Source of the DNA: Planctomycetaceae bacterium
GTDB taxonomy: Bacteria > Planctomycetota > Planctomycetia > Pirellulales > Pirellulaceae
Length of the DNA: 64,000 bases
Assembly: GCA_024642205.1 (NCBI GenBank)
Contig: JAHEBQ010000007.1
Span: 1-64,000, forward strand
Reading direction: 5' to 3'
A model generated the notes under the pieces. The model ran no database searches, was not told where the DNA came from, and saw nothing but the letters and a program-made list of their open reading frames with translations. The position numbers were made by a program, and so were the translations under genes. Shown here in pieces: positions 1 through 64,000 of this stretch (the stretch's first letter is position 1; every line of letters begins with the position of its first letter).

Positions 1-159
1 TGTGATCAGTCCAGACCAATCGGGCGTAGTCGGCGAGATTTCGACCCTAGGAAATCGTATCTTTTCTAACATGCTGCAAATGCTCATCAGCAATCGTCGG
101 CAGTCTGGTGATACAATACGAATCGTCAACCTTATTGATCGTTTTTAAGGACCAGAGAT

Positions 160-513
160 ATGTGGCCTTTCCCGAAACGCATTCCCAAAAATATCACCTT
201 CAATTTTGGTGGGGAGTTATGGGATGGCGGAACATTGATATTGTACGGTAAGGCCAGTAACGGTCGGCAGCACGAAGTTCGAATCAATCAAAGAATGTTT
301 AGTGGGCGGAGAGGAAAACCCGGCCGACTCTGTTTTGACGGCAGGCTTGTCAAACCTCGTTCTCAATTGGAACGCCAGATCCTAGAGTTGCTGCACCGAA
401 GCGGGATTGACACTTCAGACTCACCTTGCAGCGACAAAAAAGTGAAAAGGGTTCTTGGCAGGATCATCGGATTCGTCGGGTCGGAGGACTACCTAAAACA
501 CATGCAGCAATAG
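160..513 (+). CDS. hypothetical protein, 117 aa
   Basis: I do not recognise this protein. It starts at an ATG about 8 bases after an AAGGA ribosome site (147-151). The product is basic, soluble-looking, and has no signal peptide or membrane segment. The N-terminal half is rich in Gly, Arg and aromatic residues and could form beta strands. The C-terminal half, from about residue 68, looks helical, with a Leu-rich stretch (LERQILELLHRSG), and ends with a short basic helix. It stands alone between the window edge and a long gene-poor spacer. The ribosome site and sensible composition support a real gene, but no family can be named. Confidence 0.55.
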   Translation: MWPFPKRIPKNITFNFGGELWDGGTLILYGKASNGRQHEVRINQRMFSGRRGKPGRLCFDGRLVKPRSQLERQILELLHRSGIDTSDSPCSDKKVKRVLGRIIGFVGSEDYLKHMQQ

Positions 514-1102
514 GAATTCCACATCCTAAGAATTAATCCACTCACACGGAGTTTTTAGCAGTTCTCAAGATTCGCATCAAACCACCCATTGATGAATAGC
601 AAGGCTTTGATTGACGCAGGCCGGCGTTCCACGAACGTCCAGTCTTAATGGAGCTCAAACGAGACGAGCCGTTTTCCCTATGCCATTTCTTAATACACAG
701 TACTCGCCCCCAACACAGGCAAACCCGACTAGGTCAAAAGCACGAGTTCATGTTAGCTGGCCACCGGGACGACCGCTGGCTCCCGTAATCAAATTGACCC
801 ATCCGCGATTTTCTTCGTGCACCAGGGAATCGCGACCGACTCAGGTTACGAACGGTACAGCGATCCGAAAACGCTCGAGTCCATGACGAGACCATGGGCT
901 TGGGATCAGTTGGGGACCTTCAGAGATGGCTTAAAGCTTGCCGTTGACAAAAAACGCCCAGTCGAAAAGGGTCGGGCGTTCCAACTTGGCTGAGTTCTTT
1001 GCCCGACGGATTAAGCTTGCAAAGAGCTTCGCGTGAGGTTAGTTTTAGATGAGTCGTGGAGAGTGGTTTCCCTGCCAATTTTTTTTCGAAGAAAGCGCAT
1101 TC
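514..1102. other. spacer without recognisable gene
   Basis: About 590 bases between the small hypothetical gene and the protease. Open frames here are Arg/Pro/Ser-rich with no credible ribosome sites, which is typical of non-coding readings. The only structure seen is the inverted repeat at 953-980, listed separately. The protease promoter probably lies in the right-hand part. Confidence 0.5.
948..980 (-). terminator. possible rho-independent terminator (minus strand)
   Basis: AACGCCC (953-959) and GGGCGTT (974-980) are perfect 7-base arms around a 14-base loop. Read on the minus strand, the stem is followed by a run of T (complement of the six A at 949-954). No convincing minus-strand gene ends here, so it may be a relic or may act on antisense transcripts. 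Confidence 0.35.
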
Positions 1103-2701
1103 ATGTCTCGCTTCATTTCTCGGCTTCATTTTAGGCGTATTGTGCTTTCAATAATTGGCCTCCTTTGTGTATGCCTACCGTTGTCGGCACAGCAACCGCA
1201 AAAGGTCAAAGTCCTGATCGGACTCAAACAGAACCTCAACCAGCCCGTTCAAGCGCAAGCCGCCGCTGTCCATGCGTCAATTAACAAGCTGGGGGGAAAT
1301 GTTACTCACACTTACCGATCTATTCCGGCGATGGCGGCTGAACTTCCCGCGCAAGCCGTTGTCAACCTGTTGAGAAATCCTGCGGTAAATTTGGTCGAGC
1401 TGGATGGAGAGTTTCAGGCGTTTGCTGAGGAGATTCCGTGGGGCGTCAACAAAATCAATGCCTTGAAGAATCCAACAACCGGTACGACGGAATACACCGG
1501 CGGCGAGGGGATCGTAGTCGCGGTGTTGGATTCCGGTATCGATCTGGACCACCCGGATCTGGCCGACAATATCTACGTCAATCTGGTAGAAGCCGCCGGC
1601 GTTGCTGGAGTGGACGATGACAATAACGGATACGTTGACGATATCAATGGTTGGAATTTCGTTCGAGACAATAACAACCCTGATGACGACAACGGCCACG
1701 GCTCCCACTGTGCCGGAAGCATTGGCGCCGTGGGCGACAACGGCACAGGTGTTGTTGGTGTCGGACCACGGGTAACGCTAATGCCGCTAAAGGTACTCAA
1801 CCGGCGGGGATCAGGTTCTTTTAGCGATATGATTGCCGCACTCGACTATTGTATCGCCAACGGGGTTCATATCACCAGCAACAGTTATGGCAGTTCCGGC
1901 AACCCTGGCTCAGTGGTGGAAAGTGCTTTCGCGGCTGCCGAAATCGCCGGAATCCTCAATGTGGCGGCCGCTGGTAACTCAGGAAATTCCAGTGGCACCG
2001 GGGACAACGTTGATTATCCTGCCAGATACTCCAGCGTGATGGCCGTGGCGTCGACCGACATCGGCGACAACCGCTCGTCCTTCTCCAGTACAGGGGATGC
2101 GGTTGAAGTCGCTGCGCCTGGCTCGAACATTCTTTCCACTTACAAGAATGGTGGCTATGCGACTCTTAGCGGTACTTCGATGGCATGCCCCCATGTCGCG
2201 GGCGCGGCGGCGGTACTGATGAGTGACGACGCTACGCACAATGCAGCGGCCGTCCGAAGTCAATTGATAATGACAGCTGTCGACCTTGGTGTGGCGGGAC
2301 CAGATTCTCAGTATGGTGCAGGGCGCATCGATGTATTTTCTGCACGCGGTGGAACCGGCGACAATGGGGGTGGAACTGACCCTCCAACCGCAGTGGCACA
2401 CATCCAGTCGATCAGCTACGACTCGGCGTCAAGAGGAAGGGATCTCATGATTACGATTACGATTGTCGATGCAACAAATGGCGATGTTCCCATCAATGGT
2501 GCCAGCGTGTCCGTCTTGCTGGAAGAGGAAGTCTCGGGCACCAATTATGGAACGGCCCAAAGTACGACGAATGAGTCGGGAGTCGTCAATTTTCGCCTTC
2601 GTCGCGCACCAAGCGGCATCTACACGACGACGGTCCTAGACGTGAGCAAGACCTTGTATGACTGGGACCAGCAAAACGCTAGCTACACCGGCGGATTCTA
2701 A
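1103..2701 (+). CDS. secreted subtilisin-like serine protease (S8 family)
   Basis: This is a secreted S8 peptidase that should cleave proteins outside the cytoplasm. The ATG at 1103 is preferred to the upstream in-frame one at 1049 because it places a basic start and hydrophobic stretch, ending near LSAQQ, as a signal peptide. The catalytic triad is visible: Asp143 (VAVLDSGID), His199 (NGHGSHCAG) and Ser359 (SGTSMACPHVAG); the oxyanion Asn lies in AAAGNSG. Residues 30-120 resemble an I9-type propeptide. An Asp/Asn-rich stretch after the Asp motif (DDDNNGYVDD) is probably a calcium site. After about residue 440 a Gly/Thr linker leads to a beta-rich C-terminal domain, perhaps Ig-like. The length, 532 aa, fits the family. 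Gene family certain, substrate unknown. Confidence 0.93.
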   Translation: MSRFISRLHFRRIVLSIIGLLCVCLPLSAQQPQKVKVLIGLKQNLNQPVQAQAAAVHASINKLGGNVTHTYRSIPAMAAELPAQAVVNLLRNPAVNLVELDGEFQAFAEEIPWGVNKINALKNPTTGTTEYTGGEGIVVAVLDSGIDLDHPDLADNIYVNLVEAAGVAGVDDDNNGYVDDINGWNFVRDNNNPDDDNGHGSHCAGSIGAVGDNGTGVVGVGPRVTLMPLKVLNRRGSGSFSDMIAALDYCIANGVHITSNSYGSSGNPGSVVESAFAAAEIAGILNVAAAGNSGNSSGTGDNVDYPARYSSVMAVASTDIGDNRSSFSSTGDAVEVAAPGSNILSTYKNGGYATLSGTSMACPHVAGAAAVLMSDDATHNAAAVRSQLIMTAVDLGVAGPDSQYGAGRIDVFSARGGTGDNGGGTDPPTAVAHIQSISYDSASRGRDLMITITIVDATNGDVPINGASVSVLLEEEVSGTNYGTAQSTTNESGVVNFRLRRAPSGIYTTTVLDVSKTLYDWDQQNASYTGGF

Positions 2702-2875
2702 AATCGCGATCAGGAACAACTTTACCGCCTTGGATTCGCGATTCGCTATAGCCTGTGTTCTTGTCGATTCGTTTTTCGAGTTTTCGTTTGCGTTTTCGGA
2801 GCTGGTTTCGTAAATTAGTCGTCACTCGAAATCCGTTTCTGTGTTGCGGTTGGTTGTTGAGTCACTACTACAAAC

Positions 2876-2909
2876 AACCCGCAATACAACGAACGGTTTC
2901 GGGTTTTTT
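2876..2909 (+). terminator. possible rho-independent terminator after the protease
   Basis: AACCCG (2876-2881) can pair with CGGGTT (2900-2905), followed by a T run ending at 2909. The loop is long (18 bases), and the site lies about 175 bases past the protease stop, so this is only a candidate. Confidence 0.4.
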
Positions 2910-3010
2910 CATGAACGCTCTTTCAAACTACGCTTGTTTGAGGGCTAGGAGAGGCACCAAGCCAGCAGCATCCCAATAATCTCGGTCAAGGCAAGTGTTC
3001 ATTGAAAGAC

Positions 3011-3122
3011 ATGCCTGCCCATCAGTGACGTTACGCAGGTACTCTCACAGATGGAGGATGGTAATCTGAGTTCGGCCGAGCAGCTGTTGCCACTTGTGTA
3101 TGAAGACCTCAGGCGTTTTGCC
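3011..3122 (+). pseudogene. ECF sigma factor remnant (N-terminal fragment)
   Basis: Reading from 3018 gives ISDVTQVLSQMEDGN, followed by AEQLLPLVYEDLRRFA. This is the start of the ECF sigma group that is abundant in planctomycetes (region 2 begins with this LLPLVYxELR pattern). The expected ATG at 3011 is out of frame: ATGCCTGCCCATCAGTGA reads into a stop. Removing one TGCC restores Met-Pro-Ile-Ser-Asp in frame. After LRRFA the frame stays open but no longer resembles a sigma factor, so regions 2.2 to 4 are missing. I read this as a truncated, frameshifted fossil, not a functional regulator. Confidence 0.7.
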
Positions 3123-3682
3123 GGGCTTCTCGAAGGTACTTTTGGCCTGAGCCAGGACCGCTTGAACCCGTTGTTCAATCTGTTTGGCTTGAAAATCAAG
3201 CTCAGCCGTCAACTGGCTAACCGGGACCTGGCCTTTGAGATGTCATCGAACGACTTCTGCATTTTGTGTCGGTGTGAACAATCTGCGGGTACAGGACATG
3301 GAATTTTTTATAGAATTGGAATTGACCGACTCAATTCCAGAAATTTCATTTCCATCAGAGTCAAGACAAGCGTTGAATCAGCGAGGCCTCAACGATGTGA
3401 TGAGTATATCCTCGATGGCGATTGGAAGTGGGGCGAGTCGGTTGAGCTTAACGATACAAGCTGGTCAGACGGTAACAACGAGGTTGGCCATTTTGCCGAC
3501 TCAATGCTGGACTTCGACTTTGTTGCCGGGGCGAGACGTCCTGGAATGCAATGTGCCGGGTGATTGTTCGCGAGGGTAATGTTTCGGCGATGAATGGACG
3601 AGCGATCATCGGCCAGATGAATTGATATTGCGATAGTAGCGACAATCGGATTTGCGAATCAGAGATTCAAACAGGGTGAGTC
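3123..3682. other. gene-poor stretch after the sigma fossil
   Basis: Two overlapping plus-strand open frames run through here (to 3563 and to 3579), but neither has a good ribosome site or recognisable motifs. The stretch may contain eroded coding sequence. Nothing further can be supported. Confidence 0.4.
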
Positions 3683-4069
3683 ATGCCAAAGAATGATGAG
3701 CAGCTAGCCAAGGAAGTCGAGCAGATTTTCATGAAGACCATTATTTGGGGTAACCGCTCTGGCAAAACACTCTTGGCGGGTTTGGTCGTTGGGATGGGTG
3801 TTGGAGTCTTGACCTGGTTCTGTGCCAAGCCAATTGATCGTGACGAAATCCATATGGGTCTTGCTTTGGGATTTGCCGGTTCGGTGTTCTTCATTATTTG
3901 CATGGCTTTACGAATTTTCGATCCGAAGCCGAGTGCGACGTGCCCGAAATGCAAGTGTGATTGGAACCTGGAAAGTCAGAACGATTCTCAGGCATGGCTA
4001 AACTGGAAGTGCTGCCCAGGTTGTGGATTGAAATTGGCCGCCGATGATTCAAGCTCCTCGACCGGTTGA
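3683..4069 (+). CDS. small membrane protein with C-terminal zinc-ribbon-like motif, 128 aa
   Basis: No family recognised. The start has an AGGGTGAG ribosome site directly upstream. Two hydrophobic segments are visible, about residues 32-52 (LLAGLVVGMGVGVLTWF) and 66-86 (GLALGFAGSVFFIICMAL). After them comes a Cys-rich tail with CPKCKC near residue 93 and CCPGCG near 116. The paired CxxC knuckles, spaced about 20 residues, look like a zinc ribbon facing one side of the membrane. The tail ends in Ser residues. The gene stands alone, with a DUF3592-type gene converging on it. Role unknown; the metal site is inferred from spacing only. Confidence 0.65.
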   Translation: MPKNDEQLAKEVEQIFMKTIIWGNRSGKTLLAGLVVGMGVGVLTWFCAKPIDRDEIHMGLALGFAGSVFFIICMALRIFDPKPSATCPKCKCDWNLESQNDSQAWLNWKCCPGCGLKLAADDSSSSTG

Positions 4070-4279
4070 GTTGATGTTTACAACCATCTGGATTTGGATG
4101 CAGGCAGCATTTGCCGGTCCGATGAACAACACTTGGCTGACTGGATTCGAGAAACCAACGTCATAGCATTTTTTGGAGATGGTTTCAGGCCAGTATTCTG
4201 GAAGCTCTTTGCCACCATCAATCTTCCTCGGCGTTTCAGCGCCTGCTTGAGGGATCTACACCGGTCAAGTTTCCACCGA

Positions 4280-4690
4280 TCATCTCCGCTTGATCACTTG
4301 CCTGGCTCCGATCGCAACCAGCAGCCCACCAAGTATTGCCGGAAACATCCAAACATGAAAAACAGAGTCGTAGTAGATCAGGCTTGGCGAACCCTTGACA
4401 TAGATAATGGGTACAGAATCGCCTTCTTTGGGGCGGACCCAAAACGCTCCGTATCCGGCAGTCGCGATTTGAGTTGCTCCATCCTGGTCGGTGTAGCGAA
4501 AGCGGTAGGTATTCCACCTTGTCAGGCTGAAGCCTCGCGACCGTTTGTGCCTGCTTGGCTGAACAACCTCTGTGCATACAGCCATCGCAGGGACACCCTG
4601 GAATGTCGCCGAGCAGCTGTTCTTTAACGTGACGCAAAACAGCGCCAGCATTACTAGCGTAGAAACGAGAAGTGTTACAGTATTTTTCAT
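4280..4690 (-). CDS. DUF3592-like membrane protein, 136 aa
   Basis: The pattern is that of DUF3592 proteins: an N-terminal membrane helix (residues 4-24), an exported beta-rich domain containing WNTYRFRYTDQDG, then GDSVPIIYVKGSPS, and a second membrane helix near the C-terminus (about residues 113-130) followed by basic residues. The central part matches the family feature of a Tyr-rich strand pair followed by VPIxYxPxxP. Function of the family is unknown. It is convergent with the zinc-ribbon membrane gene. The ribosome site is weak. Confidence 0.7.
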   Translation of the reverse strand: MKNTVTLLVSTLVMLALFCVTLKNSCSATFQGVPAMAVCTEVVQPSRHKRSRGFSLTRWNTYRFRYTDQDGATQIATAGYGAFWVRPKEGDSVPIIYVKGSPSLIYYDSVFHVWMFPAILGGLLVAIGARQVIKRR

Positions 4691-4815
4691 TGTTAGCTCG
4701 AAGCAGTCCCATGATAGAAGTGATATTGCGATGAATCGCTTGGCGGCGACAAGAGATTGTCCATTGGAAAATGCCCGAATTCGCCCAACGGGTGCATAAA
4801 TTGTTCTGCTGATTT

Positions 4816-5352
4816 TCAGGTGCTCACCATTGTAACGAGCTTGTCTACCGTCCGGTAATTTCGTCCAGTCGCGATGACACCAAGGTACTTTTCTACGTTC
4901 GCAGCGATTTTGGATCGGGCAATCCCCTCCGGTGCATGAAGATAAAACACGCCTTCGGTCAGCTTGTATTGTTCGGTCGACGCCTTCGCCATGTCAAGCG
5001 ATTCAGTATCTGGGTCGGTGGCAGGTTCGGCCAAGAACAGGAAATGGAGCGTCGTGGGGTCGGACACCGCATGTCGGAATGGATTCGAATGAACCGCAGA
5101 CAGCAAGTCTTCCCGTTTGAGGAGCAGGACGTGCGGGCGAAATCCATACTGTTGTTCGATGCTTCGAGTGATCTTGCTGACAAGTGATGAAGGAGTTTTG
5201 GTGGCTGAGTTGAAAATGATATTTCCACTTTGAATGTAAGTGCGAACGTTTTTCAGATTCATTGTTTCGAGATCACGTCTGAGTTTCGCCATCGGCACGA
5301 CGTTTTTACCTCCAACATTAATGCCGCGCAAAAGTGCGATCCAGGTTTCCAT
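4816..5352 (-). CDS. DUF1697 family protein
   Basis: The N-terminus (WIALLRGINVGGKN) and the following TYIQSGNIIF are diagnostic of DUF1697. The length, 178 aa, is normal for the family. It is a soluble cytoplasmic protein with an alpha/beta fold. The biochemical role of the family is not known. The later stretch LHFLFLAEPATDPD and the end (RNYRTVDKLVTMV) also match the family layout. The ATG is preceded by a purine-rich CGAGAAA. It has no obvious operon partners. Confidence 0.9.
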   Translation of the reverse strand: METWIALLRGINVGGKNVVPMAKLRRDLETMNLKNVRTYIQSGNIIFNSATKTPSSLVSKITRSIEQQYGFRPHVLLLKREDLLSAVHSNPFRHAVSDPTTLHFLFLAEPATDPDTESLDMAKASTEQYKLTEGVFYLHAPEGIARSKIAANVEKYLGVIATGRNYRTVDKLVTMVST

Positions 5353-5742
5353 TGCATTTCTCGTGAGTCGCTAAAGTTCATTATGTTGGTGATCGGCCGG
5401 ACCTCCGTCGATCCTGGCGCCACCCTCCCGTGAGGGCAGTCGGTCGGGCATCGGGGTCCGAAACACCACAAATGCCCCGGCACCACCTCGTATAAGCTGG
5501 GGTATATCCTCCAGTTAAACATGAATTTCACGTGTCGCTGCGGTGATCAAATACAGATCGCCCGTTGATAGGATCCTGGATCAAACCGGGCTCATGGCCA
5601 ACCCAAAAAATTGTTTCCATTGACGATCGATCATCGAATTGTCAATGTTCGGGGAACTGGCCACGATGCAAGTTGCAGGGATACAGATTCCGGACGACAA
5701 GGTCTTCAAGATGATCCGGCATCCACGGTAGCTCATGGCAGC
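5353..5742. other. spacer without recognisable gene
   Basis: About 390 bases upstream of the DUF1697 gene. Only short incidental frames are present. The promoter for the DUF1697 gene is expected at its left end. Confidence 0.4.
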
Positions 5743-6006
5743 TTACAGGACAATTCGTTGAATGGACAGGAGGCTTAGAGCGATCCCAAAGAACGGCAGT
5801 AGCAGTAGCCAAGTGGCCTGTTCGACCAGATACGGAGCAGCGGCGAGGAACGTGCAAATGAAAAGCGAGAATGCAATTGTCCAGGCCAATGCAGTGCTGT
5901 ACTCAAGTGTTCCGGCGATTTTGTGTGCACCAATCCAATAGATCAATCCTGTCGTAGTAATGCCGACGAGAAGCAAACCAAAGGAAGAAAACAATAGCGG
6001 GTCCAT
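5743..6006 (-). CDS. small integral membrane protein, 87 aa
   Basis: No family recognised. The ATG at 6006 is chosen over the one 13 codons upstream because GGAG sits just before it. The product is nearly all membrane: three hydrophobic helices at about residues 5-25, 34-55 and 60-80, with short loops and few charges. It could be an accessory subunit or orphan membrane protein. Neighbours give no clue, as it lies between DUF1697 and a long spacer. Confidence 0.55.
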   Translation of the reverse strand: MDPLLFSSFGLLLVGITTTGLIYWIGAHKIAGTLEYSTALAWTIAFSLFICTFLAAAPYLVEQATWLLLLPFFGIALSLLSIQRIVL

Positions 6007-6637
6007 GGGTAACTCCAGTTCGGGTAAATGCTTGATAGGCGACAAATAATGGTATGTTTTTTTTCGTCAAGTCAAAATCCACTGCTGACAACGTCGCCAT
6101 GTTGGAGCGGGATTGAGAATCCACCTGAGTTCCAGGTTGGAGGGCGATTCGTTTGCCATTGGATGCCGGTATCAGCGCTTGGTCGTGGTTGAGCACGCCA
6201 CAATTTCCGTGCCCCAAAACAATCGAGCAAAACATGAATAGTATCGTAATGGACCTTGGAGAATCAAACACAATTGCCTGCTTTTTAACCCTGAATCGGG
6301 AAAATGCCGAACGCCGTCGGTCAACTCCGAGTGTGGATACGTGCGGATGTTGTTTCAAAACCGTCCGGCCGACCGGACCGTCATGACAGCTTGCCGCGCC
6401 AGCGGCTGGATTCACGACCTCTGGCAAGAGCTTGAATTTCCAACCGTCGGCTGCAGCATTCACGAGGATGCCGGGAGATGGAGGATTTCAAACGAAAGAC
6501 AGATACGGACGGTGCTTTCAAGCTGGCCTGGTGCCACGAACTCAAGACAACCATTGTTCGCATGTTATGGACGGGTAAACTACAATCCACGACCGCTAGG
6601 TATCGTCTGTGTATGGCCAGTCTTGTTGGAGTTTCGA
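6007..6637. other. spacer without recognisable gene
   Basis: About 630 bases upstream of the large PVC-type gene. The open frame of that gene extends back into this stretch to 6341, but the extra N-terminal part lacks a signal peptide and is of random composition. Promoters for the divergent genes on both sides probably lie here. Confidence 0.4.
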
Positions 6638-9600
6638 ATGCTGCGAAAACCTGTGCTTGGTCGATTGGTCTGCGTTTTCTTGTCACTTCTGACCGGCGCC
6701 CCATGCCCATTGGACGCGCAAGAGCCAAAAGATGCCTCTCCGGCAGCGTTTAACGTCGGCGTTGCAAGCATCGATATTACTCCCTTTTATCCCGTCCGGC
6801 TTAACGGGTTTGGTTCGAGGCGCGAAGAGTCAGAAGGGACCTCCCAGAAGCTCTGGGCCAAGGCGCTTGCCATCAGTCACGGAGACCGACCTCCATTCGT
6901 TTTGTTGGCCATCGATAGCCTGGGGGTTCGCGAACCGATGGTGGACATGGTTGCAGCGGCACTGCAATCAAAATATCAAATTCCCCGTCAACAGGTGGCG
7001 CTGACGTTTACTCATACGCATTGCGCTCCGAAAGTTGATGGTGCATCAGACACGATTTTCAGTACTCCGATTCCATTAACGCATCAACTGCACATTGATC
7101 GATACGGCAAAGAGCTAACCAAACTGCTGATCGAGGTCGCCAGCGAAGCGGTCAAAAACCGACAACCCGCGACACTTGAATGGCAGTCGGGGAGAATTCC
7201 CTTTGCGGTCAATCGCCGCACACCTGGCGGACCGGTCGATCATGAGCTTCCGGTTCTGATGGTGCGCGACGCAAGTGGAAAGCCCTTTGCGATTTATACC
7301 AGTTACGCTTGTCATTGTGTGACGTTGTCGTTCAATCGGTTCAGCGGCGACTGGGCGGGTTACGCCCAGGAATCGATCGAAGAATTGTTCCCGGGTTCGA
7401 TTGCCATGGTTTCGATTGGCTGCGGTTCGGACAGTAATCCTGAATCCGGCGTGACCGGCGATCGAACCGATGTCGCTGCAGCGTACGGCAGGCAAATCGG
7501 CGAAGAGGTCAAGCGGATTTTCCAGAACCGCGGTAAACAGATTGGTGGACCATTGACAGCGCAACGTGATTCGATATTGATTGGACTGGATGAATTGCCA
7601 TCCCGCGAGGAACTTGAGGCATTGAGCCAGCAGGGCGGACCGGCGGGTTATAACGCATCCTGGCAATTGGCGAGGCTGGATCGTGGTGAATCACTGACCT
7701 CCGAGTTGAATTACCCTGTTCAGTCGTTCACATTTGGTGAAGATCTCCAGATGGTTTTTCTGGCCGGGGAGGTTTGCGTCGATTACTCACAGCGTTTGAA
7801 GAGAGAGTTAAATCGTGATCGCCTGTGGATCAATGGTTATTCGAATGACTTTTGTGCCTACATCCCGAGCGAAAGGCTGTTGCGTGAGGGGGGCTACGGG
7901 GGAGGCGGCGAGATCCCCTACTTTGCCCTGCCCTCACCGCTGAAACCGGGATTGGAGCAACAGATCATCGACGCCGTCAAGCAACAGACGCCGGCCGTGT
8001 TTCATTTGCCGGAAGGGACTCAGGGCGTGCCCCCCAAATCGCCAGAGGAGGCGTTGAGCTTGATGGAGGTTCACAATGATCTGCAAATCGAACTGGTCGC
8101 GGCCGAACCGCTCATTTCGGATCCTGTTGCGATCGATTTCGGCAGCGACGGCCGGCTCTGGGTTGCCGAAATGCCGGACTACTCACGAGGGGTCAGCGAA
8201 TCATTTGAACACCATGGTCGAATTCGTTTCTTAACCGATACGAATGATGACGGGCAGTTTGATACTTCCAAGTTGTTCCTGACCGGCTTACGATTCCCAA
8301 CCGACGTCAAAGTGTGGCGTGATGGAATTCTGGTTTGCGATGCACCCGAAGTTCTGTTTGCGGCGGACAGGGACGGCGATGGCGTGGCTGAAATACGCAA
8401 GGTGATCCTCTCAGGTTTCGCGACCCATAACCCGCATGCCCGAGTCAACAGTTTGCGATTTGGCTGGGATGGATGGGTCTACGGTTCGGGAGGGTTGTTC
8501 GGCGGCCAGATCAGCAGCAGCACCTGCATCAATGTCGACACTGCCAATCGTGACTTTCGATTCAATCCCGACACCGGCATTATCGAATCGGCGAGCGGGC
8601 AGACACAGCAAGGCCGAACTCGAGACGATTTCGGGAACTGGTTTGGGTGTACCAACGGCGCCTTGCTTTTGCACTATCCGCTCGACGAACGTTACGCGGT
8701 TCGTGCACCGCAATTCGTTCCTCCGACGACCATCATCTCGGTTCCATCGGCTTCCCATGGTCAGCGGCTTTTCCCGCCTACCAATTTGGTCACGTTCAAG
8801 CTAACGGGAGCACCGGGGCGTCCGACTTCGGCTTGCGGGGCTGAAATCTACCGGGATCAACAACTGGGAGAATCGTACTTCGGGGACGCGTTTGTCTGCG
8901 AACCAGTCAACCAGTTGGTCCACCGGCTTGAATTAGATCGTGATGCGAGAGGCCATCTGGTTGGCAACCGAGCCGGGAACGAAACGAATTCCGAGTTTCT
9001 ACGCTCGACAGATCAATGGTTTAGACCCGTGCAATGTCGCACGGGAACTGATGGAGCACTGTACATTGTTGACATGTACCGTTACGTGATCGAACATCCT
9101 CAATGGATTCCCGAGGAAACGCGATCCGAGTTGAATTTGTTGGCGGGCCAGGACAAAGGCAGGATTTACCGCATCACGCGCCGTGGCCACCCGAAACCAT
9201 CTCGACCGCGGATCGCCCAGGTGCCGTCCCCTCGATTGGTCGAGTTGATGAATTCCACCAATGGACCATTGCGAGATTTGGTTCAACAGGAACTGAGATG
9301 GCGGCAGGCAGACGGGGATGAGATTGACTCCGGACTGATGCAGGTAGCCCGGGATGCGAAATGGCCGGCAGCGAAACTCCAGGCTTTGGCGACGTTGGCG
9401 TCGCGTGGTCGATTGCCGGAAGGCGTTTTCATTGCAGCATTACAATCATCGCAACCGGAAGTGCGTCGGGCCCTGGTTCAGCTCAGCGAAGGCCTGTTGC
9501 CCGGTTCTCAAACACTTCGAGAGGCAATCAGCCAATTAGCCCTGGACTCAACACCCGAGGTTGAGGTGCAACTGGCTTTTACCAGTGCCGGTTTTCCGGA

Positions 9601-11308
9601 CCTTGAACGGATCGTACTGTTGGAGAAACTAGTTTCCCATTCGAATTCGCCGTGGCTGGAATATGCGGCGTTGACTGCATTGAAACCAGAGGATGTCAGT
9701 TTGCTTTGGGCTGAACTTGACCGTGCAAGTGCGTCCGCTCCATTGACGTTGTACCGATCTCTGGTCGTGCTGGCCGCGGCCCGGCCAGACGCCAGTGCGA
9801 AACTGGTCAATCGAATCCTGGCAACCGACTCGGCGGCTACATCGGTGCAGCGGTGGTTGCTGTTGTCAGAATGGCTGCGGACATCGTCATTGGAATCAAG
9901 AGCTGCAACATCGAAACTGAAAGGCCGGCTGGCAGGACAGGCGGACATCGCGATGGAGGTGTTGGTGGACAATTCAACGGAAGATGAGACCAGGATTGCT
10001 GCCCTTGAGTACATCACCGAGCTGGCACGTCCTACCGCCGAACCGTTCTGTCGAAAACTGGACAGCAGTGAACAGGACTCAGTCCTGGAGTTACTCGGGA
10101 TTCAATACTCGCCACGTGTGCAATCGGCCGCGCTGGTGGCGTTGGCCGCGTTAACAATGGATGATCATCGACCGCTGTTTTTGAACCGGTGGGATACCGC
10201 GTCCCCCCGGTTGAGAGGCGAAATGATCGACCGGGTCCTGAAACAACCGAATTGGATTCGCCACCTGTTAGAATTGATCCTGAGCCATCAGATTTCACCC
10301 GGAGAGTTGAACGCAACCCACCGCGAAAAATTAAGTGCGCAATCCAATCCGGAACTCGTCAAGCTCGCAAAGCAGGCGTTTGCTTCGATGGGTGCGAGTT
10401 CGCGGACCGACGTACTGGAACAATGGAAATCGACGTTGCAACTCACTGGTTCCTATGACTCGGGCCGCACTGTTTTTGCCCAGCATTGCGCCGCTTGTCA
10501 TCGGCTCGACGGGGTTGGGCATGAAATCGGTCCGGATTTGGCGGCGGTAACCAATCGGACTCCGGAATCAATGTTCGTGGCAATCCTCGATCCCAATCGC
10601 GATGTTGATTCTCGCTACTTGACATTCATGGCGATTACCAGGGAGGGCCAGGTCATATCGGGTTTGTTGACGGAAGAAACAGCGGTCAGCGTGACACTCA
10701 AGGAACGGGAAGAAAAAACGAATGTTCTTCTTCGAAGTGACCTGGAAACGTTACGGTCCGGAAGCCAGTCGGCGATGCCGGAAGGTATCGAAAAAGACCT
10801 GTCGAAACAGAACCTGGCGGACCTCATCGCCTACCTGGTTCCGCCCCGTATCCCGCCGAAAACGTTTGTCGGCAACCAGCCGCGGTCGGTGACGGCCGAC
10901 CGGGATGGGCGATTCGAACTGCAGGCGAATGAAGCCGAGATTTTCGGAACCGATATCATATTTGAATCGAATTCACCCTTCAAGAATATTGGTTATTGGC
11001 ATGGTGCCCAGGATCGAGTCGCGTGGAATTTTGACTGTAACAATCCAGGTCGATTCGACGTAGTCCTTGATTACGCGTGTGATCCCAATTCCGCCGGCAA
11101 CCGGTTTTTGATTCGCGTCGGCCAATTTCGGCTTACGGGAGAGGTTGAATCGACGGGGGGTTGGTCCGAGTATCGACAGATCAAGATTGGATCGGTTGAC
11201 CTTTCTCTCGGTCTCAACCGATTGGAGGTGGGGTTCGGTAGTCCAAGTACGTCGTCTGCGCTTTTCGACTTGAAACGCCTGATTGTCTCGCCAGCCAAAA
11301 ACCCGTGA
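6638..11308 (+). CDS. secreted multidomain protein: ceramidase-like domain, PVC-type beta-propeller, HEAT-like repeats, c-type heme domain
   Basis: A 1556-residue exported protein. The ATG at 6638 has GGAG upstream and begins a signal peptide ending near PLDAQ. Residues about 30-450 match the neutral/alkaline ceramidase-like family: FNVGVASIDITP at the start, THTHCAP (His126, His128) for zinc, and YACH followed by SGDWAGYAQ. Residues about 480-850 form the PVC-type membrane-bound dehydrogenase propeller (LWVAEMPDYSRG, DRDGDGVAEIRK). A helical HEAT-like stretch follows to about 1250. Then comes a heme motif CAACH (Cys1284-His1288) with GIGPDL-like context (HEIGPDLAAVTNRTP), as in the planctomycete heme-binding domain. 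The last 150 residues are a beta-rich, perhaps carbohydrate-binding domain. Substrate unknown: it may hydrolyse an amide and pass electrons, but this is inferred. Confidence 0.88.
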   Translation: MLRKPVLGRLVCVFLSLLTGAPCPLDAQEPKDASPAAFNVGVASIDITPFYPVRLNGFGSRREESEGTSQKLWAKALAISHGDRPPFVLLAIDSLGVREPMVDMVAAALQSKYQIPRQQVALTFTHTHCAPKVDGASDTIFSTPIPLTHQLHIDRYGKELTKLLIEVASEAVKNRQPATLEWQSGRIPFAVNRRTPGGPVDHELPVLMVRDASGKPFAIYTSYACHCVTLSFNRFSGDWAGYAQESIEELFPGSIAMVSIGCGSDSNPESGVTGDRTDVAAAYGRQIGEEVKRIFQNRGKQIGGPLTAQRDSILIGLDELPSREELEALSQQGGPAGYNASWQLARLDRGESLTSELNYPVQSFTFGEDLQMVFLAGEVCVDYSQRLKRELNRDRLWINGYSNDFCAYIPSERLLREGGYGGGGEIPYFALPSPLKPGLEQQIIDAVKQQTPAVFHLPEGTQGVPPKSPEEALSLMEVHNDLQIELVAAEPLISDPVAIDFGSDGRLWVAEMPDYSRGVSESFEHHGRIRFLTDTNDDGQFDTSKLFLTGLRFPTDVKVWRDGILVCDAPEVLFAADRDGDGVAEIRKVILSGFATHNPHARVNSLRFGWDGWVYGSGGLFGGQISSSTCINVDTANRDFRFNPDTGIIESASGQTQQGRTRDDFGNWFGCTNGALLLHYPLDERYAVRAPQFVPPTTIISVPSASHGQRLFPPTNLVTFKLTGAPGRPTSACGAEIYRDQQLGESYFGDAFVCEPVNQLVHRLELDRDARGHLVGNRAGNETNSEFLRSTDQWFRPVQCRTGTDGALYIVDMYRYVIEHPQWIPEETRSELNLLAGQDKGRIYRITRRGHPKPSRPRIAQVPSPRLVELMNSTNGPLRDLVQQELRWRQADGDEIDSGLMQVARDAKWPAAKLQALATLASRGRLPEGVFIAALQSSQPEVRRALVQLSEGLLPGSQTLREAISQLALDSTPEVEVQLAFTSAGFPDLERIVLLEKLVSHSNSPWLEYAALTALKPEDVSLLWAELDRASASAPLTLYRSLVVLAAARPDASAKLVNRILATDSAATSVQRWLLLSEWLRTSSLESRAATSKLKGRLAGQADIAMEVLVDNSTEDETRIAALEYITELARPTAEPFCRKLDSSEQDSVLELLGIQYSPRVQSAALVALAALTMDDHRPLFLNRWDTASPRLRGEMIDRVLKQPNWIRHLLELILSHQISPGELNATHREKLSAQSNPELVKLAKQAFASMGASSRTDVLEQWKSTLQLTGSYDSGRTVFAQHCAACHRLDGVGHEIGPDLAAVTNRTPESMFVAILDPNRDVDSRYLTFMAITREGQVISGLLTEETAVSVTLKEREEKTNVLLRSDLETLRSGSQSAMPEGIEKDLSKQNLADLIAYLVPPRIPPKTFVGNQPRSVTADRDGRFELQANEAEIFGTDIIFESNSPFKNIGYWHGAQDRVAWNFDCNNPGRFDVVLDYACDPNSAGNRFLIRVGQFRLTGEVESTGGWSEYRQIKIGSVDLSLGLNRLEVGFGSPSTSSALFDLKRLIVSPAKNP

Positions 11309-12423
11309 TCCAAACCAACTCAATAGGTCGGACCAAGCCCTTCGAAATTGCTGTTTGCTGTGAAGGGAGCGCTTGCAGGTCGCCCTGATTCATTAATGCC
11401 GCATGAAACCGGTCAACCAGATCGACGTGTCCGGGTCGAATGGTTCACGCCCTGCCTCAGGTGACTGATTTTGAAGTCACTATTCCAATTACGGCTTGGA
11501 AGAAATCAGTAAATCAATCGGGGCCATTCATTCTCAGGCTCGTCAATTGAGGCAGTCATTGGACTGGTTGACTGGTGTCACTCTGGAAAAGCCTCAGCTT
11601 GAAAGCTAATCAGTTTGAAACAATGCCTCTTCTTCAATGACAAAATGAAGCCCGAGAGATGGAGCGTAGATTCCCTTGACTCGCGCCTGGGGGAAATCAA
11701 CGCGGTCCAGTTTCTTGGCAGATGTCAGGAGCTCGCAGAACTCTGCTCGATTAATAAATCGCACATCATCCTGGGTTCTCAATTCGTCTCGCTTGGAATG
11801 GGTGCTATCGACGTCTTGAGTCGCTCGTAATTGCATTTCTTCGTTCCCGTGACACGACTGTCTGTCAAACGCAAACCGTTCGACATTTCCCGTTTTGATT
11901 TCCTGATGCAGTATTAGACAAGACAACGAGCCAGGATCAACCGGATCGCAGCCAAAATGCGTCCAACCGGTTGGAGAAAGTTTTCTGAAGCCGGTTTTTC
12001 CGGCAAAATCGGAATCTCATTCCCGGACTTTATTTGTGGAAAAAATGTGCATGTTTTCGCGAAGTCCGGCCAGGCGGTTTGCTGTTTTTTCAAAATACTC
12101 GATTTTTGACGGTTGTTTTTGGTGTGCTTCGTCCAAGAGCCCGATTCGCTGCTGGGAACGCCTGGTCTTTTCCGCAGCGCCCGTGCTCGCGGTCTTTGCG
12201 GAAAAAATTGACGCAATCCCAAAACGTAACAACGCCCTGCTGACATAAGACGTCAAGATAACTCTCCGGTCCGGCTCGATCAGGTGAATTGTCGAAACGG
12301 ATCAAGAACCGAATCGAAACCTTGATGCGTAATTGAATTCAATGGATTGAATTGCATTGAGATTTTGAGTCCACTGTTCGATGCCAGAGCATCCATGCCG
12401 CGTTTCCCTTCAGGGCTTCCTAG
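11309..12423. other. gene-poor stretch, about 1.1 kb
   Basis: Contains one weak minus-strand candidate (11606-11836, listed separately). A 6-base hairpin, GTGACT (11461-11466) with AGTCAC (11475-11480), lies 150 bases after the PVC gene but has no T tract. Several overlapping frames at 11914-12305 on both strands are Lys/Arg/Phe-rich and not convincing. Confidence 0.4.
11606..11836 (-). CDS. possible small hypothetical protein, 76 aa
   Basis: Not recognised. The open frame extends upstream to a TTG at 11926, but the first ATG is at 11836, with a purine-rich GAACGAAGAA before it. The C-terminal half (DDVRFINRAEFCELL and then GIYAPSLGLHFVIEEE) reads like a folded alpha/beta protein rather than random sequence, which is the main reason to list it. 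No signal peptide or motifs. It is isolated. Confidence 0.35.
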   Translation of the reverse strand: MQLRATQDVDSTHSKRDELRTQDDVRFINRAEFCELLTSAKKLDRVDFPQARVKGIYAPSLGLHFVIEEEALFQTD

Positions 12424-14775
12424 ATGTGCAGACTGAAATGCCGATCGACAATGTTTGTTTGGATCGCTTCGCTGGCTTTTATGCCGACGGCGGTATTTTC
12501 CGTCAACGATGAATTCCCCGGGACAAAACCCCTGACTTGGGAAGGTCCGATCTGGAAACGGATGATCAGTGGAGTCGATCAGTTTTTGCTGGAGCAGATC
12601 GAATTGTCGATCGAGGGTCGAACCAGATTCTGGAATCGTGATTTCACTTCGCAGTCGCGTTACGAAACCTCAACCGAACCGAACCGGCAGCGATTGAAGG
12701 AAATCATCGGTGTTACCGATTCCCGCACCAGGTTTGAAGACCTGGAGCTTATCGCAACTGTATCTCGTTCAGCCCGTGTCGCGAGCAGCCCAACTATCGA
12801 AGTCTACGCCGTTCGCTGGCCGGTGTTTGGAAACGTCGAGGGTGAAGGTCTGTTGCTGGTGCCAGCCAGAAATCGACTGCCGGTTGCCAACGTGATCGCG
12901 ATTCCCGATGCGGATCAGACGCCGGAATCGATTTGCGGACTGGTGGATGACATTGATCCAGCAAGTCAGTTTGCGAGACGACTGGCGGAAGAAGGTTGTC
13001 GTGTGCTGGTCCCGACGTTGATCGATCGCGAGCTGAAAAAGCGTGCCGGCAGGAGTAATTTGACGTCTCGCGAGTTCCTTCATCGAAGCGCATTTGAACT
13101 TGGCCGGCACATCGCAGGTTACGAAGTTCAAAAAGTCCGCGCCGGTGTTGATTGGCTGACCGGGGAAACTGGTGATGGAGAGACCGGAATCGGAGTGATC
13201 GGTTGGGGAGAAGGAGGAATGATCGCGTTGTACGCTGCAGCGATTGACAAACGAATCGACTGCGTGTGCGTGAGTGGATATTTCGACTCGCGTCAAACGA
13301 TCTGGGAACAGCCAATTGACCGGAATGTTTTTGGTTTGCTGGAACAATTTGGCGACGCAGAGGTTGCCAGTTTGATTGCACCGCGTAAGCTCATCATCGA
13401 AGCGGCAAAGGGGCCCGAATTGACGCTTCCCAGCGACGGGGGCGCGCCCGCGACACTCGAAAGCCCTGTCCTTCAAACGGTTCGCACCGAAGTTGAACGT
13501 ACCCGGCAACTTACTGGAAAACTGCATGATTTCATCAGCTTGATCGAAACGGCAAAAGTCACTGGCAGCTACGGAAGTCCGGCAGCCCTCGCTTCGTTTT
13601 TGAAATCGCTGGACGTCGAACCCGGAAAAGATCTTGAATCGGGCGAGGATGACGATTTACAGACGCTGCGCCAGGGACTCATTTGGAGTATTGATCCTGC
13701 GGTGCGGCAACGTCGTCAACAACAGCAGATCGATGATCACAATCAGTGGTTACTTTCCGAGAGTGCCAGCATTCGGAGGGATTTTATCAACATTGGTCCG
13801 GTCGGTGGTGACCACGCGTCCAACCGGGTTGATACCTCGTCAACTGACCACTACGAAACATCGATTCGATCCTTTCGCAAAAAGTTTCGGGACGATGTGA
13901 TCGGCCATTTCGATTTGCCGCTTCTGGCAATGAATCCACGTACACGGGTTGCCTATGAACGCCCGACCTGGACTGGTTACGAGGTGGTGCTCGACGTGTT
14001 TCCGAACGTCATCGCTTACGGCGTGTTGTGTGTGCCCAGGGATCTGAAGGAAGGTGAGCGTCGGCCGGTCGTTGTCTGTCAACACGGACTCGAAGGGACT
14101 CCCCAGGACACAATCGAGGGCGACCACTGGGCGTACCATGATTTTGCGGCGAAGCTAGCCGAGCGGGGCTTCATTACGTTCGCACCGCAAAACCTTTACA
14201 TCGGTAACGATCGTTTTCGGACGCTGCAGCGAAAGGCCTACCCGCTCAAGAAAACACTGTTTTCCGTCATGACGGCTCAGCATCAGCAGATCGTCAACTG
14301 GTTGAATACATTGCCCATGGTCGATAGCGATCGAATTGCATTTTATGGGCTCTCCTACGGCGGCAAAAGCGCGATGCGAATTCCTGCGATCGTGACGGAC
14401 TATTGCCTTTCGATTTGCAGCGCAGATTTCAATGAGTGGGTTTGGAAAAACGCGTCAACCCGTTCTCCCTACAGTTACGTATGGACGAATGAATACGAGA
14501 TATTCGAATTCAACCTGGGCAGTACATTCAATTACGCCGAGATGGCGGCGTTGATTGCTCCGCGTCCGTTTATGGTCGAGCGGGGACACCATGATGGCGT
14601 CGCACCGGACGAAACGGTGGGCTACGAATTTGCGAAAGTCCGGCATCTCTACGCCTCGCGGTTAAAAATCCCTGACCGCTGCGCGATCGAGTGGTTCGAA
14701 GGCCCTCATACCATAAACGGTCAAGGAACGTTTGATTTCCTGCACCATCACCTCGATTGGCCGATTCGAAAATGA
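12424..14775 (+). CDS. secreted double alpha/beta hydrolase (dienelactone hydrolase/acetyl-xylan-esterase-like), N-terminal half inactive
   Basis: A 783-residue exported protein. An ATG at 12451 would also give a signal peptide. Two alpha/beta hydrolase units are visible. In the first (about residues 130-400), the nucleophile elbow reads GWGEGG, with Gly where Ser should be, so it is probably not catalytic. In the second (about 480-783), GLSYGG carries the Ser nucleophile, HHDGVAPDE the likely acid, and FEGPHTING the His. It resembles large planctomycete esterases near acetyl-xylan esterase and glucuronoyl esterase families, suggesting action on plant or algal polysaccharide esters. That substrate is inference. 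Both neighbouring spacers are long, so it is probably transcribed alone. Confidence 0.85.
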   Translation: MCRLKCRSTMFVWIASLAFMPTAVFSVNDEFPGTKPLTWEGPIWKRMISGVDQFLLEQIELSIEGRTRFWNRDFTSQSRYETSTEPNRQRLKEIIGVTDSRTRFEDLELIATVSRSARVASSPTIEVYAVRWPVFGNVEGEGLLLVPARNRLPVANVIAIPDADQTPESICGLVDDIDPASQFARRLAEEGCRVLVPTLIDRELKKRAGRSNLTSREFLHRSAFELGRHIAGYEVQKVRAGVDWLTGETGDGETGIGVIGWGEGGMIALYAAAIDKRIDCVCVSGYFDSRQTIWEQPIDRNVFGLLEQFGDAEVASLIAPRKLIIEAAKGPELTLPSDGGAPATLESPVLQTVRTEVERTRQLTGKLHDFISLIETAKVTGSYGSPAALASFLKSLDVEPGKDLESGEDDDLQTLRQGLIWSIDPAVRQRRQQQQIDDHNQWLLSESASIRRDFINIGPVGGDHASNRVDTSSTDHYETSIRSFRKKFRDDVIGHFDLPLLAMNPRTRVAYERPTWTGYEVVLDVFPNVIAYGVLCVPRDLKEGERRPVVVCQHGLEGTPQDTIEGDHWAYHDFAAKLAERGFITFAPQNLYIGNDRFRTLQRKAYPLKKTLFSVMTAQHQQIVNWLNTLPMVDSDRIAFYGLSYGGKSAMRIPAIVTDYCLSICSADFNEWVWKNASTRSPYSYVWTNEYEIFEFNLGSTFNYAEMAALIAPRPFMVERGHHDGVAPDETVGYEFAKVRHLYASRLKIPDRCAIEWFEGPHTINGQGTFDFLHHHLDWPIRK

Positions 14776-15232
14776 GTTTCGCCTTGGCGGACGATTCTGG
14801 CTAATCTGCGGTTTGAAATCGAATTGTTCGGGACAACAACGGCAATCCGGGCCGATCAAACCGACTCTCCAACCGCATTCGCGAAGCGACTTGGAAATCA
14901 AGACTCGATGTCACGGCGTCGTTTTTATTTCAGGCAGCCGAATCGAAGCCTGGGCTGGACTCAATAAATATTCTGTCGTCGCTTTTGTGTCGAAACACTC
15001 AGTGCTTCGGTCTTGCATGGCGGGCGGTTTGGCAACCAGGCGCGCTTAATCGCACACTGTTGACTTCGATTATTTCCCAGGCTTGCCGATGGATTGAACG
15101 TGATCGCAATACCCGTCTTCAGGCACAGAGATTGCATGAGAATCCGTCAGCCAAGATTCAATGCTGATGTTTCCACGATCACAGTGGCGTCTAACCTGAA
15201 TTGGCAGGTATACCTTGATTGGGAGAATATTC
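14776..15232. other. spacer upstream of hsp20
   Basis: About 460 bases. No gene recognised. A CIRCE-type operator (TTAGCACTC inverted repeat) was looked for and not found. It probably holds the promoter for the hsp20-dnaJ pair. Confidence 0.4.
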
Positions 15233-15715
15233 ATGAGTTTCGATTCCTGGGATCCTTTCCAACGGCTGGAGGAGTTTCGGCGGGACTCGAGTCGAATGTT
15301 GGACGAGCTATTGGGCCATTTGCCGGATCCAGCGGCCCGACACGAGTCGATTTCATTCCTGCCGGAAGTCGACCTTGTGGAATCGTCAAACGAGTTTCGG
15401 TTTTACCTGTCAATTCCCGGAATGGTAGAAGACGATATTGTGATCGAAGTCGATGGTCGTAGACTGACCATTCGCGGTGAACGGAGGCCACCCTATGACG
15501 TGGACAATCGCGTCGCGCAGCTGAAGGAATGGAGGTACGGAGTGTTTGTGCGGCATTTCGAGCTGACCTGTCCGGTCGCCGTCGATAGCGTGAATGCCGC
15601 CTACGACGCGGGTGTATTGACGATCGTGGTCCAGAAGAGCACGTGCGAATCCAATGACATGACTCTGGATTCGGAAAACGTGCCCAATCCTTTGCACGAC
15701 GACAAGGGGCAATGA
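15233..15715 (+). CDS. Hsp20/alpha-crystallin family small heat shock protein
   Basis: A 160-residue ATP-independent holdase. The ATG at 15233 is preferred to the in-frame TTG at 15215 because GGGAG lies 8 bases upstream. The alpha-crystallin domain spans about residues 43-138: it begins with PEVDLVESSNEF, contains the GRRLTIRGER turn and ends with the family motif DAGVLTIVV, the equivalent of the GVLxxxxxK signature. The N-terminal arm (WDPFQRLEEF) is typical of bacterial HspA-type proteins. The stop overlaps the next start (dnaJ) by one base pair of codons, so the two are translationally coupled. The C-terminal tail lacks an obvious IxI motif. Confidence 0.93.
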   Translation: MSFDSWDPFQRLEEFRRDSSRMLDELLGHLPDPAARHESISFLPEVDLVESSNEFRFYLSIPGMVEDDIVIEVDGRRLTIRGERRPPYDVDNRVAQLKEWRYGVFVRHFELTCPVAVDSVNAAYDAGVLTIVVQKSTCESNDMTLDSENVPNPLHDDKGQ

Positions 15716-16779
15716 TGACTTCGACAGTCCCCATGAATGAGAGTCTCTACGATATTCTTGGCGTCGGCAAAGACGCAACTGAAAAAGAAATTCAGCGAGC
15801 ATTTCGCAAACTCGCGTTGAAGTTCCATCCTGATCGCAACAAGGAAGATCCCTCAGCATCCGAAAAGTTCAAGAAGGTTTCTGAAGCGTATGATATCCTC
15901 AAGGATCCGGAAAAAAGAAAGGCGTACGATGCTGGTGGAATGAGCGGAGTCTACGGTACCGGCTACGAAGGATTCGCGGATTCCGAAGCGGCTTATGCAC
16001 AATTTGGTGATCTGTTTGCTGACTTGTTCGGCAATCGTCCTCGCACGCGTCGCGCAGGTCCGGTGGCCGGACAGGATCTGCGTTTTGTCCTGACCGTCGA
16101 TTTCCGGTCCTCCGCGATTGGCGGAAAATCGTCATTCGAAGCTCCAATCCCGAGTGTCTGTGGAGATTGTCGCGGGAGCGGAGCCCTGGGTGGCGGTCCG
16201 TCTCAGGTTTGCGAGGTTTGCGGGGGCAGTGGCCAGATCGCGAGGCAATCTGCGGAACGAGGCGGTTATTTTACGGTTGCATCGCCCTGCTCTGCCTGTC
16301 GCGGGACGGGCTTCAAGGGCGAGTCCTGCCGCAAATGCAATGGTCAAGGACGGATTGAAACAACGCGAACGATCACTGTCACGATTCCGGCTGGAATTGA
16401 GTCGGGTCAAGTGTTGCGGTTACGCGGCCAGGGGCAGGCAGGATTGCGAGGTGGTGTCCAGGGCGACCTGTTGATTGAAATCAAGGTAGCCAAAGATCCC
16501 GTGTTCCAACGCGATGGCCGCAACATTCGCAGCAACATCCATGTCCCCCTGGTGACTGCGTTACTGGGGGGAAAAATCGAAGTCGAAACGGTTCGCGGCA
16601 GCGTCACAATGACAGTACCGGCGGGCACCTCGTCCGATCAGGTTCTGAGAATCCGCGGCCAAGGTATCCAAGCCAAAAGTACCCAAGGTGACCACTTGGT
16701 CCGCATTGTCGTCGATGTTCCCAAAAAGGCGTTTACCGACGAAGAGCAACGACAGTTAAGAAATCAACTTGGAAGCTAA
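15712..16779 (+). CDS. dnaJ: DnaJ-type co-chaperone (zinc-finger class)
   Basis: Stimulates DnaK ATPase and delivers unfolded clients. The J domain covers residues 10-75 with His-Pro-Asp at 39-41. The zinc region has four CxxCxGxG repeats: CGDCRGSG, CEVCGGSG, CSACRGTG and CRKCNGQG. Two C-terminal substrate-binding beta domains follow (VTIPAGIESGQVLRLRGQG and LVTALLGGKIEV). The Gly/Phe-rich linker of canonical DnaJ is short and poor in Gly here (about residues 78-105). At 355 aa it is slightly shorter than E. coli DnaJ. The ATG at 15712 overlaps the hsp20 stop (ATGATGA); the next codon is also ATG. No dnaK or grpE is seen nearby, so this is probably a secondary DnaJ paralogue tied to Hsp20. 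Confidence 0.9.
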   Translation: MMTSTVPMNESLYDILGVGKDATEKEIQRAFRKLALKFHPDRNKEDPSASEKFKKVSEAYDILKDPEKRKAYDAGGMSGVYGTGYEGFADSEAAYAQFGDLFADLFGNRPRTRRAGPVAGQDLRFVLTVDFRSSAIGGKSSFEAPIPSVCGDCRGSGALGGGPSQVCEVCGGSGQIARQSAERGGYFTVASPCSACRGTGFKGESCRKCNGQGRIETTRTITVTIPAGIESGQVLRLRGQGQAGLRGGVQGDLLIEIKVAKDPVFQRDGRNIRSNIHVPLVTALLGGKIEVETVRGSVTMTVPAGTSSDQVLRIRGQGIQAKSTQGDHLVRIVVDVPKKAFTDEEQRQLRNQLGS

Positions 16780-16798
16780 CCCAAACTGAAAAAATACC

Positions 16799-17740
16799 AT
16801 GATGCAAAAATCAAAACTTAATGACCCGATTTTGATTGCCGCCTGGCCCGGCATGGGACATGTGGCGGTGACCGCCTGCTATTACTTGATTGCCAAACTA
16901 CAAATGGAGTTTCGCGCCGAATACCTGACCAGTGATTTATTTGACGCCGATCATGTCGTGGTCGACTCGGGCCTCGTTCAGCCGTTTCGATACCCGAAAA
17001 ACCAGTTTTTTGTCTGGCGAAACCCCGAGGAAGGCAGCGACCTGCTGGTGTTCATTGGCGAGGCACAGCCTCCACAAGGTCGATACAATTTCTGCTGCAA
17101 ACTGATTGACTATGTGCAGAGTGAAGGAGTGTCAAAGATTTATACGTTTGCTTCGATGGCGACGACGATTCAACTGGAGGACGACTCCCGCGTGATCGGG
17201 GCGGCCACTGACACCGGGATGTTGCAACAGCTTGTGGGGAAAGACGTCGGGTTGCTCAATAACGGCAGTATTTCGGGAATGAACGGAATTCTGCTCGGTG
17301 TTGCGACCGAGCGCAAAATCGCCGGTTGCTGTCTGCTCGGTGAGATGCCACATGTTTTCGCCAACGTTCCCTATCCCAAAGCCTCACTGGCTGTGCTCAA
17401 TGTGTTCCGCCAGATGACCGGCATAGAAATTGATGCGACCGAGTTAAAACTTGAGGTCGAAAAGATGCAGCAACATTTGACCGACGTGATGTCGCAGTTC
17501 CGTCGGCTTGAACAGGAAGGCAATGCCGATGTTCAAGATGTCGATGAAACGTTCTTGCCCGATCCAATGGAGAATGGAAAGCTCTCGGATGACGAGAAAA
17601 AACGAATCGAAAGCCTGTTTGAAGAAGCAACAAACGATCGTTCCGCTGCCTATGAACTCAAACGCGAGCTTGACCGACTGGATGCGTTCTCCGAATATGA
17701 GGACCGGTTCCTGGATCTGTTCAAAAACGACGATCAATAA
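16799..17740 (+). CDS. PAC2 family protein
   Basis: A 313-residue soluble protein of the PAC2 (proteasome-assembly chaperone 2-like) family. The start LIAAWPGMGHVA is the family signature; other matches are VFIGEAQPPQG, FASMATTIQ and the GxNGILLG stretch near residue 162. The last 100 residues are acidic and helical (LEVEKMQQHL, then DEKKRIESLFEEA), probably a coiled coil. Bacterial PAC2 proteins occur in actinobacteria and planctomycetes and their role is not settled; a link to proteasome-like or chaperone systems is only suggested by the family name. It lies 19 bases after dnaJ, so the three genes hsp20-dnaJ-PAC2 are probably one operon. Confidence 0.85.
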   Translation: MMQKSKLNDPILIAAWPGMGHVAVTACYYLIAKLQMEFRAEYLTSDLFDADHVVVDSGLVQPFRYPKNQFFVWRNPEEGSDLLVFIGEAQPPQGRYNFCCKLIDYVQSEGVSKIYTFASMATTIQLEDDSRVIGAATDTGMLQQLVGKDVGLLNNGSISGMNGILLGVATERKIAGCCLLGEMPHVFANVPYPKASLAVLNVFRQMTGIEIDATELKLEVEKMQQHLTDVMSQFRRLEQEGNADVQDVDETFLPDPMENGKLSDDEKKRIESLFEEATNDRSAAYELKRELDRLDAFSEYEDRFLDLFKNDDQ

Positions 17741-17763
17741 CGGGGACACGCGTTCGCAACAAA

Positions 17764-17787
17764 CTCGCCTGCCGTAACGGGGGCGAG
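17764..17787. terminator. hairpin between convergent genes
   Basis: CTCGCC (17764-17769) pairs with GGCGAG (17782-17787), with a further CCG/CGG inside. It lies exactly in the gap between the convergent PAC2 and DUF4010 genes. There is no clear T tract, so termination is inferred from placement. Confidence 0.35.
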
Positions 17788-17799
17788 GCACGGGGGAGA

Positions 17800-19065
17800 T
17801 TACCAATACAGAAGTAACAGACCTCCGCAAATGATCGGGAGCAGCATCAGTCCGAAGACACGCATAAACAATCGATACCCGCCAATCGCCGCAACCATTC
17901 CGGACTTGAACACGAGGTTTGAAATTGAAGCCGTTACAATCAAACGCCAACCAGTTCCACTGCTCAAACCGGTGGTCGATTGCTCAACCATGCGACCGGT
18001 CGACAGCGTGATCGCGTCCATGTCGGTCAATCCAGAAATCGCCGCCACGAAATACAGCGCGTCGTCACTGTCCAGGTAGTGTTTGGCGCCTGCAAGGGCC
18101 CACAGAATCAAGGCATAGAGTGCACCGAACATGATCGCTGATTTGAACTCTGAAGGATTGGTTGGTTCGGCCGTTTGCTCCTGTGACCCCCGAAACGAAA
18201 GCCAGGCGATGATCGCAGCCAATACGCAAGATCCAAACATGATAGCGACCGGAAGCCCGAGTTGCCGCAAATGGCTGGGAGCTACGACTGCCAATTCAAT
18301 CATCAAGCGCAAAAATACTACCGACGATGCAATAATAATTACGGCGGTCGAGGCTCCCACCATTGCTGGTGATTGACGACTGATTCTTGCGTAACTGAGC
18401 GATGTGGCGGTGCTGGAAATCGCGCCACCCAATATTCCACCGACGAGCACGCCGGCCGATTCACCAAACAACCGATAGGAAATGTAGCCGGCCAGGCTGA
18501 TACCAACGATAAGCACCACCATCAGCCAGATGTTGAATGGGTTAAACACGTTCAATGGACCCAGGTTCCGATTAGGTAACACCGGTAAAATCACGCAGCT
18601 CAGAACAGCAAACTGAATGATCGCCCGCATATCACGGTCGCCCAGCTTGTGAGCGGCTGAATGCAATTCAGGCTTGAACTGAAGGAGTGCCGCGACAGAG
18701 ACTCCGATTGCCACGCCAACAATCATCACGCCCTCGGCCAGATAGGCCCCGTTGCAAAAGACGACCAGGATTGCAATGACCGTTGACATACCTGCATCTT
18801 TTTTGTCATGGATTTTCATTTGCCAATGGCTGACACCAACAATCGTTCCCAGCGCAATCAGACTGGCTGCCACGATCCAGCCGCCCGAAGAAAACTGAAG
18901 ATCAATCATCGCGGACAATGTCCCGGCAACGGAAATCAGCGCAAAACTTCTGAGCCCCGCCAGCGCAGTCGATACTTGTTCACGTTGCAGGCCGACGAGC
19001 ATTCCGATGACCAGCGACGTTCCGAGTCGTCCAAAAATGTTAAGTGTGGTCTCGTCCATGGTCAT
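17800..19065 (-). CDS. MgtC/SapB-DUF4010 family membrane protein
   Basis: A 421-residue polytopic membrane protein with about twelve hydrophobic helices. The N-terminal third has the MgtC/SapB hallmark GMLVGLQREQ (residues 20-29) followed by AGLRSFALIS. The rest is DUF4010, with LGDRDMRAIIQFAVLSCVI near residue 155 and GGAISSTATSLSYAR near 225. Transport or magnesium-related roles have been suggested for the family, but the substrate is not known. Two Met codons lie at the start (19065 and 19059); the first has AAGAAAAG upstream. It converges with the chaperone operon. Confidence 0.88.
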   Translation of the reverse strand: MTMDETTLNIFGRLGTSLVIGMLVGLQREQVSTALAGLRSFALISVAGTLSAMIDLQFSSGGWIVAASLIALGTIVGVSHWQMKIHDKKDAGMSTVIAILVVFCNGAYLAEGVMIVGVAIGVSVAALLQFKPELHSAAHKLGDRDMRAIIQFAVLSCVILPVLPNRNLGPLNVFNPFNIWLMVVLIVGISLAGYISYRLFGESAGVLVGGILGGAISSTATSLSYARISRQSPAMVGASTAVIIIASSVVFLRLMIELAVVAPSHLRQLGLPVAIMFGSCVLAAIIAWLSFRGSQEQTAEPTNPSEFKSAIMFGALYALILWALAGAKHYLDSDDALYFVAAISGLTDMDAITLSTGRMVEQSTTGLSSGTGWRLIVTASISNLVFKSGMVAAIGGYRLFMRVFGLMLLPIICGGLLLLYW

Positions 19066-19389
19066 CTTTTCTTTAAACGGGTTGACCGATCAACGTTTGC
19101 CGGGGCTTGCGAGGATCGAGTAACCCAAATCCGCGGACATGTGTTGACCTGAAATTGCCAACGCAACGGTGGCCCCGAACCTGACCACCGGAATACCAGA
19201 AATCCAGCCGCCCGGGACACCAGTGATGGCCAGGCCTTCTGGATTCTGTTTCGACGAATTGCCGACACCCGCAGAATGGACTGGTGTCAACGGGAATGCA
19301 CCCCTCGCATTGGTTGTACGAAACGTCAGGTAGGAAGTTCGACAGGATCATTTTTGGATTTTCAATTGGAGAAGACTCGGAGTAACAAA
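19066..19389. other. spacer, nothing recognised
   Basis: About 320 bases between the MFS gene and the DUF4010 gene, both on the minus strand. Only random frames are seen. The DUF4010 promoter should lie here. Confidence 0.35.
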
Positions 19390-20694
19390 CTACCGAATCA
19401 ACGGGCAATCACGTTCTGCGATTCCGCGTTTGAGATCAATCAGCGACACGACCAGCAGGCCGATGACAAAAAAAACCAGCAGGTTGACAATCGCCAATCG
19501 CGAGCTCCCCGTCATTGCAACAATCAGGCCAAACACGAAGGTGCCCATGAAACTGGTTGCCTTTCCGGACAGGTTGAAAAAACCGAAGTAGCGGGCTTCC
19601 TGCTGTTGCGGAGTCAAGATCCCCATGATTGCACGACTGACCGCTTGAGTTCCCCCGAGCACGAACGCCACGCCAAATGCCATGAACCAGTATGCCGTTC
19701 CGGTTTCAACGAACCAGGCCGAACCCAGAAGACCGACCCAGACGACCAGGCACAATTGCAACGTCAATTTACTTCCCAGTTTATCCGCGACCCAGCCGGT
19801 CAGAATCGCGCCTGGCATTGCAACAAACTGCACCATCAGCACAACCGAAACCAGCTCGCGATCAGTAAATTTTAATTCCTGCAGCGCGAACGTCGAGGAC
19901 TGGCTGACCACGGTCTGTAATCCGTCGTTGTAGAATAGAAACCCAACCAGGAACAGCAGCAACGTACGATGTCGTCTGAGCTGTTTCAACGTGTCAACGA
20001 CGTCGCCGAATGCTACTTTGCCTGCCCTCAAGAATGTGGTTGCTTGCTTCTGGCGAGTTCGGTCCCGCAGGATCAGAATTCCGGGAAGCGTAAACAACAG
20101 CCACCAAACTCCCGTAAGAAAAATGCAGATCCGGAGCATCCGCGTTCCGTCCCCCCAGCCCATCGCGGGTCCGTAACCCAACAGCAACATCGCCAACAAC
20201 AGCCAGATGCCTCCCCCCAGGTAGCCCCAACCCATACCGGCGGCGGACACGCCATTCATTTCTCGCTCGGTGGCAATTTCGGGCAAAAAGCCATTGTAAA
20301 ACGTGAGCGACAATTCAAGACAGACGTTGGCCAGCAACAGGCAACCGGTGACCAGCCAGACTTGACCGGGAGGAGCCAGCGCCATCGCCATGCACGATGC
20401 GCTTCCCCCAATTGCGGTGAGAGCCAGTCCCATTCGCTTGCCGGCCCGCGCGTCAGCAAAGGCCCCTAAAACGGGCGAGAGCAAGGCGCCGATCAACATG
20501 GAAACCGCCACCGTCCAGGCCCATACAACAGCTCCGGTGTTGCCGGATTGTTCCGTGGTGAACACCGTTCGCTGAATGTAAACCGCAAACACGGTGATCA
20601 TCAAAGTCGTGTAACCGCTGTTGGCCCAATCGTAGCCGCACCATGCCACGACTTCCCGGCGCCAGATGGATCGATTGGATTGGGCTGAGGTCAT
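19390..20694 (-). CDS. MFS transporter, UMF1 (Atg22-like) family
   Basis: A 434-residue, twelve-helix major facilitator. The N-terminal WCGYDWANSGYTTL is characteristic of the UMF1 family, named for its similarity to yeast Atg22. The mid-loop contains a basic stretch (RDRTRQKQ), and the second half starts with FLFYNDGLQTVV, another family signature. VLGGTQAVSRA near residue 345 is also conserved. The start at 20694 (MTSAQSNRS) is preferred because the 31 upstream residues are not family-like. Substrate is unknown; amino-acid export has been proposed for the eukaryotic relatives. Confidence 0.9.
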   Translation of the reverse strand: MTSAQSNRSIWRREVVAWCGYDWANSGYTTLMITVFAVYIQRTVFTTEQSGNTGAVVWAWTVAVSMLIGALLSPVLGAFADARAGKRMGLALTAIGGSASCMAMALAPPGQVWLVTGCLLLANVCLELSLTFYNGFLPEIATEREMNGVSAAGMGWGYLGGGIWLLLAMLLLGYGPAMGWGDGTRMLRICIFLTGVWWLLFTLPGILILRDRTRQKQATTFLRAGKVAFGDVVDTLKQLRRHRTLLLFLVGFLFYNDGLQTVVSQSSTFALQELKFTDRELVSVVLMVQFVAMPGAILTGWVADKLGSKLTLQLCLVVWVGLLGSAWFVETGTAYWFMAFGVAFVLGGTQAVSRAIMGILTPQQQEARYFGFFNLSGKATSFMGTFVFGLIVAMTGSSRLAIVNLLVFFVIGLLVVSLIDLKRGIAERDCPLIR

Positions 20695-21104
20695 GTTCGT
20701 GTTTACAGCAAGACGTAACGAGGGTTGACCTTTCCAATGCAATTCCTCTGCCGTTACAAAAAACCGGAGAACGTAGCAAATCGGCAACCAGGTCTGGCGC
20801 GCACGTGTGCGGTATAGCCCACCGGGAGGCCGGCAGCGTGCCGTTGAGCGGCCGGCATTCGCATCGGGTCCAGTGAGGCGCAGGCGTTGGCCCTGGGGTT
20901 TTCAAAACACGATCCGGTATGTTTCTGTTGACTTTGGTTTGACGTCAACCGTTTCGGCTCGAATGGCTCGCTCGCTGTTGGCTGGTTTGGATTCTGTTGG
21001 AACCGCGCGGCAGGGTGGGGGTTTCTTTTGTCCACGGCCTGCCTGTTTGGCATTGCGTTTGCGTCAACTCCCTGTTGGACATTCATTCAAACCAGGGGAG
21101 TAAG
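20695..21104. other. divergent spacer between UMF1 and uspA
   Basis: About 410 bases between divergent genes, so both promoters should lie here. No gene or strong repeat recognised. Confidence 0.35.
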
Positions 21105-21554
21105 ATGGGATTCCTAGAAAACAATACGGTCATTCTTCCATTCGATTTTTCGGAACAATCGATCAGTGCGATCGACAAAGCGATCGAGATGTCGGAAGAA
21201 TCCACGAGCCTCCATGTAATTCACGTTGTTGATCCGACTCCGATCATGATATCGATGGATCCTGCATTACCGGTCCCAGCTTCTTATGACCACGACCGCT
21301 ACCAGCAATCGCTGGAGGAAATGACCAAGCGGTTTGCTGAAGGAAAATACGCCAGGTTAAAGGTCCACTGTGTGGTTGGGGATCCGGGTTCGGCGATCGT
21401 TGACTACGCCAAGAGCGTTCGCGCCGACTTGATCATTATGCCTTCGCATGGCCGGACCGGTCTGACTCGATTGTTAATGGGTTCGGTGGCAGAGAGGGTT
21501 CTTCGACTGGCGAATTGTCCGGTTTTGATTTTGCGTGAGCCGGATGCCAGGTAA
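21105..21554 (+). CDS. universal stress protein (UspA family)
   Basis: A single-domain Usp of 149 residues. The ATG at 21105 has GGGGAG four bases upstream; the longer upstream frame is not Usp-like. The ATP-binding signature G-2x-G-9x-G(S/T) is intact in GRTGLTRLLMGSVAERV near the C-terminus, after DLIIMPSHG. The start NTVILPFDFSEQS matches the first strand and helix of the fold. The intact motif suggests an ATP-binding Usp. It lies just upstream of a sugar-type transporter on the same strand and within the stress-gene block. Confidence 0.92.
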   Translation: MGFLENNTVILPFDFSEQSISAIDKAIEMSEESTSLHVIHVVDPTPIMISMDPALPVPASYDHDRYQQSLEEMTKRFAEGKYARLKVHCVVGDPGSAIVDYAKSVRADLIIMPSHGRTGLTRLLMGSVAERVLRLANCPVLILREPDAR

Positions 21555-21593
21555 TTTGTTCGTGGACGCGACGCAACGAGTCGGTCAGGAGCC

Positions 21594-22969
21594 ATGCCAT
21601 CAACGACAATCCAGCACAACGTCGAGCAAAGTCTGAGAAACTGCCGCTCAAGACGAGTCTTCTTTTCAGCACTGGCGATTTGAGTAGCAGTTTGACGCTG
21701 GCGATCCAGACTTTTTTTCAACTGTATTTTCTCACCGACGTGGCTCGTTTGCCGCCGGCAACCGTTGGCTGGATCTTGGGGTTGACGAGGTTGTGGGATG
21801 CGGTCAACGACCCGCTGATCGGGTTCCTGTCGGATCGCATCAAGTCCAGGTTGGGGCGACGCCGGGTGTTACTGGTTTACGGTTCGATTCCGCTCGGGCT
21901 GTTTTTTGCGATGTGTTGGATCATTCCACCGCTGACCGAACCTTGGCTGGCTGTTTATTACACTCTCATCATTGTCGCATTTGATACCGCATTTACGATT
22001 GTTCATGTCGGTTACAATTCACTGACCCCGACGATGACCTATGACTATGATGAGCGAAGCAGTCTCAACGGGTATCGCATGCTGTTTTCGCTTGGAGGGA
22101 CGTTGGCAGCAATCATTTTTGCGACGATCCTGGCTGACCTGATGTCGAGCGAAGCGTATCGCTTTGCTTTCATTGGCATTACGTTGGGTGCGATTGCGAT
22201 CATTCCGCCATGGATCGTGTTCGCAGTTTCCAGGCAGGCAGACCGACCCGGCGAGATCAGCACCATGCCATTGCGACAGGCGCTCCGAACGACGTGGGCC
22301 AATCGGGCATTTGTCATGCTGACTTGCATGTATCTGACGTGCTGGACGGCGACCAGCGTCATTGCGGCGTTGCTTGTCTATTTTGCCAACTACTATCTCA
22401 TGGTTCCTGAACAAGCCAATTATTTTGTTCTGGTCGCACAGGGTTCTGCTGTTTTGAGTGTGCCCTTGTGCGTCTGGATGGCTCGTCGCTGGGACAAGCC
22501 GAAGGCATTCATGGTGGGAATCGGGTTTTGGTGCGTCGTATTGATTGCTTTCTTTTCTTTGCCACAGACAGCCGTTGCGACCGCTTACGTTTGCGCATTT
22601 TTTTGTGGTCCCGGGATTGCAACGGCAGCCGTGATTCCCTGGGCGATGCTACCGGATGTGATTGAACAGGAACAACACCGAACCGGCGAGCGAAGGGAGG
22701 GCGCCTATTATGCGTTAGCCTCGTTTTTTCAAAAACTCGGGACAGGGCTGGCGTTATGGGGAATTGGCCTGGCGCTATCGGTCAGTGGATATGTGACGCC
22801 TGGCGTGGAAGGTCAGTTTCCCGTCCAACCGCAGTCCGCACTTGCCACGATCCGCTTGATTATCGGTCCTGGAACAATTGCCCTGTTATTGGTTTCGCTT
22901 CCATTCGCGTGGCGATATCCAATTACGCGCGAAAGTCATCTGCGGTTGGTCGAGACAATGGGCAAGTAG
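21594..22969 (+). CDS. GPH-family (MelB-like) sugar:cation symporter, apparent frameshift near the start
   Basis: A twelve-helix MFS transporter of the glycoside-pentoside-hexuronide group: WDAVNDPLIGFLSDR and then SRLGRRRVLLVYG are the diagnostic motifs. The frame from a TTG at 21680 is open to the stop. However, family-like sequence (EKLPLKTSLLFSTGDLSSS) begins further upstream, at about 21635, in the same frame, which has no ATG/GTG/TTG there. An ATG at 21594 with an ideal AGGAG lies in another frame that stops at 21681. One missing base between 21594 and 21630 would join the two. It is therefore either a recently broken gene, a sequencing error, or a gene using an unusual start. Substrate not predictable. 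Confidence 0.8.
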
Positions 22970-22989
22970 CGAAGGTTGCCCTCGTGGCA

Positions 22990-23286
22990 TTACGTCTGCA
23001 GCATCGAGCATTTGATTCCGCCGGCGGACGAAATCATCGCCAACCAGTTGGGATTGGGGTTGGGGTCAAATTCGGGTGAGGGATCTGGAACAATTTCTGG
23101 TGGAGAATCCGGTGCAATCACAGGTGGAAAGTCCGGTGCGATTTCCGGAATGTTGTCCGGCTCAATTTCCGGTGGCGAGCCTGGCTCGATTTCCGGGTTC
23201 TTTTCCGGAGGCGGGTTTTCGGGAGTCTTGCTGAATTCACTCGAGTCAACTTGGGTCGTTGCGATGGACGTCACAGGATTTGACAT
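22990..23286 (-). CDS. proline-rich repeat protein, 98 aa
   Basis: No family recognised. The ATG has GAGGTG six bases upstream, a strong ribosome site, which decides in favour of the minus strand. After a short Ser/Thr/Val start, residues about 25-78 are an imperfect repeat of the form P-P-E-I-x-P-D, for example PPEIEPDNIPEIAPD and PPEIVPDPSPEFDP. The protein would be acidic, extended and disordered. The C-terminus is LAMISSAGGIKCSM. The opposite strand is also open (22976-23320) but reads as Ser/Gly repeats with no good start. It converges with the GPH transporter gene. Role unknown. Confidence 0.55.
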   Translation of the reverse strand: MSNPVTSIATTQVDSSEFSKTPENPPPEKNPEIEPGSPPEIEPDNIPEIAPDFPPVIAPDSPPEIVPDPSPEFDPNPNPNWLAMISSAGGIKCSMLQT

Positions 23287-23578
23287 GATTCACCTCGTCG
23301 AAGTTTTGACAGTTCTTTGAATGCAAACGACGTGCCGATCGATGAAACGTTGCAAAACGTCAGGAAGCACGGGTCGTATTTATCCTGAATTCGCGCCGAT
23401 TGTGCCAGAAAATGGCAATCCAATTGTCACAATTTTGTCCTGTTGCGCAGGACGATTGGCTTGGCAGGGACGCGGGTGCTTCGCGAAAGCAATACTCACG
23501 CTTCGAGCGGACGATAATGTTGTTCCGTCCGGGGCCAAGCTGGCTTGACGAGTAGAATTCATCGACGCTCGCGTGGCA
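23287..23578. other. spacer, nothing recognised
   Basis: About 290 bases upstream of the proline-rich gene. No gene seen. Confidence 0.3.
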
Positions 23579-24061
23579 TCAGCGGTACGTTTTCTCGTTC
23601 CACTCGGTTGGGATCAATCGCATTGGGCCCTGTGGATCCGTTCGGTCGCGGACGACCTTGAACTTGCCACGGACGTAATTGTGACAATTGATGCAAGTTG
23701 TCGTCATGCTCAAAAAAGTGAAATGGGCGCCTTCGAGATTTTTCTCGTCGGCCAGTCGCATGAGCTTGTCGCATTGTGAACGAAACTCAACTCCGTGATG
23801 GTCGTAGACCTTGTCTTCGGAAGCGGGCCATTGTACGGCTTCGCTGATCATCTTCATGTTTTCGGCGCCGTGACGAATCAGACCGAAGTTTTCGGTGACA
23901 AGTCCGTCCATCACGCTTTGCGAGCCAACGAGTTTGGCACGCATGAAAGACTTCGTCTTGTTTTGTTGACTGGGAGCCTCTGCATCCTGGTTCGAGTGAA
24001 CCATTGCGACACCGGTAAACATTGCGGACAATGATGCGAGCGCGAATATGAACGTCCTCAT
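23579..24061 (-). CDS. small exported c-type cytochrome with C-terminal heme site
   Basis: 160 residues. The start at 24061 has GGAG upstream and gives a signal peptide (MRTFIFALASLSAMF). The single heme motif CINCH is at Cys123-His127, far towards the C-terminus, inside a predominantly helical protein. That arrangement is typical of cytochrome c-prime-like four-helix proteins, with one heme close to the end. An extra Cys (QC) lies at about residue 97. The motif is followed by a basic tail (YVRGKFKVV). Role may be electron transfer or gas binding. It lies in the same block as the cbb3 locus 3.5 kb away, but with no direct operon link. Confidence 0.82.
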   Translation of the reverse strand: MRTFIFALASLSAMFTGVAMVHSNQDAEAPSQQNKTKSFMRAKLVGSQSVMDGLVTENFGLIRHGAENMKMISEAVQWPASEDKVYDHHGVEFRSQCDKLMRLADEKNLEGAHFTFLSMTTTCINCHNYVRGKFKVVRDRTDPQGPMRLIPTEWNEKTYR

Positions 24062-24416
24062 CAGATACTCCTTCGAAATATGCCTGGAAAACGCTGGATT
24101 GAATGTCGGGCAGGTCGGAATTCCAGAATGCACTCGATACCTGCCGGTTCGACCTGCTTTCCTGAGAACTTAGACGCAAATGCAATTTTGTGAATAGATC
24201 AATTCAGTTTTCTGGAATTGCTCGCCAATCGCTGGCGCGCGAATTCGCTCACGTTTTCTCATGAATCCTGCCAGCCAAAATCTGGAGATTCGCCGATTTT
24301 GAGAAAGAGCAGCATGTGTCTCTCCAGCTCAAACAGGTATTCTGGCGACGATTTATTTCAAAAAACTCGGTCCCAGGTTTGCCAGTCAAGGTATCGAGGC
24401 CAATTTCAAAATCGCA
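24062..24416. other. spacer, nothing recognised
   Basis: About 355 bases between two minus-strand genes. It should hold the promoter of the small cytochrome. Open frames are short and random. Confidence 0.3.
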
Positions 24417-24938
24417 TCAGTCTTTCAAACACGCTTCGATTTGAGAACGCATTTCCTCCATCTCGACTTGAGCCAGTTTTTGTCCAGTCTTGGAAACAAA
24501 CCACAACAAGGCAGCAACCAAAAGGCCAATCGGAATAGCGCAATAGGCCCACGGTGCTTCTCCCGACAACTGTTGCGAGACGCCAAACATCGCCGAGAAG
24601 AGCGTCAAACACGCGATCGCCAAAAAAGAAAACATGAACCCGGTCCAGATACTCGGGTGTGGGCTGAATCGGCCCGAAATGACGCGTTGCTGGTCTTCGC
24701 TGCGAAATTCGAGATGCATCCATGGCGACCAGAAATGCCGTTTCGATTCGACGAACGAAATCATGGCATGGTTTCCCGTGAATTGACCTTGAAATGCTGT
24801 GGACGACGCAGCATCGGATCGACGGGAGAACGCGTTTTGGACGCGCCGAATCAACTCTTCCTCACCCAAGTCGGTTTTCAACTGGAACGTTGGACGTAAT
24901 TGAACTGCTAACATCGGCTGAAAATTCCGGCTAATCAT
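24417..24938 (-). CDS. hypothetical membrane protein with two helices, 173 aa
   Basis: No named family. The ATG at 24938 is used; an ATG at 24914 is possible. Residues 1-100 form a soluble beta-rich domain (LRPTFQLKTDLGEEEL, GQFTGNHAMISF, WSPWMHLEF). Then come two membrane helices at about 105-127 and 135-152, separated by a short loop, and a final acidic helix (KLAQVEMEEMRSQIEACL). The order, an N-terminal domain, SPHPSIWTGFMF leading into the membrane, and a C-terminal helix, suggests a conserved protein rather than chance. Function unknown. It is divergent from the CBS gene. Confidence 0.7.
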   Translation of the reverse strand: MISRNFQPMLAVQLRPTFQLKTDLGEEELIRRVQNAFSRRSDAASSTAFQGQFTGNHAMISFVESKRHFWSPWMHLEFRSEDQQRVISGRFSPHPSIWTGFMFSFLAIACLTLFSAMFGVSQQLSGEAPWAYCAIPIGLLVAALLWFVSKTGQKLAQVEMEEMRSQIEACLKD

Positions 24939-25146
24939 GGATGCCAAAGCTTCATCAAGATTGTAAGTCGTGTTTCCTGTGCAATCAATTCACTCGCCAT
25001 GGATACTCGATCCGGTCTCCGTGAAATGTGCGTTGCTTGTCGCTGGCCGGGTCGGCAGGTGGCAGTTAATTGAATCCGGCATGAATCTTGCGGGTAACAG
25101 AATCAAGATCAGTACAATATCCTGTTTGTTCAAGTGGAAATCGCGA

Positions 25147-25563
25147 ATGAGAAAAAATGAACCTGTCACCAAGATCATGACGAAAGATCTGATTACCGTT
25201 CACGACGGCGAGCCTGTTTCCAGGCTCAGGCAGATTTTTGAGCAAGATAATATTCATCATATTCCCGTTGTTAGTGGAGAACGATTGATCGGGATCGTCA
25301 GTTGGAATGATTTTATGCGAGTTTCGTTTGGCGAATTTGGCAACCAGGACGCGAAAGGCCTGGATGCCATGTTGGATCACACTTACAAGATACGTGAGGT
25401 TATGCGTCAGAACCCCTTGACGATGCCCGCCACTGGGACAATTCGCGACGCCGCAAAGGCACTTGGCTCAAATGGCTTTCATTCACTGCCAGTCGTGGAG
25501 GGAGAAAAGCTCGTTGGATTGGTGACTTCGACCGATCTGATCAAATACTTGGCTGAGCAATAG
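25147..25563 (+). CDS. CBS-domain pair protein
   Basis: A 138-residue soluble protein made of two CBS domains. The first runs from VTKIMTKDLITVHDG to GIVSWNDFMR, the second from IREVMRQNPLTMPA to GLVTSTDLIKYL. The ATG at 25147 is chosen because the 59 codons upstream have no family match. Such stand-alone pairs usually bind adenine nucleotides and act as energy or redox sensors. The linker (FGEFGNQDAKGLDAM) is typical. A second CBS-pair gene is at 40513. They may work with the stress and respiratory genes around them, which is inference from position. Confidence 0.88.
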   Translation: MRKNEPVTKIMTKDLITVHDGEPVSRLRQIFEQDNIHHIPVVSGERLIGIVSWNDFMRVSFGEFGNQDAKGLDAMLDHTYKIREVMRQNPLTMPATGTIRDAAKALGSNGFHSLPVVEGEKLVGLVTSTDLIKYLAEQ

Positions 25564-25586
25564 GTCACCAAGGCACGGTCGATCCA

Positions 25587-25620
25587 GCCAGTTTCAACCG
25601 GAAATAGCCGCGAAGCTGGC
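25587..25620. terminator. hairpin after the CBS gene
   Basis: GCCAGTTTC (25587-25595) pairs with GAAGCTGGC (25612-25620), nine base pairs with one G-T wobble. It lies 24 bases after the CBS stop and between convergent genes. No T tract follows. Confidence 0.35.
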
Positions 25621-25706
25621 GGGTGGCCGAATTATCACGGTTCACCTGGTTGGTGTTCACATGGGGTACCGAATGGCTCGTGGACTCGCAAATACGAGTG
25701 ATTTGA

Positions 25707-26576
25707 TTAATGGCCGCGGGGACCGTCGGGTGCAACGCAGCGGGTCAGTACGACGGAAATGTTATCGGCTCCTCCCGCTTCATTGCATCGATCGATGACC
25801 GTTTCGCAGATTTCATGACAGGAAAGCGACGAGGAAATCAACTGGTTTAGTTCGTCGTCAGAAAGGTACTTGGTCACACCGTCACTGCAAAGCAGCACCG
25901 CATCGCCGACGGCAAGCCGACGTTGGTAGATAACGGCCGTTGGATCATCGACGGCACCAATACAGCTCCAGAGCATGTGGCCATAATGCGAATCCTCCAG
26001 GTCCTTGGCACTCAGCACTCCTTGTTCGCGAAGCGCCTGGCCAATCGTCTGGTCTGTTGTGATGCGAATCAGGCTGTCTTGATGAAGGTGATAACATCTT
26101 GAATCACCAACATGAACGACGTACAGATTTGGCCAGACAATGTATGCCAGTGTTAACGTCGTCCCCATGCCTGTTCGTTCAAAATGGCTGTCTGCATTTC
26201 GCCGCACGACACGATGCGTCCGCTCAAACGCTGCCACCAAATCCTGTCCAAATTCGCTCGATGGCGAAGGGTCTTCCGAGTGGAGCCAGTGCATGGAGTT
26301 GAGCACGAAACGACAGACTTCCTCGATCGCCATGCGGCTTGCAACATCGCCTGCCGGGCCGCCTCCAATTCCGTCGGCGACGAACATCAAGGTGCCCATC
26401 GCGTCCCCGCAAATCGTGGCATTGCCAAGTTCAAAACTGGACTGTGCCACTTGCATGACTTTATGCAGTTGGGCGATCAGAAATTGGTCCTGGTTCGATT
26501 CCCGTACCTTTCCAATGTCGGAAGCTCCGGAAAATTTGAATTCCACCATCGTCGGTTTCGCTGCAAGAAGATCCAT
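25707..26576 (-). CDS. PP2C-family serine/threonine protein phosphatase
   Basis: A 289-residue cytoplasmic PPM phosphatase that removes phosphate from Ser/Thr residues, using Mn/Mg. The metal-site motifs are in place: ESNQDQF near residue 30, FVADGIGGGPAG near 67, CSDGVTKYLSDDEL near 225, and GGADNISVVL near 270. The start at 26576 gives a compact protein beginning just before FSGASDIGKVRESNQD; the frame extends 32 codons upstream without homology. No kinase is nearby, although planctomycetes usually have many. The C-terminus carries a short tail. It converges with the CBS gene. Confidence 0.92.
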   Translation of the reverse strand: MDLLAAKPTMVEFKFSGASDIGKVRESNQDQFLIAQLHKVMQVAQSSFELGNATICGDAMGTLMFVADGIGGGPAGDVASRMAIEEVCRFVLNSMHWLHSEDPSPSSEFGQDLVAAFERTHRVVRRNADSHFERTGMGTTLTLAYIVWPNLYVVHVGDSRCYHLHQDSLIRITTDQTIGQALREQGVLSAKDLEDSHYGHMLWSCIGAVDDPTAVIYQRRLAVGDAVLLCSDGVTKYLSDDELNQLISSSLSCHEICETVIDRCNEAGGADNISVVLTRCVAPDGPRGH

Positions 26577-27606
26577 GAACGAGATTTCCGATGTGCTTCT
26601 GTGAATTGTTGCGGGAAAAATGGGCTGAAAAGCCAGGTAACGACAATTCCCGAACAGCAATCGCCATGCCAAGACATTGCGATCCTGATCAGCGTGTGAG
26701 ACGGATGAAACCGGATAAACACACTGGAATCTTTCGTGCGATCAAACGAAGTCGAGCGACAGAAATAGAGCGCCATGGCCATGATCTGTCAAAACGGTTT
26801 TGCCAAGCGATCGCGAGCCCTAGGCGTCAGCCCAATAAGCACTTTTTTCAGACTCCTGATCCCCGTTCGGGACGGCCGCAGGCAACCTGCTGCGCGAGCC
26901 TGCCTGAAATCCCCGGTCTTTGCTGGCCCTCCAAACGTGGATAAGTTCAGCGAGCCGGCGACACCATGCCTTCATCCCATGACAGCTCGGTTGTCGGATC
27001 GATGAATCAAGAACATTTCATCGAGAGGCGCTCAATCTGGTGGGGTAAGACGGGCGTGTGGACATCCACTTCGTGAATGAGCGCTAATTCTCAGAGTGAA
27101 CTGCCGCATGGTTTCTTTCCTTTCGATTCTCCATTCGATCACGATACGTTGTCCGAAGACAAGAGAACCACGCACACAACGCAAGGCAAAACCAAGTCTG
27201 TTTTTTGCTGGATGTTTTGGTGTCGTAAAGAAAGGACTTACGATATCGGCTCAGGAGTTGAAAAGTCTTCTCGATGATATTGCCTTGGCCGTCGAACGTT
27301 GGCACGACAAAGAATTTGCCAGCTGAGCTAATCCGCACGCTTTTCTTGCAAATCGACGAATGGGTGTGCGAAAAGGCGCACTTCGTCTGTGCCATGCCCA
27401 TGATTCCGATACGAACGCGGAAAAGCTCGAATTGAATTGTCGTTTCCTCCCCCATAAGCTCGACGGAAAAGTCACTAATGCACACGCTAGGCCGAGATTG
27501 ATGACAGACATTTCCCAATTCATGTTGAACGGTTCGTTTGGCACCGGGATTGCTTAGCAATCTGCGATCGTATTCGTAACGTACCAATCGGGATAGACAC
27601 AATTCA
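26577..27606. other. gene-poor 1-kb spacer before the cbb3 locus
   Basis: Divergent spacer between the phosphatase and ccoNO. The longest frame is on the minus strand (27084-27602) and has no ribosome site or motif, although parts look mildly protein-like. No FNR/Anr box (TTGAT-N4-ATCAA) was found by eye. The cbb3 promoter must lie in its right part. Confidence 0.4.
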
Positions 27607-29976
27607 ATGAGTGAACTGAAACTGACTCCCCAGCAAACGGATTTTCCCGAATCAAAAAATGAACATCTGGAAAGCTTTTCGTACGACGATCAGATCGTTC
27701 GGATGTTTTCATTGGCCACGCTGGTCTGGGGGCTGGTCGCGACGGTTGTCGGCCTGATCGTTGCCATTCTGCTGGTCAAGCCGGGTTGGACGTTCATGCA
27801 ATACGTTTCGTTTGGACGATTACGGCCCCTGCATACGAATGCGGCTATTTTTGCATTCGGTGGAAATGCAATATTCGCAGCGGTCTATTATTCGACCCAG
27901 CGACTGTGCAAGGCCCGAATGTGGAGCGACACCCTCAGCCAGCTTCATTTTTGGGGTTGGCAGTTGATTATTGTATGCGCGGCCGTCACTTTGCCGTTGG
28001 GGATCACACAAAGTAAAGAGTACGCGGAGCTGGAATGGCCGATTGACATCCTGATCGCATTGGTTTGGGTTGGTTTTTTTGGCGTCAATTTTATCATGAC
28101 GTTGGTTAAGCGTCGTGAGCGGCACATGTATGTTGCGCTCTGGTTTTACATTGCCACGATTGTCACGGTGGCGGTATTGCATGTGTTTAACAACCTGGTC
28201 GTCCCATCGAGTCTGTTTAAAAGCGTGCCGATTTATGCCGGTGTTCAGGACGCGATGATGCAGTGGTGGTATGGCCACAATGCGGTGGCGTTTTTCTTGA
28301 CGACGCCGTTCCTCGGGCTGATGTACTATTTTTTGCCCAAGGCAGCCGAGCGTCCAGTTTTCTCTTACAAGCTCAGCATCATTCACTTCTGGTCATTGGT
28401 GTTTATCTATATATGGGCGGGCCCGCACCACTTGCATTACACGGCACTGGCGTCGTGGGCATCATCGTTGGGGATGGTGTTTTCCCTGATGCTGTGGATG
28501 CCCAGTTGGGGCGGCATGATCAATGGCTTGCTGACACTCCGGGGGGCCTGGCACAAAGTCGCCGAGGATCCGGTGCTCAAATTCTTTGTTGTTGGCGTTA
28601 CTTTTTACGGCATGTCGACCTTCGAAGGCCCATTGTTGTCGGTCAAGAGTGTCAACATGCTTTCGCACTATACGGACTGGACGATTGCCCACGTTCACGC
28701 CGGGGCCCTCGGATGGAACGGCTTCATGACGTTTGGCATGTTGTACTGGCTACTTCCCAGGATTTTCCAGACGAAACTCTGGAGCACCAAGCTGGCGACC
28801 TGGCATTTCTGGTTGGGGACGCTCGGGATCCTGCTTTATATCATCCCGATCTATGTCGCTGGTTTAACCCAAGGCCTGATGTGGCGTGCGTTTACCGATG
28901 AAGGCAACCTGGCTTATCCCGATTTCGTCGAAACGGTCAACGCGATCATTCCGATGTGGTGGACTCGCGTCGGTGGTGGTGCACTTTATATTGCCGGAAT
29001 TTTGTTGATGGCGGTCAACTACTTCAAGACTTGGCAATCCCGCCCCGGAACCTACGACGTACCGGTGATCGAGGCTGCCCCGTTGTCACGTGACTACGTT
29101 GATCCCCCGGTTCCCCAGTCACGATTGAAGAATTTTCCCGTTACTGATTTCGCCAACAAGCTGGATGTGTTTGAGCAAGCTCATTGGCATCGGGTTTGGG
29201 AACGCTTGCCAATCCGGTTTACCGTCTGGGTGACGATCGCCGTGGTGGTCGCCTCGGCATTTGAATTGGTTCCGACATTTCTGATTCGCTCCAACGTACC
29301 AACAATTAAATCGGTCAAGCCATATACGCCCCTGGAACTGGCAGGACGGGACATTTATGTGGCCGAGGGTTGTTACAACTGTCACTCTCAGATGATTCGT
29401 CCACTGTTCGCGGAAACCGAGCGTTACGGCGAATATTCCAAGCCTGGTGAATCTGTCTTCAACCATCCTTTCCAGTGGGGTTCGCGGAGGATCGGTCCCG
29501 ACTTGGCGCGGGAAGGGGGTAAGCAATCTCATTACTGGCATTTCGAACATTTCCGCGAGCCAACCTCAATGACACCGGGTAGCGTGATGCCTGCCTACAA
29601 GCATCTGCTGACCGATGAACTGAATTTCCAGACCATTCCGGAGCGGGTCAGGGTGGCGTCCCTGCTGGGGGCACCTTATGAACGCGAACTGACCGAGTCC
29701 GAAGACATGGCGATGGAGCAAGCCAAACAGATCGTCAAGGATCTGGTCGAACAAGGTGGACCCAAATCTGGAACGATCAAGGATCCTTCCGGCAAGGAAA
29801 TTGCCCTGGAGAAGACAAAGGTGGTAGCGTTGATTGCCTATCTCCAGCGAATTGGAGTTGACTATTTCAAAACCGAAACCGAAACCAAGACCACGGACGC
29901 TGCCAACGAAGTCAATGCGGAAGCAGTAGCTCCCGGGCCTGTAGTCGAAAAAGACCAAGACGGAAAGCAGCCATGA
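27607..29976 (+). CDS. ccoNO: cbb3-type cytochrome c oxidase, fused subunits I and II (CcoN-CcoO)
   Basis: A 789-residue fusion. Residues about 25-490 are CcoN, the catalytic heme-copper subunit with about twelve helices. Its ligands are seen: HTNAAIFAFGGN (low-spin heme), WWYGHNAVAFF and AGPHHLHYTA (CuB), and TDWTIAHVHAGALGWNG (hemes). A hydrophobic anchor near residue 540 leads into CcoO, which has a c-type heme motif CYNCH (Cys589-His593) and the CcoO signature SQMIRPLFAETERYG, and later TPGSVMPAY with the Met ligand. The last 35 residues are acidic and repetitive. In most Proteobacteria these are two genes. It reduces oxygen to water at the membrane and pumps protons. Stop and ccoQ start overlap (ATGA). 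Confidence 0.95.
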   Translation: MSELKLTPQQTDFPESKNEHLESFSYDDQIVRMFSLATLVWGLVATVVGLIVAILLVKPGWTFMQYVSFGRLRPLHTNAAIFAFGGNAIFAAVYYSTQRLCKARMWSDTLSQLHFWGWQLIIVCAAVTLPLGITQSKEYAELEWPIDILIALVWVGFFGVNFIMTLVKRRERHMYVALWFYIATIVTVAVLHVFNNLVVPSSLFKSVPIYAGVQDAMMQWWYGHNAVAFFLTTPFLGLMYYFLPKAAERPVFSYKLSIIHFWSLVFIYIWAGPHHLHYTALASWASSLGMVFSLMLWMPSWGGMINGLLTLRGAWHKVAEDPVLKFFVVGVTFYGMSTFEGPLLSVKSVNMLSHYTDWTIAHVHAGALGWNGFMTFGMLYWLLPRIFQTKLWSTKLATWHFWLGTLGILLYIIPIYVAGLTQGLMWRAFTDEGNLAYPDFVETVNAIIPMWWTRVGGGALYIAGILLMAVNYFKTWQSRPGTYDVPVIEAAPLSRDYVDPPVPQSRLKNFPVTDFANKLDVFEQAHWHRVWERLPIRFTVWVTIAVVVASAFELVPTFLIRSNVPTIKSVKPYTPLELAGRDIYVAEGCYNCHSQMIRPLFAETERYGEYSKPGESVFNHPFQWGSRRIGPDLAREGGKQSHYWHFEHFREPTSMTPGSVMPAYKHLLTDELNFQTIPERVRVASLLGAPYERELTESEDMAMEQAKQIVKDLVEQGGPKSGTIKDPSGKEIALEKTKVVALIAYLQRIGVDYFKTETETKTTDAANEVNAEAVAPGPVVEKDQDGKQP

Positions 29977-30146
29977 TCAAAAAACTAACCACCTTTCTCG
30001 ATTATTCGTTGTTTGCCGAACTCGCGCTGGTGATGTTCGCTGTCATTTTTATCGCGGTCGTGATCCGAACACTTGTGACACGACGTGAAACCACGAGCCA
30101 ACAAGCCAGAATTGTGCTTGGCGATCAACCGGAGAAACACGTATGA
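29973..30146 (+). CDS. ccoQ: cbb3 oxidase small subunit CcoQ/FixQ, 57 aa
   Basis: A small gene fitted exactly between ccoNO and ccoP, overlapping each by four bases (ATGA at both ends). It encodes one membrane helix (about residues 14-36, LFAELALVMFAVIFIAVVI) followed by a basic and polar cytoplasmic tail (RTLVTRRETTSQQ). This size and position are those of CcoQ, which stabilises the cbb3 complex. Sequence identity to any given CcoQ cannot be judged, but context makes the call safe. Confidence 0.85.
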   Translation: MIKKLTTFLDYSLFAELALVMFAVIFIAVVIRTLVTRRETTSQQARIVLGDQPEKHV

Positions 30147-30751
30147 CCAACCCGCCTGCCTCGAATCCAGTTTCCCGATCGGGTCAAGAAGAAATCTTGA
30201 CCGACCATAGTTACGATGGCATTCAGGAATATGACAATCCACTGCCAGGCTGGTGGAAATTCTTGTTCTGGCTGTTTATTTTCTTTGCGCCTCTCTATGT
30301 TCTGTACTTTCATTTCGGCGTCGAAGGCCGAACCGTTTACGATCAATACGATCGCAAAATGGCCAGTATTTTTGAGCTCAAATTCAGAAAAATCGGGTCT
30401 TTGACACCGGACCGCGAGACCATTACGAAATTCATGAACGATCCCGAAGGGCTGGGGTTTGGCAAAGTCGTTTTCAAAACGAACTGTGTCAGTTGCCATG
30501 GTGCCAAAGGAGAGGGCGCGATTGGACCGAACCTGACGGACGATCACTGGAAGAATGTTCGCAATATCGAGGATATTGCGAAAGTCATTTCCGAGGGAGC
30601 AGCCAATGGCGCGATGCCTGCCTGGAAGACTCGCCTGAGCCACATTAACCAGATCGTCTTGACCGCAGCTTACGTTGCGTCCTTGAGGGAGAATCCTGAA
30701 GCCGGCCCACGGCCGCCCGAAGGAAACGTGATTCCTCCCTGGGGTGAATAG
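30143..30751 (+). CDS. ccoP: cbb3 oxidase subunit CcoP, single-heme form
   Basis: Diheme in most bacteria, here 202 residues with one heme motif, CVSCH (Cys115-His119). The N-terminal CcoP domain is recognisable: DGIQEYDNPLPGWWKFLF then a membrane helix (about residues 39-60). The cytochrome c domain follows, with AIGPNLTDDHW, and NGAMPAW carrying the axial Met. Only one heme domain is left, so the electron path from soluble cytochrome c to CcoNO is shorter than usual. It overlaps ccoQ (ATGA). It is followed by an 82-base gap to ccoG. Confidence 0.93.
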   Translation: MTNPPASNPVSRSGQEEILTDHSYDGIQEYDNPLPGWWKFLFWLFIFFAPLYVLYFHFGVEGRTVYDQYDRKMASIFELKFRKIGSLTPDRETITKFMNDPEGLGFGKVVFKTNCVSCHGAKGEGAIGPNLTDDHWKNVRNIEDIAKVISEGAANGAMPAWKTRLSHINQIVLTAAYVASLRENPEAGPRPPEGNVIPPWGE

Positions 30752-30833
30752 TCGAATCAGGTAAATGTTGATTCCAGACGCGCGTGCTGGTTCCACTCGA
30801 TCCTTGGAAGCATGATTGAACTCGACCGGCAAA

Positions 30834-32225
30834 ATGAATAACGCAATCCTGGAACCTGAAGAACACGTACTGAGCACGCTTGAAAAAGACGGCTCGCGGC
30901 GCTGGCTGAAGCCGAAACTGAGCAAAGGCAAGTTGCTTCGGCAGCGGCGTTGGATTGCCTATTTGTTGATCGCCATCTTTACGGCTTTGCCGTTTGTCGA
31001 GATTGGTGGTAAACCCTTCATTTTGCTCGACATTACCGCGCGGCGTTTCACAATTTTCGGTTTTACCTTTTTGCCTACCGACACCATGCTGTTGGCGATT
31101 TTCATGGTGGGAGTCCTGTTGACCATCTTCCTGTTCACCGCCCTGTTTGGGCGGATCTGGTGTGGATGGGCGTGTCCGCAGACTGTTTACATGGAGTTCC
31201 TGTTCCGTCCAATCGAACGATTTTTTGACGGAACGAGCGGTCGGGGCGGCATCAAGAAGCGTGTTCCCGCGTGGCGAGTGGCTGCAAAATACGTCGTTTA
31301 TTTTCTTGTTTGTGGCTACCTGGCCAACACTTTTCTCGCGTACTTCATCGGTGTTGATCGACTCGGACAATGGGTCCGTCAATCACCCATCGAGCATCCC
31401 GTTCCGTTTCTGGTCATGGCGTTTGTCACCGCGGGAATGATGTTCGATTTTTGCTTTTTCCGCGAGCAGCTGTGCCTGGTTGCCTGCCCCTATGGTCGAT
31501 TTCAATCCGTTTTGCTGGACCAGAACTCCTTGATCGTCGCCTACGATCAGAATCGAGGGGAGCCGCGCGGGAAGTTCACAAAATCGACAGGCGATGGCCA
31601 GTTGCCAGTCTTGGGCGATTGCATTGATTGTGGCAACTGCGTTACGACTTGTCCGACCGGTATCGATATTCGAAATGGTTTACAGATGGAGTGTATCAAT
31701 TGCACCCAGTGCATCGATGCTTGCAACCTGGTGATGCGAAAAATTGGTCGCGCTCCGGATCTGATCCGGTTCAGTTCGCAAGCACGCGATCGCGGGGGTA
31801 AGGGAGGATTGCTGCGAGCCAGAACGGCAGTTTATCCGTTGCTGCTGGTGGGCATTGCGACCGCGTTCTTGGCCGTGTTTCTGGCGAGCAAGACGTTTGA
31901 TGCCGTCGTCCTGCGTGAAGTCGGCAATCCGCATACGATGACTGACGACGACCGCGTGAGGAACCTGATGAAACTGAAACTCACCAATCGAAGTGATGAG
32001 CCAATGAGTCTGGAAGTCAGCGTGGTTGAGCCCAAGGACGTGAATATTGCGATTCGAGAGGGAGCCATGCAGCTCGGACCCAACGAGTCCCGAACCTACC
32101 ACGCCAGCGTCATTGCGCCCCGCGATGCCTTTTCCCTGGGTCGGGCGGACGTTGAGCTTCAGATAGAAAACGAAAAACAGGTTTCCAGGTCTCTCAGGTT
32201 CAAGTTGATTGGGCCCTATGATTGA
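30834..32225 (+). CDS. ccoG: cbb3 oxidase accessory iron-sulfur protein CcoG
   Basis: A 463-residue membrane ferredoxin-like assembly protein (FixG/RdxA family), known in other bacteria to help reduce copper for cbb3 maturation. The ATG at 30834 is used; the TTG at 30816 is six codons earlier. Features: a membrane helix after RRWIAYLL, a conserved loop GRIWCGWACPQTVYMEF, more helices to about residue 210, then two cluster motifs CIDCGNCVTTCP and CINCTQCIDAC. The C-terminal 120 residues form an Ig-like periplasmic domain (LTNRSDEPMSLEV). It is in order with ccoNOQP and ccoHIS. Confidence 0.93.
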   Translation: MNNAILEPEEHVLSTLEKDGSRRWLKPKLSKGKLLRQRRWIAYLLIAIFTALPFVEIGGKPFILLDITARRFTIFGFTFLPTDTMLLAIFMVGVLLTIFLFTALFGRIWCGWACPQTVYMEFLFRPIERFFDGTSGRGGIKKRVPAWRVAAKYVVYFLVCGYLANTFLAYFIGVDRLGQWVRQSPIEHPVPFLVMAFVTAGMMFDFCFFREQLCLVACPYGRFQSVLLDQNSLIVAYDQNRGEPRGKFTKSTGDGQLPVLGDCIDCGNCVTTCPTGIDIRNGLQMECINCTQCIDACNLVMRKIGRAPDLIRFSSQARDRGGKGGLLRARTAVYPLLLVGIATAFLAVFLASKTFDAVVLREVGNPHTMTDDDRVRNLMKLKLTNRSDEPMSLEVSVVEPKDVNIAIREGAMQLGPNESRTYHASVIAPRDAFSLGRADVELQIENEKQVSRSLRFKLIGPYD

Positions 32226-32331
32226 GCCTTCAGCCAGGAATCTGTGGGCGCGGGTAGTGAACCACGTGCTCCCACATGCAGGGCTGATCCAACGAAAGTG
32301 ACTCTGAACTACCATCGGAACGAATGAATCA

Positions 32332-32853
32332 ATGACACAACTCGCTGCCACGATCGAACAAAAAGAAAAAACCGCACAGCTCATGTGGTTGGGTTTTATC
32401 CTGATGTTTTTTCTCATTCAAGCCGTGATCTGGACCGTTGCAATCTCGGCAACAGCGAATGATCCGTCGCTCGCTGTTGTGGCTGACTATGACGAAAAAG
32501 CGTTGAAGTGGGACGAGGAAAAGGCGCGACGAACTGCCAGCGCTCAATTGGGCTGGCATTCTGAAATCGTTGTGGACTCGGAATCGGATATCTACGGTTT
32601 TCGAAACGTCAGGATCAAGCTGCAGGATGCCAACCTGGTCCCGATTGAAAACGCCACGGTTGAACTGACGGCCTTTCACCGGGCCCGCGCGGCCGAGCCT
32701 CAACGGATCAAGATTTCCGGGCAGGGAAACGGGATCTACTCTGGATTTGTGCAGGTTCGAAAGAACGGGATGTGGCAGTTTGATGGTTGTGCGAAAAGAC
32801 GCGATGACACGTTTCTGATAAATGAACGACAATCGATCATGGCGGACAACTAA
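32332..32853 (+). CDS. ccoH: cbb3 oxidase assembly protein CcoH/FixH-like
   Basis: A 173-residue protein with one N-terminal membrane helix (about residues 18-40) and a periplasmic beta-sandwich. The FixH pattern is present: VVADYDEKALKWDEEKAR just after the helix, and GLWxF-like ending (KNGMWQFDGCAKRRDD). The two-strand stretch NATVELTAFHRAR also fits. It is needed for cbb3 assembly in other bacteria. It sits 106 bases after ccoG and directly abuts the TauE/SafE-like gene (no gap). Confidence 0.85.
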   Translation: MTQLAATIEQKEKTAQLMWLGFILMFFLIQAVIWTVAISATANDPSLAVVADYDEKALKWDEEKARRTASAQLGWHSEIVVDSESDIYGFRNVRIKLQDANLVPIENATVELTAFHRARAAEPQRIKISGQGNGIYSGFVQVRKNGMWQFDGCAKRRDDTFLINERQSIMADN

Positions 32854-33639
32854 ATGTTGGTGTTACTTGGATCTGTTTTTGTTGCCAGCTTGCTGGGCAG
32901 CCTGCATTGCGTCGGTATGTGTGGTCCTTTCGCGTTGTTGGCAGGAAGCCCGACGCGAGACACCGGTGTCTCACGCGGACGTTGGTCATTGCTGATTCCG
33001 AGCATTGCCTACAGCTGTGGACGGCTGACGACTTACGGTGTTGTCGGAGTCGTGTTTGGGTCCCTCGGCATGGCACTCAATCGTGGCGTCGGGTTTGCAT
33101 CGTACCAACAAACCGCAACTTACTTGGCAGGTAGTTTGATGATCGTCGTCGGTGGAGTCGCGCTGGCACGGCAAATGGGCTCCACGATTCAATTGCCCAA
33201 CATAGCCGGACCATTGCAGAGAGTGTTGCAACGTAACTTCCAGAAAGTGATCGGCCAGCCACCTCTCCGGCGAGCGTTCCTGATCGGTGCATTTTCATGC
33301 CTGATGCCATGCGGTTGGCTTTACACCTTTGCCATCGTTGCTGCCGGAACGGGAAGTCCCGGGCAGGGCTTGATTGTGATGGCCGTGTTTTGGGCTGGAA
33401 CCGTTCCCATCATGACGGCGCTGATGTTCGGATTGAATGGATTGGGAAATTCCATTCAGCGCCGGGTTCCTGCCGCGATGGCCAGCTTGGTGATTGCGAT
33501 TGGTCTTTTCACGATCGCCTTTCGTGCACCGGTAGTCATTGGTGAAGGGACGAAAGTGGTTGAACAAACAGAGGCGTTGACTCAACAAGTACAAAACGTC
33601 GACCAGTTGGAATTACCCTGTTGCCGCGAGGACAATTAA
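32854..33639 (+). CDS. TauE/SafE-type (UreH-like) membrane protein of the cco locus
   Basis: A 261-residue protein with about six helices. GSLHCVGMCGPFALL at residues 16-30 is the hallmark of this family, often labelled sulfite exporter TauE/SafE or urease accessory UreH-like; FSCLMPCGWLYTF in the middle is the second half of the repeat (positions about 149-161). The Cys residues flanking Gly and Pro suggest metal or thiol handling, and copper delivery to the oxidase has been suggested for related genes in cbb3 loci. It starts directly after the ccoH stop and ends directly before ccoI. Confidence 0.85.
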   Translation: MLVLLGSVFVASLLGSLHCVGMCGPFALLAGSPTRDTGVSRGRWSLLIPSIAYSCGRLTTYGVVGVVFGSLGMALNRGVGFASYQQTATYLAGSLMIVVGGVALARQMGSTIQLPNIAGPLQRVLQRNFQKVIGQPPLRRAFLIGAFSCLMPCGWLYTFAIVAAGTGSPGQGLIVMAVFWAGTVPIMTALMFGLNGLGNSIQRRVPAAMASLVIAIGLFTIAFRAPVVIGEGTKVVEQTEALTQQVQNVDQLELPCCREDN

Positions 33640-36138
33640 ATGTCCGTCGCTGAACCGACAAATGACACACCGGCAGAAATGGTTCAAGACCGGGTCTTGT
33701 CGTGCACCCATTGCAGGCTGCCTGTGCCCGTCGGGCTGATTGAACCGGGGGCGACGGAGCAATTCTGTTGTAGTGGTTGTAAGATGGCCTTTCGGCTGAT
33801 TCACTCCAGCGGGCTCGAAGCCTATTACCGGATGGTGGAAACCACTGGGACCTCGTCGCTGACGAGACGGGAAGAGGAAAAACTATCCAATCGCTTTGAT
33901 GATTTTGATCAGCCGGCCTTCTTTGACCGTTTCGGAAATCCAGTCGATGAAGAGATTGACGAAATTACATTTTTGTTGGATGGCATTCATTGTGCCGCGT
34001 GTATTTGGCTGATCGAGAAGCTTCCACAGATTGTCCCGGGAATCTTGGTCGTCAAATTAAATTGGGCTCGACAAACTGCCAAGATTCGCTGGAAACGCGA
34101 TGCGGTCAAGCTTTCGAAGATCGCTCAAACGTTGAGTCATCTGGGTTACATGCCCCACCCAATTCACCGGAGCACCATCGAAGAGCGAAGGCAGAATGAA
34201 AACAGACGCCAACTGACGCGGATCGGAATTGCGGCTGCAGCGGCCGGAAACAACATGTTGATCGCGGCTGCATTGTACTTCGGGATGTTCTCGTACATGT
34301 CGGTCGGGATGAGCCAGCTGTTTCGGGTTGCGAGTTGCGCCATCGGATTGGCTTCGCTGTTCTGGCCTGGGCGAGTTTTTCTCCAGGGGGCCGTGAATGC
34401 AATTCGGACACGAACGCCGCACATGGATTTGCCGATCGCCTTGGGGTTGACTGTCGGAAGTATTGCGGGCACGGTGAACACGATTCGAGGTACGGGCGAA
34501 ATCTATTTTGATTCGTTGTCGGTACTGATTTTTCTGTTGCTGGTTGGTCGCTGGATTCAATTTCGTCAACAGAATCGCGCAGCGGACGCGGTCGAGTTGC
34601 TTTATCGACTCACGCCCCAAACCACTCGAAAAATCGTCGATGGTCGTCCGGTTGCCACGTTTGTCGATCTTGTTCAGCCAGCGGATATATTGGAAATTCG
34701 CGCCGGCGATCTGGTTCCCGTCGACGCCGTGATTGTCGGGGGGACGACCGAAATGGATGAGTCCATTCTGTCCGGCGAATCGAGATTGGTTGGCAAATCG
34801 GTCGGCGACGAAGTGATGGCAGGAACGAAGAACTGCCGTTCGACGATCACCATTCGTGTCGTTGCCACGGGTCGAGACACGAGGCTGAGCAAGATCGTCG
34901 ACTTGGTGGAACAGGCTTCGCTCGAAAAACCGACGATTGTCCAGTGGGCCAATCGAATGGGAGGCTTTTTTGTGGTTGCGGTGATCGTGATGGCGGTCGT
35001 AACCCTGGCTGTCTGGCTTTGGATCGATGTTTCGGTCGCGATCGATCGAGCCGTTGCACTGTTGATCGTGGCCTGTCCCTGTGCGCTGGCACTTGCTACT
35101 CCGCTGGCGATTTCGGTTGCACTTGGAAAAGCCGCCAAGAGGAAAATAATGATCAAGGGAGGTGATGTCCTGCAACAGCTCAACCGTCCCGGTATGATCT
35201 GGTTGGATAAAACAGGCACCCTGACCGAAGGCAAGCTGGAGGTCGTTGATTGGTACGGTGATAACAGTTGGAAGGCGCTGATTTCAGACGTTGAAACGAA
35301 GTCCTCTCACCCGGTGGCCAAGGCGATTGTCGAGTTTGTCGAAAACGCAAGCGGTCGTGTTTCGTCGTCCCTGGTTGACCAGGTAACCGAGTACGAAGGC
35401 CAGGGGATCTGTGCGAATGGTCCCGGGTTGGATCTGCTTATCGGCAACGAGTCGTTGTTGTTGGAAAACGGAGTTTCGATCGGATCCAGGCACCAACAGG
35501 TTGCCGACAGAATTCTCGGCGCAAACCTCGCTCCCTGCTGGATTGCCGTCAACGGATCGGTCAACGCGATTGTCGCCCTGGGTGATCACATTCGACCGGA
35601 CACCAAGCTCGCAATCCAGCAGCTGATTTCCACCGGATGGAGGGTTGGAGTACTTTCTGGTGACCATGAGCGAATTGTTCGTCAAGTCGCGGACCGGCTG
35701 GAAATTGAATCCGGGTTGGCATTGGGTGGGCTGAGCCCGGAAGACAAAGTCAACGTCGTTCAGAATTCACTTTCAGAGTACCCCACGGTCGTCATGGTCG
35801 GAGACGGTGTAAACGACAGCGCAGCCTTGTCGGCGGCGTCGGTGGGAATCGCGGTCCACAACGGCGCAGAGGCCAGTCTGGCCGCGGCGCCCATTTACCT
35901 CGCCGACGAGGGACTTCGGCCCATCCTCGAATTGATGCGGATCAGCAAATCGACCAACCGCACAATTCGCATGAACTTTGCTGCGTCGCTCAGCTACAAC
36001 CTGTTCGGCGCAACGTTCGCGGCCATCGGCTGGATCAATCCACTGGTTGCCGCAATCCTGATGCCCATTAGTTCGCTGACTGTCGTCGCGATTTCGCTCA
36101 CTGCTGGAAACACAAATCGAACCAAGGCAAAACCATGA
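33640..36138 (+). CDS. ccoI: copper P1B-type ATPase for cbb3 assembly (CcoI/FixI)
   Basis: An 832-residue heavy-metal ATPase. A Cys-rich head (CTHCRLPVP and [10 protein letters not shown]) marks CcoI and is an extra metal site. One HMA domain has the metal pair Cys118-Cys121 (GIHCAACIW). After eight helices the ion-binding CPC is Cys479-Pro-Cys481, the phosphorylated Asp is 523 (DKTGTLTEG), and [10 protein letters not shown] is the hinge. It moves copper out of the cytoplasm for insertion in CcoN; the direct gene context supports this over simple copper detoxification. It overlaps ccoS by four bases (ATGA). Confidence 0.94.
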
Positions 36139-36329
36139 GCGTGCTCTACGTCGCCCTGCCCGTTGCGCTGTTTCTGGCAGTCATCGCTGTCATTGCATTT
36201 GTCATGCAAGTCCGCACGGGTCAGTTGGATGATCTTGAAACGCCGCCGCGGCGGATTCTGTTTGACGATGTTGAACGTCGTTCCCGGGAACCCGGGCCGG
36301 GCCATGTGGACGAAGAAGCGAAGCCATGA
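36135..36329 (+). CDS. ccoS: cbb3 oxidase maturation protein CcoS
   Basis: A 64-residue protein with one helix (residues 4-27) followed by [20 protein letters not shown], the CcoS hallmark of an acidic stretch after the helix. It is required for incorporating heme and copper into CcoN in other bacteria. The start overlaps the ccoI stop (ATGA). It is the last gene of the cco operon and converges with the metal ATPase. Confidence 0.9.
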
Positions 36330-36368
36330 TGGCTGTCAGATGGAATTACACGGTTGGTTCAACGAGGG

Positions 36369-38864
36369 TCACGTCCGGCGCTGAAACCCCAGTAATCGAA
36401 GAGCGTTAAGCACAACGATCACCGTCGAACCTTCGTGGAGTGCAACCGCCGGGCCCATTCGGAGTCCGAAAATCGTAGCCGGCACCAGGAACGCAACCAT
36501 GCCCAGGCTGATCCACAGGTTCTGTTTGATGATGCGATTGGTCATTCGGCTCAGTCCAATGGCAAAGGGCAAATGACGCAAATTGTCAGACATCAATGCG
36601 ACATCCGCGGTTTCCAGCGCGACATCTGACCCTGCAGCCCCCATCGCGACACCGACGTTCGCGTGTGCCATGGCGGGCGCGTCGTTGACACCATCTCCGA
36701 CCATTGCGACATCAACTTGCTGGCGGAGCCGTTGAATGGAGTCGACTTTTTCGGCTGGCATCAAATCACCCCAGGCTTCATCAATCCCAACCGCGCTTGC
36801 GACGGCATCGGCAACGCGCTGGTTGTCGCCGGAAAGCATGATGATCCGGCCGATTCCCATTTCCCGCAGCTCTCGAATTGTCTCCTGGGCTGCCTTGCGC
36901 GGCGTGTCCATCACGCCCAGCACGCCAAGGTATCGGTCGCCAACCCGGACAATCATCGTCGTGCGGCCGTCATGTTCGAGTCGATCCAACGTATCGAGAA
37001 TTTCCGCTGGAACCGGGGGGCCATCGATTTCGCCAAACAAATGCCGTTTGCCAACAAAGCTGCGGTGCCCGTCGAAGTCCGCTGAGACCCCGCGTCCCGT
37101 AATGCTGCGCAGGTTTTCTGCCGGAGAGATGTCGAGAACTCCAGTTTGATCGCCAATGGAAAGTCTCTTTTTTCCGTCACGGACAATGGCCGCGGCCAGG
37201 GGATGGTCGCTCAGACCTTCGATCGCAATCGCTGTTTTCAGCAGCTCGTCGGGGGAAGTTCCCGTTGTCGAAATGACATCGGTCAACTGGGGACGACCTT
37301 CGGTGATTGTCCCTGTTTTGTCAAATGCGATCACGCCGATGCGGCCAAGATCTTCAAGCGGTGCCCCGCCTTTGACCAGAACTCCTCCACGCGCTGCCCG
37401 CGCCACGCCGCTGAGTACGGCACTGGGCGTTGAGATTGCCAGGGCACAGGGGCTGGCTGCGACCAGGACTGCCATGGCCCGATAAAACGAGGCTGAAAAC
37501 GGTTCTTCGACCAGAAGCCACGCAAACAACAACATTCCAACGACAGCCAGGACGGCCGGAACAAAGACACGTTCGAAACTCTCCGCGAATCGTTGTTTCG
37601 ACGATTGCATCGTTTCTGCTTCGTTGACCAGCACGACGACACGAGCCAACGTCGATTCAGTTGCCAATCGGGTTACCCGGATCTCCATCGCACCGTGTTG
37701 ATTGATCGTTCCCGCAAAGACAAGATGTTCCGGCGAAATTCCGGCCTCGTTGAACGTTATCCGGTCCGGATCGTCGATTGACCGTTTGTCGACCGGCAGG
37801 CTTTCGCCGGTAATCGGTGACTGATCGACACTGCTTTCGCCTTTGATCACAAGTCCATCGGCGGCAACTCGCTCATTTGGTTTGACAATCACAATATCCC
37901 CAACGATCAGTTTGGCAACGACAACTTCCACGATCGTGTCATTTCGCCTCACCAACGCAGTCTCGGGTGCCAGGTGAGACAGGGCTTCGATCGCCCGCCG
38001 CGCCCGACCCATCGCATAATGCTCCAGGGAGTGACTGATGCTGAAAAGAAACAGTAATAATGCCCCTTCGGCAAACTGGCCCAAGACGGCTGCACCCATA
38101 GCGGCAACGATCATCAGGAAGTCAATTTCAAATTGTTTGAGACGGATTTTTTCAACCGACTCAATGAGCGTGAAGTAACCGCCAAAAAAATATGACGCCA
38201 GGTAGAGGGGCCAAACCGTCCCAATGGAAAGCTCCATCATCCTGCTCGAGATCCAGCCAGCAAGCAGGAAAACTCCACAGAGAATCGCGAATATCAATTC
38301 GGTTTGCTCGCCGAAAACCCCACCCCGTCCGTGGGCATGAACATGGGGATGTTGATCCACAGCTGGACCAACCAGCTCTGGTTCCTGATCGACCCGGAGC
38401 GCTTTCGATTGGCTTGGCAGGCGATCGGCCCTGACTCCTAACGAGGCGATTGCCGCCAAAATCGTCTCTTCATCAGAAAGTTGCCTGTCGAATTCAATTC
38501 GGATGACGCCATCGAGGGAGACGCCCACATCGATGACACCCGGTAATGCCTGAAGCCGCCCACGGATCGTACGGGTGTGGCGAACATGCATGGGCGCATT
38601 CTTGAGAAGCAAATGGCCGTAACGATGATCCAACTCGGCGCCGGCAGCGTGCACGAGTGAACGGACTTTCTGCAGGGAAATGACGTTCGGATCAAAATGC
38701 ACGCAGAATTGACCCGGTGACTCACCCTCACTGGTTCGCACGTGAGCCTTTTGAATCCCTTGATGGTCGAGGATTAAGTCACCCAGCCGTTGCGCGCAGG
38801 CATCCTGTTCGTCTGGGATCTCCGGGAGCAATAGCAAAATATCGAATCTGGCTTTTTCGGTCAT
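36369..38864 (-). CDS. P1B-type metal-exporting ATPase, P1B-4-like
   Basis: An 831-residue metal pump. The membrane ion site reads Ser471-Pro-Cys473 (SPC in place of CPC), and the C-terminal helix has HEGST (His810 onward). This pair marks the P1B-4 group, which exports Co, Zn, Cd or Fe in other bacteria. Phosphorylated Asp515 (DKTGTITEG) and GDGVNDAPAM are intact. Unlike typical P1B-4 pumps it has a long N-terminal region (about 185 residues) with two HMA-like folds lacking CxxC, then a His-rich segment DQHPHVHAHGRGG that could bind metal. It converges with ccoS, 39 bases apart. The true metal cannot be told. Confidence 0.9.
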   Translation of the reverse strand: MTEKARFDILLLLPEIPDEQDACAQRLGDLILDHQGIQKAHVRTSEGESPGQFCVHFDPNVISLQKVRSLVHAAGAELDHRYGHLLLKNAPMHVRHTRTIRGRLQALPGVIDVGVSLDGVIRIEFDRQLSDEETILAAIASLGVRADRLPSQSKALRVDQEPELVGPAVDQHPHVHAHGRGGVFGEQTELIFAILCGVFLLAGWISSRMMELSIGTVWPLYLASYFFGGYFTLIESVEKIRLKQFEIDFLMIVAAMGAAVLGQFAEGALLLFLFSISHSLEHYAMGRARRAIEALSHLAPETALVRRNDTIVEVVVAKLIVGDIVIVKPNERVAADGLVIKGESSVDQSPITGESLPVDKRSIDDPDRITFNEAGISPEHLVFAGTINQHGAMEIRVTRLATESTLARVVVLVNEAETMQSSKQRFAESFERVFVPAVLAVVGMLLFAWLLVEEPFSASFYRAMAVLVAASPCALAISTPSAVLSGVARAARGGVLVKGGAPLEDLGRIGVIAFDKTGTITEGRPQLTDVISTTGTSPDELLKTAIAIEGLSDHPLAAAIVRDGKKRLSIGDQTGVLDISPAENLRSITGRGVSADFDGHRSFVGKRHLFGEIDGPPVPAEILDTLDRLEHDGRTTMIVRVGDRYLGVLGVMDTPRKAAQETIRELREMGIGRIIMLSGDNQRVADAVASAVGIDEAWGDLMPAEKVDSIQRLRQQVDVAMVGDGVNDAPAMAHANVGVAMGAAGSDVALETADVALMSDNLRHLPFAIGLSRMTNRIIKQNLWISLGMVAFLVPATIFGLRMGPAVALHEGSTVIVVLNALRLLGFQRRT

Positions 38865-39031
38865 TAACGAAAGCGATTACGTCGGCAGAGATTTGTCAGG
38901 TCTGATTCGTTTCGCATCACGTTACCAAATCGCAACGCGGCGCCGGACCAGCAGTATTTGTCTCATTCAAACTTAGGTTCTCGATGCGTCTGGTTAAAGA
39001 GGGGGCCGGGCCAATCGTCCTCAAACCCGGG

Positions 39032-39982
39032 TCAACGCCCCCTTCCCTTTTTTCCTTGTCCATTGCCTTGGTTGTTGCCCGAACCCTGGGCTCGGCCATG
39101 GCCCGGCTGTGCTTGGCCGTTCCTTCGGGTCTGTCCTCGTTGTCCCTGGGCCTGGTTTCCCTTTTGTCCTTGGTTGCCTCCCCGCCCCGGTGTCGAGTTG
39201 GCGATGGCATCAAACTCCAGCTGGCTGAGTTGGGTTGAAGTATAGGTGCCTCCGGTATTGCGCAGTTGTGAGGCAAAGGCCCTGAGGTGATTTCTTGAGC
39301 CTTGTTCCAGGTGTTGGAAAACCTGTTTGATATCGTTGTTGCTCGTGGACTGGATTGCATTCCGCAAATCGGCAATGTCCATTTCCTCGATTTTCAGCCC
39401 GACCTTAAGCGCGTCGCTCAATGAGGCAGAGCCTTCATTGACCAGCGATTGGTAGAGTTGTTGAAACCTGGGTTGGGTAAATGCACCTGGAGAATTGCTG
39501 GCGACAGGATCGGGGATCTGATATCGGTTCAGCAACCCGGCAACTGCCTGCATGTGCTTTGATTCGGCTCGTGAAATGTTGGCAAAAATAGTCGCGCCCC
39601 ATTTCTGATTGAGTGCGACATAGACATCGCGAGCGAGTTTTTCTTCTTCACGCATCAACGTTAGTTCATTGCTTTCTTGCGCCGTGAGCGTTCCGCTGGA
39701 TTGCCCTCGCGCCGAGCCACCTTGGCCAACGCGATATTGTCCTGGTCCAGACCGCCCGCTCTGGTTTTGCCCTCGTCCGGCCCGGTTGCCTCCTTTTTGC
39801 AGTTGTCCGTTCTGTCCTGTCGAATTGGTGGCAGAGCTGCGACCTGCCCGGGTTTTCTGAACTGACTGGTTGTTTTGGCTGCCTGGTTGTCCCTGTCCAC
39901 GTCCGCCTCGTTGAGCCATCAGGTCGGCGCTAACGATTCCGAACAAGAGGAAGGTTACCGAAATTGTCATTAGCTTGTTCAT
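39032..39982 (-). CDS. secreted DUF2202 (ferritin-like) protein with Gly/Gln-rich tails
   Basis: 316 residues. The start at 39982 follows a purine-rich GAAGAGAGAG and gives a signal peptide ending near LMAQ. Residues about 25-105 are rich in Gly, Gln, Arg and Ser with RGG-like runs. DUF2202 follows (about 105-240): LTLMREEEKLARDVY and RAESKHMQAVAGLL hold the Glu and His residues expected for a diiron, ferritin-like four-helix bundle. The C-terminal 65 residues return to Gly/Gln/Arg-rich low-complexity sequence (GQKGNQAQGQRGQ). The domain function is unknown; iron binding is inferred from Glu/His placement. Confidence 0.85.
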   Translation of the reverse strand: MNKLMTISVTFLLFGIVSADLMAQRGGRGQGQPGSQNNQSVQKTRAGRSSATNSTGQNGQLQKGGNRAGRGQNQSGRSGPGQYRVGQGGSARGQSSGTLTAQESNELTLMREEEKLARDVYVALNQKWGATIFANISRAESKHMQAVAGLLNRYQIPDPVASNSPGAFTQPRFQQLYQSLVNEGSASLSDALKVGLKIEEMDIADLRNAIQSTSNNDIKQVFQHLEQGSRNHLRAFASQLRNTGGTYTSTQLSQLEFDAIANSTPGRGGNQGQKGNQAQGQRGQTRRNGQAQPGHGRAQGSGNNQGNGQGKKGRGR

Positions 39983-40512
39983 TGTCTCTCTCTTCTGTTC
40001 AGGTGAATCTTTGTCATGCCAGCAGTCTGTTGAGGAATCCTGGTGCGATTCCTGTTCCAAACCCTGAATTGAGCGTAGAAATATCGAAATATATCTATAT
40101 GTTTGTGTTTTTCGTGGCAGTGGGGGCGGGGAAGTCTCAGGATGTGCGAAATCGCCCGTTTTGCGTGCGGTAACGGGATTTTCTGGCTTCGGATGTTTCT
40201 TGTGTTGCGTTAGTTTGGGTGACACAAGGCGATGCCGACCGCGGTTTCAGGGAGTCGGAGCGGTCGCAGAGCGCGGAGCCAGGGCTTCCAACTTGCCTTG
40301 GAGTGGTTTGATCTGCATTCAGGCCGAGAAATATTGCTGCGGAGAATCAGACTTGATTCCCGGGAATCTTCGGGGTTTTGGTGTTCCATTCGTTGAGCTC
40401 CAAATTTGATCCGGCCGACTTGAAATCGAATGCAGGTTGCTGCCTTTGGAACACTTCTTGCTAAACTCTGTATTGAGATTTGACCGATGCGCGTTTGCAC
40501 ACAAAAGGAAAA
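39983..40512. other. divergent spacer, nothing recognised
   Basis: About 530 bases between the DUF2202 gene and the second CBS gene, which run in opposite directions, so both promoters lie here. It has an AT-rich patch at 40078-40105. No gene seen. Confidence 0.35.
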
Positions 40513-40989
40513 ATGATGAAAACGCAGAAGAAGTTTAATGAGATCCAAGTCAAAGAAATCATGTCCAGCCGGGTCCAGTGCCTGATGACCGACGACACGA
40601 TTCATGATGCCGTTGCAATGATGATGGACAATGGGCTGTCAACGGTACCCGTGGTCGACGATGACAACAGGTGTGTTGGCATCCTCTCCCGATCCGATAT
40701 GACCGAGTTGTTCTTGAAGGAAGACAACGAATTGGCGCAAGTGCTCGATGCCCCACGGATGTCACTCGAATGGCTGAGTCAATCGCTTGAAACCACCGAC
40801 GTGCGACTGGTGAAGGAATTGATGACGTACGAGGTTGCCACGATACATGCGAGTCAAACGTTGAAGGCGGCCTGCCAGGAGATGGTTCGCCAGCAAATCC
40901 ATCACTTGCCCGTGGTCGACGAAAAAGAGCAGGTCACGGGAATTGTCTCTACATTTGATATCGTCAAAGCGGTTGCGGAAGCGGACTAG
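40513..40989 (+). CDS. CBS-domain pair protein (second copy)
   Basis: A 158-residue soluble protein with two CBS domains. They run from QVKEIMSSRVQCLMTDD to GILSRSDMTELF, and from LVKELMTYEVATIHA to GIVSTFDIVKAV. The ATG at 40513 is followed by another at 40516, with AAAGGAAAA upstream. It is of the same type as the gene at 25147 but with a longer linker, so it is a distant paralogue. It is followed after 45 bases by the OmpH-like gene and may be co-transcribed with it. Confidence 0.88.
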   Translation: MMKTQKKFNEIQVKEIMSSRVQCLMTDDTIHDAVAMMMDNGLSTVPVVDDDNRCVGILSRSDMTELFLKEDNELAQVLDAPRMSLEWLSQSLETTDVRLVKELMTYEVATIHASQTLKAACQEMVRQQIHHLPVVDEKEQVTGIVSTFDIVKAVAEAD

Positions 40990-41034
40990 CCCGACGAGTA
41001 CGGGAGCGATCCGCAGTTGAAAGGGAACAATATC

Positions 41035-41586
41035 ATGAACACCATTGCCGGTATGTTCTGCCCAATTTTCACTTCGGTTGCCATCCTGTTGGGCGGACTG
41101 CCTGTGTGGGCGCAGACGCCGCAGGAGCCCACAGACCCGGGGAAAGTCAGTGTGGGTGTATTTGATTCCCGAGCGGTGGCGATTGCGTATTATCGTTCTT
41201 CGCCATTCAAAGACGAGCTCAAAGAGAAGTTCTCCGGTCTGGATGCGGCAAAAGCCGAGAGCGATGAAAAAAGGATCAAGGAATTGGAAGCCGAAGGGCC
41301 GGCGCTTCAAGAGCTAATGCATTTGCAGAGTTTTGGAACCTGGCCCATCGACAATGTTTTGAAAGAGATCCAGGAAGAGATTCCGGGAATCGCAAAACAA
41401 GCCAGCGTGCAGTTGGTTGTTTCCAAGTGGGACATAGTGTACCAGTCATCGGGAGTCGAGTTCGTTGATATTACGAAACTCATGGTTGAGCCATTTGGTC
41501 CGGATCCCGAGACATTGAAAATCATCTCTGAGATTCAGAATAAACCGCCGATTGCCGCCGACGTATTAAAGAAACACAAACATTGA
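41035..41586 (+). CDS. secreted OmpH/Skp-like protein
   Basis: 183 residues. The ATG at 41035 has AAGGGAA upstream and starts a signal peptide (MFCPIFTSVAILLGG, ending near VWAQ). The mature part begins KVSVGVFDSRAVAIAYY, which resembles the first strand of OmpH/Skp chaperones (VGVVDxxxVF). A helical, charged stretch of 60 residues follows (DELKEKFSGLDAAKAES, then DEKRIKELEAE), and the last third returns to strands (VQLVVSKWDIVYQSSG and VEFVDITKLMVEPF), closing a Skp-like body. The helical arm is shorter than in Skp. The similarity is structural-looking, so function is tentative. Confidence 0.7.
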   Translation: MNTIAGMFCPIFTSVAILLGGLPVWAQTPQEPTDPGKVSVGVFDSRAVAIAYYRSSPFKDELKEKFSGLDAAKAESDEKRIKELEAEGPALQELMHLQSFGTWPIDNVLKEIQEEIPGIAKQASVQLVVSKWDIVYQSSGVEFVDITKLMVEPFGPDPETLKIISEIQNKPPIAADVLKKHKH

Positions 41587-41846
41587 GGAACGATGGCCGG
41601 CGTCCTTGATTCTGCAATCGGGATGCGGACGGTCCTGATGACCAACGGCAATTGATTTCGTAGGTTGTTTGATTCGCTCGGTGGTTTGGATTGCTCGGAT
41701 GTCTCAACGGATGGCAGGCCCGAGATCCCGGTAAATCGTTCCGATTCCATGACGATTCGGACCGCGTTCTACTGATTCGTTGATTGGACTTGGTATTTCA
41801 AATGAGCGGTGCGACCGGGATCGGTTCCCAGAATTCAGCCGCATTT

Positions 41847-42458
41847 TCAGTCGTGCGGCGTGGGGACTTCAACCCAGAAGTACCCTCGCAAATCCCCTTC
41901 GGCGAAGCCGGTGGCCTGATCATCCGGGTAGTGCGAGGCGATCGCTTCCTTGACGTCGGGCATCAATTGCTCGACCGCTCCATGGCATAGCAGGCACGTT
42001 GCCTTCAGCCGAATGGGTAACAGGACTCCCAGGCCGTTTTCAGGCAGCGCGACTTCGACTTCGGTTTCCGTCTTGTCCGCAACAAATTTTGCCGCCCATT
42101 CAGGAGGGCGATTATTCGCATTGCGCAGCTTGACAGAAGTCCGACCGATACGAACGCCGGTTTCCTGCTCGACAACGGCGGCGATATCTGGAACGCGGGT
42201 CTTACAGACCGAGATCGATGTTGCCGGGCCATTGTCTGCCAGCGATTTCGTCAACTCACCCAATAATGACTGAAAAAGTCTGTCCCGTGCCACCATCGCC
42301 AGTGTTTTTTGGTTTTGTTGGACGACGGACAGGTTGGTTAGCGGGTCAGGACTGGTCTCAATCCCTCCAGTCGGTCTGGTGGGAGTTTTCTGGCAACCGG
42401 CATAGGCCAGCGGCACTGCCAATATCACTGCAAGGATAGATGTGAGTTTTCGGGGCAT
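41847..42458 (-). CDS. DUF3365 (Tll0287-like) heme-binding protein
   Basis: 203 residues. The start at 42458 has AAGGAA upstream. The N-terminus is hydrophobic with Cys22 in LAYAGC, a possible but imperfect lipobox. The body is a PAS-like DUF3365 domain. Near its end lies a c-type heme motif CLLCH (Cys155-His159), followed by the conserved DDQATGFAEGDLRGYFWVEV close of the family. Such proteins are exported redox or gas sensors, some fused to kinases elsewhere; this one stands alone. It is the second small heme protein in the window. Confidence 0.85.
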   Translation of the reverse strand: MPRKLTSILAVILAVPLAYAGCQKTPTRPTGGIETSPDPLTNLSVVQQNQKTLAMVARDRLFQSLLGELTKSLADNGPATSISVCKTRVPDIAAVVEQETGVRIGRTSVKLRNANNRPPEWAAKFVADKTETEVEVALPENGLGVLLPIRLKATCLLCHGAVEQLMPDVKEAIASHYPDDQATGFAEGDLRGYFWVEVPTPHD

Positions 42459-42703
42459 CGTTTGGTTCCTTTGTGGATCAGTTCCCAACGAGGCGGGGTT
42501 GGTTGAAAAATCATCAATTGCAAGCCGGGAGCTGCCGCTCCAGTGACAAACACTTCCATGTCACCAGGGGTTCACCGATCAATATGCCAAGTTCTATTCA
42601 GCGCTCGGCACAATTCTCCAACCGTAGTCCATTCAAACTTGCACCATGAAAGCTGCCTCCCGGGTCGCTAGCAACCCCGGATTTGAAGAGCATGGATCGC
42701 GAG

Positions 42704-43636
42704 TTACTTTGCCGGAGGCTCGTGGTTCTTTTGAGCTTCCTCAAACCCGTGGTCAACGAATCCTGACACAACCTTGGCGTGTTCCTGGATGAGTTTGACG
42801 ACATACTCGTCATCCGATGTTTCCGTCACTCGAATCCCATGTTCGGTTTTTTCAAGTTTCATCTCGATTTTATCCGTATTCTTGAAGATCTCACGATACA
42901 ACGGGTCACGCATCCGGATGGGTTGGATATTCTCGACGCGTTGGTACATGGAGGCAACGTGTTCCTGGATCTTTTCCACGATCGCCGGATCCGACGACTC
43001 GGTCAGGGTTTCGACACCATTTTTGGTTTCCTTGCGTTCCCGTTGGATTTTGTCTTTGTTGGAAAGCAGAAAATGGAACACGTCCCGGTCCTGGACGAAG
43101 TTGCTCGTCGCCGAGACATTGTCCGCCTGGTCCCCGTCGAGTTCGTTTGATTCCCCCGGTTTGGGCTCGGTTGATTGAGGATCGTCGCTGCATTTGCAAT
43201 TGGCCGAATTGCCCGAGGCACAGGCGGAGCAATCGCCGCAGCCACCGGTTTTCTTGGCAGCCAGTTCTCGAAGTTCCTCGGCGCACTTGCCGCAACAACC
43301 TTGAATCTGTGTTTTGGAATCGGTGAGTTTTGCGTTTTCGGACGCGTTTGCTTCGCACTGGCACTGGACGGTTTGGGAGGCTTCTTTGCCGGCGCAAACG
43401 GGGCAATCGCCGCAGTCTTCGCTATTGTTGTTGGCCAATGCGGCCGCCGCTGCGCACTCGGCACATTCGCCTCCCTTCTCACTGGAACAACAATCACCGG
43501 TCGCGTTCCCAACCAGGGTGGTTTCTGTCGAGGAAGAGATGAGGTTTGAGGTTTGAGTTTGGTTGCAACCGACGGAAGTCGATGCCACCAATAGCAGAAC
43601 AGCCGAAAGATGGATTGAAATTCTTGTCAACGACAT
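42704..43636 (-). CDS. cysteine-rich lipoprotein with a duplicated C-terminal module
   Basis: A 310-residue protein. The signal peptide ends in a lipobox (STSVGC), so it is probably lipid-anchored. Residues 40-165 contain 17 further Cys, mostly in CxxC pairs (ECAEC, DCGDCPVC, GCCGKC, GCGDCSAC), which looks like a metal-binding or thiol domain. The C-terminal 130 residues are two copies of a module of about 58 residues: DKIQRERKETKNGVETLTES then IVEKIQEHV, and DKIEMKLEKTEHGIRVTETS then VVKLIQEHA. The gene is 37 bases after the RND pump gene and is probably the last gene of that operon, suggesting a link to metal export or periplasmic metal capture. Family not named. Confidence 0.75.
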   Translation of the reverse strand: MSLTRISIHLSAVLLLVASTSVGCNQTQTSNLISSSTETTLVGNATGDCCSSEKGGECAECAAAAALANNNSEDCGDCPVCAGKEASQTVQCQCEANASENAKLTDSKTQIQGCCGKCAEELRELAAKKTGGCGDCSACASGNSANCKCSDDPQSTEPKPGESNELDGDQADNVSATSNFVQDRDVFHFLLSNKDKIQRERKETKNGVETLTESSDPAIVEKIQEHVASMYQRVENIQPIRMRDPLYREIFKNTDKIEMKLEKTEHGIRVTETSDDEYVVKLIQEHAKVVSGFVDHGFEEAQKNHEPPAK

Positions 43637-43673
43637 GATGAAGTCTCCTGACTTTGAAATAGGCGAAAGTATG

Positions 43674-46600
43674 TCAATTCGAATTCAGAACAATGGATCC
43701 GGACGTTCCGGAGGTTCGATAGAGCATCCAATAAACCACCGGGATCACGATCAGCGTGAACAGGGTCGAGGTGAGGATTCCAAAAATAACAGCCCAGGCC
43801 AGTCCAGAGAATACAGGATCGAGTGTAATGACCCAGTTTCCCAGCAGCGTGGTTCCAGCGGTCAACAGGATGGGACGCGTACGAACGGCAACACTCCGCA
43901 CGATGGCTTCTTCCAGCGGCAGACCGTCAGCGATGCCATATTGAATAAAGTCAACAAGGACGACGGAGTTACGAACGACAATCCCTGCTAACGCAATCAT
44001 CCCGATCATGGCCGTCGCGGTGAAGAAAACCGGGTTTGCGTATCCCCCGATCAGTTCGGCTCGATCCAGGTTCAGGACCCAGAAGCCCGGCATGATGCCA
44101 ATCAACGTCAACGGAATTGCGAGCATGATGACGATCGGGAGTAGCCTGGATCCCGTCTGGAACATCAGGAGCAGGAAGATTGCAAACAAGGCCGCGGCGA
44201 ACGCAATGCCAAGATCCCGAAACACGTCAAGCGTGATTTTCCATTCGCCTTCGCCATTCCATTTGACGGAGTACTGGTCCGGAATGTTCCAGGCGACCCC
44301 GCCGCCGGGTGAGAGCCACGTTCGCTCGGAGGTGGGTCGCGACTGACCGTCAGCCACACCGTGCATGCCAGTGGAACGATCAAACTCCATGTCCATGATT
44401 GCATCGGCGGGTGGACGACCTGCGACTTCGCCGAACACATACATCACACGCTGAAGGTTTTTGCGATAGATAGTTTTGTCTTCCGTCTGTCGAACAAAAT
44501 GGCCCAATCCGCCCAACTGAACAAGCGTCCCGGATTGACCTTGAATATAGATCTCCTCCAGGTCATCAATTGCCGAACGCTCGAAACGGGGAAGCCGCAA
44601 CACGATCGGTAGGGGTGCCACTTCATGCGGATTGGACATGACCGCCGAGCGATCGCCGCCCAGTGCCATTTGAAGCGTACGGTTGATATCCTCGGTGGAG
44701 ATTCCTGAAAGCGCTGCCTTGGGTTTGTCCGTTTCGAAAACCCAACGGTCCCGGTCTGACTCCGTGCTCAAGTCGACATCGACAATTCCTGGTTCACGGG
44801 CCATCCGTGTGCCAACGATTTTCGCGGCACCAATCAAACCGTCGTAATCCACATCGGCAGGTCCGTAGATTTCCGCAGTAATTGAAGCCAGCACGGGCGG
44901 TCCGGGTGGAACTTCTACGACTTTGACCTCGGCTCCCCACCGTTCGCCGATCTCGGTCAAGCGATCACGCAGCCGCAACACAATTTCGTGTGATTGTTGC
45001 TTTCGTTTCTCTTTCGGCGCAAGATTGATGCGAAGATCGGATTGAAAGGGTTGGTTTCTCAGGAAGTAGTGGCGCACCATACCATTGAAATCCATGGGGG
45101 AGGGTTGCCCGGTAAAAACCTCGACGTCACGGACTTCGACGACACCTGACAGGAATGCCGCCATTTCGCGAGCGACATTGTCGGTTTGGTCCAGCGTCGT
45201 CGCTTCCGGCATATCGATCACGACCTGGAATTCGTTCTTGTTGTCATACGGCAACATTTTCAACGGTACCAGCCGCAGTGCCGGCAAAAACATCGCCCCA
45301 AACAGCAAGGTCGTTGTCACACCCAATGCGGCAACCGAAAGCATCGGGCTGCGCAGGATCGGTCTCAGCACTCGACTACTCAAACGGTAAAGGAAACTGT
45401 GTGTTGGGTTGAATGCCTCGCGGTTCTCGTCCTCCGTTAACAGGTATTGTAGCGACACCATGGCCAACCACGGGGTTACCAGGAATGCGACCACTGTCGA
45501 CAGCGTTACGGTCAATGGCACGTTGAGTGCCATGGGTGCCATGTAGGGTCCCATCATTCCGGTGATAAAGAACAGCGGGAGAAAGCTGACGATAATGGCC
45601 AGCGTCGACATGATCAGCGCCGGTCGTACTTCCTGGATTGCCTTCAACGTGCTGGTTCGCGCAGACGACAAACGCATCGAAAAATACCTGGCGATGTTTT
45701 CGACGTCGGTGATTGGATCGTCAACCAATAATCCCAGGGACAAAATCAAGGCAAACATCGTCACGCGGTTAATGGTGTAACCGAGGAACAGGTTCACGGC
45801 CAGCGTCAGGCTGTAACATACCGGAATTGCCAGCGCTACCACGAATGCGGCTCGCCAGCCAATGGTCAACCCGATCAAACCGACTACGGTGATAACGGCG
45901 ATGACGAGACCCTCGACCAGTTCGTTGACCTTGTCGTTGGCCGTTTCGCCGTAATCCCGGGTGATGCGGTATTGCACCCCGTGCGGCAACATCGCCTGGG
46001 AAAGCTGGTCGAGTCGCCGGTCAACCTGGTGGGCGACCGCGACAGCGTTACTTCCTTTTCGCTTGGCCACTGCGATATGAACGGCTGGATAGATGGTTTC
46101 CTTGGACGCGACCGGTTCGACAGCGTCCTGATTGGCAGGGCCAAAACTGATCCAGCTGTACCCTTCAGGCTCGGCCGGGCCATCGATAATCTGGGCGATG
46201 TCTTTCAGATAGACGGGCCGATCGTTGATGACCTGAACCACCAGGTTTTCCAGCTCGCCGACGTCGCGAAACACGGTGCCGGACTCGACGATGAACGTTT
46301 CGTTTTGCTGGTCAAATGTGCCAGCTCGGGTGTGAAGATTGCTCAGGTGAAGTGCCCGGGCCACCTGGAGCGGTGACGTGCTTCGAGAAGCCATTGCCTG
46401 CGTATCAAGTTCGACACGGATTTCCCGTTGGCGACCGCCGACGACCCAGACCCGATTCGTGTCGGGAATGGCTTGAAGTTCGTTCTGCATTTCCTGGGCG
46501 ATTCGATGAAGCTCGTGATCGCCATAGCGCTGAATGTTATCGCTCCACAGTGTCACAATCACGATGGGAACGTCGTCAATCTCGATGGGCTTGACCACCC

Positions 46601-47045
46601 AACGGCTGACGCTGGCTGGAATCTGATCCGCGTTGGAATCGACTTTGTTGTACAGTTTGACCAGGGAATCTTCCCGGTCCTCTCCCACGAAGAATCGGGC
46701 GGTGACGACCGATCGTCCGCTCTGCGACATCGAATATACGTATTCCACCCCGTCGATCTGATAAAGCAGTTTTTCCAGCGGTTGCGTCACTTGGCGTTCA
46801 ACTTCTTCCGCGGATAGCCCGGGCGCCTCGATCATGATATCCGCCATCGGGACAACGATCTGGGGTTCTTCCTCGCGTGGAGTCAGGTACATGGCGATGC
46901 CACCGATCGCCAGCGAAACAAGCGTGAACAGGATCGTGATATCACCGCGCAAAAAAGTCGCGACGACGCGGGTCAGGAAAGGAAGTTTCCCGTCATCGCC
47001 GGGTCCGGTACCCGGTGGAAGCGTCGTGGAGGAAGTGTCGTTCAA
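43674..47045 (-). CDS. RND efflux permease (AcrB/CusA superfamily)
   Basis: An 1123-residue inner-membrane pump with the standard RND plan: one N-terminal helix, a large periplasmic porter domain (residues about 60-360), helices 2-6, a second periplasmic loop (about 600-900) and a final helix bundle. The start GDITILFTLVSLAIGG and helix 4 region LGLLVDDPITDVENI are family-like; in the latter, the acidic pair DD stands in the proton-relay position. The motif FITGMMGPYMAPMA follows. Subfamily (drug or metal) cannot be decided by eye. The start overlaps the membrane fusion protein stop (ATGA). An outer-membrane channel gene is not in the window. Confidence 0.93.
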   Translation of the reverse strand: MNDTSSTTLPPGTGPGDDGKLPFLTRVVATFLRGDITILFTLVSLAIGGIAMYLTPREEEPQIVVPMADIMIEAPGLSAEEVERQVTQPLEKLLYQIDGVEYVYSMSQSGRSVVTARFFVGEDREDSLVKLYNKVDSNADQIPASVSRWVVKPIEIDDVPIVIVTLWSDNIQRYGDHELHRIAQEMQNELQAIPDTNRVWVVGGRQREIRVELDTQAMASRSTSPLQVARALHLSNLHTRAGTFDQQNETFIVESGTVFRDVGELENLVVQVINDRPVYLKDIAQIIDGPAEPEGYSWISFGPANQDAVEPVASKETIYPAVHIAVAKRKGSNAVAVAHQVDRRLDQLSQAMLPHGVQYRITRDYGETANDKVNELVEGLVIAVITVVGLIGLTIGWRAAFVVALAIPVCYSLTLAVNLFLGYTINRVTMFALILSLGLLVDDPITDVENIARYFSMRLSSARTSTLKAIQEVRPALIMSTLAIIVSFLPLFFITGMMGPYMAPMALNVPLTVTLSTVVAFLVTPWLAMVSLQYLLTEDENREAFNPTHSFLYRLSSRVLRPILRSPMLSVAALGVTTTLLFGAMFLPALRLVPLKMLPYDNKNEFQVVIDMPEATTLDQTDNVAREMAAFLSGVVEVRDVEVFTGQPSPMDFNGMVRHYFLRNQPFQSDLRINLAPKEKRKQQSHEIVLRLRDRLTEIGERWGAEVKVVEVPPGPPVLASITAEIYGPADVDYDGLIGAAKIVGTRMAREPGIVDVDLSTESDRDRWVFETDKPKAALSGISTEDINRTLQMALGGDRSAVMSNPHEVAPLPIVLRLPRFERSAIDDLEEIYIQGQSGTLVQLGGLGHFVRQTEDKTIYRKNLQRVMYVFGEVAGRPPADAIMDMEFDRSTGMHGVADGQSRPTSERTWLSPGGGVAWNIPDQYSVKWNGEGEWKITLDVFRDLGIAFAAALFAIFLLLMFQTGSRLLPIVIMLAIPLTLIGIMPGFWVLNLDRAELIGGYANPVFFTATAMIGMIALAGIVVRNSVVLVDFIQYGIADGLPLEEAIVRSVAVRTRPILLTAGTTLLGNWVITLDPVFSGLAWAVIFGILTSTLFTLIVIPVVYWMLYRTSGTSGSIVLNSN

Positions 47046-48214
47046 CGCTGACCTCCTGTCGCACGGGCATCCGGATCTTCAATGGATCGCAGTTCTGAAT
47101 TGGAATCACTGCGATTGGTATCTGTCTCCAACACCACTTTTTCGCCCGCTTCCAGTCCGCTGAGAACCTCGATACGTCCCGGCATACCCAGACGACCGGT
47201 CTTGATCAGCCGGCGCTGAAGCGAATCGTCTTCCAGGACGACATCGACGAATTCGAGCTGTCCGATTCGACGGATCGCAGCAGTTGACAGGCACAGGTGA
47301 TGACGCGAACCGGCGGGAATTCGAAGCCGACCATACATGCCTTCGTACAGGTTTCCGCTGCGCGGCAGACTGGCTTTCACCAGGAACGATCGGCTGGCGG
47401 CATCAGCCTGAGGTACGATTTCGTCAATCGTCGCAGCGAATTCCTTGTCCACCGAATCAACGTGAACCGTCAAGACCTGACCAATCTTCAATTTGACTGC
47501 CAAATGTTCCAATACTGGAGTCTCCAACCTCAGCGATTCCGAGTCGTACAGCGTCAGGATCGGCTTGCCCGGCTGCGCCATGTCACCTGGCTCCGCGGTC
47601 CGGTCGACGATTCGTCCAGATTTGGGGGCAGTGATTTTCGAGTAGGAAAGCAGTGCGTTCGCTTCATCGACCTCTTGTTCTGCCCGACGTTCATCGGCTT
47701 CGGCGACTTTGAGCTTACGGTTCGACTCCTCGTACTCGCGTTGCGAAATTGCCTGCTGCTCCCACAGTCGGCTGTTGCGCTCAAAGTCCGATTTCGCCTC
47801 CCGCGCTGCCGCCTGGCTTCCATTGAGACGTTCGTTTGCTTGCTGCAATCTGGCTTCAAGTTCTCGGGTATTGAGCGTGACCAGCAAATCGCCCGCTTTG
47901 ACAAAGTCTCCGGCAGAAACCCTGATTTCCTGTATTGTCGCCAGAATCTTGGAAGAAATGACGCTGCGACTGGCAGCTTTAAGTGTGCCGACAGTTTCCT
48001 CGATATAGTCTTTTTCTATTTCATGTACGACATCGGTTGCCTGTCCCTCGAGTTTCCGTGCGACGGGGGCAGTTTCCCCGGGTGGTATCTTGCTTACGAA
48101 AACTCCCGAAATCCAGGCGATGACCAAGGCCAGGGCTGCCAATCCCAGCAGGATGGATGCCAGCTTGGAGGCGACGCGAATCGTTTTCAGAAAGGACTTT
48201 CGGAATTTGTTCAT
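47042..48214 (-). CDS. RND periplasmic adaptor (membrane fusion protein, HlyD family)
   Basis: 390 residues. The ATG at 48214 is used; the frame extends 17 codons further. It has a single N-terminal helix (about residues 15-36), then a lipoyl half-domain (VISSKILATIQEIRVSAGD), a coiled-coil hairpin (residues about 120-200, SQAAAREAKSDFERN and RKLKVAEADERRAEQEV), the second lipoyl half (KITAPKSGRIVDRTAEPGD), and beta-barrel and proximal domains (IPAGSRHHLCLSTAAI). It links the RND pump to an outer-membrane channel. It is the first gene of the three-gene pump operon. Confidence 0.92.
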   Translation of the reverse strand: MNKFRKSFLKTIRVASKLASILLGLAALALVIAWISGVFVSKIPPGETAPVARKLEGQATDVVHEIEKDYIEETVGTLKAASRSVISSKILATIQEIRVSAGDFVKAGDLLVTLNTRELEARLQQANERLNGSQAAAREAKSDFERNSRLWEQQAISQREYEESNRKLKVAEADERRAEQEVDEANALLSYSKITAPKSGRIVDRTAEPGDMAQPGKPILTLYDSESLRLETPVLEHLAVKLKIGQVLTVHVDSVDKEFAATIDEIVPQADAASRSFLVKASLPRSGNLYEGMYGRLRIPAGSRHHLCLSTAAIRRIGQLEFVDVVLEDDSLQRRLIKTGRLGMPGRIEVLSGLEAGEKVVLETDTNRSDSNSELRSIEDPDARATGGQR

Positions 48215-48529
48215 GGCGTTAAGCGGTTGAAGTCGAGTTTGCTTGGAGTAACCTCGTTGTCCCATTCATCCCGGTCTTGAGTTGAGAAAATCGTCATTGG
48301 CGAGACGATCGTAGTAGCAGGTGGTGTCTCTCATCTTGCCTTTCTTCCAACGCTTATCCGACAACCCTGGTAAGTCTCTCCGTGGTTCATTAAACGTGAA
48401 TTCACGGTTGCATCAGTCACGAAGGCTTGAATCATCCCGATGGATCGAGTGCGGGGCTGCAGCGGGATCCGATGAGTCCGACTCTTTTTTCCTGTCAACC
48501 GAACTCGGTCGATGGCAAGCGCCACTCAT
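48215..48529. other. spacer upstream of the pump operon
   Basis: About 315 bases, the likely promoter region for the pump operon and the 3-prime region of the small membrane gene. No gene or clear operator recognised. Confidence 0.3.
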
Positions 48530-48619
48530 TCAGGTTTGAACCCCAAACCGTGGAAGGATCCACATTTGAAGTACGATCCAGATGACGAGAAATCCAAAAA
48601 TCAAAAGTATATCAGTCAT
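48530..48619 (-). CDS. very small membrane protein, 29 aa
   Basis: An ORF of 29 codons plus stop. It encodes a single helix (MTDILLIFGFLVIWIVLQM) and a short basic tail ending PRFGVQT. Composition is what a real single-pass peptide would have: hydrophobic core with Trp near the end, then Pro-Arg. It lies 268 bases downstream of the two YeeE/YedE genes on the same strand. From memory, such single-helix peptides with a Pro-Arg-x-Gly-Val end occur near YeeE/YedE genes elsewhere, but I cannot check this here. The ribosome site is weak. It is listed because position and composition agree. Confidence 0.5.
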   Translation of the reverse strand: MTDILLIFGFLVIWIVLQMWILPRFGVQT

Positions 48620-48887
48620 GATTGTGTACCTGTTTGCCGACATGTCTGTTCAAGGGTAAATCGTTGATTGATTCCTGATCCTGGAGAACCCCAGCTTGAG
48701 TTTCTTGTTTCCTCTCTCAGGGTCAGTCCGACGGTTGGACCAACGAAGCTTGGTCCTCGGTCAATGGTTCGAAAGTCCTGCTGCCAGGAGCTCAATTATC
48801 CAGGCTGGAAGTCTCATGGAAGCACTCGAATGGAGATTGATATTCTCAACGGGTTGTTGTGCCCGAAGGCGCTGAATCAGGGCCGGC

Positions 48888-49385
48888 TTAAAACGGCAGT
48901 TTCGATTTCACGTTTGCATACAGGAACATTCCAAGCAACGCCCCCGCCAGGGTGACCAAAGCCATCCAGGCACCGCCGCCGATTTGAGCATAAATCGGTC
49001 CCGGGCAGGCACCGGTGATGGCCCATCCGGCCCCGAACATGGTTCCGCCAATCACGACGCCTTTGTGAAACGGTTTGGGCTGATAAACGATGGGTTCGCC
49101 TTCGATGGTTTTGACCTGCATGGATTTGATCAGTAGCATTGACACCATGGCGACGCCGATACCCACCCCGATGATCAGATACATGTGAAGCTCCCGGAAC
49201 ATGAACATGTCATGGACGCGTTGCCATCGGACGACTTCGGATTTCGTCAATACGATCCCGAAATAAACGCCGACCAACAGCGACATGGTCAGCGCGAGCG
49301 CCGAAATGCTTTTTTGTTTGCTGGCCGATTCGCGATTAGCCGGTGCAGCGTCGTTGTTGTCTGTTGTTTTGGTTTTGATAGTCAT
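48888..49385 (-). CDS. YeeE/YedE family sulfur-transport membrane protein (second half)
   Basis: 165 residues. The start at 49385 is used; the long upstream frame overlaps the neighbour in another frame and is Arg-rich shadow. It has four to five helices. FHKGVVIGGTMFGAGWAITGACPGPIYAQIGGG (motif split: GGTMFGAGWAITGACPGP) is the family Cys motif (Gly-Ala-Cys-Pro-Gly), which in characterised homologues lines a thiosulfate path. It is the partner of the gene just upstream, with a 14-base gap, as in many bacteria where the channel is split in two half-size proteins. Confidence 0.88.
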   Translation of the reverse strand: MTIKTKTTDNNDAAPANRESASKQKSISALALTMSLLVGVYFGIVLTKSEVVRWQRVHDMFMFRELHMYLIIGVGIGVAMVSMLLIKSMQVKTIEGEPIVYQPKPFHKGVVIGGTMFGAGWAITGACPGPIYAQIGGGAWMALVTLAGALLGMFLYANVKSKLPF

Positions 49386-49399
49386 GTCTGGTATCGAAG

Positions 49400-49885
49400 T
49401 TAAAAAATGAATCGTCCGAGGCCCCAGGTTACGCCCAATCCGCCGACAAAAAAGAAAATCGTCGCGACCAGGCTGGGCCAGTTCAGGTTGGCGATTCCCG
49501 TAATCGCATGACCGGAAGTGCAACCGCCGGCGTAGCGAGTACCGAAACCAATCAGAATTCCCCCTGCCAGCAAGCGAACGGCGCCACCCAGGCTCAGATA
49601 GGACTCGGGCAAAAACTCGATCGACTGGGCGGACAAGTACCGGGTGGCAATGAAACCACCGATGACGATTCCCAGCGCGAACATCACGGTCCACATGCCC
49701 GTGCGCTTGTCGAATTTGCTGAAGTAGGAAAGTTTGCTACCAGGAGAACACATGGCTCCGATCTGCTGTAAGCTCGTGGAAATACCGAAGCCCTGTCCGG
49801 TCAGAAAGTAAAGCAGTGGAACTGTCAGACCGACCAGGATTCCCGAAAACCACCAAGGCCAGGGTTGCATGATGAAGTCAACCAT
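49400..49885 (-). CDS. YeeE/YedE family sulfur-transport membrane protein (first half)
   Basis: 161 residues with about five helices. GFGTRYAGGCTSGHAITGI near residue 113 is the family signature; the Cys in GGCTSGH is the conserved thiol. The first half also has QIGAMCSPGSK with another Cys. Together with the downstream partner it would form a channel for thiosulfate or another reduced sulfur species. The start overlaps the end of the unknown gene upstream by about eight bases, indicating one operon under the ArsR regulator. Confidence 0.88.
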   Translation of the reverse strand: MVDFIMQPWPWWFSGILVGLTVPLLYFLTGQGFGISTSLQQIGAMCSPGSKLSYFSKFDKRTGMWTVMFALGIVIGGFIATRYLSAQSIEFLPESYLSLGGAVRLLAGGILIGFGTRYAGGCTSGHAITGIANLNWPSLVATIFFFVGGLGVTWGLGRFIF

Positions 49886-50348
49886 TTATTTTTCCTTCCC
49901 ACGGTTTGAGATTTAGTACGTCTGCAAATTCCTGGTTGCCAATTGAATACACACCTCGGTTGTTCGATCTCATTGAGCCGGATTGGCTGGCAAAAAGACA
50001 ATTCCAGTCAACTGGCCCGTTTTCGGAAGCTATTGACCCCGTCTCTACCCCCTGTGCGGGTTCGCTCGCTTTGGAAACACGCTTGGCGGGGAACCGCGTT
50101 GCAGTAACGAAGAACAACCTCAGGCTTTCCTGTTTTGCGTCGATGAAGGACGGCTGGCGATCGCCAGCCGAATCAACGATTCGTGCGACTTCCTTGTTTT
50201 GGCCGCGGATCAGGTTCAAGTCATGGTTCGGAAATTTGTCGCCCATGTCACTGAAAAACACCGCGTCAGCGCTCGGGACGCTTGGCCAGTTGTGAACATC
50301 GAACGCCAGTTGATGTGCGCGATGATTGGAATACGCTGATATTTTCAT
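49878..50348 (-). CDS. hypothetical protein within the ArsR-YeeE operon, 156 aa
   Basis: I do not recognise it. The ATG at 50348 has AGAGGA nine bases upstream. There is no signal peptide or membrane helix. Visible parts are an N-terminal stretch with several Asp/His (HQLAFDVHNWPS, FFSDMGDKFPNHD), a strand SLRLFFVTATRF, and a Ser/Asn-rich region with one Cys (VDWNCLFASQSGS) before a C-terminal GNQEFADVLNLKPWEG. It lies between arsR (31-base gap) and the first YeeE gene (overlapping), so it is likely co-regulated. Composition is normal. A role in sulfur chemistry is only suggested by position. Confidence 0.6.
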   Translation of the reverse strand: MKISAYSNHRAHQLAFDVHNWPSVPSADAVFFSDMGDKFPNHDLNLIRGQNKEVARIVDSAGDRQPSFIDAKQESLRLFFVTATRFPAKRVSKASEPAQGVETGSIASENGPVDWNCLFASQSGSMRSNNRGVYSIGNQEFADVLNLKPWEGKING

Positions 50349-50379
50349 CAATAATCCTCTACTCTTGCGATCTCGCGCC

Positions 50380-50688
50380 TCACCCAAACCGATTTTGAAT
50401 ACAGGTCATGATGTCGTGCAAATGTTGTTCCAGAATCTCGTAGTAGACAGTGCGTCCGTCGCGTCGACTGGTCAGGAATCCGCAACGCTGCATCAAGCGG
50501 AGATGATCTGATGTGGTGGGTTGCGTGAGCTTGCAGGCTTCCGCCAGCTCATTGACGGAAAAACGTTCGCCGGTCATTAACATCTGTACGATCTGCAACC
50601 GACTGGGGTGTGCCAGTGCCTTAAGGCATTCGGCAGCCTGCGAAAGGCCCGCGAAATCCAGCTGTTTGACGTTTCGTTTTTTGTTCAT
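50380..50688 (-). CDS. ArsR-family transcriptional repressor
   Basis: A 102-residue winged-helix regulator. Family motifs: LKALAHPSRLQIVQML (helix 1-2), NELAEACKLTQPTTSDHL (recognition helix), and LRLMQRCGFLTSRRDGRTVYYEI (wing). Four Cys are at 21, 52, 69 and 96. The typical metal box CVC of ArsR/SmtB in helix 3 is absent. The paired Cys of BigR/SqrR persulfide sensors are not at the expected places, so the signal cannot be assigned from sequence. It starts the cassette with YeeE/YedE and is divergent from the methyltransferase fusion. AAGGAGAG is a strong ribosome site. Confidence 0.9.
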   Translation of the reverse strand: MNKKRNVKQLDFAGLSQAAECLKALAHPSRLQIVQMLMTGERFSVNELAEACKLTQPTTSDHLRLMQRCGFLTSRRDGRTVYYEILEQHLHDIMTCIQNRFG

Positions 50689-50836
50689 GGGCTCTCCTTC
50701 CGGTTTAATATATCGTCAAATGTCAATATGTAAATAATAAAGTTTGTAAAATATGTGAAAATGGCTTTCCACCGGGAGCTTTTTCCCTAAACTGAACGAG
50801 AATCTCCGTTTCGATATCCCTTGTTCTGGTGCATGA
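50689..50836. promoter_or_regulatory. divergent promoter and likely ArsR operator region
   Basis: This 148-base space between divergent genes is strikingly AT-rich at 50703-50760 compared with its neighbours. It contains ATATCGTCAAATGTCAATAT (50709-50728), an imperfect inverted element, and TTGACA on the minus strand near 50718-50723, a possible -35. ArsR-family regulators usually bind AT-rich dyads overlapping their own promoter, so this is the likely operator for both directions. Exact bases are a guess. Confidence 0.4.
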
Positions 50837-52045
50837 ATGATGAATTGGCGTACCTTGGCTTTGTTGGTCCTGTTGACGTTTTCGTGTTTGAATTCTGGCC
50901 TGTTCGCCCAGGTGATTGACGAACCGTCGGTCGATCCGACCGTTCAACCGATTCAGTCGGCCGAGATCGGTACGGCAAAAAATGTTCATCATAACGGGGA
51001 CCTCTATTTCTCCGGCCAGTTTGCACCGGATGATGTCGCCGAATTACGCGAGCGAAACGTCGCTCGGGTGATTACCCTGCGAACGGACGGCGAAGTCGAA
51101 TGGGATGAGAAAAAGGCGCTTGAAGATGCCGGGATTGAGTTCATCCAGATTCCGTTCCGGCTCCCCGAGTCGTTAACGGACGAAGTGTTTGACCAGGTTC
51201 GAACGGCTTTGAGTGATCAAACAAAAAAGACCCTGTTTCATTGCGGCTCGGCCAATCGTGTCGGAGGCGCATGGTTGCCTTATCGTGTCCTCGATCAACA
51301 CGTCGAACTTGAAAAGGCGCTTTCAGAAGCAAAAGAAATTGGACTCAAGACACCGTTCATCGAAGAAAAGGCTCTGGACTACATTGCGCGCAAGCGGGCC
51401 AAGCCGGCCGTCGCAGGCGAGAAAAGTGTCAAACCCGGAATCAACAAGAGTTTTGTCGACCCGGAACTGGATGTTGACGCCTATGTCAAAAGATTTGAAA
51501 TCGAAAGCCGAGAGGTTTATGTCACCCGTGAGAAGATCATTGCCGCTTGCGGTATCCGCAAAGGGGATGTCGTGGCCGATGTCGGCGCCGGAACCGGTTT
51601 ATTCACGCGAATGTTCTCGTCGGGAGTGGGCGAAACAGGTTGGGTCTATGCCGTCGATATCGCGCCCCGGTTTATCGAGCACATCAATCAGGAGGCCAGC
51701 AAGCAGCGGCTGAGCAATATCACCGGAGTAGTGTGTGCAGAAAACAGCGTCAACCTGCCTCCGAAGTCAGTCGACGTCGTGTTTGTGTGTGACACCTACC
51801 ATCATTTCGAGTATCCCCAATCGACATTGGAGTCGATTCACCGGGCCCTCAAAGACGAAGGCCACTTGATCGTTATCGACTTTGATCGGATTCCCGGCGA
51901 ATCACGAGAGTGGCTAATCGGTCATGTTCGGGCTGGCAAAGAAGTATTCCGTGCCGAAATCATGGATGCCGGTTTCAGTTTGGCCGATGAGCCGAACATT
52001 GAAGGATTCAAGGAAAATTACTTCTTGAAATTTCGCAAGAATTGA
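50837..52045 (+). CDS. exported fusion of a DUF442-like (protein tyrosine phosphatase-type) domain and a SAM methyltransferase
   Basis: 402 residues. Signal peptide at 1-25 (ALLVLLTFSCLNSGLFAQ). Residues about 45-165 match the DUF442/BLH phosphatase-like fold: GDLYFSGQFAPDDVAELR, then HCGSANR with Cys136 and Arg141 forming a Cx5R site, then VGGAWLPYR. Residues about 210-400 are a class I methyltransferase: ADVGAGTGLF (SAM loop, Gly250 to Gly254), YAVDIAPRFIEH, VVFVCDTYHHFE and GHLIVIDFDRIPGE. The two domains are usually separate; DUF442 occurs with ArsR/BigR and YeeE genes in sulfur loci. It may act on thiol or sulfide species outside the cytoplasm, but SAM supply there is a problem. Divergent from arsR. 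Confidence 0.82.
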   Translation: MMNWRTLALLVLLTFSCLNSGLFAQVIDEPSVDPTVQPIQSAEIGTAKNVHHNGDLYFSGQFAPDDVAELRERNVARVITLRTDGEVEWDEKKALEDAGIEFIQIPFRLPESLTDEVFDQVRTALSDQTKKTLFHCGSANRVGGAWLPYRVLDQHVELEKALSEAKEIGLKTPFIEEKALDYIARKRAKPAVAGEKSVKPGINKSFVDPELDVDAYVKRFEIESREVYVTREKIIAACGIRKGDVVADVGAGTGLFTRMFSSGVGETGWVYAVDIAPRFIEHINQEASKQRLSNITGVVCAENSVNLPPKSVDVVFVCDTYHHFEYPQSTLESIHRALKDEGHLIVIDFDRIPGESREWLIGHVRAGKEVFRAEIMDAGFSLADEPNIEGFKENYFLKFRKN

Positions 52046-52272
52046 CCGCAAGCCGAGCACCCGTCATCAACGCATTGGCGTCCATGAGAATGCTCGTTCC
52101 GGGTCGAGTCGGTAACTTGAGACGGATGTTTTTTTTTCAGCGTGTGGCATCACACAAGGCGAACGAGGATTGACTCAATCCGTCTGTCGCGTGAATGGAT
52201 CCGTTCCGCTAAGATGACCGCTTCTTTACCATTGATAGGTTTTGAATCTGGCCTTCCCAGGAGCTTTTGAGC
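52046..52272. other. spacer, nothing recognised
   Basis: About 225 bases between two plus-strand genes. It has a T-rich patch (TTTTTTTTC, about 52129-52138) but no clear stem before it. It should hold the promoter of the next gene. Confidence 0.3.
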
Positions 52273-54462
52273 ATGAATCGATTTATTCCCGTTGCTGTGG
52301 TGTTGTTATTGTTGTTTTCGTTGACACTAGAGTCTGTTGCGCAAACTCCTGAAACGGATAAAGCTCGTACTTGGACAGCGTTTCGCGGAAACGGTAACAG
52401 CCTTTCGGGTGCTACTGGACTGCCAATTGAGTGGGACGATCAGAAAAATATCGCTTGGACGACCGAACTTCCTGGATACGGCCAATCCAGTCCGGTGATT
52501 TGGAAAGACCGGGTTTTTGTCACGACGATGCAAGGTGAGATGAAAGACGTACCCACGTTGATTTCGGTTGGTCTGGCGGATGGGAAAATAGGCTGGACGA
52601 AAGAGTTTCACAGCAGTCAGGAAACCAAGGTCTCGGATTACGTTAGTCGAAGTGCTCCAACTCCGGCGGTCGATGCCGACCGTTGTTATGCTTTCTTTGA
52701 GAGCGGAGATCTGATCGCGACAGATCACCAGGGGAAGATTCAATGGCAGCGTTCGTTGGTAAAGGAATATGGGCCGTTCCTGGGCAACCACGGCATCGGC
52801 AGTTCAATTGCGATCAATGACACGACAGTATACGTGTTGGTTGCCCACGAAGGACCGAGCTATCTGCTGGCGGTTGACAAGAAAACCGGACAGAACGTCT
52901 TCAAGACCGATTTGGAGCCCAAAGTCTCCTGGAGTACGCCACTGGTTGCCGGCGATCAGGTCATCTTGTCAGTTTCCGGCACCGTTCAGTCATACGATTG
53001 CCGGTCCGGAAATCTGATTTGGTCCGTAGGTGACGTCAAAGGCAATACGGTTGCTTCGGCGACCGTCCACGACGACGTGGTATTTATCGGTTCAAGCGAA
53101 CGTTCGCAGAATTTTGCAATTCGGTTTGATCCTGCTGGAAATTCAGATAAAGCCGAAATACTTTGGCGCAATGACGAAGCAACCAGTTCGTTTGGTTCAC
53201 CGTTGTACCTGGATGGCAAGGTTTACTATGTAAACAAACAGGGAATCGCCTATTGCGTCGATGCAGCAACGGGCAAAACAATTTGGACACAAAGGTTGGC
53301 CGGATCCAGTTGGGCATCTCCTATTGGAACCGGTCAGAACGTGTACTTTTTCGCAAAGGAAGGAATTACCGACGTTCTGGAACCAGGCAGCCAGCCGAAG
53401 TTGATCAGCACCAACACGTTGACCGTTAAAGATCGGCTTTACGGAGTCGCAGTTTCCGATTCTCGCTTCGTCGTTCGAACCGGGACGCAATTGACCGGTA
53501 TTTCCAGCGGAAATGAATTGGAGGTTGAAGACTTGGAAGATGAGACAGTGAAGATCAAGGATTGTCCGGTCGCAGTCACAAGCTTTGGAGCAGCTGTCTG
53601 CGATGGTTACTTGTATGTATACGGGGGCAATCTGGGCGACGCACATACGTATTCTGCGGAAGGACAAAACGGTGAATTCCGTCGCGTCGGGCTTTTGCCG
53701 GACAGCGAATGGGAATCGCTGGGCGAGGTGCCGCGCCGTCAAGGCAATGCGCTGGTTGCATACCACGGCAAGATCTATCGAATCGGCGGATTCGAAGCAA
53801 AAAATAGACTCGACACGGAAGACGAAGACATCGTTTCGACCGCGGACTTTGCCGTTTATGATCCGGGGACTTCAAAATGGACCGAGTTGGCACCGCTTCC
53901 CGAGCCTCGGTCGAGCTTTGATGCAGTCGTCGTTGGTGACATTCTGTATGTCGTTGGCGGCTGGTCGCTCAGTGGCGATCGCGATGATTCTCAATGGCTT
54001 GGAACTGCCTGGCAAATGGACCTGTCCCAGGACAAGCTGGAATGGAAGTCGATGCCTGCTCCTGCCGAACGCCGAGCCAATGCATTGACCCATCAGAACG
54101 GCTTGGTTTATCTGATTGGAGGCATGGGCGACGACGCGAACCCAACCACGACGGTACTCGTATTCGATCCGCGGGCCAATCAATGGAGCGATGGCCCGAG
54201 TCTTCCCGGCCAGCCGATGGATGGTTTCGGATCATCAGCATTCAACGTGGGTGGCCGCATCGTCGCCAGTACGTTTAGTGGACAGGTACTGCAGCTCAGC
54301 GCCGATGGAAAGGCTTGGGAGAACATTGGCCAGCTGCCAATGGGTCGCTTTTTTCACCGTCTGGTTGGGCTCAATGATTCGCAATTTGCCGTGCTTGGTG
54401 GAACCAGTCCTCGGTCGGGAAAGCAAGCAAGCGTGCTCGTTTTCGACCGTCCCGGGAAGTAG
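52273..54462 (+). CDS. secreted double beta-propeller protein: PQQ-like and Kelch
   Basis: 729 residues. The ATG at 52273 has AGGAG upstream (a TTG two codons earlier is possible). A signal peptide ends near ESVAQ. Residues about 30-420 carry PQQ-type repeats: WTAFRGNGNSLSGATGLP, then GKIGWTKEF, GKIQWQRSL, GNLIWSVGD and GKTIWTQRL. These blades resemble planctomycete PQQ-like and outer-membrane assembly (BamB-type) proteins rather than alcohol dehydrogenases, as no dehydrogenase domain is present. Residues about 440-720 are Kelch repeats (YLYVYGGNLGD, ILYVVGGWS, LVYLIGGMGD, FAVLGGTSP). Likely a binding or scaffold protein in the periplasm. No catalytic residues seen. Confidence 0.85.
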   Translation: MNRFIPVAVVLLLLFSLTLESVAQTPETDKARTWTAFRGNGNSLSGATGLPIEWDDQKNIAWTTELPGYGQSSPVIWKDRVFVTTMQGEMKDVPTLISVGLADGKIGWTKEFHSSQETKVSDYVSRSAPTPAVDADRCYAFFESGDLIATDHQGKIQWQRSLVKEYGPFLGNHGIGSSIAINDTTVYVLVAHEGPSYLLAVDKKTGQNVFKTDLEPKVSWSTPLVAGDQVILSVSGTVQSYDCRSGNLIWSVGDVKGNTVASATVHDDVVFIGSSERSQNFAIRFDPAGNSDKAEILWRNDEATSSFGSPLYLDGKVYYVNKQGIAYCVDAATGKTIWTQRLAGSSWASPIGTGQNVYFFAKEGITDVLEPGSQPKLISTNTLTVKDRLYGVAVSDSRFVVRTGTQLTGISSGNELEVEDLEDETVKIKDCPVAVTSFGAAVCDGYLYVYGGNLGDAHTYSAEGQNGEFRRVGLLPDSEWESLGEVPRRQGNALVAYHGKIYRIGGFEAKNRLDTEDEDIVSTADFAVYDPGTSKWTELAPLPEPRSSFDAVVVGDILYVVGGWSLSGDRDDSQWLGTAWQMDLSQDKLEWKSMPAPAERRANALTHQNGLVYLIGGMGDDANPTTTVLVFDPRANQWSDGPSLPGQPMDGFGSSAFNVGGRIVASTFSGQVLQLSADGKAWENIGQLPMGRFFHRLVGLNDSQFAVLGGTSPRSGKQASVLVFDRPGK

Positions 54463-54958
54463 CTTCTGTCGGTTCAGAACGAATCCAGGATGACAACGGG
54501 TGGAACGAATTCAAATGCATGTCGGTCGATCCGAGTGAAAAATCGCTGGTGCGCGCGGCTGGTATCGGCAACCGGGCGATTTCGCTCCTGTTAAGGCGTG
54601 CCACGCTCTGCAGCACGAGAAATTGGTTCTTTCAAACGAGTTTGCCAATCCAGGATCGCCAAAAACGGCGTTTCAGCCTGCCCCGAATCTGCTCACGCCG
54701 ATGGCATACCGGTTGCATTGATTCGATCCGTTCCAACGAACAGTTTGTTCTCAGTGGCATTTCAATACTTGGGAAGATGGCGATCGCTTTGAGCCGGTGT
54801 TACAGCATTGGATATTTTGCTGGACGTGCCGGCCGGAGACAATCGCATTTGACACTCAGCTACATGGAAAGTCATGTTTTGAAGTACTCGTTAATCAATC
54901 ATCATCGAAAGAGCAAGTTGGCAAACAGGCTTGTTCAGCAATCTTGGGAGACATCAAA
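54463..54958. other. spacer, nothing recognised
   Basis: About 495 bases before the zinc-finger gene. A long plus-strand frame (54519-54962) runs across it but has no ribosome site and an Arg/Ser/Phe-rich composition. The promoter of the DksA-type gene is expected at its right end. Confidence 0.4.
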
Positions 54959-55297
54959 ATGAAGCCGGATCAACTCGCGGTTTACAGAAAACAGTTGCTT
55001 GAACTTGGGCACCGTCTGGACTCGGAAATCGACGAGATCGCCAGGGAAATTGCGACGGGAGGGGTCTCGGTCGGCGAACATGACAGTCATATCCGGGAAT
55101 CTACCGAAGCCAATCTTGCGATCGGGAAAAATGAAGAAGCTATTCAACGCGACGTCCGCGCAGCATTGCGACGAATCGAGCTTGGCACCTACGGTAAATG
55201 CGTCGACTGCCAGAAGGAGATTCCGAAGGCCCGGCTGGACGTTCTTCCCTATACGGGATATTGTATTGGCTGCGAGACGAATCACGAAGATGGCTGA
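54959..55297 (+). CDS. DksA/TraR-type zinc finger protein
   Basis: A 112-residue protein. The ATG at 54959 has GGGAG nine bases upstream; the longer frame from 54797 lacks homology. An N-terminal coiled-coil arm (AVYRKQLLELGHRLDSEI, then EAIQRDVRAALRRIE) is followed by GTYGKCVDCQKEIPKARL and YCIGC, the four-Cys finger of the family, CxxC at each end. DksA-type proteins bind RNA polymerase through the secondary channel; this one has the short arm of TraR/YbiI-like relatives. Two acidic residues expected at the tip are not clearly placed, so its effect on transcription is uncertain. Confidence 0.88.
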   Translation: MKPDQLAVYRKQLLELGHRLDSEIDEIAREIATGGVSVGEHDSHIRESTEANLAIGKNEEAIQRDVRAALRRIELGTYGKCVDCQKEIPKARLDVLPYTGYCIGCETNHEDG

Positions 55298-55997
55298 TTT
55301 CGATCTGTTCCGGCAAACAGAAAAGGCGGCTCACGTCGTCTGCTTGAATGCTGTTTGCTCATTCGAACAACAAGCCGGTCATTCAGATTCGTGACCGGTT
55401 TGTTTCTTTCGACAACAGAAAACAGCGTTCCCATTTCCGGCGAATTTGAACGTGGTGAATTCAGTCGTACGAATTTTTTGGTGTCCTTTGATTGTCCGTC
55501 ATCGAGCCGCCACATTTCTGCTCCATCGCCGCGTAACGGCCTTCGACCGGGATTGCCGCTGGATGAGTTGGTGGTCAAAGGTGACCGTTGATTTTCCTGT
55601 GACCCACGAGTCATGCCTGAGCTGCCATGGCCCAGGCAACTCGCGAAACATGAGAATCCGTTTGATCCGCTGCGCTCGTTTCAGGTGTCGTTTCAGGTGT
55701 CGTTTCAGGTGTATGGTTTGAGCCGAGTTTTGCGGTCAGAAATGGGCGAACGAGCGGTCAAGGATGGTGATGGCCAATTGTCATGCTTTCCGGAAGCAAG
55801 GGTGTTGTTGGAAATCAATCTCAATATTGGTGCTATTGTCTGTTTCCCCTGTCCACAACAGATTGCGAGCCGAAGCGGATTGTATTCAAGCGATAGAATC
55901 GGTAAACAAGGTGAAACAAGAGTTGAAAAAGATAGGGGTTTCATCGGCTTTGAAGCAGTTTTGGCTGAACATTTAACCAGATCATAAAGCGGCAGGC
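55298..55997. other. gene-poor stretch with a short tandem repeat
   Basis: About 700 bases. Contains a perfect 12-base triple repeat (listed separately). One frame across 55446-55721 contains CLSCHGPGN, which could be mistaken for a heme motif but sits in Arg-rich random sequence. No supported gene. Confidence 0.4.
55677..55712. repeat. 12-base tandem repeat, three copies
   Basis: The unit CGTTTCAGGTGT occurs three times without mismatch at 55677-55688, 55689-55700 and 55701-55712. It is in a gene-poor spacer and looks like replication slippage. Confidence 0.9.
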
Positions 55998-56588
55998 ATG
56001 ACTTCGGATCAACTATTTCGAATCTGGATTCTGGTAACCATGGTTGCGAGTTTTGCGATCAGCATCTATTTTCGGCATCAAGCCAACAAGCACGGAGGGC
56101 AGTTGGATCCATCGGGAAACCGAGTGTTGCTGTTCTTAAGATTGGCTGCGCTGATTGTCCTGGTGCCGTTGATTGGCTTTCTGGTCGATACAGACTCGAT
56201 GGGTTGGGCTCGCTATCGGTCACCGCTGTGGTTGCGTTGGATTGGGTTTGCGATCACAACGACGTCCATCCCGGGGCTTTACTGGCTGTTTTCGACGATT
56301 GGAAACAACATCAGTCCCACCCATTTAACGCGGGACGACCACAGGCTGATTACCGACGGTCCGTACCGATTGATTCGGCATCCCTTGTACATGGTTGGTT
56401 TTGCGTTCTATTTTGGGGTCGGGTTAATGGCAAACATGTGGTGGTTATTGGTTGGACTTACCGTTTTGATGTTAGTGCTCCATAGGCGCACCGCCATCGA
56501 AGAAGAAAACCTGATGCGGAAGTTTGGCGCAGAATACCGGGCCTACGTGGAGCGCACCGGCCGCTATCTACCCAAGTTGTTTCGATAG
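55998..56588 (+). CDS. isoprenylcysteine/phospholipid methyltransferase-like membrane protein
   Basis: 196 residues, four to five helices. The C-terminal half has the ICMT/PEMT-type signature: DHRLITDGPYRLIRHPLYMVG (motif split: GPYRLIRHPLYMVG) followed by a helix and EEENLMRKFGAEYRAYVERTGRYLP, whose core EEENLMRKFG and YVERTGRYLP bind SAM and close the fold. Substrates in bacteria are usually phospholipids, other lipids or small molecules; protein isoprenylation is not expected here. The ATG at 55998 has a weak GGCAGG site. It converges tightly with the GNAT gene. Confidence 0.88.
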   Translation: MTSDQLFRIWILVTMVASFAISIYFRHQANKHGGQLDPSGNRVLLFLRLAALIVLVPLIGFLVDTDSMGWARYRSPLWLRWIGFAITTTSIPGLYWLFSTIGNNISPTHLTRDDHRLITDGPYRLIRHPLYMVGFAFYFGVGLMANMWWLLVGLTVLMLVLHRRTAIEEENLMRKFGAEYRAYVERTGRYLPKLFR

Positions 56589-56600
56589 GAATCGCAAACC

Positions 56601-57425
56601 TCAAACGCTGAACTCCACGACCCGGTGTTGTGTAATGAATCCTGCGTTCTCGACGGCCTTGCGAGAGCCGATGTTGCCCGCCTCGCAGGAGCAGATGGGC
56701 TTCAGGCCCTGTTCGTACGCTTTCTGTTTGAGTAAACCCAGCACATAGGTTCCGATGCCCTGGCGACGGTATTTCTGGTTGATGATCATTCCAACATCAA
56801 CGTAAGGTGGCCATGTATTGCGTACGCGAAATTCACCGGTGCCCAGGATTTCACCGTTCCTCTCAAGGACGTGCAATATACCAGCCTCGATTACCATTTT
56901 CGCATATCCCAACGGACCCTCGAAATGCGCGTCGATGGTGTCGAGGTCGACGAATTCGTCGCCTCCGGTAAACAGGGCAAGTACCTGAGACAGATCATCC
57001 TCGGTTGCAAGGCGAAACTGATGCCCCGTCAGGGAAGTCAATACAGGTTCTACCTTGCTGTGATCGGAAAAAAGACAGGTATGGACTCTTGCCCGCTGCT
57101 GAATGTCAAGGCACAGACTGAAATAGAAGGGCTCAATCGTGGAAGCCAGAGCTGTATTGATGGAACGGGATTCCTGCATCTGTCGAAAGATGTCAACTGC
57201 ATCTCGCTGGTAGTTCGGTTTGAGGAAAAATTGCATTAACTCGTTTTCGCTATTCTGCACGAGGTAGCCGGCAACGACGTCGTCCAGGCGGATTTTCAGG
57301 TGCTCGGCAGCCGGAATCAATCCCTCCTGCCAATAGGCGTCCTGGGGACCCGTCAATGTTTGCAGGTATTCAGTTTGCAAATCAGCAACCGCTTCCGGGG
57401 TAACAGTTTCAAGATTCACTTTCAT
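56601..57425 (-). CDS. GNAT family N-acetyltransferase
   Basis: A 274-residue protein. The catalytic GNAT fold is C-terminal: RLATEDDLSQVLALF, GTGEFRVRNTWPPYVDVG, and the acetyl-CoA loop KYRRQGIGTYVLGLL (Arg/Gln-x-x-Gly-x-Gly/Ala), followed by CEAGNIGSRKAVENAGF. Residues 1-130 form an extra N-terminal domain that resembles a degenerate GNAT fold (LKIRLDDVVAGYLVQNS, LMQFFLKPNYQ). The start at 57425 gives a compact protein. Substrate unknown. The stop is 12 bases from that of the methyltransferase gene on the other strand. Confidence 0.88.
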   Translation of the reverse strand: MKVNLETVTPEAVADLQTEYLQTLTGPQDAYWQEGLIPAAEHLKIRLDDVVAGYLVQNSENELMQFFLKPNYQRDAVDIFRQMQESRSINTALASTIEPFYFSLCLDIQQRARVHTCLFSDHSKVEPVLTSLTGHQFRLATEDDLSQVLALFTGGDEFVDLDTIDAHFEGPLGYAKMVIEAGILHVLERNGEILGTGEFRVRNTWPPYVDVGMIINQKYRRQGIGTYVLGLLKQKAYEQGLKPICSCEAGNIGSRKAVENAGFITQHRVVEFSV

Positions 57426-57712
57426 TCTTTGAATTCCAGGTGCGGTGTCCAAGGCGGGGCGTAGCAGTATTGACTTCTGCTATCGAACATGTCGAATCGG
57501 GCGAAGAAAGGAAACTAAGCTTATGCGTCGAAACAATGCAAACGCTCAGTATCCGTTATTTGGGTTGGGTTGGAAATTCGGTTGGAGCTTGTGGCTTCTT
57601 TTCGGGAAGCGGAAATCGTGCATTACCGGGTCTCTCCGAGACAGGAAACGAGCACGGCTTTCACACCGTGTCCAATTTGGCGAGACCGATCTTCGAGAAA
57701 ATTCATCGGCTC

Positions 57713-58360
57713 TCAACGAAGGTGAAGACTGCCGGAACCGGTAACATGTTGATGCACGTCAACCGGATGTCCGTAGCAGTCGACACTGCCAGCACCGGAA
57801 ATGCGCGCATTCAATGACTCGGTTGCGAACAGGTCAACATGTCCCGATCCCGATATCTTTACATCGGTGCAATCACTGACCAGTTGCTTCAAATCGGCTG
57901 ATCCGGCGCCGCTGATATTTGTGGTGACACTTCGAGCGTATCCATTGGCGCGGAGATCGCCGGCTCCACTGATTGAGAGATCCAATTGTTCACCTTGCAC
58001 CCCGTCCACATTCAATTTGCCTGCCCCGCTGACTTTGGCTGCAGCCAGCTCCGGAACTGCCACGTTAACGACCAGTCCCGTGCGCGGTCGAATGTTCCCG
58101 TTCGTCTTGATTTTCAATCTGCCGTTCTCCACCTCGGTTTCCACCCGACTCAGCAAATTATCATCGGTCGTAACTTCAAGCGATTGTTGTTGACCAGCGA
58201 CGACATTGACCGTGCCGATCCCGGCAAGCTTGATTTCGTTAAACGGCGCAACCTGGCGGAACTCGGTCTGGGCAACACCCGAGCCCGAGACACGAGGCTG
58301 AAGCACGTTGCACCCACTGGCGAGCAAGAGAATTGCTGCCAAGTACATAAACAACTTCAT
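57713..58360 (-). CDS. DUF2807 (head GIN domain) lipoprotein
   Basis: 215 residues. The signal peptide ends in LLLASGC, a good lipobox. The rest is a right-handed beta helix of the DUF2807 type: FNEIKLAGIGTVNVVAGQQQSLEVTT opening (key residues GIGTVNVVAGQQQ), then repeats of ISGAG (KVSGAGKLNVDG, SISGAGDLRANG, NISGAGSADLKQ, KISGSGHVDLFA, RISGAGSVDC). The repeats are about 20 residues. The family is a surface or periplasmic adhesin-like domain of unknown role. The start at 58360 is used instead of a Met four codons upstream. Confidence 0.88.
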   Translation of the reverse strand: MKLFMYLAAILLLASGCNVLQPRVSGSGVAQTEFRQVAPFNEIKLAGIGTVNVVAGQQQSLEVTTDDNLLSRVETEVENGRLKIKTNGNIRPRTGLVVNVAVPELAAAKVSGAGKLNVDGVQGEQLDLSISGAGDLRANGYARSVTTNISGAGSADLKQLVSDCTDVKISGSGHVDLFATESLNARISGAGSVDCYGHPVDVHQHVTGSGSLHLR

Positions 58361-58666
58361 GGATCCATCCATTCAGAAACAGGTTCTTATACACACGCCA
58401 CCCATGCCGATGTGCGCAGCACTGGCAGTTGGCGTTACGTGACAGATTTGTACCCCCGCTGCCAGCCCAAAGTTACAAACTGATTCGATCAAATTTCAAA
58501 AAAAACTGAAAAAACGCCTGTTTCAATCCCATCACGTTCATTGGTTTGGTCGAAAACGTGCGCATCGCCGTCAAATCACGAAGTCCAAAGCCAGTTACCC
58601 AGCGGGTTTCCGGTTAAGCTTTTTCTCCCTTGAATCGCTCCATTTGGCTACATGAACTGGCCACCG
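58361..58666. other. spacer, nothing recognised
   Basis: About 305 bases between two minus-strand genes, the likely promoter region of the DUF2807 gene. A run of A (58497-58506) is present. No gene seen. Confidence 0.3.
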
Positions 58667-60376
58667 CTACTTGCGATTTCCTTCCCTTTCGACACCACCC
58701 TGTTTGAGGACAATCCGGTTGACCTTGCCATCGTTTTCCCGCACGAATCGAATTTCAGCTTCGACGACCTTGAGAAAGAACACAGTGTCGGAGGAAGGGA
58801 ACAATTCGAATTCAGGTTGACCCGTGGCTTGTGCCAGGAGACGATCGGCGTTGCGAGTCACAGTGATTGAAAAGCCGGGCAACAACTCGAACTCTCCAAC
58901 GTAATCGTCGTAGAGGGCGAAGTCGATTTTGGCGATGCTCCTTTCGGCGGGCATTTCTTCGTCGACCTTAATGGCCAGTTCCGCCTCTTTGCCGCCCAAA
59001 GGAAACATCCGCATGCCGGTGACATTGCCCTTGTCATCGACCACGAACTCAAAATGACTGGGTGTAGAATCGTAAAAAAATGCCGTTTCCGAACTGGGGA
59101 TGGCAGCCAGGCGTGAACTGCCTGTTCGCTGGGTAAAAAGTTTCCCATCGTCGAGCGTGACATAGCGACGCGTCGTGTCATCAATCTTGTAAACGCCCAC
59201 GTATCGCTCGAGGATTTCCCTGCCGACGCTGAGGGCCTTGAAAACCGGGTACGGATCACCGGCTGCCATTGCTGCGATTTTGTTACCAAGGGGAGCCGGG
59301 TTGTGACCGGTCGAATTACAGAGTACCGCCACATAGATTTTGTCATCGGGAAGGTAAACTCCATGTGAGACAAATCCAAATATCCCGCCTCCGTGCGAAA
59401 CCGATTTGTGACCGCGAAGATCTCCCGGAACCAGGCCGTATCCGTAACCGGCCAATGACCCATTGGAGAGTTGGTAATTCGTAATCATCCGTGCCAGAGA
59501 TTCTTCGTTAACCACTTTGCCGCCAAACAAAGCCGTGTTCCATTTTCCCAGGTCCTCGACGGTCGACAACAACGAGCCTGCGGCGTAGGGTTGTGTCATG
59601 CTAAGATACCGTGCATTGGTTGGATTGTCGATTGATCCGTCATAGCCCGAGGCGCGGTTTGTTATGATCGATTCGTGACTTCCATAGTAGGAATGATCAA
59701 GTTTCAGGGGCTCGAAAATTCGCTTCTGTATAAACTCGGCATAGGTCTGCCCTGACGCCTTTTCGATAATCGCACCGAGCAGAATATAGCCGGAATTGTT
59801 ATATCGAAATTCTTTGCCTGGTTCAAAATCCATGGGTTCGATCTTGAATCCGTCGATCAACTCGTCGACCGTCATGGGATTGACGATTCTGGTTTCCATC
59901 CAGCCTGGCATGTCCGTATAACTGCGGATCCCCGAGCTGTGCGTCAGCAAGTGTTCGACCGTAATTGTCATCCCTTGTGTCGGATAGTCCGGGAGGAATT
60001 TAGTGATTTCATCCGTCAACGCAACCTTGCCTTCTTCAACCAGTAACATGATTGCTGCCGCGGTGAATTGTTTGGTCATCGATCCGATGCGAAAGACCAT
60101 TTCGGTCGTCAGCGGTACTTGTAACTCGAGTTCCGCCATGCCGCGAGCCGATTTGTAGATGATATCTCCGCCCTTAAGTACGATCACTGACACACCAGGT
60201 TTGTCGCTCGTGAAGTTGGCATCGAGAAGTTCATCGATATCCTTGGACAGCTTTTCTCGGAAAGCCGTCGTTGCAGTCGTGTCCGCCTGGGCCAATGCAG
60301 TCACTGGTACCAATAGCGACAGAATAACGGCCAGGCAAATACTCTCCAACGCCATGATTGGGAAGCGGTTTCGCAT
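58667..60376 (-). CDS. secreted serine hydrolase, beta-lactamase class C type
   Basis: 569 residues. A signal peptide ends near TALAQ. The serine beta-lactamase/DD-peptidase fold spans about residues 50-380. Ser99 in Ser-Met-Thr-Lys is the nucleophile with Lys102; Tyr192-Asn-Asn194 is the YxN element; HGGGIFGF, about residue 307, replaces KTG. It resembles class C-like esterases and D-aminopeptidases rather than true resistance enzymes. Two beta domains of about 90 residues follow (ILERYVGVYKIDDTTRRYV and YDDYVGEFELLPGFSITVTRN; key part YVGEFELLPG), as in eukaryote-like LACTB relatives of this family. Cell-wall or ester substrates possible; none shown. Confidence 0.9.
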   Translation of the reverse strand: MRNRFPIMALESICLAVILSLLVPVTALAQADTTATTAFREKLSKDIDELLDANFTSDKPGVSVIVLKGGDIIYKSARGMAELELQVPLTTEMVFRIGSMTKQFTAAAIMLLVEEGKVALTDEITKFLPDYPTQGMTITVEHLLTHSSGIRSYTDMPGWMETRIVNPMTVDELIDGFKIEPMDFEPGKEFRYNNSGYILLGAIIEKASGQTYAEFIQKRIFEPLKLDHSYYGSHESIITNRASGYDGSIDNPTNARYLSMTQPYAAGSLLSTVEDLGKWNTALFGGKVVNEESLARMITNYQLSNGSLAGYGYGLVPGDLRGHKSVSHGGGIFGFVSHGVYLPDDKIYVAVLCNSTGHNPAPLGNKIAAMAAGDPYPVFKALSVGREILERYVGVYKIDDTTRRYVTLDDGKLFTQRTGSSRLAAIPSSETAFFYDSTPSHFEFVVDDKGNVTGMRMFPLGGKEAELAIKVDEEMPAERSIAKIDFALYDDYVGEFELLPGFSITVTRNADRLLAQATGQPEFELFPSSDTVFFLKVVEAEIRFVRENDGKVNRIVLKQGGVEREGNRK

Positions 60377-60911
60377 CGTTTTACCTATCTTTTGAGTTCA
60401 GGTTGTTTAGGGCTTGGTTAATAGGAGATAACCCGGTTGGCGAATCATTGGTTTCAATAAAACTTGTTGGGCCATTCCATCTCAGATTTGCCATGTAAGC
60501 TTCGACTCAAGATGGACGCGTGGAATTGAATGATAGACCTTTCTCGATCGTCAATGACCGCCAGGCACGCATTCGTGAGTTTTCTTCTTGGGGAAATCGA
60601 GTAATAAATCGGATCGGCGCGGGTTGCGTGGATTAAGGCGATTCCAGACAGGCAAGGATCCAGGCGTGCTGTTGGTTCCTGTGGTAATTCATCGTACTGT
60701 GGAATCCCGTCGCACGCGATCACGTGCAAACATTCTCAATCGATTCCATCGAGGCCTCGAAATCGTCGGCATTCTTGATGGAACATTGACTTGCCCTATT
60801 TGCTGCTTCGGCGAATATTTCACGCCGCCTGAAACTTGGGCGTACCGTAGTATTTTGGACCTGTGAAACAGGATTGGGTTATTTCGATAGCATGACGACG
60901 TCTAGTACTTC

Positions 60912-60947
60912 AAATCGTAAATCAGACTCAGGTTTGATTTACGATTT
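60912..60947. repeat. 13-base perfect inverted repeat
   Basis: AAATCGTAAATCA (60912-60924) is followed after 10 bases by its exact reverse complement TGATTTACGATTT (60935-60947). The stem has no T tract on either side, so it is not a standard terminator. It may be an operator, a structured RNA element or a mobile-element relic. Confidence 0.85.
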
Positions 60948-61198
60948 CCGTGTTTCGTGCACGATCGGAGATTTTTCGGGTCGATGTGCATCGATTGTTC
61001 CCAAGCGCGAGCTGGATTTGGAATTCGTCACGCACATCGTATCGTTTTTTGGAAATCCAACGGTTGTTCAGTCGAAAACAATTCGCTGCTTCCAGCGGTT
61101 TTTCCAGCGGATTGACCATGAATCGTGGGTCGTTGGGTTTCAATGCATGACGCCTACAGGTTTCCCGGAAAAGGCTTAAGATAGGTGGGCGTAGAATT

Positions 61199-61213
61199 TG
61201 TTAATATTTAACA
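61199..61213. promoter_or_regulatory. short palindrome upstream of the DUF3467 gene
   Basis: TGTTAA and TTAACA flank a three-base centre. It lies 20 bases before the start codon of the following gene and just upstream of its AAGGAAG ribosome site, so it could be an operator. AT-rich palindromes of this size can also occur by chance. Confidence 0.3.
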
Positions 61214-61233
61214 GTGGAAGGAAGCGAGTTTCG

Positions 61234-62028
61234 ATGGCAGACGAGCAACAACCAAAATATTCCAGGGATGAACCGCCACGAACACACGTATCGGCCCGTG
61301 TGCCGGATTCGATTGGTTTGGGTGTCTTTGCGTCGACGACAGTCGTAATGGCAACGCCCCATGAACTGGTTCTGGACTTTCTTCAGATCTTGATTCAACC
61401 ACATCAGTTGGTTTCGCGTGTGATTGTACCTTGGCCGACCGTGCCTCAACTCATTGTGGCATTGCGTCAAGACCTGGGTAAATACGATGCGCGATTTCGC
61501 CGGTCGGATTTGGTCACGGTCGACAAAAAACACCTGAAAAAAGCAACCGAGCAAGTCCCATCCCCGGCAACGCCGGACGATCCGGTAGAGCAATCGCGGC
61601 AACCGGGTATTCCGGGCAACGCGTTACCAGTGCAATCGACCTTCGAATCCGCAAGCCCGTCACCCGCCGCGTCCAATCCTCCCGAGTCCGATCCTCCCGC
61701 GTCTAATCCTCCCGCGTCTAATCCTCCCGCGTCCGGTTCCCCCGTGCCCCTTCCCCCTTCTCCGGGCGGTGACAAACCGGTCATTGTCACGCGGCAAGTT
61801 CGGGCACAGAGTTTTTACGACGAATTGCGACTTGATAACGAAGTTCTCCGTGGAAATTACGCCAACGGCGCCATGATCAACCACACCGAATTCGAGTTTA
61901 AAATTGACTTTTTAACCACTTTAGCTCCCCATCCAGTTGTGACGGCGAGGATTTTTCTTGCTGAACCACAAGTACGTCGGTTACTGGCCGCGATCGAAGA
62001 AAATGAAGGGCGTCGACGTCGGTCGTAG
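61234..62028 (+). CDS. protein with two DUF3467-like domains joined by a proline-rich repeat linker
   Basis: 264 residues. The ATG at 61234 is preceded by AAGGAAG. Domain one (about residues 17-83) has VPDSIGLGVFASTTVVMATPHELVLDFL (key part FASTTVVMATPHELVLDF) and ends LIVALRQDLGKY. Residues about 105-185 are a Pro/Ser/Ala-rich linker with repeats of Asn-Pro-Pro-Ala-Ser. Domain two (about 200-255) has YANGAMINHTEFEFKIDF then EPQVRRLLAAIEEN. DUF3467 proteins are about 100 residues and occur singly in most bacteria. The duplication suggests a built-in dimer. Function unknown. No signal peptide. Confidence 0.8.
   Translation: MADEQQPKYSRDEPPRTHVSARVPDSIGLGVFASTTVVMATPHELVLDFLQILIQPHQLVSRVIVPWPTVPQLIVALRQDLGKYDARFRRSDLVTVDKKHLKKATEQVPSPATPDDPVEQSRQPGIPGNALPVQSTFESASPSPAASNPPESDPPASNPPASNPPASGSPVPLPPSPGGDKPVIVTRQVRAQSFYDELRLDNEVLRGNYANGAMINHTEFEFKIDFLTTLAPHPVVTARIFLAEPQVRRLLAAIEENEGRRRRS
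61675..61734 (+). repeat. 15-base tandem repeat in the DUF3467 linker
   Basis: Four units of the form AATCCTCCCGCGTCT start at 61675, 61690, 61705 and 61720, with one to two changes in the first two. They encode Asn/Asp-Pro-Pro-Ala/Glu-Ser. Copy number probably varies between strains. Confidence 0.9.
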
Positions 62029-62465
62029 TTGCCTGGCCGAGTCGATTCTCGCCGGATCGGGCTTTCAGCGAGTCTCCGAGATATACCAGAATTCGGTCCG
62101 AAGGCACGATTATTTCAAATCTCCTCCGGGTTAATTTGCGGGGCAGATTCGTCCGCCGCGTCGATCGTCTACCGAACCGCTCTCAATTTGGTGCACCCCA
62201 AGACAAAAAGAAATTCGTTGGAATTGGTGACTTGTCAGTTTTTTCTTAATCTCAATTGCCGTCTCAGGACGTCGAGTCGATCAAGACTTGTCTTGAAATG
62301 CCATCTGCCCAGCTGCCGTCGGCGATGTCAGATCTCACAAATCGGGTTTTTGTGCAAAACTCAGGGGCTGGCTCGATGACTTGGCACTCGTACGGGATTA
62401 CCATGACCTGCAGAAATGAAACTGCGATTGTTCGTACCGACACTGCACCGGAATGGAATATCGCG
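62029..62465. other. spacer, nothing recognised
   Basis: About 440 bases after the DUF3467 gene. A plus-strand frame from 62256 runs into the next candidate gene but its first part is not protein-like. Confidence 0.3.
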
Positions 62466-62756
62466 ATGAATTTATTCTGGATCGTTTCCGGTAGCTTGAC
62501 CGTGACTGCTCTCGTCACGATTTTGTTGTCAGCCAATCGACACCAGTGGATGCCTGCATCTCAAACTGCCAGGGCCTTTTGGTTGATGGCGGCGATGTCG
62601 ACAGGAGCCCTGCTGATTTTTATTGGCGCCACGGTAAGCGATCTAATTCCCGATAACACGATGGTTGATGATGGGGCCTTGGCGGTAACGGGCAATTTGA
62701 CCGGTTTTCTTCTGGTACATGGACCGTGGCCAAACGATTCGAAACATGCTGATTGA
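62466..62756 (+). CDS. possible small membrane protein, 96 aa
   Basis: Not recognised. The ATG at 62466 starts a clear membrane segment (LFWIVSGSLTVTALVTILL, residues 3-21). A second follows at about 37-57 (FWLMAAMSTGALLIFIGATV), separated by a polar loop ending in Arg. The last 35 residues are polar and Gly/Pro-rich. The open frame continues upstream to 62256 but without hydrophobic features. A poor ribosome site lowers confidence. Confidence 0.4.
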   Translation: MNLFWIVSGSLTVTALVTILLSANRHQWMPASQTARAFWLMAAMSTGALLIFIGATVSDLIPDNTMVDDGALAVTGNLTGFLLVHGPWPNDSKHAD

Positions 62757-63003
62757 AAATCGAATACACTGGTAACGAAAGTCCGCTGGGCCTGATCGGA
62801 ACATCCAACGATGTACACTTCACTTCTCGAGCTTTCGTCGTCACAATTAATGAAAGTAGTTTTGTCTTGTACCAGACGATTGGGTGGAGGCAGGCCTGGT
62901 ATCTCCCGTTCTGCGGCCTGACCTGGGTGCACCTGCGGGGTGAACCAATTACCGTTTGAGGACAGGCGATCACTGTTGTAATGATTCAAGGGAGATATTC
63001 GCG

Positions 63004-63420
63004 ATGACACAGGCAGAATTAGAGGAGTATTTAGTTGCGCTCGACGAGGTTCAGCGAGTTGAGAACTTTGGCTATTCATTTTTCTTTGTTGGCGATGACC
63101 ATCGAATGCCGTTCGTGACCATCGCCAATTCCGACAACGAGTTCGACAATGTTTCGAACCTCAATCGCGAGGGCGTGTTTCGTGTCAACATTGGCATCAA
63201 GAAGGAAACGTTCAAGGGTTTGATTACCGAACCCGCTTCTGACTCAATTGACTACTCGGTGCTCAACACATTCCTTCCGCATCCCGATTACGCGAAGCAG
63301 TACTTCGTCTGCATACTCAATCCGACCGGAAGTAACCTCGAATTGGCGAAACAGTTGATAACGGAGGCGCATTCTATCGCGGCGCGGAGGTTTCGACGCA
63401 AGACCGAGACTTCGGAGTAA
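63004..63420 (+). CDS. DUF6194 family protein
   Basis: A 138-residue soluble protein. The ATG has AGGGAG about nine bases upstream. It shows the DUF6194 order: an N-terminal helix (AELEEYLVAL), FGYSFFFVGDDHRMPFVTIAN (key part FFFVGDDHRMPFVTI), the NLNREGVFRVNIGIKKETF segment, and LLPHPxYxxQ-like TFLPHPDYAKQYFVCILNPT (key part LPHPDYAKQYFVCILNP). The last helix is basic. Function is unknown. No operon partner visible. Confidence 0.85.
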   Translation: MTQAELEEYLVALDEVQRVENFGYSFFFVGDDHRMPFVTIANSDNEFDNVSNLNREGVFRVNIGIKKETFKGLITEPASDSIDYSVLNTFLPHPDYAKQYFVCILNPTGSNLELAKQLITEAHSIAARRFRRKTETSE

Positions 63421-63913
63421 ATCGGCCGGATCATGTCAAAATGGTGAATTTGAGCCTTTAAAAAGGCGGACGTCACTTGACGCTTCACTTTCAGCAACGC
63501 CTGCCTCGGCGACCACGCGAACCGCTTGTCGCATGCGATAATATACCCGCCAATCCAACGGTTGTGATGAACGACGGGTCGTTGCCGATGCCGGTTGAAG
63601 CGTATCGGTTCAAAAACGACGGGGACTCAATGTGTCGAATTGGCTGGCTCATGCCAAAATTCACCTTCATGCGATTTCCGTTTCATCCGCTCCGGCGTCG
63701 TTAACGGATGCGAAATTCGGATGGTCGCCATTTGGGTTTGGACGAGTTATTTCCAGACTTAACGGCTCCAGACAGGCACTTATTTCTTCCCAACCGCGAG
63801 CGAATGCGACATAATCTGGCGACTCGTTGGCGGCTGCGCTGCGGATTACGATCAGCTTTGTTACCAGTCGGACCTGGTTTTAATCCTTGCCGATTGAAAA
63901 CGGGAGAAAAAAC
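63421..63913. other. spacer, nothing recognised
   Basis: About 490 bases between the DUF6194 gene and the secreted protein cut by the window end. No gene seen. Confidence 0.3.
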
Positions 63914-64000
63914 ATGCACGTAAATGAAGCTCATCGTATTGTATTTTTGTCGATTGCCATCGCGATTTTTGCTGGCCCACAGGTGCTGTCTGCCCAAGGC
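63914..64000 (+). CDS. start of a secreted protein, cut by the window end
   Basis: The ATG at 63914 has CGGGAGAA six to eight bases upstream. The 29 codons seen encode a basic start and a hydrophobic stretch (IVFLSIAIAIFAG) with a cleavage site near VLSAQG, a signal peptide. The frame is open to the window end. The mature protein lies beyond, so no family can be given. Confidence 0.65.
   Translation, partial: MHVNEAHRIVFLSIAIAIFAGPQVLSAQG

Follow-up and report, generated by a model that had tools for sequence, protein, structure and literature searches.

The closest described relatives of this locus are the BigR operons, bigR-blh of Xylella and Agrobacterium and the BigR operon of A. baumannii, where, as here, an ArsR repressor accompanies a persulfide dioxygenase (PDO). 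The A. baumannii operon yeeE-yedE-pdo2 also carries YeeE/YedE, and ArsR-PDO-YeeE-YedE is thus already known as a type of cassette (PMC7315123). BigR is described as binding the -10 region of its own operon (PMC5823870, PMC7315123), and Blh, a DUF442-ETHE1 sulfurtransferase/dioxygenase, has a DUF442-type domain with a CX4R loop. The neighbourhoods of SqrR, SoxR, sHdrR, YgaV and HlyU hold sqr, pdo, rhodanese, RND, TauE and PmpAB (PMC12423496), and PmpA and PmpB are two short proteins matching TsuA/YeeE halves (PMC11582611). The UbiE-family enzyme MddM2, which has a predicted Sec signal, methylates H2S and MeSH and was proposed to serve sulfide detoxification; the portions of that paper drawn on here mention no sulfur-carrier fusion, and Planctomycetes go unmentioned in its main text (PMC12904073). 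TPMT is reported to methylate persulfides (PMC13089183).

The window, a 64,000-nucleotide stretch of a Planctomycetaceae contig (JAHEBQ010000007.1), shares the ArsR, PDO and YeeE/YedE components with the BigR operons, but has other regulator cysteines, only a piece of PDO, and an exported-type DUF442-methyltransferase (MT) fusion and an RND pump adjoining. The initial annotation described an ArsR regulator, a 156-residue protein of unknown kind, two YeeE/YedE half-channels and a small peptide running leftwards and the fusion running rightwards. All of these frames are open at the places stated, and both half-channels of the ArsR operon match Sulf_transp in Pfam; the 156-residue protein needed correction and is discussed below.

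The regulator (102 aa, 50380..50688, minus strand) matches HTH_5 and HTH_20 in Pfam, which places it in the winged-helix ArsR family, and scores 56 bits against the NCBIfam BigR equivalog NF040642, below the cut-off of 155 bits. Its cysteines are Cys21, Cys52, Cys69 and Cys96. The alpha-2 cysteine, reported as C42 in BigR and C38 in HlyU (PMC5823870), corresponds to Gln35, and the cysteines of HlyU and YgaV align at this position. Cys96 may or may not correspond to BigR C108: the alignments to known proteins stop before their second cysteine. Among 40 loci from 40 genomes, picked by ArsR alone, Gln35, Cys21 and Cys96 are each found in 40/40, whereas SqrR, SoxR, sHdrR, YgaV and HlyU share two conserved cysteines, the first at the Gln35 position. 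The regulator had been said to lack the BigR cysteine layout, and on these alignments it is a planctomycete subfamily with a cysteine set unlike BigR/SqrR; a cut-off of E <= 1e-25 finds it in 93/198 genomes of the class. At least one sulfur gene lies within about 7.5 kb in 37/40 of the loci and in 0/20 control loci (rhodanese 33, CoADR-like 17, PDO 15, TauE 11, SQR 6). The neighbour tallies for MT, pump and ArsR loci sought only families from sulfur operons and the window. These neighbourhoods resemble those of the SqrR to HlyU group, agree with the sulfur-stress system first proposed, and leave a predicted sulfur regulon under ArsR well supported.

A putative operator, ATATCGTCAAATGTCAATAT (50710..50729), with 1 mismatch to ATATCG-N8-CGATAT, lies between the -35-like and -10-like hexamers of a promoter-like site of ArsR (TTTACA, 16 nt, TATATT; 50707..50734, minus strand; consensus match only); consensus matching found no promoter-like site pointing at the fusion. 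With at most 2 mismatches the operator is found in 37/40 subfamily ArsR loci, against 5/40 and 0/40 for scrambled half-sites, and a spacer of 8 gives the 37 loci, other spacers from 4 to 12 giving 0 to 10. In a smaller set of ArsR upstream regions it is found in 27/29 (28/30 before removal of L102, a duplicate of L031), with 19 matches in 311 control regions, which may contain frames adjoining ArsR or running antisense to it. In 12/40 loci a further site within 2 mismatches lies downstream of ArsR, so the motif is not restricted to the ArsR promoter. A search of the window's own genome allowing 1 mismatch gave 24 sites, against 1 for the reversed pattern, and the only perfect one precedes ArsR-PDO-TauE-SulP-DUF1641-SQR. 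We looked at 18 of these sites, of which L070-L084 hold 15, the window two and L086 one; most fall within open frames, which makes the motif unspecific on its own. The window holds 2 sites within 2 mismatches, with 1.62 expected by chance, and the case for its operator stands on position beside ArsR and on conservation, not on site count.

The 156-residue frame (49878..50348, minus strand) has no Pfam or NCBIfam match and a base composition by codon position that is coding-like, if weakly. Comparison relates it to the N-terminal region of PDOs, with 24-35% identity to PDO-type frames; its counterpart of the metal-binding HIHAD motif is replaced, and it occupies the PDO position; same-genus genomes read ArsR-PDO-YeeE-YedE. 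From this comparison and the operon position, the protein is best described as a remnant or diverged piece of the PDO N-terminal domain. The half-channels that follow (49400..49885, PmpA-like, and 48888..49385, PmpB-like with DUF6691; both minus strand) match positions 172-308 and 10-104 of the PF04143 profile, which makes them the C-terminal and N-terminal halves of Sulf_transp/TsuA, as in PmpA/PmpB. The small membrane peptide (37 aa, 48530..48643, minus strand; 29 aa from an inner ATG, 48530-48619) is an open frame with a relative in 1/17 other YeeE regions, at the operon end in G027 with 59% identity, and counts as real, though thinly supported.

Conservation of the five genes as neighbours, which the initial annotation had set as its test, was not found. 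The window and G014, on a contig that breaks off within YeeE1, are the only places where the fusion and the YeeE cassette were seen together. ArsR adjoins the fusion in 9/14 informative loci of the genus and PDO adjoins YeeE1 in 13/15, and from these gene orders there are two conserved units, ArsR-fusion and PDO-YeeE1. The description as a BigR-related variant is partly supported: it holds for the sulfur regulon and the YeeE halves in an ArsR operon, and fails for the five-gene set. Control of the fusion by ArsR, also proposed, is not general, because 0/12 DUF442 fusions without a neighbouring ArsR carry the operator within 2 mismatches (among the 12 is that of G024, where the contig stops 158 bp upstream). 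In the ArsR-fusion gap of G003 the site has 4 mismatches.

The fusion (402 aa, 50837..52045, plus strand) consists of a hydrophobic N-terminal segment (~1-24), a DUF442 domain (~51-188) and a methyltransferase (~213-401). Its AlphaFold2 model (mean pLDDT 92.4, pTM 0.64) likewise predicts two folded domains over the same ranges and an N-terminal helix at 4-23. The export-like N-terminus first described is supported. BLH_phosphatase (DUF442, PF04273) matches the N-terminal half below its curated cut-off (23.0 vs 26.1 bits, E 1e-4). The earlier DUF442 assignment gains from the loop HCGSANR with Cys136, a six-residue CX4R loop (CGSANR) that agrees with the loop CRTGTR reported for a characterised DUF442 (PMC8533005) and is 1 residue shorter than that of the SsoPTP phosphatase. 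Unlike in Blh, DUF442 is joined here to a SAM methyltransferase and not to a dioxygenase, and the N-terminus is export-like. Methyltransf_11/31 match the C-terminal half, where GAGTG agrees with the GxGxG motif of class I SAM methyltransferases and is accompanied by CDTYHHF (Cys318). Profile scores for named methyltransferase families fall below the curated cut-offs, which, like the DUF442 score, counts against the main reading given below. The likeness to MddM2/MddH, MddA, TMT1A/B and TPMT, S-methyltransferases that act on H2S, MeSH or persulfides, is one of description. A match across both domains is found in 16/28 genomes of the genus (own genome counted), a recurrence beyond chance. In the titles and abstract openings of the open-access papers listed, we found no description of the fusion or the ArsR subfamily.

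In relatives, MT orthologues are joined to DUF442, DsrE or rhodanese domains, at either end. Of ten proteins tested with Pfam, DsrE (PF02635) was above cut-off in 4/4 and rhodanese (PF00581) in 3/3. The C....R loop is kept in 21/21 DUF442 rows (window counted) and 4/4 rhodanese rows, and CGQA in six of six DsrE fusion rows. A hydrophobic N-terminal segment was found in 95/106 MT sequences vs 1/106 internal stretches. Some ArsR-rhodanese-PDO-TauE-SQR operons end with an MT orthologue, and MT is found in 5/40 of the loci picked by ArsR, once as a single MT-'mc'-DsrE protein. PDO, SQR or ArsR flank 5/6 DsrE fusions, 10/20 DUF442 fusions and 0/20 paralogous methyltransferases of related genomes (L102, L067, L068, L045, L122 and the window excluded); one of the ten positive DUF442 fusions, G027, relies on an SQR-like gene of 28% identity ~6 kb away. 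The ten DUF442 fusions lacking these genes in the fetched flanks, and the 0/4 rhodanese fusions with them, count against the main reading.

A quick tree with a midpoint root was built after dropping L102 (the duplicate of L031), L045, L122 and L068 (short). Fusion types split at 81% support, and 45/104 inner branches are below 80%. Given this weak branch support, we tentatively infer that an old exported methyltransferase acquired sulfur domains several times, which is an easier reading of the tree than a DUF442 protein acquiring a methyltransferase. The proposal of a sulfur-stress DUF442-MT fusion stands as to the fusion itself, and the suggestion that the DUF442 part gained the methyltransferase would, on this tentative reading, give way to the reverse order.

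The gene set, operator, cysteine pattern, fusions, N-terminal hydrophobic segments and PDO piece are sequence-based; methylated substrate, ligand, transport direction, localisation and pump role we infer. Our main reading, to which we give a probability of roughly 0.55, is that the locus belongs to a sulfane-sulfur response island under ArsR control, in which an exported enzyme S-methylates sulfide or persulfide delivered by a sulfur carrier. ArsR would bind ATATCG-N8-CGATAT within its promoter and also, where ArsR and the fusion are neighbours, in the divergent gap between them, and would be released when reactive sulfur modifies Cys21 and Cys96, perhaps also Cys52 and Cys69. Ions containing sulfur would cross the inner membrane through the PmpA/PmpB-type half-channels. 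The divergently encoded fusion enzyme would be exported, and its DUF442 domain, with a rhodanese-type CX4R loop, would take sulfane sulfur as a Cys136 persulfide and hand it, or sulfide freed from it, to the methyltransferase. S-methylation would yield less reactive methanethiol, dimethyl sulfide or methyl persulfide, and the product could leave the cell through a neighbouring RND pump. In relatives, DsrE or rhodanese may be the carrier in place of DUF442.

Given that the same MT is joined to DUF442 and two other sulfur carriers, toxic sulfur may be methylated outside the cytoplasm. More broadly, and with somewhat more doubt than belief, we suggest that Planctomycetes dispose of sulfide by a route in the envelope, through an exported S-methyltransferase, joined separately to DUF442, DsrE and rhodanese, which acts outside the cytoplasm on sulfur either still bound to the carrier or freed from it. 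Its products would be methanethiol, dimethyl sulfide or methyl persulfides, and control would lie in part with a class-wide ArsR sensor whose cysteine set is new. No supply of SAM is known outside the cytoplasm, which counts against extracytoplasmic methylation. If true, this would add a non-oxidative, extracytoplasmic removal of reactive sulfur, might make Planctomycetes a source of methylated sulfur compounds, and would raise the question of how SAM reaches an exported enzyme. Since the ArsR subfamily offers a defined operator and a non-BigR/SqrR cysteine set, sulfane-sulfur sensing in Planctomycetes is directly testable independently of the enzyme.

The sulfur regulon could also be as described while the exported MT acts elsewhere, on an envelope lipid, quinone, peptide or small molecule, with its partner domains serving redox control or protein repair. 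PDO, SQR or ArsR are absent from the fetched flanks of 71/74 unfused MT orthologues, which counts against the main reading, nine loci neighbour an amino-acid-type permease (named by eye), and the best solved-structure match, 3dh0, is titled just 'SAM dependent methyltransferase'. DUF442 proteins without a methyltransferase exist elsewhere, and in 7/8 of their loci no sulfur neighbours were evident by eye, again to the detriment of the main reading. The joining of three sulfur-carrier folds with conserved cysteines to either end of one MT, and the presence of the MT in operons picked by ArsR alone, argue otherwise, and we consider this alternative rather unlikely.

We think it far less probable that the system responds to a metal or metalloid, with a P-type ATPase and an ArsM-like methyltransferase under ArsR control. 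Of the nine same-genus loci where ArsR adjoins the fusion, six have a P-type ATPase gene directly after ArsR, a point against the main reading. The window has a second, weak operator-like site, ATATCGAAATATATCTATAT (40081..40100), upstream of DUF2202 (39032-39988, minus strand) and a P-type ATPase (36369-38864, minus strand). Matches to arsenite methyltransferase models are weak, the best being 43.5 vs 263 bits and so far below threshold, P-type ATPases occur in 2/40 of the ArsR loci against sulfur genes in 37/40, and an ArsR paralogue of this genome stands first in a PDO-SQR operon. Slightest of all is the chance that the locus is decaying, PDO and SulP having been lost from the operon and the remainder disappearing. 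The residual PDO identity of the 156-residue frame would fit, as would the PDO kept by relatives, with SulP too in L202 and L214, but YeeE1 is 63-85% identical to full-length same-genus copies, the fusion has an open frame and shares 66% identity with that of G014, the PDO piece is open over 156 codons, and the genome has another full PDO-SQR operon.

Neighbours were read by eye for 36/80 named loci. Reference-free neighbour clustering within 5 kb (90/109 loci; the duplicates L031 and L102 counted twice) gave as its largest cluster a loosely linked group of neighbours in 13 loci, followed by PDO (10 loci), ArsR (9), permease (9), rhodanese (7), TauE (6) and SQR-like (5). Further clusters mark nothing beyond same-genus synteny.

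The RND efflux adaptor (47042..48265, minus strand) is a possible further island member; no operator was found upstream of it. In 2/20 loci examined, an orthologue of the RND efflux pump (43674..47045, minus strand) belongs to an ArsR-rhodanese operon that has a perfect operator. The RND link rests on 3/20 pump loci and 2 MT loci, which counts against the main reading. Beyond the pump is a Cys-rich protein (42704..43636, minus strand) with an export signal judged by eye. No Pfam family scores above cut-off on its C-terminal ~130-aa domain. This domain is seen again in ArsR sulfur operons and, in G050 and G302, as a fusion partner of MT.

Every gene named in the initial annotation of the window, which is part of contig C151 of a 6.8 Mb genome, is an open reading frame at the position it was assigned. 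We believe, with a probability of about 0.85, that the ArsR regulator (50380..50688, minus strand) is of a type that governs a sulfur regulon. At E <= 1e-25, ArsR proteins of this type occur in 93 of the 198 genomes of the class, and we sampled the best match from each of 40 of these 93 genomes (37 genera as tabulated) with flanks of up to 7.5 kb per side. A putative ArsR operator, ATATCG-N8-CGATAT, was found with at most two mismatches at 37 of the 40 loci, compared to 0-10/40 when the spacer was set to any other length from 4 to 12, and 5/40 and 0/40 with scrambled half-sites. The 280 bases downstream of ArsR also held such a site in 12/40 loci. In an earlier ArsR set, the operator with at most two mismatches was present in 28/30 regions (27/29 distinct) versus 19/311 control frames. 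In the window, the ArsR promoter has its -35-like and -10-like hexamers on either side of the operator copy (50710..50729). A second ArsR in the same genome, 69% identical, heads PDO-TauE-SulP-DUF1641-SQR (PDO, persulfide dioxygenase) and has the only perfect operator site of the genome.

The genes near ArsR at the 40 loci were rhodanese (33), CoADR-like (17), PDO (15), TauE (11), and DsrE (9), and more rarely 'mc' (7), SQR (6), methyltransferase (5), exported-rhodanese-like (4), P-ATPase (2), and YeeE (1), where 'mc' is the unnamed ~130-aa C-terminal domain of a Cys-rich window protein. At 20 control loci, none of this set was found except the methyltransferase used to fetch them. L291 and L296 lack both the operator and sulfur genes, L265 has a PDO and an operator site with 3 mismatches, and L293 has 'mc' and DsrE as its sole neighbors of the set. 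Cys21 and Cys96 are kept at 40/40 loci, Cys52 at 39/40, and Cys69 at 38/40. That the regulator lacks the BigR cysteine layout, as initially annotated, is borne out for the alpha-2 cysteine by Gln35, found in 40/40 where HlyU and YgaV hold a BigR-type cysteine.

The 156-residue frame (49878..50348, minus strand), initially called unknown, is an open frame whose residues ~37-140 align without gaps to the N-terminal part of PDOs (BLAST E 4e-9 to 3e-6 against four PDOs). PDOs consist of an MBL-fold and a rhodanese domain, as checked with Pfam on two of them. The frame matched in 23 of 100 family genomes including its own, only two of the 100 being from the genus; the other listed matches are open frames of 479-819 aa, and the HIHAD motif is absent from the window frame. 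The half-channel YeeE1 (49400..49885, minus strand) is present in 18/28 genomes of the genus, and of 17 regions fetched, 15 were usable (L206 and L217 are cut at contig ends). PDO directly adjoins YeeE1 in 13 of these 15, while L203 and L216 have ArsR-YeeE-YedE and no PDO. Genome G014 of the same genus has the window layout but with an intact PDO: the fusion, a divergent ArsR, the PDO, and at the contig end the N-terminal 37-38 residues of YeeE1, which share 92-95% identity with the window protein. The ArsR-PDO-YeeE cassette is already known in kind. The small peptide (48530..48643, minus strand) has a relative in only one of the 17 YeeE1 regions (G027), after SulP.

The DUF442-methyltransferase fusion (50837..52045, plus strand, 402 aa) has a listed match with both domains in 16/28 genus genomes (one of them truncated where its contig stops). 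Among 32 genomes outside the genus, such a match is listed in G035 only, as two pieces of one frame. It also occurs in named genomes beyond the genus set (L105, L106, L107, L115, L120). Two of the 16 are at contig ends without upstream room, and 9 of the 14 informative loci have a divergent ArsR, followed by a P-type ATPase in six, by PDO in G014, by the PDO piece in the window, and by neither in G020. AlphaFold2 models the fusion as two domains (mean pLDDT 92.4, pTM 0.64), and because of this pTM their arrangement is unsure.

According to passages in PMC8533005 and PMC5823870, known DUF442 enzymes form a Cys persulfide from thiosulfate, or react with GSSH, via a six-residue loop ending in Arg. 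The window loop, CGSANR, has one residue fewer than its phosphatase counterpart in SsoPTP, the best PDB match, and this length favors sulfur transfer over a phosphatase reaction. The methyltransferase domain keeps GAGTG, and its motif CDTYHHF is invariant across 16 aligned rows. In other systems, it is established that SAM methyltransferases methylate sulfide, methanethiol, and persulfides (PMC12904073, PMC13089183). Given the fusion and its context, we lean slightly toward methylation of sulfur by this domain, and the fusion is probably exported.

In 107 methyltransferase rows, the partner is DUF442 in 21 (N-terminal), DsrE in 6, rhodanese in 4, and 'mc' in 1 (all three C-terminal), with no partner in 75. 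The tree separates the DUF442 fusions from those with DsrE or rhodanese (support 81), and partner labels change 12 times versus a shuffled mean of 30. Because the fusions differ in both partner domain and fused end, they probably arose at least three times. In G302, methyltransferase, 'mc', and DsrE form a single 545-residue protein that closes ArsR-rhodanese-PDO-TauE-SQR, and at L128 an unfused methyltransferase shares its operon with separate exported DsrE-like and exported rhodanese-like genes (by eye), the former given no name by NCBIfam. As far as our literature searches show, a predicted exported methyltransferase with exchangeable sulfur-carrier domains is new, as is the ArsR cysteine set.

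We searched ~7 kb per side (numbered genomes and controls) or up to 10 kb (named contigs), with many flanks truncated where a contig stops. PDO, SQR, or ArsR was found beside 10/20 DUF442, 5/6 DsrE, 1/1 'mc', and 0/4 rhodanese fusions, 3/74 unfused members, and 0/20 paralogous methyltransferases of related genomes; therefore the sulfur-operon link belongs to some fused members and not to the whole family. Loci L147-L181 take in Proteobacteria, several of them sulfur oxidizers by name (Thiohalophilus, Thiohalocapsa, Thiobacillus, Lamprocystis), and the only matches to reference sulfur genes near these copies were a PDO-like (30%) and a CoADR-like frame at L167 (Thiobacillus) and a TauE-like frame (26%) at L168. 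Unfused orthologues at 9 loci (L046, L108, L110, L121, L131, and others) adjoin an amino-acid (APC)-like permease, by eye.

To the left of the small peptide, the minus strand encodes an RND adaptor, an RND pump, the 'mc' protein, and a Tll0287-like protein; of these, the pump and the 'mc' protein are possible members of the island. Pump orthologues at E <= 1e-100 occur in 28/146 genomes of the order, including its own. In 20 pump loci, L240 and L251 have ArsR-rhodanese-...-adaptor-pump with a perfect operator, L255 has PDO, TauE, and DsrE nearby, and the remaining 17 have no ArsR, rhodanese, PDO, SQR, or TauE. The pump is also at two methyltransferase loci (L107, L132). A search for an operator upstream of the window adaptor found none.

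The 'mc' domain (~130 residues, no Pfam match above cut-off) is in ArsR sulfur operons at 7/40 loci versus 0/20 controls, alone or fused to the methyltransferase and/or DsrE; it occurs in the window (42704-43636, minus strand), at L282:1114-2751 and L062:6938-8089, and in L266, L269, L275, L290, L293, and L294. The Tll0287/DUF3365-like protein (41847-42488) has a relative (56%) at L205:2095-2715, which closes the G025 operon ArsR-PDO-YeeE-YeeE-TauE-DUF1641-SQR. A second operator-like site (40081-40100) precedes the genes for a DUF2202 protein and for a P-type ATPase (36369-39988); an ATPase related to the latter comes directly after ArsR in six genomes of the genus. At L077 (G000 C40), an arsenic-type-looking ArsR gene precedes ArsD/ArsA-like genes (by eye), and two sites there resemble the operator.

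In three genomes (L049, L050, L051), DUF442 proteins that look exported carry a ~130-residue C-terminal extension where the fusion has its methyltransferase, and their gene neighborhoods resemble one another. At 55998-56588, 4 kb from the fusion, the window encodes an integral-membrane protein resembling the isoprenylcysteine-methyltransferase/MddA type (by eye), and a protein similar in look is near the fusion at L031 (550-1017).
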